DNA from: Gammaproteobacteria bacterium
GTDB lineage: Bacteria > Pseudomonadota > Gammaproteobacteria > GCA-001735895
Length of the DNA stretch: 32,991 nucleotides
Direction: 5' to 3'
Assembly: GCA_024222685.1 (NCBI GenBank)
Contig: JAAEOZ010000165.1
Coordinates: 1 to 32,991 of the forward strand
The position numbers and the translations under genes were made by a program. The notes beneath the pieces are model-generated. The model was not told the DNA's origin. It saw only the letters and a list, made by a program, of their open reading frames with translations, and searched no databases. This document shows, piece after piece, positions 1 to 32,991 of the stretch (the stretch's first letter is position 1; the number at the start of each line of letters is the position of its first letter).

Positions 1-929
1 CCAAATGCTTCCAGAAGCACCAATTCGTTTTGCTTGATTCGGCCATCCCTGACAGCAACATCGAGTGCAAGTGGCACGGAGGCTGCCGAGGTATTACCAT
101 GCCTGTTAACTGTGACGACAACCTGCTCCATCGACATTTTCAGTTTTTTAGCGGTAGCCTTGATAATACGTGTATTGGCCTGGTGCGGAACCAGCCAGTC
201 GATGTCTGATTTCATCATATTGTTTGCAGCAAGAGTCTCATCAACAATACGCCCCAATGTATTCACCGCCATTTTAAAGACTTCATTGCCCTTCATTTCG
301 ACAAAGGCATGCCCGGCTTTAACCTGATCATACTCGTGCGCGATACCGCAGGGTACCTGTAATAGATCGACATAGTCGCCATCGGCGTGTATATGGGTAG
401 ATAAGATACCGGTCTCTTCGCTGGCTTCAAGAATAACGGCACCTGCTCCATCGCCGAACAAAACGCAGGTGCCTCTATCCTGCCAGTTTAATATTCGTGA
501 GAATACTTCGGCTCCGACTACCAGCGCTCTTTTACTGCTTCCTGACTGAATAAATTTTTCAGCTACCGTTAGCGCGTATATAAAACCAGTGCAGACTGCC
601 TGTATGTCAAATGCCGGACATCCGTGAATCCCAAGCCGAGACTGGAGAATACAGGCGGAGCTCGGAAAGATTTTATCGGGTGTCGATGTTGCCATGACGA
701 TTAAATCGATATCCTGTGGATTAATACTGGCTGCTTCGATTGCAGATCGACTTGCGGCTTCAGCGAGGTCAACTGTAGATTCACCCTCAGCGGCTATGTG
801 ACGTTGTTCTATACCAGTACGCTCACGTATCCACTGATCTGTGGTATCTACCAGTTTCTCCAGATCCGCATTCGTCATAATGTTGTCTGGTAGGTATCCG
901 CCGGTGCCAGTAATTCGGGCATATGTCAT
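1..929 (-). CDS. fabH: 3-oxoacyl-ACP synthase III (FabH), C-terminus cut by window edge
   Basis: This is the beta-ketoacyl-ACP synthase III that condenses acetyl-CoA with malonyl-ACP to start fatty acid synthesis in the cytoplasm. I translated it by hand from the ATG at 929. It opens [20 protein letters not shown] and carries the active-site cysteine in AVCTGF, the histidine in VPHQA and the asparagine in [10 protein letters not shown], so the Cys-His-Asn triad is complete. The reading frame is still open at base 1 in the sequence [16 protein letters not shown], and the family normally has about 10-15 more residues (the GGGxTWGS tail). The start overlaps the plsX stop in an ATGA, which points to translational coupling. 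The pairing plsX-fabH is conserved in gammaproteobacteria. Confidence 0.97.
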
Positions 930-1957
930 CTTACGCTTTCCTCTTTGCTGGCGAAGTAATTTTCGAGGACTCTGGAAATCCTCTGTGGAACATTGTTCTC
1001 AATCTCTATGTTAGCAATTTTTATTGCATTAAAAAATGAACTGGTATCTGCACCACCGTGGCTTTTGACAACTATACCGTTTAAACCTAATAGACTGGCC
1101 CCATTGTAGCGCCGGGGATCCAGAATCTTACGGACCGCCTTTAATACAGGTAGCGCTATCAGGGCTGCCAGTCTGGTAATCAGGCTTTTCTTAAACTCTC
1201 GCTTTAACACATAATTAACCAGTGCAGCCAATCCTTCTCCGGTTTTTAATGATACATTGCCAGCAAAACCATCGGTAACGATAACATTAACCGTACCCTT
1301 GTAAATATCATCACCTTCGACGAATCCATAGTAATTCAGACCGCAATCAGAAATTAACTGATTAGCCTGCTTAATGGTTTCGCTTCCTTTCATAGCTTCA
1401 GAACCAATATTAAGTAAACCGACCAGAGGAGATTCGACACCTTCCACCGACTGCGCCAGCACCGATCCCATAATAGCAAACTCCCGCAGGTTCTCAGCGG
1501 TACATTCCAGATTAGCGCCCAGATCAAGCATATGGGTTTGACCTGTCATCGAAGGCAGCATGGTACATATAGCTGGACGGCTGATTCCTGGAATGGTTTT
1601 CAAAACAAACTTTCCAGTTGCCATAAGGGCACCTGTATTACCGGCACTAACGCAAGCTTGAACCTGCTGGCTTTTAACCAGATCAATAGCCACTCGCATA
1701 GAAGAATCCTTTTTCTTTTTTAAAGCATGGACCGGCGACTCATCCATGCCGACTACTTCGGACGCATGATGAATACTGAGACGATTTTCCTGTTGCAATC
1801 CAGTACGTTCGATCTCGGCCTTTAACTGCTGCTCATCGCCAACCAGTACCAGCGATATATCAGAGATTTCTTTAAGCGCTTTTCTAGCTGCTGGCACGGT
1901 TACACTCGGCCCATGGTCTCCTCCCATGGCATCAAGAGCGATAATCTTTCGACTCAT
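926..1957 (-). CDS. plsX: phosphate acyltransferase PlsX
   Basis: PlsX makes acyl-phosphate from acyl-ACP and phosphate, feeding PlsY in phospholipid synthesis; it is a peripheral membrane enzyme. The 343-residue length is normal for the family. The N-terminus has the family signature DAMGGDHGP (residues 9-17), and the later segments [27 protein letters not shown] and [14 protein letters not shown] are typical of PlsX. It follows rpmF and overlaps fabH by four bases. A GC-rich hairpin lies just upstream (1977-2000) and may lower its expression relative to rpmF. The ATG at 1957 directly precedes the conserved N-terminus, although the ribosome binding site is weak. Confidence 0.97.
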
Positions 1958-1976
1958 TTGTAAATGCTCAAATAAA

Positions 1977-2000
1977 TACGGGCGGATAATACCGCCCGTA
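1977..2000 (-). terminator. hairpin between rpmF and plsX (possible attenuator)
   Basis: On the minus strand a 9-bp perfect stem TACGGGCGG/CCGCCCGTA with a 6-nt loop is followed by the T-rich run TTTATTT. It sits in the 68-bp gap between rpmF and plsX, 19 bases before the plsX start. The T-run is interrupted, so partial termination or an RNA-processing/stability role is more likely than a complete stop. It would let the cell make more L32 than PlsX from one transcript. The role is inferred. Confidence 0.6.
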
Positions 2001-2025
2001 AAATTTTTATATCAATGAATAATTT

Positions 2026-2220
2026 CTATTCGTCGTCGTCTTCGACGATTTTGTCAGCGATGACTTTACGACCTCTATAATAGCCGTCTGCACTAATGTG
2101 GTGGCGACGATGAGTTTCTCCAGTGGTCGACTCCACGGATAAAGTAGCACTACCCAATGCATCGTGTGATCGTCGCATCCCACGCCTTGAAGGCGTTTTA
2201 CGATTTTGTTGAACAGCCAT
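2026..2220 (-). CDS. rpmF: 50S ribosomal protein L32
   Basis: Ribosomal protein L32 of the large subunit. Taking the start at 2220 gives 64 residues, beginning [20 protein letters not shown], the conserved L32 N-terminus. The open frame extends upstream to 2232 (four extra residues), but GGAG lies six bases before the 2220 ATG and the family starts at MAV, so the shorter form is chosen. No CxxC zinc motif is present, so this is the zinc-independent type also found in E. coli. The C-terminus is acidic (EDDDE). It lies 17 bases after yceD in the conserved yceD-rpmF-plsX order. Confidence 0.97.
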
Positions 2221-2237
2221 GAATATCTCCAAACAAT

Positions 2238-2744
2238 TTAATGGGTTATTTTCAGGTCTTTGAGAACTGAAAAAGGATTCTCTTTTACAGCAGGCTGTTG
2301 AATTTCTTCAGCAACCTGCCAATGCTCATTACAGGTTTCAATCTTATGCATCGCAACCAGTGGAAGTGCAAGAATGATTTCATCTTCGATAACTTCAAAG
2401 ATATCAATAAAGCCATCCTCGCTAAAAAGCGTTTCCAGCTTAGTTTCACGAATCAGTTCATCTGTAGCATCAATCAGCAAATTAAACTCGAGCTGTAATT
2501 CTTTCAGCATCGGTTGCAAACACCGTTGACACTCAACATTAAGACTGGTTTTGACCTGCCCGGACATCATTGGTATCGAATAATCACTGTTTACAAACTC
2601 GAATCTGACTTCTATCTGGCCTTCATCAGAAGCGAGTAAATCTGTCAGGCGGTTCAGATTAACGATGTCTATCAGACCTTCGAAATACCCCCTGCGTGAT
2701 ACTTCTTTATGAACCTGATAACGTTGTCTGAGTTTGCCCTGCAT
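2238..2744 (-). CDS. yceD: YceD/DUF177 family protein (23S rRNA accumulation)
   Basis: YceD-family protein, linked in bacteria and plants to 23S rRNA accumulation and almost always encoded next to rpmF. The protein is 168 residues, close to the usual length. The expected cysteine pair is seen in ECQRCLQPM (C72 and C75), followed by an acidic, beta-rich second half. It is the first gene of the fatty acid/L32 operon and is divergent from maf. The biochemical activity of the family is not established, so the call is by family and position. Confidence 0.93.
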
Positions 2745-2821
2745 AAAGGCGGCGATTCTACATGGATTTGCTAATTGCTGTCTACGCCTATTGTCGTCTA
2801 TATACTTGTTTTTAGGCGAGT

Positions 2822-2850
2822 ATTATATAATTTTGCGGATTAAACATCAC
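2822..2850 (-). promoter_or_regulatory. candidate sigma-70 promoter for yceD-rpmF-plsX-fabH
   Basis: On the minus strand a perfect TATAAT (plus coordinates 2822-2827) is preceded 17 bases upstream by GTGATG (2845-2850), a weak match to TTGACA. Transcription would start near 2815, giving a leader of about 70 bases before the yceD ATG. The -10 element is strong and the -35 is poor, and the -35 lies at the edge of the 2845-2890 dyad, so an activator or repressor is possible. Confidence 0.45.
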
Positions 2851-2890
2851 TTCACGACATAAGCCTTGTTTGAAGGCTCATATCGTGATG
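2845..2890. repeat. long imperfect inverted repeat in the yceD/maf divergent region
   Basis: Two 16-base arms, 2852-2867 and 2873-2888, pair around a 5-base loop with only two mismatches (positions 58/82 and 61/79 of this stretch). Both mismatches are C-A or A-C in plus-strand RNA but become G-U pairs in minus-strand RNA. An overlapping alternative dyad joins CATCAC (2845-2850) to GTGATG (2885-2890). The element abuts the candidate yceD -35. It could be an operator or a structured RNA; the sequence does not say which. Confidence 0.5.
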
Positions 2891-2928
2891 TCATATTGAC
2901 ATTCCTAATTCACTGAACAGATTAACCA

Positions 2929-3510
2929 GTGCAAGCAAATATTATCCTTGCCAGCAGTTCTATATATAGAAAATCGCTTCTGCAACGATTGCATCTCGAC
3001 TTTAGCTGTATTTCTCCAGAAATCGTCGAGGATCTGTTAGCCGATGAAACTGCAGAAGACTATGTCAAACGTCTGGCTTTGCAGAAAGCGAAAGTGGTAG
3101 CCGACTTAAATCCCAATGCCATCGTGATAGGCTCAGATCAATGTGCCGTTCTCGGTGAGTCTATTCTGGGTAAACCAGGCAATCACCAGAATGCTTTGAA
3201 TCAACTCAGAGCTGCCCAGGGAAAGACAGTGGTTTTTCATACCGGATTGTGTGTGAAGCAACATTCTTCCGGGTTCTGTGCGGTTGAAGAAGAATTATTT
3301 GAAGTTGAATTTCGCCAGCTTAACGACCACCAGTTAGAACGTTATCTCCAGATTGAGCAACCTTATCAATGCGCCGGCAGCTTTAAATCTGAGGCATTTG
3401 GCATCACATTATTTAACAAAATGCGTGGCGACGACCCTACCGCATTAATCGGTTTACCGCTGATTCGGTTAGTGAAGATGCTCGAATCAGCAGGAATTTC
3501 AGTGGTTTAA
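2929..3510 (+). CDS. yceF: Maf/YceF-type nucleotide pyrophosphatase
   Basis: Maf-family pyrophosphatase of the YceF branch, which in E. coli acts on 7-methyl-GTP and is thought to clean up modified nucleotides. The 193-residue protein has the N-terminal LASSS...R motif (residues 8-14), the catalytic aspartate in GSDQ (D70), and the blocks GKPGN, CAGSFKSEAFGITLF and LIGLPL that match YceF closely. The start is GTG: an in-frame TAA lies two codons upstream, so no longer form exists, and the motif begins at residue 8. A TTGACA sits at 2896-2901 but has no good -10. The stop overlaps that of the convergent EAL-HDOD gene. Confidence 0.95.
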   Translation: MQANIILASSSIYRKSLLQRLHLDFSCISPEIVEDLLADETAEDYVKRLALQKAKVVADLNPNAIVIGSDQCAVLGESILGKPGNHQNALNQLRAAQGKTVVFHTGLCVKQHSSGFCAVEEELFEVEFRQLNDHQLERYLQIEQPYQCAGSFKSEAFGITLFNKMRGDDPTALIGLPLIRLVKMLESAGISVV

Positions 3511-4718
3511 GCCGCGATTGCGGGGACCTGGTCGTCGGCCCATAACAGGGCCTGTAGATAAATATCCGATAATTTCGCAAACTCGATGTTCTGAAACTTG
3601 ATATCATCAAATTGATTGGTTTCCATCGCAACTACGCAATTAAGTGCCTGACCATAGACGCCCTCACGCTGGGTCAGGGCTAATTTCAGATCTTCGGCCA
3701 GCGGTAACTCTTCAAGTAGCTCTTCTATAGGTTGATCCATCATTGCGTCTAGCACCGAAAATAAACCAATCGTAAAATAACTTTCTACAGCTGATTGATT
3801 TGCAGCAGTGGCGAGTTGCTCGCAGGTTCGCGCTCGAACCAGAGCTAGAATGCTCAACGCCTCAGGTTTATCTGAAGTAGTGGCAAGTGCCACCAGGGAT
3901 ATCCAGTTTTTTATGGTATTCAAACCTAGCATGACAACTGCACGTTGAATAGAATCGACCTGTGCTCGCAAGCCGCTAGCTGGTGAGTTAATATATTTCA
4001 GGATTTTGTGGCTTAGTGACACGTCGGTACTGATAATTTCACTCAACTCGGCAACATCTAGCGCCGGATCATTTACCATGGCGAGCAAACGTAGTATTGA
4101 TACCTGATTGCCCTGTAGACCTTTACCTTTAACGATTGTAGGCCTGGAAAAAAAATATCCCTGGTAGTAGTCAAACCCAATTTCCCTGAGCGCCTCAAAC
4201 TCTTCAAAAGTTTCAACTTTTTCAGCCAGCAATCGAATATCCTGTTGTTGACGATATTGCTCAACATGTAAACGAATTTGATTTAGATTCAGGATCGTAA
4301 TATCTATCTTGATAATATCGGCGAGATCGACCATCGGTTGAAGATTTTGATGGTAAACAAAATCATCAAGAGCTATTGTATGTCCCTGATTTTTCAATGT
4401 TTTAATAGACGATAATATGGTTTGATCCGGCTCTATGTCCTCCAGGATTTCCAGCACTATTTGACCAGGAGGTATAACAATACGCTGGGGATCCTCCAGA
4501 AAGTATCGGGTTAAATTGATAAAGGCCTTATGGTTTCCAACCAGATTTGCCAGCCCGATTTCAGCAAATGTGTTAAGCACTACCTGCGAAGTCGCACTGT
4601 CTCCATCAATGACATTAGCATTTTCTTGGTCAAGTTCCCTACGGAACAGTAGTTCATAGGCGTATACACCGAGATTTTCGGTAAATATCGGTTGTCGACC
4701 TATGAAGACATCAGACAT
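3507..4718 (-). CDS. EAL-like plus HDOD domain signalling protein (CdgJ/YuxH type)
   Basis: A 403-residue cytoplasmic protein with an N-terminal EAL-like domain (about 1-200) and a C-terminal HDOD domain (about 200-395). The EAL signature appears as YELLFR (residues 21-26), and IIKID and QGYFFSRP are recognisable. The catalytic DDFGxG block has become DDFVYH and AEGVET has become AEKVET, so c-di-GMP hydrolysis is unlikely. Related proteins such as Vibrio CdgJ regulate motility by protein binding, but no partner is visible here. The ATG at 4718 is preceded by AAGGG with good spacing. It is convergent with maf and follows the sppA-like gene by 82 bases. Confidence 0.9.
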   Translation of the reverse strand: MSDVFIGRQPIFTENLGVYAYELLFRRELDQENANVIDGDSATSQVVLNTFAEIGLANLVGNHKAFINLTRYFLEDPQRIVIPPGQIVLEILEDIEPDQTILSSIKTLKNQGHTIALDDFVYHQNLQPMVDLADIIKIDITILNLNQIRLHVEQYRQQQDIRLLAEKVETFEEFEALREIGFDYYQGYFFSRPTIVKGKGLQGNQVSILRLLAMVNDPALDVAELSEIISTDVSLSHKILKYINSPASGLRAQVDSIQRAVVMLGLNTIKNWISLVALATTSDKPEALSILALVRARTCEQLATAANQSAVESYFTIGLFSVLDAMMDQPIEELLEELPLAEDLKLALTQREGVYGQALNCVVAMETNQFDDIKFQNIEFAKLSDIYLQALLWADDQVPAIAA

Positions 4719-4800
4719 TTTCTACCCTTAATTCTGAAACACGTACTCAACTAAGTGTAGCAACCATTCCTGGAAATATAGAACTTTCTGATGAACCTCT

Positions 4801-5733
4801 TCAATTCATTTTCATCGTGAAGAAACGTGCAAAGCCGGCGCTGAATGACGCCCCAAGTTTGTCAGCGAGGCGTTCAAGCAATGCACCCTTTGGTGTAAAA
4901 TCCACCAGTCTCTCTGCCTTTACAATTTCGCGAGCAACACTTTTACTAGATCCCAGGGCATCAACCAAACCGAGTTCAATCGCCTTTTCACCCGTCCAGA
5001 TCAAACCACTGAATAGTCCTTCCTGCTCTACCAGTCTCTCACCACGTCCGATTTTTACCGACTCAATAAAATGTTGATGTACATCATTTAACATCGCCTG
5101 AATGTGCATTTTTTGTCGATCATTTTCAGGTAGAAATGGGTCAAGTAGCCCCTTGTTTTCACCCGCAGTTAACAACCTTCTTTCGACACCTATTTTTTTC
5201 ATTAACTCAACAAAACCAAAGTTATCCATTCGCACGCCAATAGAACCAACCAGGCTTGAGCGGTTAACAAATATCTTATCAGCCGCCGATGCAACAAAAT
5301 AACCCCCCGAGGCTGCAATGTCAGCCACAACAGCATAAATAGGAATTACTTTATGTTTCTCTCTCAAGCGATTGATTTCATTGTATATGTACGAAGATTC
5401 AACTGGTGATCCACCTGGAGAATTAACCTCAAGTATTACCGCTTTAGTGTCCTCGTGCTTAAAGGCCTCTTCGAGACCTGTGACCACATTTGTAGATCCT
5501 CCTTCCTCCCCACTGGCGATAATACCCGACAATCTCACTACGGCTGTATGCCCCTTATCAGCATCGCCGTCATCGCCACCACCACCTAAATCGAGCGCAA
5601 GCAATAGAATTGGCGTTAAGTAAATGAAAAATAGAAATAGGAAGAATATTCGCCAACGACGAGCTCGACGTTGTTCTGTTATCGCCGCAAAAGCAAGTTT
5701 ATTGACGATAGTTTCATAATCTGGCTGAGACAT
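4801..5733 (-). CDS. sppA: S49-family signal peptide peptidase (SppA-like)
   Basis: Inner-membrane serine protease of family S49 that degrades leftover signal peptides. At 310 residues it is the short single-domain form. A basic cytoplasmic N-terminus (about 1-28) is followed by one membrane segment (about 29-48), and the rest is predicted outside. The nucleophile serine is S142 in AASGGY and the general-base lysine is K194 in AGENKGLLDPF, so the Ser-Lys dyad is present. NSPGGSP and GSIGVR are further family blocks. It lies 55 bases after rluC on the same strand; an sppA-like gene near rluC is common in gammaproteobacteria. Confidence 0.93.
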   Translation of the reverse strand: MSQPDYETIVNKLAFAAITEQRRARRWRIFFLFLFFIYLTPILLLALDLGGGGDDGDADKGHTAVVRLSGIIASGEEGGSTNVVTGLEEAFKHEDTKAVILEVNSPGGSPVESSYIYNEINRLREKHKVIPIYAVVADIAASGGYFVASAADKIFVNRSSLVGSIGVRMDNFGFVELMKKIGVERRLLTAGENKGLLDPFLPENDRQKMHIQAMLNDVHQHFIESVKIGRGERLVEQEGLFSGLIWTGEKAIELGLVDALGSSKSVAREIVKAERLVDFTPKGALLERLADKLGASFSAGFARFFTMKMN

Positions 5734-5788
5734 AAGCTTGTTTAATTCCGGTGCATATTAATTAATTTCGAAATATTGTACTACCAGT

Positions 5789-6733
5789 CTAATCGATCAG
5801 GTAAAAACTGTCTGGCACTGAGGCATTTATGACCAGATCATCATGGAACTCGCTGGCTGGTAATTCAAGCCTGCTGGCGTGTAGCATCAACCGCTTCATT
5901 CCCTGTTTTTTCATCATCTGGTTAAACTGTCGGTCCCCATACTTTTTATCGCCGACTATCTCGTGGCCTTCTGCCTGACAATGTACTCGTATCTGATGGG
6001 TTCGACCACTGAGTAGTTGAATAGTTAATCGGCTACATTGTCTATTGCTAGACTGTTCAAGAACCAGAGTATGTGCCTGCTGGCCGCCTGGATCGACATA
6101 AACACGCCGTTCGCCATTCGGCATTTGTGTCTTTTTTAGACGATGCTTTATTTCAGAACAGCCTTCCGGCCATATACCTTTAACTACAGCATTGTAAACT
6201 TTTATCAGTGCATTACTTTTTATGCTGTTCTGTAAAGACAATAAGCTCTGCCGATGGCGAGCCAGTAACAAACATCCACTAGTATCACGATCTAACCGAT
6301 GTACCAACTCCATTTCACTATCGGGGCGGAGTAACCTCATGATATCAATGACACCGAATGCTACTCCCGAGCCGGAGTGCACGGCGACACCTGCTGGTTT
6401 ATCAATCGCGATTAAATGTCGATTCTCGAACAGGATTGAAGATTCAAGTTGCTTCAACCAGGTATCAGAAATATTTGGTGCCTGGTTTTTGTGCCTGCGA
6501 TGATCGTATACAGGTGGCACTCTTATTAAATCACCTAACTGTAATTTGTAATCAGGCCTTATTCGTTTTTTGTTTACACGTACTTCCCCCTTTCGAATAA
6601 TGCGGTATATCCGGGTACGCGGCACCTGCTTAAGTAACTTGATTAGAAAATTATCGAGTCGTTGGCCAAGTTCTTCTTTTCCTGCCTGCAGAGTCTGGAC
6701 GCAAGGTTTATTTTCTTCGCTATATGAAATCAA
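5789..6733 (-). CDS. rluC: 23S rRNA pseudouridine synthase RluC
   Basis: Converts specific uridines in 23S rRNA to pseudouridine. The 314-residue protein has an S4 RNA-binding domain (about 22-72, with IYRIIRKGEVRVNKKRI) followed by the catalytic domain. The catalytic aspartate is D148 in HRLDRDTSG. LLSGRTHQIRVH and VGDKKYG are RluA/RluC family blocks. Position next to divergent rne supports RluC over RluD. The start is uncertain: the only codon giving a normal N-terminus is TTG at 6733, with no strong ribosome binding site, and no ATG lies before the conserved LDNF at residues 26-29. Confidence 0.94.
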   Translation of the reverse strand: MISYSEENKPCVQTLQAGKEELGQRLDNFLIKLLKQVPRTRIYRIIRKGEVRVNKKRIRPDYKLQLGDLIRVPPVYDHRRHKNQAPNISDTWLKQLESSILFENRHLIAIDKPAGVAVHSGSGVAFGVIDIMRLLRPDSEMELVHRLDRDTSGCLLLARHRQSLLSLQNSIKSNALIKVYNAVVKGIWPEGCSEIKHRLKKTQMPNGERRVYVDPGGQQAHTLVLEQSSNRQCSRLTIQLLSGRTHQIRVHCQAEGHEIVGDKKYGDRQFNQMMKKQGMKRLMLHASRLELPASEFHDDLVINASVPDSFYLID

Positions 6734-7106
6734 TGGATGGCAGTACCGATAAATTATGGTATATTCCTATGGGTAGTATTGTACTGTTTAATGAACAGGC
6801 AAAACACTACTCATACGGTTTTTAATAGAATGCAGCCAATATTCTCAGACTCAGTAAGCTGTTTTCTAATTAGATTAGTCCTTCCATATCATGCTCAATG
6901 CTATATATCGCTGGACATCATTTTTTGACACAGGTCTATGTACTGTCTCGTTTTTAGCCATATTCTGATTCAAAGTATTGCTTTGTTAAGTGGTCTTAGT
7001 CGATCGCTACAGCCAACTGCTGCGTATGCAAATTTCCAACTAAAATTAAAATCAGACCCGCTCAAAACTGCTGGTATCAGGCCTTTCATACAAGGCAAAT
7101 TTACTA
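6734..7106. promoter_or_regulatory. rluC/rne divergent intergenic region, likely rne leader
   Basis: This 373-base AT-rich stretch has no convincing gene; short open frames in it lack family features. It must hold the rluC promoter (leftward) and the rne promoter with its leader (rightward). A TTGACA at 6925-6930 lacks a good -10 at normal spacing. A small hairpin GCCTT/AAGGC (7081-7085 and 7092-7096) lies ten bases before the rne ATG. In E. coli the rne leader is long and structured and mediates autoregulation; a similar role here is inferred from length and position only. Confidence 0.5.
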
Positions 7107-9587
7107 ATGAAACGAATACTCATCAATGCCACTCAGGCAGAAGAGTTACGAGTGGCGATGGTCAACGGCCAACGCCTCTACGATCTCGATATCGAAGCCC
7201 CATCACGAGAACAGAAAAAATCCAATATATACAAAGGTAAGATTACCCGCATAGAGCCCAGTCTCGAAGCGGCTTTTGTTAATTATGGCGCTGAGCGCCA
7301 CGGCTTTTTACCGTTCAAGGAAATTTCAAAAATATATTTTTCTGACAATGCCAGGGATGACAACGGCAAGGCAAATATCAAGGACGCTATAAAAGTTGAT
7401 CAGGAAATTATCGTCCAGATAGAAAAAGAAGAGCGTGGTAATAAAGGTGCAGCACTCACCAGCTTCATCAGCCTGGCCGGTAGATTTCTGGTTGCGATGC
7501 CGCAAAACCCACGAGCCGGAGGCGTTTCACGAAGAATAGAGGGTGAAGATAGAGACCAGCTCAAGAAAGTTCTTAACGATCTCACTATGCCCGAAGGTAT
7601 GGGTGTAATTGTTCGTACAGCAGGTGTTGGGCGCTCCGTTGAAGAAATGCAGTGGGATCTCGATTATCTTAACCAGGTCTGGGTTGCAATTGAAAATGCA
7701 GCCAAAGAACGGAGTGCGCCTTTTTTGATTTATCAGGAATCAGATATTGTCGTTCGCGCTCTACGCGACCATTACAAAAATGATGTAGGTGAAATATTAA
7801 TCGACTCAGGGCAGGCATATCAGCAGGCTTACGACTTCATGTCGATGGTCATGCCGAACTCATTAAACAAATTGAAAAAATTTGACGACAAACTACCCCT
7901 ATTCAACAGATTTCAAATCGAAAACCAAATTGAATCGGCATTTTCTCGTGAAGTCACGTTGCCTTCCGGAGGAGCAATTGTCATTGACCACACTGAAGCA
8001 TTGACTTCGATTGATATCAATTCGGCCAGGGCTACCAAAGGCGGTGATATCGAGGAGACAGCCAAGAATACCAATCTCGAAGCAGCCGACGAAATTGCCC
8101 GCCAACTGCGTATTCGCGACCTCGGCGGTCTTATCGTAATCGATTTCATCGATATGATGCAAAACAAGAATCAACGCGAGGTTGAAACGCGACTTCGTAA
8201 TGCTGTTTACGATGATCGCGCAAGGGTACAGATAGGGCGAATATCCCGATTTGGCTTACTCGAAATGTCGCGTCAACGTCTAAGACCATCATTGGGTGAG
8301 TCTAGTCAGATAGTTTGCCCACGCTGTAGTGGCCAGGGTTCTATCCGGGATGTGGAATCTCTGTCTTTAGCAGTATTGAGACTACTTGAGGAAGAGTCAT
8401 TAAAAGACAATACCGGTAAAATTCTGGCAAAAATTCCTGTTGAATGCGCGACCTATCTTCTCAACGAAAAACGAGATAAGGTCGAAGGGATTGAAAAGCG
8501 ACGTGAAGTTCATCTGGTCATTATCCCCGATCCTAATCTGGAAACACCTCATTTCCAGCTTGAGCGCGTCAAGGACAACGATACGCATCGACATGAGTCA
8601 AATTACAAGAAATCCTATGAAATGACTACTGATGAAGAAGTCGTAGATCTTGTTGAAGTTAGTAGTAGTCAAACACCTAAAGCAGAACAGGCGGCCGTAC
8701 AGCGTGTCCAGCCTCCTGCCCCGAAACCGAAATCGATAGCAACTCAGGATACGTCTGAAGGTTTATTCCAGAAGCTGATAAAAGTATTATTCGGAGGTGG
8801 TGATAGCTCGAAAGAATCCAGCAAGGAGAAGGGTTCTTCAAAGAAGTCAACTCAGAGTAGCCGCTCCAGGAGCAGTAATCGCTCTAGAAACAATAACCGT
8901 AATCGAAGTAATCAGAACCGAAATCGAAATAGCGGGAACAGAAGCAGTAGCTCAAAAGCTAGTCAGGATAAAAACAAGGATCGCAATAACGACCCATCTG
9001 CTGACAAAAATTCGGAAGGAGATAATCGGAAATCTACCGAAGCTGGTCGTCCCAAGCGATCACGTGGCGGGCGTTCTGGTAATCGTAATCGCTCTCGAAA
9101 CCAGGCTAACAAACCAGCCGAAACCAGTCAGAAGACATCGGCCGATGTCGGTATTGATCAGAGCAACAACGAACAGAAAGATAAAAGCAGCGCTCAAAAC
9201 GATTCAGCCCGAAATAACAACAAAACAGCTAGTCCCAAAAGTAATCGGTCATCGGATACCCGGTCAGCACCAACCTCGTCTGACAGCAACACCGAGAAAC
9301 CAGCAGATGCGCATACCAAACCAAAACCTCAGGCTGGGCCTGACAACAAGGCAAAGCCAGTTGAAAATGCTCCTGGCGGAATAACGGACAATAAACCTAA
9401 ACCGGAAAAAACCAGTCCCGAATCGAGTCAGAACAAGTCAGCAAGTAGTGCGAGTGCGCCTGATGTCTCAACGCCTAAGCAGGAAAATAAAACAGGCGAA
9501 AAACCTGAAACAGTTAAGCCAGCTGTAGCTACTGAAGCCAAGTCAACTAACACGACTACAGCTGAACCAACCAGGACGGATGTATAG
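7107..9587 (+). CDS. rne: ribonuclease E
   Basis: Endoribonuclease for mRNA decay and rRNA/tRNA processing, scaffold of the degradosome. The 826-residue protein has an S1-containing catalytic half whose residues fall at E. coli numbering: metal-binding D303 (SIDINS) and D346 (IDFIDM), and zinc-link C404/C407 (CPRCSGQG). After about residue 510 it is disordered. Residues 551-565 ([15 protein letters not shown]) look like the amphipathic membrane-targeting helix. Residues 566-670 are a Ser/Arg/Asn/Lys-rich tract with many NR and SR pairs, and the tail is rich in Pro, Lys, Ser and Thr. It is shorter than E. coli RNase E (1061). No known PNPase- or enolase-binding motif is recognised. It converges on the agmX/tonB-like gene. 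Confidence 0.97.
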
Positions 9588-9595
9588 GAGTTTCA

Positions 9596-9667
9596 TTCAG
9601 ATCTGACAGTCCGCGCGACCTGGCAGTTAGATATATGTCAGCAATCGACTGTCAGATCAAGTCTGAA
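9596..9667. terminator. inverted repeat between convergent rne and agmX-like gene
   Basis: A perfect 12-base inverted repeat, GATCTGACAGTC (9600-9611) and GACTGTCAGATC (9647-9658), spans a 35-base centre. The arms extend by TTCA/TGAA (9596-9599 and 9664-9667) with a bulge on the right side. Inside the loop CTGGCA (9620-9625) can pair with TGTCAG (9636-9641), giving a stacked two-stem fold. It fills the gap between two convergent genes, so a bidirectional terminator is the simplest reading. There is no T-run on either side, so a role in RNA 3'-end protection is also possible. Confidence 0.55.
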
Positions 9668-9676
9668 CTACTACAC

Positions 9677-10642
9677 TTAAGACGGCAAAAACTCAACCGG
9701 ATAAGTAACAGTAACCTGCTCAACAGGCTGAGCGCCAAAATCAAATTGTTTAATACGTTTTAGTAATCTGGACTCCAGGGATTTATCATCTAATTCAGAG
9801 GTAACAATAATAATTCTGGTTACTTTTCCTGAAGGTGCTATGGTGATTTCGAGTATCACCTTGCCCTTTATGTTTGGATTCTTACGTCTGGCACGATTGT
9901 ATAAAGCAAATAGCTTGCTTTTGTTTCTGTCGAAAACCAGCGTCACACTCTCCTCACTTCTGACACCGCTTTTGCGTTTAGTAGTGGTTTTGGCCTGTGG
10001 CTGTTTTTTTACCGGCTTCTTCTTAATCAGAGATTGTTCTACAGTGCTGACGGATCTTTCCAGGCTAATGGATTTACTGGTAATTATCGCAACCTGATTA
10101 TCACTAATACCACCGCTTCCCTTGGCTGAACCGGTTAGCAACGATTCATCTACAGAAATACCAGACGATGAGCCTGTACTGGTTGTACTGACCGTACCTC
10201 CGACCATAGCACTAATGTCGTCAGTTTCCATTAAATCAGAAAGTTCGTTACTCAAAGCAAGCAAGCCACTTTCAGCAGCTTTTTCCCTGGCCTTTTTCTG
10301 CGTTTGCGTCAGTGGTTTTTTATCTATTTCGGGTTTTTTTACCTTTTCAACTTTGGACTTGGGTTTAGGTTTGGGTTTGGGCTTTGGCTTGGGCTTTGGT
10401 TTAGAAATCACCTTTTCTATTTTCGGCGCTGCCTTTTTTTTTTCGAGTAGAAAGTTAACAATACGGGGGGGAATTTTTTTCCTGGCCTGTCGCTCTTCTA
10501 CAGGAACATCGATAAACGACACAATAAATGCGCCTGCCAATACCACCATTAACACAAAAACTGTGATGATATTGAAAAACCGATCAGACCTGCTTTCTAG
10601 CGACCAGGAAAGAGCAAGCAAGTCGTAGCTAAGTGTCGACAT
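9677..10642 (-). CDS. TonB-like protein with AgmX/PglI C-terminal domain
   Basis: Predicted periplasm-spanning energy transducer. The 321-residue protein has a short cytoplasmic N-terminus, one membrane segment (about 24-45), a Lys/Pro-rich stalk with seven consecutive KP pairs (81-94), a flexible Ser/Gly/Thr region (about 130-225), and a TonB-like C-terminal domain (about 230-321) containing GKVILEITIAPSGKVTRI and the ending VTVTYPVEF. These C-terminal blocks match the AgmX/PglI family, relatives of TonB found in Myxococcus gliding proteins GltJ and GltG. Its start overlaps the preceding exbD stop (TGATG). It is last in the ExbB/ExbD/ExbD module. The outer-membrane or cell-wall partner is unknown. 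Confidence 0.85.
   Translation of the reverse strand: MSTLSYDLLALSWSLESRSDRFFNIITVFVLMVVLAGAFIVSFIDVPVEERQARKKIPPRIVNFLLEKKKAAPKIEKVISKPKPKPKPKPKPKPKSKVEKVKKPEIDKKPLTQTQKKAREKAAESGLLALSNELSDLMETDDISAMVGGTVSTTSTGSSSGISVDESLLTGSAKGSGGISDNQVAIITSKSISLERSVSTVEQSLIKKKPVKKQPQAKTTTKRKSGVRSEESVTLVFDRNKSKLFALYNRARRKNPNIKGKVILEITIAPSGKVTRIIIVTSELDDKSLESRLLKRIKQFDFGAQPVEQVTVTYPVEFLPS
10361..10402 (-). repeat. in-frame KP hexanucleotide repeat
   Basis: Seven Lys-Pro codon pairs in a row encode the stalk of the TonB-like protein. The 6-base units differ at third positions (AAA/AAG, CCA/CCC/CCT), so the repeat is kept at protein level rather than freshly expanded. KP tracts form stiff extended rods in TonB proteins. 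Confidence 0.85.
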
Positions 10643-11157
10643 CAGGACTTATCTCCCGGCTGTGCTTTCTGTAATGTGGCAAACGCAATACGGGTATAAT
10701 TAACTTCACGACAGGAAGCCAGAATCTTTCGTATTAACTGGTATGGAACCTCCTCATCGCCCATGATTGTTATTGCCCTGGCGTTAGATTCTGCCGGTGG
10801 TGTATTCAACACGCCAGTATTGGTTGATTGAAATTTGAGTTCTTCTATGAGCCCCTTAATAAGTATTTCCTGAGATTCCAGTTCATTTGCAATTGTTGCG
10901 ACTTCCCTGCCCAGCACCAGGATTTTGTTCCGGGTGACGAATATTACCAGCGTTTCCTGTGGAGCCCGGGTTGTAACAGAAGTTGGTAAGCGAATATCTT
11001 TTTTATTTGGCAGTTGTTGAACGTTAGAGGAACTCACCAGCAGGAAAAATACCAGAATAGTAAATATATCCATCAACGATACCAGATTGATGGCCGGCCG
11101 CTTCCGCTGTTCATGGTGCCTTTCCATGCGTCTTGCGCGCCTGGACATTTGCATCAT
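10642..11157 (-). CDS. ExbD/TolR-family protein, with membrane aspartate
   Basis: Small inner-membrane component of a proton-driven ExbB/ExbD motor. The 171-residue protein has a basic N-terminus, a single membrane segment (about 23-42) and a periplasmic domain. The proton-carrying aspartate of ExbD/TolR/MotB proteins is present as D30 in NLVSLMDIFTIL. It is the second of two exbD genes; its ATG overlaps the upstream exbD stop by four bases (ATGA), and its stop overlaps the TonB-like start. The pair is probably made in fixed ratio by coupled translation. Confidence 0.9.
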   Translation of the reverse strand: MMQMSRRARRMERHHEQRKRPAINLVSLMDIFTILVFFLLVSSSNVQQLPNKKDIRLPTSVTTRAPQETLVIFVTRNKILVLGREVATIANELESQEILIKGLIEELKFQSTNTGVLNTPPAESNARAITIMGDEEVPYQLIRKILASCREVNYTRIAFATLQKAQPGDKS

Positions 11158-11699
11158 TGCTCTTGTCCCTGTTCGACAGTCGAATCTGATTGCCTGGTAG
11201 ATTCCCCATTTAAAGGTGGCGCATCCCCCATAGAGATATTTGGAAACAATTCGACAACTTCGAGTTCGGAAACATTAACAATCTCTGCACTACTGACTCG
11301 ATCCATTGCTGCTATGATAGTTTTATAACTAACCTGCTTATCTATCAAGAGCGTAATATTTTTCTCATCTGGGAATCGTGTTTTAATTTCTACCAGTAAA
11401 TTAGTAAAGCTGTTCCAGTCAGTTTGTACGGAATTACGTGGTAAAAACCTGATTCGACCAAAGTTGCTGTCTCTTATTTCAAAACTATCTGGTCTAATCA
11501 CCAACTCTAGTTGAAGCTTAACCTGATCCCCTTCCACGGCTCTGGCATTTTTAGGGGGTAGATTCAACTCAAGAATTGTGATTCGTGAAAACACCGCAGT
11601 TATAAGCAGAAACGGTACCAGGATCACCATTAAATTCAGGAATGCAGTGATATTTAATTCCACCACATCTTGAACCATTTTTCGCCTTACCAGCTTCAT
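11154..11699 (-). CDS. ExbD/TolR-family protein lacking the membrane aspartate
   Basis: A second ExbD-type protein of 181 residues with one membrane segment (about 17-37), a periplasmic domain and a polar Ser/Gln/Glu tail. It begins MKLVRRKMVQDVVELNITAF, like ExbD proteins (ELNxTP), but the aspartate that carries protons is replaced by asparagine (N22 in AFLNLMVIL) and the usual proline of the TP pair is alanine. It likely forms a heterodimer with the next ExbD, which keeps its aspartate. The gene begins 20 bases after exbB. Family assignment is firm; the heterodimer idea is inference. Confidence 0.88.
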   Translation of the reverse strand: MKLVRRKMVQDVVELNITAFLNLMVILVPFLLITAVFSRITILELNLPPKNARAVEGDQVKLQLELVIRPDSFEIRDSNFGRIRFLPRNSVQTDWNSFTNLLVEIKTRFPDEKNITLLIDKQVSYKTIIAAMDRVSSAEIVNVSELEVVELFPNISMGDAPPLNGESTRQSDSTVEQGQEQ

Positions 11700-11719
11700 G
11701 CCGAATTAGTTCCCGTTTT

Positions 11720-12337
11720 TTATTCTTCTGAAATTAAATTAAGACATTTAACAGCGGCCATCTCAATATTATCGACGAGCCGTGACGTTTTAGTGACCAG
11801 AAAAGAATGCATGAGGATAAGGGGAATGGCGGATATCAAACCAAAAGCTGTGGTATTCATCGCCACCGAAATACTTGATGACAACAAGTCTGCCTTCTCC
11901 GCTGGATCAGCACCAGCTACTGCGGTAAACGCCTGTATCAAACCTATTATCGTGCCAAGCAATCCGAGTAAGGTTGCAATATTTGCAAAAGTTGCAAGGT
12001 AATGCGTGCGCTGCTCGAGATCAGGTAAAACCTCCATCATGCCTTCTTCCATGGCGGACTCTATAACAGCTCGTGAAGCTGTATTTTTTTTTCGGGCAAA
12101 ACCATAATTCAACATAGTCGCTAACGGGGTCTTTACTGTTTTGGTTAACTTTATTGCCCTGTTGATATCCTGAGCTTTGAGCATCGGTGTTAGCTGCTGC
12201 CAGACTTTTTTTGTTTTGCTCTGGGTACGCGCAATGTAAATAAATCGCTCTATTGCAATAGATAAACCCAGAGCAAAAATAACAAGAATAGGGTACATAA
12301 AAGTACCACCTGTCTGAAAAAACTTAACGAAGTCCAT
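11720..12337 (-). CDS. ExbB/TolQ/MotA-family proton channel protein
   Basis: Inner-membrane channel subunit that with ExbD converts proton flow into mechanical work. The 205-residue protein has three membrane segments (about 13-35, 115-139 and 157-181). The block ATLLGLLGTIIGLIQAF (121-137) and the small-residue/Thr third helix SISVAMNTTAFGLISAIPL are typical of ExbB/TolQ. GAGGA lies six bases before the ATG. It is separated by 78 bases from the 75-residue gene upstream; I see no strong promoter there, so it is probably in the same transcript as the T6SS genes. The closest functional parallel by composition (one ExbB, two ExbD, one AgmX-domain protein) is AglR of the Myxococcus gliding motor. 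Confidence 0.92.
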   Translation of the reverse strand: MDFVKFFQTGGTFMYPILVIFALGLSIAIERFIYIARTQSKTKKVWQQLTPMLKAQDINRAIKLTKTVKTPLATMLNYGFARKKNTASRAVIESAMEEGMMEVLPDLEQRTHYLATFANIATLLGLLGTIIGLIQAFTAVAGADPAEKADLLSSSISVAMNTTAFGLISAIPLILMHSFLVTKTSRLVDNIEMAAVKCLNLISEE

Positions 12338-12415
12338 GAAACGTCCTCATGTATTATTATTTGCTGGCATGACACCACCTTACTCAACCAACGGGTTGAA
12401 GGTATTGGGAATCGA

Positions 12416-12643
12416 TTATTTGTCAATTTCGGTATTATTAAAAAAGCTGACGGTCTGCATGAACACTGTAGAAAGCTGTTCATTTTCACTTCCCGGCTTA
12501 GCGGGATCCTGGTCGTTAAGCTCCTTATCAATTTTATCGAGTATTACTTTTCGTTGCGCTCGGTATTCATCTATGCCGATATGATTGTGATAGAAATCGT
12601 TAGACAGGTTACGTAGCATCAAAGAATAACTGGCTTCGCTCAT
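12416..12643 (-). CDS. small protein of unknown function, SHOCT-like
   Basis: A 75-residue soluble protein with no signal peptide or membrane segment. The stretch LSNDFYHNHIGIDEYRAQR (13-31) followed by KVILDKIDKEL resembles the short SHOCT helical motif (L..ly..G.it.eEye..k..ll), a small module often found at protein ends or alone; this is a weak resemblance. The gene starts three bases after the kinase stop, so it is almost certainly translated in the same operon, and it lies just before exbB. Its position between the kinase and the proton-driven module makes an adaptor or chaperone role conceivable, but nothing in the sequence proves it. Confidence 0.7.
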   Translation of the reverse strand: MSEASYSLMLRNLSNDFYHNHIGIDEYRAQRKVILDKIDKELNDQDPAKPGSENEQLSTVFMQTVSFFNNTEIDK

Positions 12644-12646
12644 AAA

Positions 12647-15235
12647 TTACTCTTCCATTTCCCTTAAAACTCTAAATCCAGTGTAACTATCGGCCTTACC
12701 ATTATGTTTTTTACCAGTAGCAATTGTACAACTTTCCATCGGTTCACGGAAGGAGCCACCTACCGCCTGTAATGAATTACCGCTACCATATACCCACTCC
12801 TGCACATTACCAACGAAATTCACCAGGCCCCAGGGATTTTGTTTACCAATACTGTATTTGACGAGATTACTTCCTTTTTCAAATCCCCGTGTACTCAAGG
12901 CACAATTTCTATTAGGATCCAGGGTTTTACTCCTGGATCTCATGGCATAAGTCCATTCTATTTTGCTAGGTAAACGATAGCGTTTTCCTGTCTGTTGACT
13001 TAACCATTTGAGATAAGCCCTGGCTGAACTCAGGGTAATATCTGATACAGGCTTCTGGTCATTCTGACTGGATACTGAGCAGGAGGTTGTAGTTAAACAA
13101 TACTGTTTAAACTCACCCACGGTTAGTTCATACTTACCCAGCGCAAACATTTTCAATTTACTGTTCCCTGGAATCACAACCAGTTCCGGTCCATAATTAG
13201 ATTTTTTCAGTTTATCTCTGCAAGTAGCTCGTTTACCTCGTGAGCCGAGTCCGGCCAGTGAAGCATCGCATGGGTCTCTTGATTTAATTTTAATGTTCCT
13301 CAGGACGGATGACTCAAATAGCTTCATGCTATGCGTCTTTGCGGCCCTGGCTCTTTCCGGAAAGGATGTCCCTATTTGCACAATACAATTTGCAAGAGAC
13401 TTTATGACCTTGCTTTCGATGCTTTGAAATCGTACCGAATCTACCTGTTTCAGTTTAACCACAGCAGTTTCAATATTCCGCATATTAAGGCTAGCCTGGC
13501 ATCTCAACTGATTATTCAGGTTTTCCAGTGCTGCCGTAAATTGTTCTTTACTCGCCTTTTGCTGCACCAGTAGTTGTTGTTTCTGATTCTCCTGCTGCTG
13601 CAGTTTCAATTTTCGCGACTGTGCCAGTGCCTTTTTTTTCTTCTGATCTTCGCTCGCCCTGGAAGCCTCCAGTTTTATGCGAGCTTCCTCGTGCTTTTTT
13701 CCAGTTGCGACTAAAGCATTTAGTTCATCGAGTCTTATGTTTTTCGGGCTATATTGCCTTGCACTATCAATTAAATTCTGGGCCTGGATGTATTGTTTGT
13801 TTCTGATCCGATCTTCGATTTGTACTATGTATAGTCCAAAAATTTTATGTTTCTGTTCTTCAAGCCAGGCATCCTTTCCTTTTGTTAATATAGTTAGATC
13901 AGAAATATCTTTCCAGAGCGAGTCCTGCCATCTATCTGAAAAACTGGTATCCCCGAGCAACAACGCAACATCCTCTTTAAGAAAGTCAATTCTAATTTTC
14001 AATTCAAGTTCATTTCTAATATCAAATTCAGAAAACTCCGGAACTTTTGGCTCCTCCTTAAACACCAGAAAATATGTCGTAACCCCAGCCGCGAATAAGA
14101 TTGCAAGGCTAGTTACCAGCCAGTTCGAAGATTTCCGTTTTGGCTTTATCAGATCTTCAAATTCTTTTACCGAAGCTAAGCGATCTTCTCTCCTGAATGC
14201 TATTGCACGTTCAATCGCTTTCCATTGTCGTTTTTTAATATGACCTATACGCTTAGGCTTCAAGCACTGTCGTTCAGCTTCATCGGCTGGGACTTTATTG
14301 TATGGATGTCCACCTGTCAGCATCTCATAAGCGACACAACCTAAGGCATATATGTCATCTCGCACATCTGGCTCTTCACTTTCCAACATTTCAAGGCTGG
14401 CATAAGCGGGCGTTAAGGCGCCCAGGTTGCCCGCATCAAACAATGTCTGGTCATTCGGGTTGTCCTCCAGGTGTTCGACCTGTGCAACCGCGCGAGCAAT
14501 ACCAAAATCAAATACCTTGGCGAGGCCGTTTCCGGTGACAAATACGTTGCCAGGCTTGAAATCGGAATGAATTATTTTCCCTGCGTGGGCGTGTATCAGG
14601 GCGGAAGTCATTCCACGAATAATGTTCCAGGCATCATCGGTGGGCAGTCCTGTCGAACTATATTGAGCTATTAATTCGTCGAGTGGTTCACCATCCAGAT
14701 ACTCCATGGTCATGAATACTGTATCACCATCACGATCAAAATCGTAAACATTAACAATATTCGGATGAGCTACTCTCTGCGACTTACGAGACTCCCTTTG
14801 CAAAGAAATAAATGCCTCCGGGTGAGTTTTGAATTCTTCGCTTAAAACCTTTATTGCGACATATGGGTCTCTATCCTGTGCTTCTACCTTAAGTAAATCT
14901 CGAGCTTTATATACCACCCCCATTCCACCTGCGCCAAGAACTTCCTCCAGGATAAATCGCTCTTTGAGAATGTGAGTTTCTGCGTTTTGTGTGCCGGATA
15001 ATCTACCTGTTGCTACAGTAGGCGGTACTAGTGTTTTATCGGCGGATCCTTTTCGCTGCGGGCTGATACGAGTAGCATCAGAACGGGGCAATTGATTTAC
15101 TGGTGATCCTGCAATTCGTGTTTTTTCTACTGAAGAAGTAGCATCAGATGCTGGGGCTACACGTGTAGCATCCGGTCTCCTGACTTTTTTGCCACTCGGC
15201 TGAATTCTTGTTTTTTGTGGATCAACATCTTTCAT
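12647..15235 (-). CDS. ppkA: T6SS membrane Ser/Thr kinase with periplasmic FGE-like domain (PpkA/TagR-type fusion)
   Basis: Kinase of the T6SS threonine-phosphorylation branch, 862 residues. Order: disordered N-terminus with five Thr-[RL]-[IV] motifs (T9, T24, T39, T55, T68); kinase domain (about 94-362) with glycine loop GAGGMG (101-106), K129 in VAIK, catalytic D225 in HSDFKPGN and DFG at 243-245; membrane segment (about 371-392); charged helical/coiled-coil region (about 510-575); and a C-terminal formylglycine-generating-enzyme-like domain (about 683-858, with GNVQEWV, GGSF and GFRVL). HRD is changed to HSD, making it a non-RD kinase. The GGSF region has one cysteine (C836) where catalytic FGEs use a pair, so it is probably a ligand or scaffold domain. 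In Pseudomonas, PpkA is stimulated by a separate FGE-like protein, TagR. It starts five bases after pppA. Confidence 0.92.
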   Translation of the reverse strand: MKDVDPQKTRIQPSGKKVRRPDATRVAPASDATSSVEKTRIAGSPVNQLPRSDATRISPQRKGSADKTLVPPTVATGRLSGTQNAETHILKERFILEEVLGAGGMGVVYKARDLLKVEAQDRDPYVAIKVLSEEFKTHPEAFISLQRESRKSQRVAHPNIVNVYDFDRDGDTVFMTMEYLDGEPLDELIAQYSSTGLPTDDAWNIIRGMTSALIHAHAGKIIHSDFKPGNVFVTGNGLAKVFDFGIARAVAQVEHLEDNPNDQTLFDAGNLGALTPAYASLEMLESEEPDVRDDIYALGCVAYEMLTGGHPYNKVPADEAERQCLKPKRIGHIKKRQWKAIERAIAFRREDRLASVKEFEDLIKPKRKSSNWLVTSLAILFAAGVTTYFLVFKEEPKVPEFSEFDIRNELELKIRIDFLKEDVALLLGDTSFSDRWQDSLWKDISDLTILTKGKDAWLEEQKHKIFGLYIVQIEDRIRNKQYIQAQNLIDSARQYSPKNIRLDELNALVATGKKHEEARIKLEASRASEDQKKKKALAQSRKLKLQQQENQKQQLLVQQKASKEQFTAALENLNNQLRCQASLNMRNIETAVVKLKQVDSVRFQSIESKVIKSLANCIVQIGTSFPERARAAKTHSMKLFESSVLRNIKIKSRDPCDASLAGLGSRGKRATCRDKLKKSNYGPELVVIPGNSKLKMFALGKYELTVGEFKQYCLTTTSCSVSSQNDQKPVSDITLSSARAYLKWLSQQTGKRYRLPSKIEWTYAMRSRSKTLDPNRNCALSTRGFEKGSNLVKYSIGKQNPWGLVNFVGNVQEWVYGSGNSLQAVGGSFREPMESCTIATGKKHNGKADSYTGFRVLREMEE

Positions 15236-15240
15236 ACCAG

Positions 15241-16020
15241 TTACTTGACATCCTGCTCCGGAGGTCTTGAAAATCGTCCCTGTTCTCCCTTCACCAGAAT
15301 AATCGATATGTTATCGATACCACCAGCGTCGAGGGCCAGTTGCATAAGCGTTTCAATAGCTTCTTCAATAGGCAATGAAATCAGTACCTCGATCAAAACC
15401 TCTTTGTTAACCATATTGTACAAACCATCGCTACATAATAGAAATACATCTCCCAATTGTGCACTGAAAACATTGATATCAACATATAGCTGCCTGTGCG
15501 CTCCCACAGCTCGCGTGATGACATTAGAATCCGGGTGATTTTCGGCCTGTTCAGCAGTCATATAGCCTTGTTGAATCTGTTCCTGAATCTGGCTGTGATC
15601 CCTTGATAACTGCATCAACTTTTTATTACGCAAGCGGTACAATCGTGAATCTCCCGCCCAAAGACAAACGCCAACCCGACCCTTTATCGACAGAGACACA
15701 ACCGTGCTGCCCAGGGTTCTACCATCGAGCATAATATCTGCGTATTCAAGGATACGCTGGTTAACATCGATCAAATTATCTTCGACCTTATTCACCCATT
15801 CGTTTAAGCTCTGAATTGCCTTAATTTGCGTTAGTGAAGCAACCACCATTTGACTGGCTACATTTCCGGCTTCATAGCCACCCATGCCGTCAGCAACGGC
15901 CCACAGGTTTTTATGTGACTCAGATAGAACGGAATCTTCGTTTAAATCTCTGACTAAGCCTACGTTGGTTAAATCTTCCGATCTCCAGATTACAGGGCGT
16001 CTTACCGTGATCTCTTTCAT
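15241..16020 (-). CDS. pppA: PP2C-family protein phosphatase of the T6SS (PppA)
   Basis: Cytoplasmic metal-dependent serine/threonine phosphatase expected to reverse the action of the neighbouring kinase. The 259-residue length is right for a single PP2C domain. Motifs in order: RDLNEDS (24-30), ADGMGGYEAGNVAS (43-56), GSTVV, WAGDSRLYRL, LSRDHS, NVITRAVG, LLCSDGLY and GIDNISIILV. All metal-binding aspartates expected for the family appear present. It lies six bases from tagF and five from the kinase gene, so the three control proteins are probably made together. In Pseudomonas, PppA removes the activating phosphate from Fha1. Confidence 0.94.
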   Translation of the reverse strand: MKEITVRRPVIWRSEDLTNVGLVRDLNEDSVLSESHKNLWAVADGMGGYEAGNVASQMVVASLTQIKAIQSLNEWVNKVEDNLIDVNQRILEYADIMLDGRTLGSTVVSLSIKGRVGVCLWAGDSRLYRLRNKKLMQLSRDHSQIQEQIQQGYMTAEQAENHPDSNVITRAVGAHRQLYVDINVFSAQLGDVFLLCSDGLYNMVNKEVLIEVLISLPIEEAIETLMQLALDAGGIDNISIILVKGEQGRFSRPPEQDVK

Positions 16021-16026
16021 CAGTTG

Positions 16027-16752
16027 TCAGACATTTAAATTAAAAGGGATTTTCCAGTTTCTGGATTGCCATTGCCCATCAATCATCGCGGTTAAATTAC
16101 CCGCTGGGGGCAATCCTCGACTACAAAATATTGACGGTGCAATCAGACTGGAACCGGTAGTTTGCCACAGGCTAAAACTCGTCAGGCTGGAACTCAGGGA
16201 GGCATCAAGCATATACGACACACTGTTTGATAAAGCACTTTCATCGTCAGTCGCCAACTCAGTAATGAATCCGCCTGTTTCACCATAGTGAGAAGTTGGT
16301 AGATATTGCGAATCGAGGTCTAACTCAAGTTGTTCTACTCTTTCTATTAAATCATCAACATCGATTTCTTCATCAAGTGCCAGTAAACTCAATGACTCTA
16401 AATCATGGAACCACTGTTGTTGCGAAAGCAGAAAATTAACCGCTGAAGTACCACCTGTTAAGGACATTAAAATACTAAATGGAAAGTACCTGCCGACTCT
16501 ATCAACGCTAGGTAAAACTAAACCACCCCAGCCATTATCGTCAATAACACCGCTAGAAAGAACGAAACGCCATATGGGGCTTGTCAGATAAATATCGAGC
16601 CAGTCATCACCAGTTTGTTCTTTGCTCACAGAAATATAAAACTGTAGCCACTCATCCCATAATTGAGCAAAATCACTAGATAGATTTCTTTTGAGAAAAT
16701 CACCATAACCCGGTAGTTTTCCATAAAGACTAACCGCGTTTCCATGAGTCAT
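16027..16752 (-). CDS. tagF: T6SS-associated protein TagF
   Basis: TagF (ImpM) family, a cytoplasmic post-translational repressor of T6SS firing in Pseudomonas and Agrobacterium. The 241-residue protein begins with the family signature LYGKLPGYGDFLKRNL (9-24), followed by WDEWL, SPIWRF, GLVLPSVDRVGRYFPF and WFHDLE, which are typical. In some bacteria TagF is fused to PppA; here the two are separate neighbours. The start at 16752 abuts the tssM stop directly. Confidence 0.93.
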   Translation of the reverse strand: MTHGNAVSLYGKLPGYGDFLKRNLSSDFAQLWDEWLQFYISVSKEQTGDDWLDIYLTSPIWRFVLSSGVIDDNGWGGLVLPSVDRVGRYFPFSILMSLTGGTSAVNFLLSQQQWFHDLESLSLLALDEEIDVDDLIERVEQLELDLDSQYLPTSHYGETGGFITELATDDESALSNSVSYMLDASLSSSLTSFSLWQTTGSSLIAPSIFCSRGLPPAGNLTAMIDGQWQSRNWKIPFNLNV

Positions 16753-19700
16753 TTATATATTCTCCGGGCACCGGAATGACGCAAGCAAATTCTGACCAAA
16801 AGGATTTTTAATGCTTCTCGCCTTAATTAAATACTTCATAACATGTTGAATGCCTGTTTCATTAAAAGCATACTCGACGAGATATGTGCTCGATTGTTGT
16901 GTCTTTGAAATTTTTGATCGATCCTGTAATTTCAACCAGGCCCAGGGACCTTCATATGAATTTTCATGACGATCACCATCAAGATCTTCGAAAACTAGCC
17001 TTACCCTGTTATTACCTTCTTCAGCAGACCAGTTTAAGTCTTTCCAGAACTTTGGTCCGTGGCTATATTTAAATCGCTGTTCTCCTACGTCAAGCCAGAA
17101 TCGAGCATCATTTTTGCTCAGACGATAAGGTTTTAGTTGAAACGAAATACCTGGAATTTCGGGGCTTTGTCGAAAATATATGCTTTTTATGTTTTGTGCG
17201 GTTTTAATATGCTTCAGTGTTTTCTTGTTAAGGCCGAGAGAACGGCGATCCACTACCCTGTTTTTCCAGGTTTTTGACGAGTGGATAAACGGTTTAACAT
17301 ATTTTATATAGAAACTATCCATTTTGCCGGCAGGCTTAAAAAAATCACTAAAATCCAGTAGTGCAAGCTCACTCCTGGATTTTTTCGACAATGGATAGCG
17401 ACCAGCCAGTGCTTCCCGATAAAAGCCATAAACCTGATTATTCCATTCGCTTTTAACATGCCGCCTTGCAGACGCAAGTATGACTTTCCAGCTCTGATCA
17501 GCCAATGTTGATAGCCAGCGCTTTACAGGATCTGGGCGATTACTGGAAAATTTTGCCAAACTCACAATGGCATTAGCTGAGCCCTGCTTGTATCTTGCTA
17601 ATGCTATTTCGAACGCTTTTTTAGCAGGATCAGGTGATAAATTAACCTCACCGATAAATTCTTTTAACTGCAATACTTTTTCAATAACTGCATTCACCGG
17701 CGCCGGGTTATTTTTAGTTTCGCGAAGCAATTTATTTATCTTCTTAAAATGCTGGTCGACTTTAGTGCCTTTTATTTGCCCTGCGAGTAATCCAGTCACT
17801 TTGGCACCGGTTTCACTGGTTTGATTATCATCCAGAGTCTGTAAAATCTGAGTGGACAACTGTGTATTTTCGGCAGTCACCTGCAGAATCGACTGTAGCG
17901 GTGAGTACACCGGATCAACAAATCGAGTTAGAGTCTCTGCAGCCTGATTAAGCGATTTAAAATCGGCGACTTCGAGTGATTTCAGAGCAGCAGACCAGTG
18001 TTTAATAAACTCTGCAAAATAAAGTGCTTCGACTTTTTCGCTGACTTCCTCGAGGTCATCCTTGACGAAATCAACCTTCTCACTGTCGTCGTCTGACAGC
18101 AACCAGCTTTCATTTACGATATCTGAGATAAGCGGGGAACTCGAAGAAAAATCTATATTGTCATAGCCTTCACGGCTAAACATATAGGGGACTAATAGAG
18201 CATTCTCGACAGATTCATTGATTCGATAGCTTTCACGTACGGACTCACCAAACAGGTTCAGCAGGTTGATTTTCTGTCGGTTTTCAGCCCTGTTACGTAT
18301 ACGACTATATATCCTCTGTTGAACTGGTACTCTTAATAATAAAGACCGGGTTTGTTTCACCAGTCTGCTATTAAGCCTGGATGGTTGCGGGTCAAGTTTA
18401 AGTAAGGCATTTAAGTGCTTTTCGAGTGCCTGTCTATGACTTGCCTGGCCGCTAAGAGATACTTTCCAGTCATCCCGGAACCATTCAAACACCAGCTCCC
18501 TGTCCAGATGCTGTATTTTATTGAGCATAAGATAAGTACGAAAATTATGGTATAGATCACCACCTTTATGACCTTTTACTACCCTTAACTCCAGATAACG
18601 AACCAGCCGGGGCAGTAAGTTATTACGTAGTTGGCTATGATAGGCATTGTTAGCAGCACTATCGACATTTGTGTCATAGAGGCCGAGACCGTTCAACCAG
18701 GGATGCCTGTTCTGGTCGTAAACAATACTGGCCCTTTCAATAGCATCCAGTGATGGAATTACCGACACCAGGTCACGATTCGTGCCTGCGAGCTGAGAAT
18801 TCTCTATCTCAAAAGTGTCGATGTAGGAATTGACTTCACTCATGTATTCATTGTGCCGATTTAAACTACTAATCCACACCGACAACATCACCGCTACTGA
18901 TACAAAAAGGAATAGATAAGCCGAGCGCCGTGACCATCTGAGCAGTATTTCGTACTTTCTATTGAGGCCGACCAGTTCCGCCTCGGGAAAAATAACTTTG
19001 CGGAACAGATTGCCAAGAAAAAAGCTTTTACCCTGTGCCTGTTGTGTATGGGATTGCTGGTCAAATCCGAAACTGGCTGATACGGCACTCATCATCCGGT
19101 CAATCGGCGTTCCATCCTGAGTACCGCTGGTAAAATATATACCCCGCAAATAAGGCTGATACTCGTAGCGATTTTTGACAAAGGTCTGTCTAACAAAACT
19201 ATCAATGATCTCTTTAGCGTTATCGAATTGCTTTGGAAAGCTCTGTATCAATGCCCTTCTCTTGACGTCCCGTTCCTGATGCATTCTCCCCAGTTCGCGA
19301 GAATATAGACGATTTATCAGGCCATTAAATTCCTGCTGGAAATATTCGAAATCGGGGCTTTGTGATGAGTCAGCGGCGTTCGGTAAGCTAATCCCCCAGA
19401 CCTGTTCACGATCCTCCTTTGACAAGTCCTCAAAAAATTCGGAAAATCCCGAGATCAAATCAGATTTGGTTAATACCAGATAAATTGGAAAACGAATTTC
19501 GAGTTTTTGCATCAGTTCATCGATGCGGGTCCGAATAATTTGAGCATGTTGCTCTCGCTCCTGTTCAGATTGAAACAGCAAATCCTGGATACTGATAGCA
19601 ACGAGAACGCCATTAACAGGCCTTCGACGTCGATTTTTCCTCAGCAATGATAGAAATGCTTCCCAGGCACTGCTATCAATAACTCGATGACTATCCTGTG

Positions 19701-20286
19701 TCGTGTAACGCCCAGCCGTATCGATAAGTACTGCGTCGTTAGTAAACCACCAGTCACAATTGCGAGTACCGCCTATGCCCTGTAGTGAAGCTTTACCGAA
19801 CTGTTCGGCCAGTGGAAAATCAAGACTGGAATTGACCAGTGCAGTAGTCTTGCCAGATCCAGGAGGGCCAATGATGATATACCAGGGAAGTTCATAAAGT
19901 GCACGGGATCGATTTTTACCTTTAAATTTCAATCTGGATAAAGTAGCCAGGGCGTCTGAAAATCGCTGATTGAGCAGTTGATACTCTTCGCTAGTACGAT
20001 CATCAGTAGCATTATCGGATTCCATCTCCTGATTTGTCTCGAGATCACTTACCAGATCTTTGTTACTTTTTTTAGCTGTTAACTGCAGACGTAGATTGTT
20101 TAAACCCCAAAGTACCAGCAATATGATAATCACTACTAATCGTGAAAATTCACTGGCCAGCGGCGCGGTGTTATTTTCACCAAACTTAACAACAGGGCCG
20201 ACAAACCAGATAATAATCGATAAGGCAATGAGCCCTATCACTGATATGACTATCCTGTTGGTAAAAAAATCGATAATTTTCTTCAT
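16753..20286 (-). CDS. tssM: T6SS inner-membrane protein TssM (IcmF)
   Basis: Large core of the T6SS membrane complex, 1177 residues. Two N-terminal membrane segments (about 11-32 and 47-62) and a third near 450-470 frame a cytoplasmic NTPase-like domain. Walker A is intact (GPPGSGKTT, 140-148), with VLIDTAGRY at 187-194 and LTKSDLISGF as guanine-type specificity block. The large C-terminal part is periplasmic and would contact TssJ. Some TssM proteins lack Walker A, so its presence here suggests ATP binding may matter, as shown for Agrobacterium TssM. It follows tssL by 58 bases. Confidence 0.97.
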   Translation of the reverse strand: MKKIIDFFTNRIVISVIGLIALSIIIWFVGPVVKFGENNTAPLASEFSRLVVIIILLVLWGLNNLRLQLTAKKSNKDLVSDLETNQEMESDNATDDRTSEEYQLLNQRFSDALATLSRLKFKGKNRSRALYELPWYIIIGPPGSGKTTALVNSSLDFPLAEQFGKASLQGIGGTRNCDWWFTNDAVLIDTAGRYTTQDSHRVIDSSAWEAFLSLLRKNRRRRPVNGVLVAISIQDLLFQSEQEREQHAQIIRTRIDELMQKLEIRFPIYLVLTKSDLISGFSEFFEDLSKEDREQVWGISLPNAADSSQSPDFEYFQQEFNGLINRLYSRELGRMHQERDVKRRALIQSFPKQFDNAKEIIDSFVRQTFVKNRYEYQPYLRGIYFTSGTQDGTPIDRMMSAVSASFGFDQQSHTQQAQGKSFFLGNLFRKVIFPEAELVGLNRKYEILLRWSRRSAYLFLFVSVAVMLSVWISSLNRHNEYMSEVNSYIDTFEIENSQLAGTNRDLVSVIPSLDAIERASIVYDQNRHPWLNGLGLYDTNVDSAANNAYHSQLRNNLLPRLVRYLELRVVKGHKGGDLYHNFRTYLMLNKIQHLDRELVFEWFRDDWKVSLSGQASHRQALEKHLNALLKLDPQPSRLNSRLVKQTRSLLLRVPVQQRIYSRIRNRAENRQKINLLNLFGESVRESYRINESVENALLVPYMFSREGYDNIDFSSSSPLISDIVNESWLLSDDDSEKVDFVKDDLEEVSEKVEALYFAEFIKHWSAALKSLEVADFKSLNQAAETLTRFVDPVYSPLQSILQVTAENTQLSTQILQTLDDNQTSETGAKVTGLLAGQIKGTKVDQHFKKINKLLRETKNNPAPVNAVIEKVLQLKEFIGEVNLSPDPAKKAFEIALARYKQGSANAIVSLAKFSSNRPDPVKRWLSTLADQSWKVILASARRHVKSEWNNQVYGFYREALAGRYPLSKKSRSELALLDFSDFFKPAGKMDSFYIKYVKPFIHSSKTWKNRVVDRRSLGLNKKTLKHIKTAQNIKSIYFRQSPEIPGISFQLKPYRLSKNDARFWLDVGEQRFKYSHGPKFWKDLNWSAEEGNNRVRLVFEDLDGDRHENSYEGPWAWLKLQDRSKISKTQQSSTYLVEYAFNETGIQHVMKYLIKARSIKNPFGQNLLASFRCPENI

Positions 20287-20344
20287 TCTATAGTGCTTTA
20301 TCCGTGTGTTTTTCGGCTATATATGACCTTAACAATACGTTCAA

Positions 20345-21271
20345 CTAATTCCGATTCGCCGGTTTTAATTCAACAATCTGTTGAAGTTTCGCAACCACCG
20401 GGGTTGAGGTTTCAAACAACCAGAACCTCAACCCGGAATAGCTCAACACAAGAACAACACCCAGAACACTGGCAACAACCCAGAACGGAATGTAACTAAT
20501 CATAGATTTTCGGACTCTTCCGAGCCCCTGCCAGTTCGGTGACAGGGATCTTTCATATTCGCCTCTGGTCATTCTAATACAACGAAATAACTCATCACGC
20601 AATTGCTCAATCGCATCGCGACCTCTTTGTAAAACTCGAAATTTGCCCTCAAAGCCAAGACTCAGAAAAACATACAATAATTCGAGAATATCAATATTCT
20701 CTGCCGGGTATTCCTTCATTCGATCCAGAATCTGAAAATACTTTTCCCCTCCGGCAGTTTCGTTATGGAAAATACTGAGCAGCGTTCTTTGCGACCACCC
20801 ACTCTCCGAACCCCAGGGGGTATTCAGGACTGCTTCGTCAAGTACTGTGCAAACACAGTACCGTGCAGACAGAATAACTTCCGGTTTGAACTGTAATGTC
20901 TTCAGGTTTTTTTCAAACTGCCGGATTTCACTGGTGAGGCGTTGATGCAATCCACCGACATCTGGATGAGATACCGACTGTCTTGTTTTCTGAAAAACAG
21001 CAATCAGTGTCGACGCTGCATCTATTATGGAGTTCTCTCCGGTGAATATTCCGCTATCAACAGGAGTTGGGCTAACTGATGGTTGGTATTGTGCTTCCTG
21101 CTGCGGTTGATAACGTGTAGAAGCAGATTGAGCTACAGGTTTCTCTATACCGGCATTTGAAGGCGGGGGTGACTTAACACTCCTGCCACCGGGAGCGGGC
21201 CTGATAACAGTTCTGTCAGGATTATTGTTCGGCTGCCTGAAAACCGTTTTGTCGTGCTTATCCGATGGCAT
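20345..21271 (-). CDS. tssL: T6SS inner-membrane protein TssL (DotU/IcmH)
   Basis: TssL joins TssM and TssJ in the trans-envelope complex. The 308-residue protein has a disordered N-terminus (about 1-75), the cytoplasmic DotU hook domain (about 78-250, with ARYCVCTVLDEAVLNTPWG and LYVFLSLGFEGKFRV) and one C-terminal membrane segment (about 258-280) with a short periplasmic tail. No OmpA-type peptidoglycan-binding domain is attached. The N-terminus holds DKTVFRQP (T9) and DRTVIRPAPGGR (T21), which resemble the kinase's own Thr motifs; Agrobacterium TssL is phosphorylated near its N-terminus and then bound by Fha. AGGAGA lies five bases before the ATG. Confidence 0.96.
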   Translation of the reverse strand: MPSDKHDKTVFRQPNNNPDRTVIRPAPGGRSVKSPPPSNAGIEKPVAQSASTRYQPQQEAQYQPSVSPTPVDSGIFTGENSIIDAASTLIAVFQKTRQSVSHPDVGGLHQRLTSEIRQFEKNLKTLQFKPEVILSARYCVCTVLDEAVLNTPWGSESGWSQRTLLSIFHNETAGGEKYFQILDRMKEYPAENIDILELLYVFLSLGFEGKFRVLQRGRDAIEQLRDELFRCIRMTRGEYERSLSPNWQGLGRVRKSMISYIPFWVVASVLGVVLVLSYSGLRFWLFETSTPVVAKLQQIVELKPANRN

Positions 21272-21315
21272 GAGTTTCTCCTGCTAAGTCCGAAATACGA
21301 CTCGGTATAAATGAA

Positions 21316-22650
21316 CTACTGTCGTATCGCCCAAAATTCGAGTACCAAACCTGGGAAGTCGCCGCCAACATGTATAGCAAACCCCCCTGAATGCCTTAAT
21401 TCATTCCAGAATTCACTTTGTGGTTCAAGCTGAAAATAACTAAATCCACTATGAAATGGTATTTGACGTGGTGCCACTGGCAGTGGTTTCATTCCTATTC
21501 CCGGCAGGGCTGCGTTAACCAGTTGTCTAATTCGTTCAACCGGACCGATCCGCACCTGCGCTGGTAAATGATTTCTAATGCTCTCTTCTGGAATATCGGC
21601 CTTTGCAGCGAGAACAAATGTGGCAGAACCGATTAACGAACGATCCACAATTTCGGCAACCCGGATACCATATTTCTTCTCAACCAGTTGCATACTGATA
21701 GCAGATTGTTCATGCACAGTACTAAAACAGCTTCTCAATGCAGTGATTACCGGGTCAAAGCTGGAATTGAGATCATCATGCTTATAGCCGTCAAAAACAG
21801 GACTGCGCTTCTCACCGCTGACAAATGTTGATAACTCACCAACCATTTGAACAATTTGCAGATACATATCGACCGGATGTATACCCTCAATGTGGGCCAT
21901 GTGACGGATTGCCGGCTCAAGTCGGTTAATGAGCTGGAGTAGCATATAGTCCGCTACTTCTGCGGTACCACCTCGACTGGCGTCAGCCAGCCTGCCCGCA
22001 ATAGCTTCACCACGGCTATGTAGCAAGCTGATTATCTCAGTTAGATATCCCGACAACCGGGGTGATTTAGCACAATCCAGGCAGCCTGGAATATAGTTCT
22101 CATCTAGTAGTATCTTTTTATCTTCGCGAACTTCAGCAACTCGGAGAAGCCCGACATTGATATAGCCGCTTAAGTCTTCCGACCCCGGTATTAACTTCAG
22201 ATTAAGTCGCCCGACATCGATTTTAATAGTCTCACTGGAATCACTTGATACATCTCTAATTTCCTGCTCCTGCTGTACAAATCTGGCCAGACTCTGGCTG
22301 CTACCACTGCTTGCTATATCCCTTGCGCCAGCTCGTCTGACTGGCAGACACAGGTAAATAATTTCATTCTGTACATTATCAGCCAGCTCAATTACAGCAG
22401 GCGGTTCATCAATTGTAGGAAACTCAAATGGCGTTCCGTCGGGAAATACGCCTTTTCCCTTAACAGCAGATATTTTTCCGAGACCAAGTAATTGCTGGTC
22501 GATTTCGATTTCAAGAATCCCCCATCGATATGCACCAGATGACGAATACCTGGCTTCAATCAATGCCTCTATATACCTTTCCTGCTGTTGAAAATGCTGA
22601 GGGTTCAAAAACATCCCCTCCGACCAAACCACTTTATTATTCAATGACAT
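21316..22650 (-). CDS. tssK: T6SS baseplate protein TssK
   Basis: TssK is the trimeric adaptor that docks the baseplate on the TssJLM complex. The 444-residue length is standard. It opens MSLNNKVVWSEGMFLNPQHF with QQQERY, the family hallmark, and ends with QSEFWNELRHSGGFAIHVGGDFPGL, also typical. It lies 44 bases before tssL and 50 bases after tssJ in the order tssJ-tssK-tssL-tssM, which is common. Its other baseplate partners (TssE, TssF, TssG) are not encoded in the window. Confidence 0.97.
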   Translation of the reverse strand: MSLNNKVVWSEGMFLNPQHFQQQERYIEALIEARYSSSGAYRWGILEIEIDQQLLGLGKISAVKGKGVFPDGTPFEFPTIDEPPAVIELADNVQNEIIYLCLPVRRAGARDIASSGSSQSLARFVQQEQEIRDVSSDSSETIKIDVGRLNLKLIPGSEDLSGYINVGLLRVAEVREDKKILLDENYIPGCLDCAKSPRLSGYLTEIISLLHSRGEAIAGRLADASRGGTAEVADYMLLQLINRLEPAIRHMAHIEGIHPVDMYLQIVQMVGELSTFVSGEKRSPVFDGYKHDDLNSSFDPVITALRSCFSTVHEQSAISMQLVEKKYGIRVAEIVDRSLIGSATFVLAAKADIPEESIRNHLPAQVRIGPVERIRQLVNAALPGIGMKPLPVAPRQIPFHSGFSYFQLEPQSEFWNELRHSGGFAIHVGGDFPGLVLEFWAIRQ

Positions 22651-22700
22651 ATAAGGGTGCCAGTTAATTGTTATCCTTACTGAAATTCAGAACTAACTAC

Positions 22701-23210
22701 TCAGTTTGCGGATTGTTCGAGTAACATCTGATTTCCGGAAATTCTTATAACCGCAGTATTTATAAACACGTTATTAGAAACCACCGGAATTATTAATTTA
22801 TACTTTGAGTCCTTAAATTCAAGAAACTCTGCATACAGTGCAATATATTGTGTTTTCTTATCGAGTACGAACTTTTCAACCCTGTTTTCTCCCGGTTTTA
22901 AACGTTTTAAACGATGCACTTCACCAACCAGGTCGGCACCGATTGTTTTAATATCCTGTTCATATAGGTCGATAAAATCAGCCTTTTGCATCATTTTGGA
23001 ATTTTTCAGTTCGTACATGCGCACAAACAATGGTGAGCCGATGCCGAGTTCGTCAGGATTACTGTCTGCATCCACGACAAATTCAATACTGACATCCGTA
23101 TCAAGCCCGAGGTATCCCCCCACGACACTTTTATTGCCCGAAGCACAGGAGCATAGCCAAAGACTCATCAGTGAGATACCCAGCAGTTTCATTATTCTAT
23201 ACGATCTCAT
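22701..23210 (-). CDS. tssJ: T6SS outer-membrane lipoprotein TssJ
   Basis: Outer-membrane-anchored lipoprotein of the T6SS membrane complex, 169 residues. A type II signal peptide ends in LWLCSC, with C22 as the probable lipidated residue. The mature part has the TssJ pattern of beta strands: SPLFVRMYELKNSKMMQKADFIDLYEQD and IALYAEF are recognisable. The ATG at 23210 overlaps the tagH stop by four bases (ATGA), favouring this start, although M7 (23192) would also give a signal peptide. Confidence 0.93.
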   Translation of the reverse strand: MRSYRIMKLLGISLMSLWLCSCASGNKSVVGGYLGLDTDVSIEFVVDADSNPDELGIGSPLFVRMYELKNSKMMQKADFIDLYEQDIKTIGADLVGEVHRLKRLKPGENRVEKFVLDKKTQYIALYAEFLEFKDSKYKLIIPVVSNNVFINTAVIRISGNQMLLEQSAN

Positions 23211-24715
23211 GTCTGATCCGGTTCTCCTGGAGGTGGATTTTTATTACTAGCTCTAGATTTTTTTGATATTGCCAATTTTTGCAATTGATCCTCATAGGCA
23301 CGCACAAACCCGTCACCAAACAAATACTGGAACGATTTGTCGATATCACCAACGAGTTCTTCGTAATAACTGGCAAAAGCTTCCCAGTTTTTAGCTTTCT
23401 GGCTGCCGGGCAGAATTCCGCCACGGCTTTGTTTACTAAAGCGCTCCTCCAGTACAATTGGATCAAATCGCTCTATTACACCTTTGAAAGCTTCTCGAAT
23501 TCCAGCCAGAATGGCCACCTGATGCTCTGCCACACTGTCAAAACCCTCGTTTACGGCATCCAGGGGTTGTTTGAAAGCATTGCCGGATTTCAAAAACATG
23601 TTTTCCAGTGCATCGTCGACATTCGCTGAAAATTTAAGTGGATTATTCTCGACAGGTTGAATAGTGGTAACATTCATACGAAACTCATTTTTAATCGAAC
23701 TTCGTGAACTTAAAACCTGCATCAATCCACTGATCATCGCCCGCATAACCTCACCTGCTTTGCGACTGGTCTGTTCGATTTCAGCCCTCGATAAATTCCG
23801 ATTGTGAAGACCAAGTGCACGGATGAATTCAACATCATAACTTTCAGCAGTACCATCGGAATCATGCATATTTTGCTGGCTTTTCAGCTTTTTAATCTGT
23901 GCCAGTAATTTCTGATTTACAATTTCAAGCGCTCGTTCTCTTGCGCCAGGCCCTTTACTTTCTGTTCTAGCTTCAGAAACCTGCTTATCTGGTTTGGCCT
24001 GCGACGAAGCCAGTAATTCTTCTGCTTCGACATCCCAGTCGTCAGGTATGACATTTGAGAGGCTATTTCCAGGACCTGGGCTGGATTTCGGCCAGTCCAT
24101 CTGTTGATTGAGTGGATCTACCGTATCTGACTGGGTTGTGGAGGGGAAGGGATTATTTCCAGATTCCGGTATTTCATTATTGAATAACTGATCACTTCCA
24201 CCTCGGGCCTTATCCAGAGCCGCCAGCGGGTCTGAATCCGAAGGCGCTGACGAAAAAAGTGGATCACTCACAGCTGCAAGACCAGCTTCGAATGGGCTAT
24301 CTGCAAAATTATCGAGCGACCCTCCCAGATTCGGAGATAATTCATCTAATCCACTCGAAAAAGGATCACTGGCAAGTCCCAGGTTTTGTGATTGCGATTG
24401 CATGCTAATAGCAAACTCATAGTCCCCGATTATAAAGCGATCATCATTATGTACAGGTAATCTGCTGCCTTTACCCATTGGATCAACAGATCCATTATAG
24501 AAAGTACCATTAGTACTGCGATCAATAATATAGTATTGGCCATTTTCAAAGCATATTTCACAATGTAAAGAAGAAAGATAAAGCTCAGGGTCTTCCAGCA
24601 CCCATGTATTTTCCTCCCCCCTCCCTATACTTCCACCAGATTCATCAAATGACATTGACGGTATCGAAGCGGCATTCGAGTCCGGAGCTTTTAGCAGGGT
24701 TATAAGTATTGACAT
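23207..24715 (-). CDS. tagH: T6SS FHA-domain protein TagH (Fha)
   Basis: Phosphothreonine-binding scaffold that links kinase signalling to T6SS assembly. The 502-residue protein has an N-terminal FHA domain (about 5-105) with GR (31-32), SSLHCEI (48-54) and STNGTFYNG (67-75), the residues that bind phosphothreonine. A disordered acidic linker (about 110-240) contains repeated DPF/DPL-type motifs. The C-terminal domain (about 275-480) has VEFIRALGL and GILPGSQKAKNWEAFASYYEEL, typical of T6SS Fha proteins. It is the first gene of the long leftward gene set, divergent from tssA. Confidence 0.94.
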   Translation of the reverse strand: MSILITLLKAPDSNAASIPSMSFDESGGSIGRGEENTWVLEDPELYLSSLHCEICFENGQYYIIDRSTNGTFYNGSVDPMGKGSRLPVHNDDRFIIGDYEFAISMQSQSQNLGLASDPFSSGLDELSPNLGGSLDNFADSPFEAGLAAVSDPLFSSAPSDSDPLAALDKARGGSDQLFNNEIPESGNNPFPSTTQSDTVDPLNQQMDWPKSSPGPGNSLSNVIPDDWDVEAEELLASSQAKPDKQVSEARTESKGPGARERALEIVNQKLLAQIKKLKSQQNMHDSDGTAESYDVEFIRALGLHNRNLSRAEIEQTSRKAGEVMRAMISGLMQVLSSRSSIKNEFRMNVTTIQPVENNPLKFSANVDDALENMFLKSGNAFKQPLDAVNEGFDSVAEHQVAILAGIREAFKGVIERFDPIVLEERFSKQSRGGILPGSQKAKNWEAFASYYEELVGDIDKSFQYLFGDGFVRAYEDQLQKLAISKKSRASNKNPPPGEPDQT

Positions 24716-25032
24716 CTAGTCCATGATCCTGATTTTATATATGACGATAATTACTGTTGCTTATACTCTATAATTTTAGAGCGACTTTCACACTCAACTA
24801 TTGAATAAATAGTACCTGTACCCGTCATTGGTTCCAAGTCAATGTCGCAATTTCTCGGAAAAAAGCTCTGCCGACACAGAATTAGCCGGTAAAACAACGT
24901 TATCATTGATAAACCATGTTACTTTACATGTTGTCGTCAATACCTTATAAAAGAACCACTTTCTAACAGTCCTAAAGCTATAATGCCCAGGTTTAAATTA
25001 TTCAAATAGTATCCGGGATGGAACAATAAAAA
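24716..25032. promoter_or_regulatory. tagH/tssA divergent regulatory region
   Basis: This 317-base AT-rich spacer holds no convincing gene. It must start both T6SS transcripts. A good rightward promoter lies at 24923-24951 (separate entry). For tagH the best leftward match is TTGAGT (plus 24792-24797) with TATAGA (24767-24772), but its 19-base spacing is long, so it is weak. I see no sigma-54 -24/-12 element and no clear palindromic operator. Confidence 0.6.
24923..24951 (+). promoter_or_regulatory. sigma-70-type promoter for tssA-tssB-tssC
   Basis: TTTACA (24923-24928), 17 bases, TATAAA (24946-24951): five of six matches to each consensus hexamer with ideal spacing. Transcription would start near 24958, giving a leader of about 75 bases before the tssA ATG. 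A second TATAAT at 24979-24984 lacks a -35 at the right distance. Confidence 0.6.
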
Positions 25033-26124
25033 ATGACTTCTGAAGAAATTATACCACTGGAACAATTGCTTGCACCGATAGCGGAAGATAACCCAGTAGG
25101 ACGTGACATCAGAGATGACACTGGGCAGGATTCCATCTATCAGGCGATAAAAGATGCCCGTGTAGCTGCTCGTTCTGCCGAACGCAATAATATGTTCGAC
25201 AATAACACTAGCGAAGCAGATTCTCACTGGCGCAGGATTCTGGACCTGGCTCCCGATATTTTACTTACTCACACAAAGGATCTGGAAGTCGCTTGCTGGT
25301 TTACCGAAGCATTAATTCGTCGGCACGGTTTCGAGGGCTTACGTGATGGCTTTAAACTGATAGAGGGGTTGATCGAATCATACTGGGACGAGCTTTATCC
25401 TTTACCTGATGAAGACGGTATCGAAACCCGCGTTGCTCCGTTAACTGGCTTAAATGGCGAGGGAGCGGAAGGTGTCCTGATCACACCGATTCGTAACGTG
25501 AATATAACTGAAGGCAGCGAGCCAGGACCTTTCAATTACTGGAAATACCAGCAGGTACTCGAAATCGAAAAAATTATCGATGACGAGACTAAAAACGAGA
25601 AAGCGTCCAAACTCGGTTTCAGCAAAGAGGACGTTGATCGTGCTGTGGCTGAATCAGCCGAGTCATTCTATATAGATATTAATGATGATCTTGGTGAAGC
25701 GATAGAAATATATCGACGGATAAGTAGCTTACTTGATAATCACTGTGGTGCCAATGAATCCCCACCGACCAGTAATATCATTAATATGTTGGAGGCCTGC
25801 CTTGGTACTATCAAACATATCGCTAAATACAAAATTCCAGCAAGCCAGGTTGATGTTGAAGAAAACCCTGAGGAGCCGGTCTCAGATGCATCACAGTTTG
25901 AGTCAGCTGAAGTCCGCACACGCGAAGACGCTTTTATGCAACTTCTGGAAATTTCCCGGTTTTTCAGAAAGACTGAACCACATTCCCCAATTTCCTACAT
26001 GCTGGAACGCGTCGTTAAATGGGGCGACCTGCCTCTTGAGTCACTAATCAGAGAATTGATTCCAGATTCATCGGCAAGGGATTATTATGGGTCATTAACA
26101 GGCATTAGCACTGACGATGACTAA
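25033..26124 (+). CDS. tssA: T6SS protein TssA
   Basis: TssA caps or primes the growing sheath and tube during T6SS assembly. The 363-residue protein has the ImpA N-terminal domain (about 8-180, with LLAPIAEDNPVGRDIRDD, DLEVACWFTEALIRRHGFEGL and YWDELYPLPDEDG) and a C-terminal segment RTREDAFMQLLEISRFFRKTEPHSP typical of the short TssA class. It has no extended VasJ-like region. It starts the divergent tssA-tssB-tssC unit behind a good promoter and ends 52 bases before tssB. Confidence 0.96.
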   Translation: MTSEEIIPLEQLLAPIAEDNPVGRDIRDDTGQDSIYQAIKDARVAARSAERNNMFDNNTSEADSHWRRILDLAPDILLTHTKDLEVACWFTEALIRRHGFEGLRDGFKLIEGLIESYWDELYPLPDEDGIETRVAPLTGLNGEGAEGVLITPIRNVNITEGSEPGPFNYWKYQQVLEIEKIIDDETKNEKASKLGFSKEDVDRAVAESAESFYIDINDDLGEAIEIYRRISSLLDNHCGANESPPTSNIINMLEACLGTIKHIAKYKIPASQVDVEENPEEPVSDASQFESAEVRTREDAFMQLLEISRFFRKTEPHSPISYMLERVVKWGDLPLESLIRELIPDSSARDYYGSLTGISTDDD

Positions 26125-26176
26125 CCCAGTACTAATTTAATATAATATATGAACTTTATTTACGGAGAGTAGAAAC

Positions 26177-26692
26177 ATGGCAGACAGTATTCACGACAAA
26201 TTAAAACGCGTCAGAAAGCCACGCGTTCACATAACCTACGATGTTGATACAAACGGAGCTGTTCAGGAGAAAGAATTGCCATTCGTAATGGGGGTTATGG
26301 GTGACTATTCCGGTGATAATACTGAAAGTAAAAAACCCTTGAAAGACCGGAAGTTTTCGCAAGTCGATCGCGATAATTTCAATGAAGTTATGAATAATAT
26401 TGAACCTCAAATCGATATCAAGGTTGATAACACACTTGAAAATGATGGTAGTGAAATGTCTGTCAACCTTGATTTTAAAAATTTGGAAGATTTTGAACCT
26501 CAAAATATTGTAGGCAAGGTCGAACCACTTAAAAAGTTAATGGAAACAAGAAATAAACTGCGTGATTTACTAACCAAGGCGGATCGTTCAGAAGATCTTG
26601 AAAATTTACTCGAAGAGGTTCTTAGCAGTACCGATTCTCTTGTAGCGCTACAGGGCGAACTCGGAACCGATGAAGACAAAGGTGATAAATAA
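26177..26692 (+). CDS. tssB: T6SS contractile sheath small subunit TssB
   Basis: Small sheath protein (VipA/IglA) that pairs with TssC. The 171-residue protein begins [20 protein letters not shown], with the family blocks [14 protein letters not shown] and [18 protein letters not shown], and ends in an acidic tail. GGAGAG lies seven bases before the ATG, a strong ribosome binding site consistent with a highly made structural protein. Its stop overlaps the tssC start by one base (TAATG), so the two sheath halves are translated together. Confidence 0.98.
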
Positions 26693-28182
26693 TGGCACAA
26701 GATGAACAACAGACTGAAGGCCAGCAAACCGAAACTCAGGAAGAAACTAGCTTTCTTGAACAGGCTATATCAGCAACCAAACAAACTTCTCGTGACGAAA
26801 CCGAAGAATTATTAAAAACGCTCACACGAGAGGCAATGGATGGGACCGTAAAATGGGATAAAAACCTTACTGTCACTATAAACAATGCGATTAGCGAAAT
26901 AGATAAACTGATGTCGACGCAGTTATCAGCGATAATGCAGCACGAAAAATTTCAGAAGCTGGAAGGTTCCTGGCGAGGCCTCAACCACCTTATCACAAAC
27001 TCTGAAACCAGTTCCGAGCTAAAAATTCGAATGCTCAATATTAACAAAAAAGAATTAACCAGGGATCTTGAAAAAGCTGTAGAGTTTGATCAGAGTCAGA
27101 TTTTCAAGAAAATTTATGAGAGCGAATTTGGTACGGCGGGGGGTGAGCCCTATTCCGCCTTAATCGGTGATTATGAGTTCTCCGCACATCCGGATGACCT
27201 GAATTTATTAACCAGCATGTCTAATGTTGCTGCTGCTGGGTTTTGCCCATTTATTTCTGCAGCCGACCCTAAAATGTTTGGTTTCGACAGTTTTACCGAG
27301 TTATCAAAGCCAAGAGACCTGGAAAAGATATTCGACTCCGCTGAGTACGCCAAATGGCGCAGTTTTCGGGACTCAGAAGACGCGCGGTTTGTCACCCTGG
27401 CGATGCCACGTGTGCTGGCCAGGCTACCCTATGGCGCAGCAACTCGCCCGGTAGAAGCATTTAATTATGAAGAAGCCAGTCTCGACAGTGAGGGTCGTCA
27501 GCTTGAAAGCGGTCATAGTGAATACTGCTGGATGAATGCAGCTTATGCGATGGGTACAACATTAACACAATCTTACGCAGAGTATGGTTGGTGCACTAGT
27601 ATTCGCGGTGCCGAAGGAGGTGGTAAAGTTGAGGGCTTACCCAGCCATACCTTTATCAGTGACGACGGCGATATAGACCAGAAGTGCCCTACTGAAATAG
27701 GTATAACTGACAGACGTGAAGCTGAACTAAGCAAACTCGGTTTTTTGCCTCTGTGTCATTATAAAAATACAGATTACGCTGTATTCTTTGGTGCCCAGAC
27801 AACACAGAAACCGAAAAAATTCGACGACCCGGCTGCTACTGCTAATTGTGAAATCTCTGCTCGATTACCATATATCATGGCCACTTCACGCATTGCTCAT
27901 TTTCTCAAGGTAATGGCAAGAGATAAAATAGGCTCCTTTATGGAAGCAGACGATGCTGAGGAATGGTTGAACCGCTGGATTTCTAATTATGTTAATGCCA
28001 GCCCAGGCGCGAGTGCAGAAATGAAGGCTCGCTTCCCGTTGGCGGAAGCCAGTATTGAAGTCAAGGAAGTTCCAGGACAACCGGGTGTTTTCAGTGCTAT
28101 CGCTTATATGCGACCATGGCTGCAGATGGAAGAACTCAGTGCGTCTATGCGTATGGTTGCTACAATTCCGAAAGCAGGATAA
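26692..28182 (+). CDS. tssC: T6SS contractile sheath large subunit TssC
   Basis: Large sheath protein (VipB/IglB), 496 residues, the normal length. Key blocks are [61 protein letters not shown] and the C-terminal [19 protein letters not shown]. Cleavage/contraction would be recycled by ClpV in most systems, but clpV is not in the window. In many clusters tssE, hcp or tssF follow tssC; here the next genes are on the opposite strand and unrelated, so the T6SS locus ends at this gene. Confidence 0.98.
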
Positions 28183-28196
28183 GCAATCAAAACAGC

Positions 28197-28228
28197 ACGA
28201 TGGCTGTCTGTTAACAGGCAGCCACCGT
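28197..28228 (+). terminator. hairpin after tssC
   Basis: Arms 28197-28210 and 28215-28228 pair around a TTAA loop, with the core GGCTGTCTG/CAGGCAGCC (one G-U) and one outer mismatch. It begins 15 bases after the tssC stop. No T-run follows, so it may end the transcript with help from other factors or protect the RNA end. Confidence 0.55.
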
Positions 28229-28292
28229 CTGAAACTAGAAAACCCAGGGGCTACATTTAAATTGATTTCGACAGTATTTGTCCAAGATCAGC

Positions 28293-28664
28293 CTAATTAA
28301 CCAGCAGCCCAACCAGCTTCGATACCTGATGTGCAAATTCGCTTTCCAGCGGAAACGACAACATCCCCATTACAGAATAACCAAGTAGCCAGGGCATGAG
28401 ATAAAAGCGGACCATAAAGAAGAACCAGGCTACATAAATTGGTATCAAAGCGCGCACCAGAAAGCTTGGCGTGATTGGTGCAAAAACTTTAAGAATGGGG
28501 TTAGTCGAGCTGACAAAAAAACGCATAAAGAAAAAGGAACTATCTTCTGGAAGAAATATCCCCATAGCAAAACGCCCTACAAGCGTCCACATCACAACGC
28601 CCATCAAATAATCAAAAATAATCACCCAGACAGGAAAACCTTCAATCACTTCTAAAGACCTCAA
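28293..28664 (-). CDS. small integral membrane protein, YggT-like
   Basis: A 123-residue hydrophobic protein with about three to four membrane segments. The piece STNPILKVFAPITPSFLVRALIP (about 52-74) resembles the YggT family repeat, in which a hydrophobic helix is followed by a P-rich motif; the resemblance is moderate and the function unknown. The start is uncertain: TTG at 28664 gives the listed form, while GTG at 28649 has GAGG nine bases upstream and may be the true start. A strong terminator ends only eight bases before the TTG, so it must be read by read-through from the symporter genes or from its own undetected promoter. Confidence 0.7.
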   Translation of the reverse strand: MRSLEVIEGFPVWVIIFDYLMGVVMWTLVGRFAMGIFLPEDSSFFFMRFFVSSTNPILKVFAPITPSFLVRALIPIYVAWFFFMVRFYLMPWLLGYSVMGMLSFPLESEFAHQVSKLVGLLVN

Positions 28665-28672
28665 TGGTGTCC

Positions 28673-28700
28673 AAAAAAAAGCCGAGGCAGAGGCCTCGGC
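28673..28700 (-). terminator. Rho-independent terminator of the symporter operon
   Basis: On the minus strand an 8-bp perfect GC-rich stem GCCGAGGC/GCCTCGGC with loop CTCT is followed directly by eight T residues. It begins 25 bases after the symporter stop. This is the clearest intrinsic terminator in the window. Confidence 0.93.
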
Positions 28701-28725
28701 TCCAAAGCTTATAACATTTGTAGCT

Positions 28726-30546
28726 CTAGTGTGAAGAACTCAGTACGGTATCTCCCGAAGGTATACGGATCTCGTCTACCATAGCCTGAGTTTCAGCATC
28801 AGGTTCCGGAGTCATTAGAGAAACCATAACCATCAGTCCCAGGCTTACCGGCATGCCAATGATGCCAAATCTGAGATGATCAATACCGATCCATGGATCC
28901 ATACCACCCCAGCGGATCATGTAGAGATACCAGGTACCAGCAATAAAACCACCGGCCATACCAGCAATCGCACCCTGACGATTTGCCCGCTTCCACCATA
29001 TTCCCAGCACGATTGGGAAGAACAGACCGGAACAGGCGAAATCGAATGCCCAGGCTACTGCACCGAGTATGCTGGTTAGTTTCAGACTTGCGACAAATGC
29101 ACCAGCAGCACCGATACCGAGTAACAATACCCGTGCAACAAGCAATCGCTTTTTGGTTTCCGCTTCTGGATCGATAATCTTGTAGTAAAGATCGTGTGAC
29201 AGAGCATTTGCAATCGCAAGTAGAAGACCATCAGCTGTCGACATCGCTGCCGCCATACCACCGGCTGCAACCAAACCCGAGATGACGTAAGGCAGTCCCG
29301 CTATTTCGGGCGTTGCCAGTACCACGATATCGCCGCGCATAAAGAACTCATTGAGTCCCAGTATACCGTCATTATTGGCATCAATAATCTGAGCAAAGCC
29401 TACATTACTCCATTTCTGTATCCAGTCCAGCGCCTGCACATCGGCAATTGACTTGCCGATAATACCCGTTGCCAGCTCGGGATCAAGAATCTGTAACTTG
29501 GTGAAAGTTGCCAGTGCCGGTGCAGTAAAATACAGGAAGAAGATGAACATTAATGACCAGGCTACTGACTGGCGTGCTGCTTTAACCGAAGGCGTTGTAA
29601 AGTAGCGCATCAGGATATGTGGCAATGATGCAGTACCAGCCATCATACACAATACCAGAGTAACAAACTTCCAGCTTGCCATGGCACCCTCACCTGCTGC
29701 TGCAAATGGAACTGTCAATGCTTTCAGGCCACCTTTGGCACCGGCGATAGCGTCAAGCGTACCGAGGCCATGCAGTGATTCCAGTTCTGTAATGCGTTGA
29801 ACCGCATCACCATAAACAAACTGTGGGATAAGGCCAAAACCCTGCTTGTTCGACATCCAGAACACCGGTACCAGATAAGCAATGATCAGCACAATGTATT
29901 GCGCAACCTGTGTCCAGGTTACCGCACGCATACCACCGAGCATAGAGCAGAGCAGAATACCGAGTAGTCCAAACCAGACGCCGACTTCAAACGGGATCTG
30001 CAGGGCACGTGATGCAATAGTACCCGTTGCGTTGATCTGTGCTGTTACATAAGTAAAAGACGCAACGGCAAGTACTACAACGCCGAGGAAGCGTGGAAGA
30101 TTGCCACCGTAGCGCGTACCGATGAAGTCGGGCACTGTGTAACAGCCAAACTTTCGCAGGTACGGCGCCATTAGCGATGCTACCAGGATGTAACCCCCGG
30201 TCCAGCCAACAACAAATGCCAGATAGCCGTGACCACCGAAGTAGATGCCACCCGCCATTGCGACGAATGAAGCACCGGACATCCAGTCCGCGGCAGTTGC
30301 CATACCGTTAAATACGGCAGGTACCTGACGACCTGCGACGTAATAGGCATCGACCGCCATGGTACGAGACAACCATCCTATGCCGGCATAAATAACAATG
30401 GTAAACGCGACGAACAGGATACCGATCGTGTCTGCGCCAACCCCCATAGCTTCGAGAATTGCCATCAACAGCACAAATACCAGAAAACCACCGGTATACA
30501 TGCCGTATATCTTTGGCAGGTTATCAATAAAATCGCCTTTAATCAT
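28726..30546 (-). CDS. sodium:solute symporter large subunit (VC_2705/ActP-like)
   Basis: Inner-membrane transporter of the SSS family, 606 residues with about 13-14 membrane segments. Signs include ADWMSGASFVAMAGGIYFGG (87-106), YVAGRQVP, ATGTIASRALQIP and ISGLVAAGGMAAAMSTADGLLLAIANALSHDLYY. The presence of a DUF4212 small subunit directly upstream marks the two-subunit VC_2705-type subfamily, distant from the acetate permease ActP; the substrate is not known. A loop at 389-400, DANNDGILGLNE, matches the EF-hand calcium-binding consensus. It lies three bases after the small subunit and ends before a strong terminator. Confidence 0.92.
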   Translation of the reverse strand: MIKGDFIDNLPKIYGMYTGGFLVFVLLMAILEAMGVGADTIGILFVAFTIVIYAGIGWLSRTMAVDAYYVAGRQVPAVFNGMATAADWMSGASFVAMAGGIYFGGHGYLAFVVGWTGGYILVASLMAPYLRKFGCYTVPDFIGTRYGGNLPRFLGVVVLAVASFTYVTAQINATGTIASRALQIPFEVGVWFGLLGILLCSMLGGMRAVTWTQVAQYIVLIIAYLVPVFWMSNKQGFGLIPQFVYGDAVQRITELESLHGLGTLDAIAGAKGGLKALTVPFAAAGEGAMASWKFVTLVLCMMAGTASLPHILMRYFTTPSVKAARQSVAWSLMFIFFLYFTAPALATFTKLQILDPELATGIIGKSIADVQALDWIQKWSNVGFAQIIDANNDGILGLNEFFMRGDIVVLATPEIAGLPYVISGLVAAGGMAAAMSTADGLLLAIANALSHDLYYKIIDPEAETKKRLLVARVLLLGIGAAGAFVASLKLTSILGAVAWAFDFACSGLFFPIVLGIWWKRANRQGAIAGMAGGFIAGTWYLYMIRWGGMDPWIGIDHLRFGIIGMPVSLGLMVMVSLMTPEPDAETQAMVDEIRIPSGDTVLSSSH

Positions 30547-30549
30547 TGC

Positions 30550-30816
30550 TTAGCCCTCCTCGGCAAAACCGCAATCACGGTCGATTTTGTCCTGAGATTT
30601 AACAAACCAGAACAATGTCAGTACGAAAACGATTTCAGAGCCCTGAGCAGCCATATAAAAACCTAGCGGCCAGCCAAAGAAGGTAACAGCGTTTAATGAT
30701 CCGGCGAACCAGTGGACAACAAACGAAAAGACAAACCAGATTGAGAGTGTGATGATCATTAGCGACTTAGTTCTTTGCCAATGTTCACCTCTCCTTGAAG
30801 ATTCAGAATTACTCAT
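30550..30816 (-). CDS. sodium:solute symporter small subunit (DUF4212)
   Basis: An 88-residue protein with two membrane segments (about 19-41 and 46-69), matching the DUF4212 family of small subunits that accompany VC_2705-type symporters. Characteristic blocks are WFVFSFVVHWFA, FFGWPLGFYMAAQGSEIVFV and LFWFVKSQDKIDRD. AGGGGG lies four bases before the ATG. It precedes the large subunit by three bases and is divergent from the 31032 gene. Confidence 0.92.
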   Translation of the reverse strand: MSNSESSRRGEHWQRTKSLMIITLSIWFVFSFVVHWFAGSLNAVTFFGWPLGFYMAAQGSEIVFVLTLFWFVKSQDKIDRDCGFAEEG

Positions 30817-30905
30817 ACATCCCCCTAATTGAAAGTAATAAAAACAAACATTTTGGTTGTGCGTAAGACTTATGTATCTTTATTATGTCGCAAAGGTAAT
30901 ATCGC

Positions 30906-30917
30906 ACAGATATCTGT
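30906..30917. promoter_or_regulatory. 12-bp perfect palindrome ACAGATATCTGT
   Basis: A perfect self-complementary 12-mer in the 215-base divergent region between the symporter genes and the 31032 gene. It is a candidate operator, about 90 bases before the DUF4212 start and 115 before the 31032 start. The binding protein is not known and a 12-base palindrome may be chance. Confidence 0.35.
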
Positions 30918-30996
30918 AAAAATACTAGTGTTTCACTTCACAAATCTGGCTGAATGTAGTTGAAATTAGTTTATTTTTACTGTAAGGGGTTTTTGA

Positions 30997-31013
30997 TGTT
31001 ACTTATAGTAACA
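30997..31013. promoter_or_regulatory. 17-bp palindrome upstream of the 31032 gene
   Basis: TGTTACT and AGTAACA are perfect 7-base inverted arms around TAT. The element ends 18 bases before the ATG at 31032 and contains TATAGT (31004-31009), a near-consensus -10. Position and symmetry fit a repressor operator over a promoter, although no good -35 is seen at 17 bases. The regulator is not identified. Confidence 0.5.
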
Positions 31014-31031
31014 AACTGACGGATTTGTAAG

Positions 31032-31712
31032 ATGACAGTACTACAAACAGCAAAACAGCTATTCATCCCTGTTCTCAGCATACGCAGCTGGAAGATGCTG
31101 GGAAAATATATAGGTTTGGGCAAGAATACCAAAAATGCACCGATTTCAGATACCGAAGGCCTGGCTGAATATATCAATAGTCGTGCAAGCCACGTATCGC
31201 AAACCAGCCTCTATGGATACCTGAAAACCCGCGCAGGTACCAGATTTCCCGAGTTGTTTGAAAACCCGGATATATTGCGATCAATTAATATTGCCAAATG
31301 GCATATCTGGATTGCCTGTGTATCCGATCTGGCAATATTTATAGGTCAATTGGCCAGGCAGTCGGAATATACTTCCGACGATATCATCCGAGTTATGTCC
31401 GATACCTTTGATCAGATTATTGACACAATTGGTATTCCTGACGAAGCAGGTGACAATTTTAATTCTGACATCGATAAAGCCAGGCAACGTATAGCAAATT
31501 TTGACCTTTCAGACTCCGCTACTGATGACGACATTTTCAATCAAAGCCCTGAAGCACTCCTGTACTGGTCACCAATAGCCGATGAACTCAAGCAACGTGA
31601 CGAAACCATCGTCCGTAATTCGATTCGTTTCCGCTGGATTGATATACGTCGAAGCTGCCGAAACCTCATTAAGCTTGAGCCCTTGTTTTCGTCCAGCCCT
31701 GGACCAAGTTAA
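31032..31712 (+). CDS. conserved-looking protein of unknown function
   Basis: A 226-residue protein that I do not recognise. It has no signal peptide. The N-terminus is basic and mildly hydrophobic (LQTAKQLFIPVLSIRSWKML), residues about 86-108 (INIAKWHIWIACVSDLAIFIGQL) are a hydrophobic but not clearly membrane helix, and the C-terminus is basic (FRWIDIRRSCRNLIKL). The middle is acidic. It is followed 33 bases later by the ornithine-cyclodeaminase-like gene, so it may belong to that unit. A 17-base palindrome precedes it. The open frame is long and codon use resembles its neighbours, so I take it as a real gene. Confidence 0.8.
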   Translation: MTVLQTAKQLFIPVLSIRSWKMLGKYIGLGKNTKNAPISDTEGLAEYINSRASHVSQTSLYGYLKTRAGTRFPELFENPDILRSINIAKWHIWIACVSDLAIFIGQLARQSEYTSDDIIRVMSDTFDQIIDTIGIPDEAGDNFNSDIDKARQRIANFDLSDSATDDDIFNQSPEALLYWSPIADELKQRDETIVRNSIRFRWIDIRRSCRNLIKLEPLFSSSPGPS

Positions 31713-31745
31713 ATAGCTTCGTCTCTCAAAGGTAATTTCAGCACT

Positions 31746-32705
31746 ATGTTGATGCTAGACGCAAAAGCAATCCATAACAGCCTTGGCTTCCCTGCTCTAG
31801 TCGAAGAACTGGAGGAAATGCATCTCCAGGCTGAATGTCTAGCCGATGAATTACTGATGGAGTCGATTGATCAGTCACAAAATGTTAATCATTTTTTTAT
31901 TCGTACCGGCTGGCAACCTGAGGAAGCTGTTGGCGCCAAGGTAATAACTATTTTTCCTCGTAACAATCAGCAGAAAATATGGCCATCTATACAGGCGGTA
32001 TACATTTTATTTGAAGGAATAAATGGTACACCCATAGCCTGTCTCGATGGCACCGCCCTGACCTACCTCAAAACTGCCGCGGACTCTGCGCTCGGTGGCA
32101 AATTACTGGCCAGGAAAAACATGAAAACCATGCTGATGATTGGTGCGGGAGAAATGGCTATCCACCTGATTTCGGCTCATTGCCAGATTCAGCCATCTAT
32201 CAAAAAGGTTTATATCTGGAATCGCACGCAGGAAAAAGCCCAGGCCCTTTGTCAGGGGGAACTAAAACATCGATTCCCTGAGATAAGATTTGAATCTGTG
32301 GAATCTATCGAAGAAAATGTCTTTCAGGCGGATTTGATTTGCTCTGCTACAGCCTCAACGAGGCCAGTTATCCCGGGGAGACTTCTAAAAGAAGGTAGCC
32401 ACCTCGATTTAATCGGTGCCTACACACCCGAAATGCGTGAAGCCGATGACGAGTGTTTTCGTCGATCGAGTATATTTGTTGATTCACGCACAACAACAAT
32501 TCATCATGTCGGCGAACTAATGGTTCCACTCGCAAATCAAATTATCAGCGAAGCAGATATCAGGGCCGAATTAACAGATCTGTGCAGGAGAGAACATCCC
32601 GGACGCCGGGCTGATAACGAAATTACGCTGTTTAAAAATGGGGGTGGCGGGCATCTGGATTTAATGGTCGCCAGAATAATTCACAGGCATTGTAGTCAGA
32701 AATGA
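31746..32705 (+). CDS. ornithine cyclodeaminase/mu-crystallin family enzyme
   Basis: NAD(P)-dependent enzyme of 319 residues. Family blocks are GAKVITIFP (63-71, with K65), DGTALTYLKTAADSALGGKL (101-120), the dinucleotide-binding MIGAGEMA (131-138), SATASTRPVI and GSHLDLIGAYTPEMREADDE. The arginine that binds the substrate carboxylate in true ornithine cyclodeaminase (R112, in LRTAA) is lysine here (K109), so the substrate may differ. Family members include ketimine reductases and EutC of ectoine/hydroxyectoine use. The next gene is a threonine-dehydratase-like protein overlapping by four bases, the same pairing as EutB/EutC, though the order here is reversed. A EutC-like role is a hypothesis. 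Confidence 0.85.
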   Translation: MLMLDAKAIHNSLGFPALVEELEEMHLQAECLADELLMESIDQSQNVNHFFIRTGWQPEEAVGAKVITIFPRNNQQKIWPSIQAVYILFEGINGTPIACLDGTALTYLKTAADSALGGKLLARKNMKTMLMIGAGEMAIHLISAHCQIQPSIKKVYIWNRTQEKAQALCQGELKHRFPEIRFESVESIEENVFQADLICSATASTRPVIPGRLLKEGSHLDLIGAYTPEMREADDECFRRSSIFVDSRTTTIHHVGELMVPLANQIISEADIRAELTDLCRREHPGRRADNEITLFKNGGGGHLDLMVARIIHRHCSQK

Positions 32706-32991
32706 GTCAGTCAGACATTACACTTGAAGGCATAAAAGACGCGCATAATCGAATTCGGAATAGCATTTACCCGTTACGAATTACAGAGTCCTCGAGTTTG
32801 AGTCATCTACTTGGCCAGCAAGTTTTGCTCGCACATGAGTACCTGCAAATTACCGGTGCCTTCAAACTCCGCGGTGCCTTAAATGCAGTTTTACAGCTTG
32901 ACGAGAGTGATAAACGGGTTGGTGTAACTGCGGTTTCTACCGGTAACCATGGTAGGGCCTTAGCCTATGCCGCGAAGAGTTCGAACGTCCC
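32702..32991 (+). CDS. threonine dehydratase-family PLP enzyme, N-terminal part (window edge)
   Basis: Translated by hand from the ATG at 32702; 96 complete codons before the window ends, with no stop. The pyridoxal-phosphate lysine lies in TGAFKLRGALNA (K54), and STGNHGRALAYAA is the phosphate-binding/asparagine block of fold-type II enzymes such as threonine/serine dehydratase and EutB. The start overlaps the upstream stop in ATGA, so the two enzymes are translationally coupled. The substrate cannot be set from this fragment; L-threonine, 3-hydroxyaspartate or hydroxyectoine-derived intermediates are all possible. Confidence 0.88.
   Translation, partial: MSQSDITLEGIKDAHNRIRNSIYPLRITESSSLSHLLGQQVLLAHEYLQITGAFKLRGALNAVLQLDESDKRVGVTAVSTGNHGRALAYAAKSSNV

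Follow-up and report, generated by a model that had tools for sequence, protein, structure and literature searches.

The Agl-Glt core complexes of Group B consist of aglR, aglQ, aglS, gltC, gltD, gltE, gltG and one extra gene (Luciano et al. 2011, PMC3169522). Since 2011 it has been recognised that non-gliding gammaproteobacteria carry this core complex, with its role there left open (PMC3169522). In Myxococcus xanthus, one motor is reused for different tasks, namely gliding and Nfs sporulation (PMC3858216, PMC9389320). The type VI secretion system (T6SS) does not figure in the 2011 account (‘type VI’ occurs 0 times in PMC3169522), and we found no report in the open-access literature that combines a T6SS with AgmX or GltD. 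On the T6SS side, differing periplasmic or outer-membrane partners are known to set PpkA input and T6SS location, as with RtkS in Serratia (PMC6082577) and TssW in Acidovorax (PMC12607579).

The locus described here lies in a window of 32,991 nucleotides, the whole stretch of gammaproteobacterial DNA that was analysed. Its module has the ExbB, two ExbD and TonB-like GltG architecture in common with the M. xanthus AglRQS-Glt motor and Nfs sporulation complex, and corresponds to the motor half of the core complex. All eight gene kinds of Group B are present in this system; however, whereas Group B forms a single cluster, as do the ordinary core copies with enough flanking sequence, here the eight genes are divided between two T6SS operons. 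ExbB-ExbD-TonB and TolQ-TolR-TolA belong to the same protein superfamilies and share the TonB-type C-terminal domain, but they have one ExbD-type subunit where the module has two, and the block contains neither a receptor nor TolB/Pal. TagQRST (P. aeruginosa), RtkS and TssW are periplasmic or outer-membrane partners whose genes, as here, lie close to those of PpkA/Fha, and which determine how active the T6SS is or where it sits; none of them is a proton-driven motor, and the module genes are of unrelated families.

Gene content and organisation of the locus

The following features were annotated in the window.

9677–10642, minus strand: AgmX/GltG-like TonB-type transmission protein (NF033768, TonB_C)
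10642–11157, minus strand: exbD2, ExbD/TolR-family subunit (PF02472, 7e-18)
11154–11699, minus strand: exbD1, ExbD/TolR-family subunit (PF02472, about 1e-15 (1.3e-15))
11720–12337, minus strand: exbB, AglR/TolQ-like ion-channel subunit with three TM segments (PF01618 MotA_ExbB, 1.5e-27)
12416–12643, minus strand: orf75, small soluble protein with a SHOCT-like N-terminal motif, without a Pfam match
12647–15235, minus strand: ppkA, Ser/Thr kinase with an FGE-like domain (Pkinase 7e-37, FGE-sulfatase 6e-13)
15241–16020, minus strand: pppA, PP2C phosphatase, Stp1-like (PF13672, NF033484)
16027–16752, minus strand: tagF, T6SS repressor family (PF09867; TIGR03373, 135 bits)
16753–20286, minus strand: tssM (IcmF) (TIGR03348, 1113 bits)
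20345–21271, minus strand: tssL (DotU) (PF09850, sole Pfam match)
21316–22650, minus strand: tssK (PF05936)
22701–23210, minus strand: tssJ, outer-membrane lipoprotein (PF12790)
23207–24715, minus strand: tagH/Fha, FHA protein of the threonine phosphorylation pathway (PF20232, PF00498; TIGR03354, 318 bits)
25033–28182, plus strand: tssA, tssB and tssC (PF06812, PF05591, PF05943)

The threonine-phosphorylation T6SS set is thus complete in the window, with tssJKLM accompanied by tagF, PpkA, PppA and the FHA protein. On the 3' side of tssM-tagF, the genes pppA, ppkA, orf75, exbB, exbD1, exbD2 and AgmX follow in this order as one tight operon. The original prediction described these seven genes as lying on one strand with small gaps and overlaps, which is what we find (successive gaps of 5, 3, 78 and 20 nt, with the last two junctions overlapping by 4 and 1 nt). 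Its view that no strong internal promoter or terminator separates them also stands: 10 promoter-like sites were observed between 9400 and 16100, against 12.9 expected by chance, and neither the ppkA-orf75 nor the orf75-exbB junction holds a terminator-like site.

The motor half comprises one ExbB/TolQ-family, two ExbD/TolR-family and one GltG/TonB-like gene side by side. TolQ and ExbB structures were profile matches of exbB. Scores fell short of the equivalog cut-offs for tolQ (65.5 against 221 bits), exbB (41.9 against 206) and tolR (31 against 127), and also of those for ExbD and TonB. The two ExbD subunits differ at one position. ExbD2 carries the transmembrane Asp (INLVSLMDIFTIL), which is Asp in 35/35 homologues, while ExbD1 has Asn in its place (LNITAFLNLMVIL), as do all 34 of the 34 homologues having that column. 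AglQ and AglS of Myxococcus, in contrast, are both said to have Asp. The motor genes are under purifying selection, with dN/dS of 0.02–0.10 wherever dS was finite.

AgmX has one TM segment (about residues 25–43) followed by a Lys/Pro-rich linker and a C-terminal TonB-CTD fold. Its tail scores 68.6 bits with the AgmX/PglI domain NF033768 (cut-off 40), and TonB_C matches at 2e-6. AlphaFold modelled the C-terminal block with a pLDDT of 91–96, and the top PDB hits of this block are TonB C-terminal domains. Against the Myxococcus GltG equivalog (NF033760), however, the protein reaches only 49.5 bits of a cut-off of 650.

PpkA, aligned with 15 homologues, has one TM segment at about 373–391 by hydropathy, a periplasmic helical stretch and a periplasmic FGE-like domain; the full-length fold was poor (mean pLDDT 57.7) and the model was left unused. 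In sister T6SS loci, ppkA is followed by a SHOCT-TM-periplasmic protein, of which orf75 represents the soluble N-terminus only: it is homologous to the N-terminus of the TM protein encoded behind ppkA-FGE in T6SSs without the module (hhalign 93.3%, E 2.8e-7). It is kept in 14 of 16 subclade genomes, and the search recovered no copy in the other two (G227 and G158).

Linkage and ancestry of the two halves

The original prediction also hinged on linkage in related genomes, which the survey bears out. In all 16 genomes found with this T6SS subclade, from at least seven families, exbB occupies the slot that follows ppkA, in 15 of them on a single contig, and AgmX is contiguous in its own slot in 13. 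Across the class sample, AgmX was found near TagF in 0 of 42 other TagF-positive genomes. In the order sample, T6-type AgmX was present in 5/5 TagF genomes versus 0/36 others; in another order, it lay on the same contig and strand in 5/5 genomes with TssM above 1,700 bits versus 0/23 others. One genome (G227) has the module in the interior of the T6SS cluster, between ppkA and tssA-B-C. These surveys reject a chance neighbourhood. Sixteen genomes repeat this gene order even though their AgmX proteins are only about 40–60% identical to one another, so the linkage goes far beyond chance. The association of the motor with the T6SS is well supported.

We had also entertained a T6SS-linked copy lacking gltCDE, an idea that was rejected when a GltD search located the TPR half behind tssH, on the other T6SS arm. 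In 8 genomes, gltC-gltD-gltE and the small gene sit 3' of tssH/clpV. The genome of the window carries tssC2-E-F-G-H with gltC-gltD-gltE and the small gene on another contig (C188, locus L079), with 11 nt between tssH and gltC, and a second, ordinary gltC/gltD/gltE and small gene set on C108. GltD and GltE have lipobox-like signal sequences. Among 370 genomes searched with GltD, the seven best matches (770–2067 bits; next best 634) all came from subclade genomes and lay on the contig of the T6SS, except that the genome of the window has its copy next to tssH on C188. The TPR half lies away from tssH in four genomes (G432, G431, G038 and G020), and in G414, which is 99% complete, it was not found and other sequence follows tssH. 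Many subclade genomes also contain ordinary core complexes, and the TPR partners might therefore be shared.

Phylogenetic analysis placed the module-bearing T6SSs in one clade (SH-aLRT 100). The T6SS-linked motor genes are likewise monophyletic (99/97); their clade lies nested within the core complexes, as sister to L023/L024 (100/100). The motor and TssMKL trees have 8 of 9 splits in common, against 0.2 expected. The T6-type GltD tree shows the same internal order as both and is also sister to the L023/L024 core lineage, although the clade of T6 GltD proteins has only moderate support (88/65). Motor and GltD alike thus fall inside the core complex family that includes Group B. With the module nested in the Glt core complex tree and the GltC/D/E half in the other T6SS operon, the likeness to AglRQS-Glt that had been noted from the sequence has become one of common ancestry. 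As the motor copies form a single clade among ordinary core complexes, we infer that the T6SS recruited the Glt motor once.

A second, independent recruitment was considered for G262, whose exbB sided with a different core lineage (AU p 0.016), and was not kept. In that genome the final stretch of the T6SS exbB is identical to that of the resident core exbB, each copy lying at a contig end; the odd grouping is thus accounted for by gene conversion or an assembly join. Co-transfer is visible in G038, which groups with another family in the motor and T6SS trees alike. G421 carries an orphan motor, sister to the T6SS-linked clade, without the subclade T6SS and without adjacent gltCDE; the motor is therefore able to exist without the weapon.

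A candidate role and its alternatives

We propose that this T6SS subclade probably acquired an entire core complex of the Glt type, to serve as a dedicated, proton-driven and envelope-spanning accessory that would anchor or position the T6SS or drive its kinase. The long retention of the motor among T6SS genes across seven families suggests that it aids the weapon. Judging from family membership only, the AglR-like ExbB and the ExbD1/ExbD2 pair would form a proton-driven inner-membrane motor of the 5:2 type. TonB-like AgmX would relay the motor's work through the periplasm to GltC, GltD and GltE, the TPR proteins, and to the small exported protein, all assembling into one complex. The most likely role of this assembly would be mechanical: through contact with TssJLM it would tie the T6SS membrane complex to the outer membrane and the wall, and would move, anchor or orient that complex; the assembly may also contact PpkA and feed envelope state to it through the periplasmic domain, with PpkA, PppA, Fha and TagF as the switch. 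More tentatively, T6SS placement, anchoring or triggering could be driven by a gliding-type motor of its own with a single protonatable ExbD, the system then using both proton motive force and ATP.

Alternatively, the module could sense envelope stress or contact and, in place of TagQRST or RtkS, activate PpkA; proton flow would then serve solely to gauge the tension of the outer membrane or the wall. We regard this as unlikely, if worth serious attention: the module directly follows ppkA, in the place of the SHOCT-TM-periplasmic protein of sister loci, the kinase bears an FGE-like periplasmic domain, PpkA input varies between species (PMC6082577), and within the window no TagQRST-like ABC transporter was found, neither TagST nor the TagQ lipoprotein being present beside ppkA. 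However, a motor plus TPR proteins, two operons' worth of genes, is much for sensing, and sister T6SSs have the same kinase-FGE type without the module.

The original prediction left room for a neighbouring but independent motor, one with its own role that was merely inherited or transferred alongside the T6SS. The co-transfer in G038, the orphan motor in G421, the detached TPR halves and the free-standing core complexes of many genomes are all in keeping with such a history. Yet the identical slot in 16/16 genomes, the interior position in G227 and the GltC/D/E half in the other T6SS operon now make it decidedly improbable, both halves being joined to both T6SS arms and kept so after the locus split in the window's genome.

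Slightly less credible still is a wall anchor, in which the ExbD periplasmic domains would grip peptidoglycan in the manner of TolR, on behalf of a T6SS with no wall-binding domain visible in its TssL. The ExbD subunits do belong to the ExbD/TolR family, and TssL is about 310 aa with DotU as its sole Pfam match, while several module-less T6SSs have a TssL of 440–470 aa; but the TssL of sister T6SSs L027, L044 and L050 is short too, without a module, and ExbB, the conserved Asp, AgmX and the TPR half would be superfluous for mere anchoring. Finally, energising an outer-membrane receptor that serves the T6SS, for instance in metal scavenging by secreted metal-binding proteins, would suit the TonB-type C-terminal domain of AgmX and the T6SS-linked metal uptake that has reportedly been reviewed, but is very improbable given a conserved block without a TonB-dependent receptor, four genes that cluster with Glt core complexes, and ExbB and TonB equivalog scores far below the cut-offs.

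Implications for Glt complexes and T6SS control

In the preferred reading, that of a dedicated accessory, absorption of the whole Glt set by a T6SS would mean that the work of the core complex can be read out through foci, Hcp release and killing, which makes the question of Glt function testable. The invariant Asn/Asp pair of the ExbD subunits offers a natural asymmetric motor to study. If the proposal is true, a machine otherwise described through sheath contraction and ClpV would have a proton-driven mechanical accessory, and the PpkA pathway would be served by a novel type of device for input or positioning. It would also be the first job assigned to the Glt core complex beyond gliding and sporulation.

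The motor module and its linkage to the T6SS

The motor module follows the kinase gene ppkA and orf75 in the window:

9677–12337, minus strand: exbB-exbD1-exbD2-agmX, the motor half
11720–12337, minus strand: exbB

The genes lie as originally predicted, all on the minus strand; the first four junctions have gaps of 5, 3, 78 and 20 nt, and at the last two the genes overlap by 4 and 1 nt. Profile searches identified a PP2C phosphatase, a Ser/Thr kinase with an FGE domain, ExbB, two ExbD proteins and a TonB-type protein with an AgmX/PglI tail, and returned no family match for the 75-residue product of orf75. Upstream on the same strand they placed FHA, tssJ, tssK, tssL, tssM and tagF, with tssA, tssB and tssC divergent. 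The original prediction of no strong internal promoter or terminator also held: promoter-like sites were rarer than in shuffled sequence, and nothing terminator-like was detected in either of the two junctions it had singled out.

Five relatives came from a scan with one genome per species, and the four that had enough flank all carry the order tssM-tagF-pppA-ppkA-small ORF-exbB-exbD-exbD-agmX (AgmX identity 40–60%). Among the 41 genomes of the window's order, five contain TagF, and precisely these five contain a T6SS-type AgmX (E below 1e-110); 27 further genomes hold a weaker AgmX relative only. An even sample of the class (370 genomes) contained TagF in 51, nine of which belong to the T6SS subclade, with the module starting behind ppkA in all nine; no AgmX was found on the TagF contig in the other 42. 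Across a second order (28 genomes), the module sits in this slot in 5/5 genomes with subclade TssM (over 1,700 bits) and in 0/23 without it. Overall, the survey extends the linkage to 16 genomes of at least seven families with exbB behind ppkA, a count that takes in G034 (two fitting contig ends) and G262 (start of exbB only). The order ppkA-exbB-exbD-exbD-agmX-tssA-tssB-tssC in G227 makes the module interior to the T6SS cluster. Just past its T6SS module, on the other strand, G111 carries a further ExbB gene that is unrelated to the module's (region L018:14752-18887); it is flanked by genes whose size and signal suggest a putative TonB and a putative outer-membrane receptor.

In sister T6SSs, the kinase gene is followed by one for a 200–214-residue protein with a SHOCT-like N-terminus, one transmembrane (TM) helix and a periplasmic tail. 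orf75, undetected in two of the 16 module-bearing genomes (G227 and G158), is homologous only to the N-terminus of this protein (hhalign 93%, E 2.8e-7) and lacks a TM helix, so the membrane-periplasm piece is gone where the motor begins. This sequence pattern at the junction would suit replacement of the kinase input, without proving it. In another T6SS, from G196 (L040:8763-10364), the protein encoded after the kinase joins the SHOCT-like N-terminus and TM helix directly to an FGE domain.

A Glt core complex and its TPR half

Transmembrane helix 3 of ExbB reads ISVAMNTTAFGL in the window and all homologues, with the two Thr kept; this family has Val at the site of Glu (E176) in E. coli ExbB. 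In the predicted AgmX model, the TM helix and the C-terminal domain are confident and the linker between them is disordered; the PDB structures nearest to the C-terminus are TonB domains.

In nearly all the other AgmX loci examined with enough flank, exbB-exbD-exbD-agmX is preceded by a small gene and by TPR genes resembling gltC, gltD and gltE; the exception among those outside T6SSs is G421. These eight genes are the core complex described in 2011 by Luciano et al. (PMC3169522). When the four motor proteins are joined for tree building, all T6SS-linked copies form one clade (99/97) within the core family, sister to the G105 and G227 core complexes (100/100), and the clade is kept with more genomes (97/97). 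The suspected likeness to AglRQS-Glt is therefore upheld by nesting within the Glt core family. ExbD2 carries a transmembrane Asp (35/35) and ExbD1 an Asn (34/34); because ordinary core copies have this pair as well, it is a trait of the gammaproteobacterial family and not of the T6SS version. In Myxococcus AglRQS, by contrast with the Asn of ExbD1, a review gives Asp as the predicted residue in AglQ as well as AglS (PMC9389320), and AglQ D28N reportedly abolished conductance (PMC3858216).

In G262, the exbB in the T6SS slot (L047:1-417) is identical to the genome's own core exbB (L083:11054-11470) over the last stretch; each lies at a contig end and the 5′ parts differ, reflecting either gene conversion between two motors or an assembly join.

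Absence of gltCDE from the T6SS version was our first conclusion, and a GltD search overturned it. The right arm (the tssA-to-tssH side) in G262 and G111 reads tssA-tssB-tssC-tssC2-tssE-tssF-tssG-tssH-gltC-gltD-gltE-small gene. In the window's genome, contig C188 carries tssC2-E-F-G-H-gltC-gltD-gltE-small gene, where 11 nt separate tssH from gltC and the genes that follow overlap; the genome's T6SS lies at two places, with half of the Glt set kept at each. The TPR half is also immediately 3′ of tssH in G227, G158 and G407, and a few unassigned genes intervene in G167 and G358. The top seven GltD matches among 370 genomes (770–2067 bits) all come from genomes of the subclade and lie next to tssH or on the T6SS contig, followed by two sister core copies (634, 598 bits) and then by scores of 512 and below. 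T6SS copies form one group in the GltD tree (88/65; 100/100 with the sister core copies), and their internal order is that of the motor and T6SS trees. Judged by eye, lipobox-like signals stand at the start of GltD and GltE, and the small protein has a signal peptide.

This small exported protein (L079:13214-13462 and homologues) has a nearly constant, T6SS-copy-specific C-terminal motif, LVLHSLFGDLFDPV. In the right arms of this T6SS clade, the sheath large subunit is also encoded twice, by tssC and by a diverged copy, tssC2 (L079:782-2272; TIGR03355, 460 bits), the two being adjacent except at split loci. In the genomes of family f128, a block of conserved genes (L085:13734-19652, L087:7217-12320, L105:4525-7677) precedes gltC, in two genomes between tssH and gltC; its four genes in L085 had no Pfam match.

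Shared history and exceptions

Module-bearing T6SSs form one clade in a TssM-TssK-TssL tree (100, quick method), sister to module-less T6SSs that share the kinase type (97). Of 9 splits, 8 are common to the motor tree and the T6SS tree, where random trees would have 0.2 in common, and in both G038 groups with another family, which looks like a joint transfer of motor and T6SS. Motor genes have dN/dS of 0.02–0.10 where dS is computable. From these sequence comparisons we infer a single recruitment into the ancestor of the subclade, followed by long retention under selection.

The TPR half is located elsewhere in G432, G431, G038 and G020 and was not found in a search of the G414 genome; contigs are broken near tssH in G022, G208 and G034. 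In G421 the motor is an orphan: it branches as sister to the T6SS-linked motors, in a genome without a T6SS of the module-bearing clade. Its exbB-exbD-exbD-agmX (L096:2136-4749) is alone behind monooxygenase-like genes, with no gltCDE beside it. Detached or missing TPR halves and this orphan motor count against a tight unit.

Novelty and proposed working

Each part falls within a known family, and the core complex itself has been on record since 2011. In the open literature, which is what the searches covered, we found no report of a T6SS with a Glt core complex split over two T6SS operons.

In this family, ExbB pentamers with ExbD dimers turn proton flow into work on a TonB-like arm. Here, the AgmX arm would extend to TPR proteins and lipoproteins of the outer membrane, beside TssJLM. 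The main alternative to mechanical coupling is a pure sensor. We favour mechanical coupling because PpkA partners set whether and where the T6SS assembles in Serratia (PMC6082577) and Acidovorax (PMC12607579). On balance, and with moderate confidence in the statement as a whole, we suggest that the motor is coupled mechanically to the T6SS, for its positioning, anchoring or triggering, and that the kinase pathway acts as the switch.
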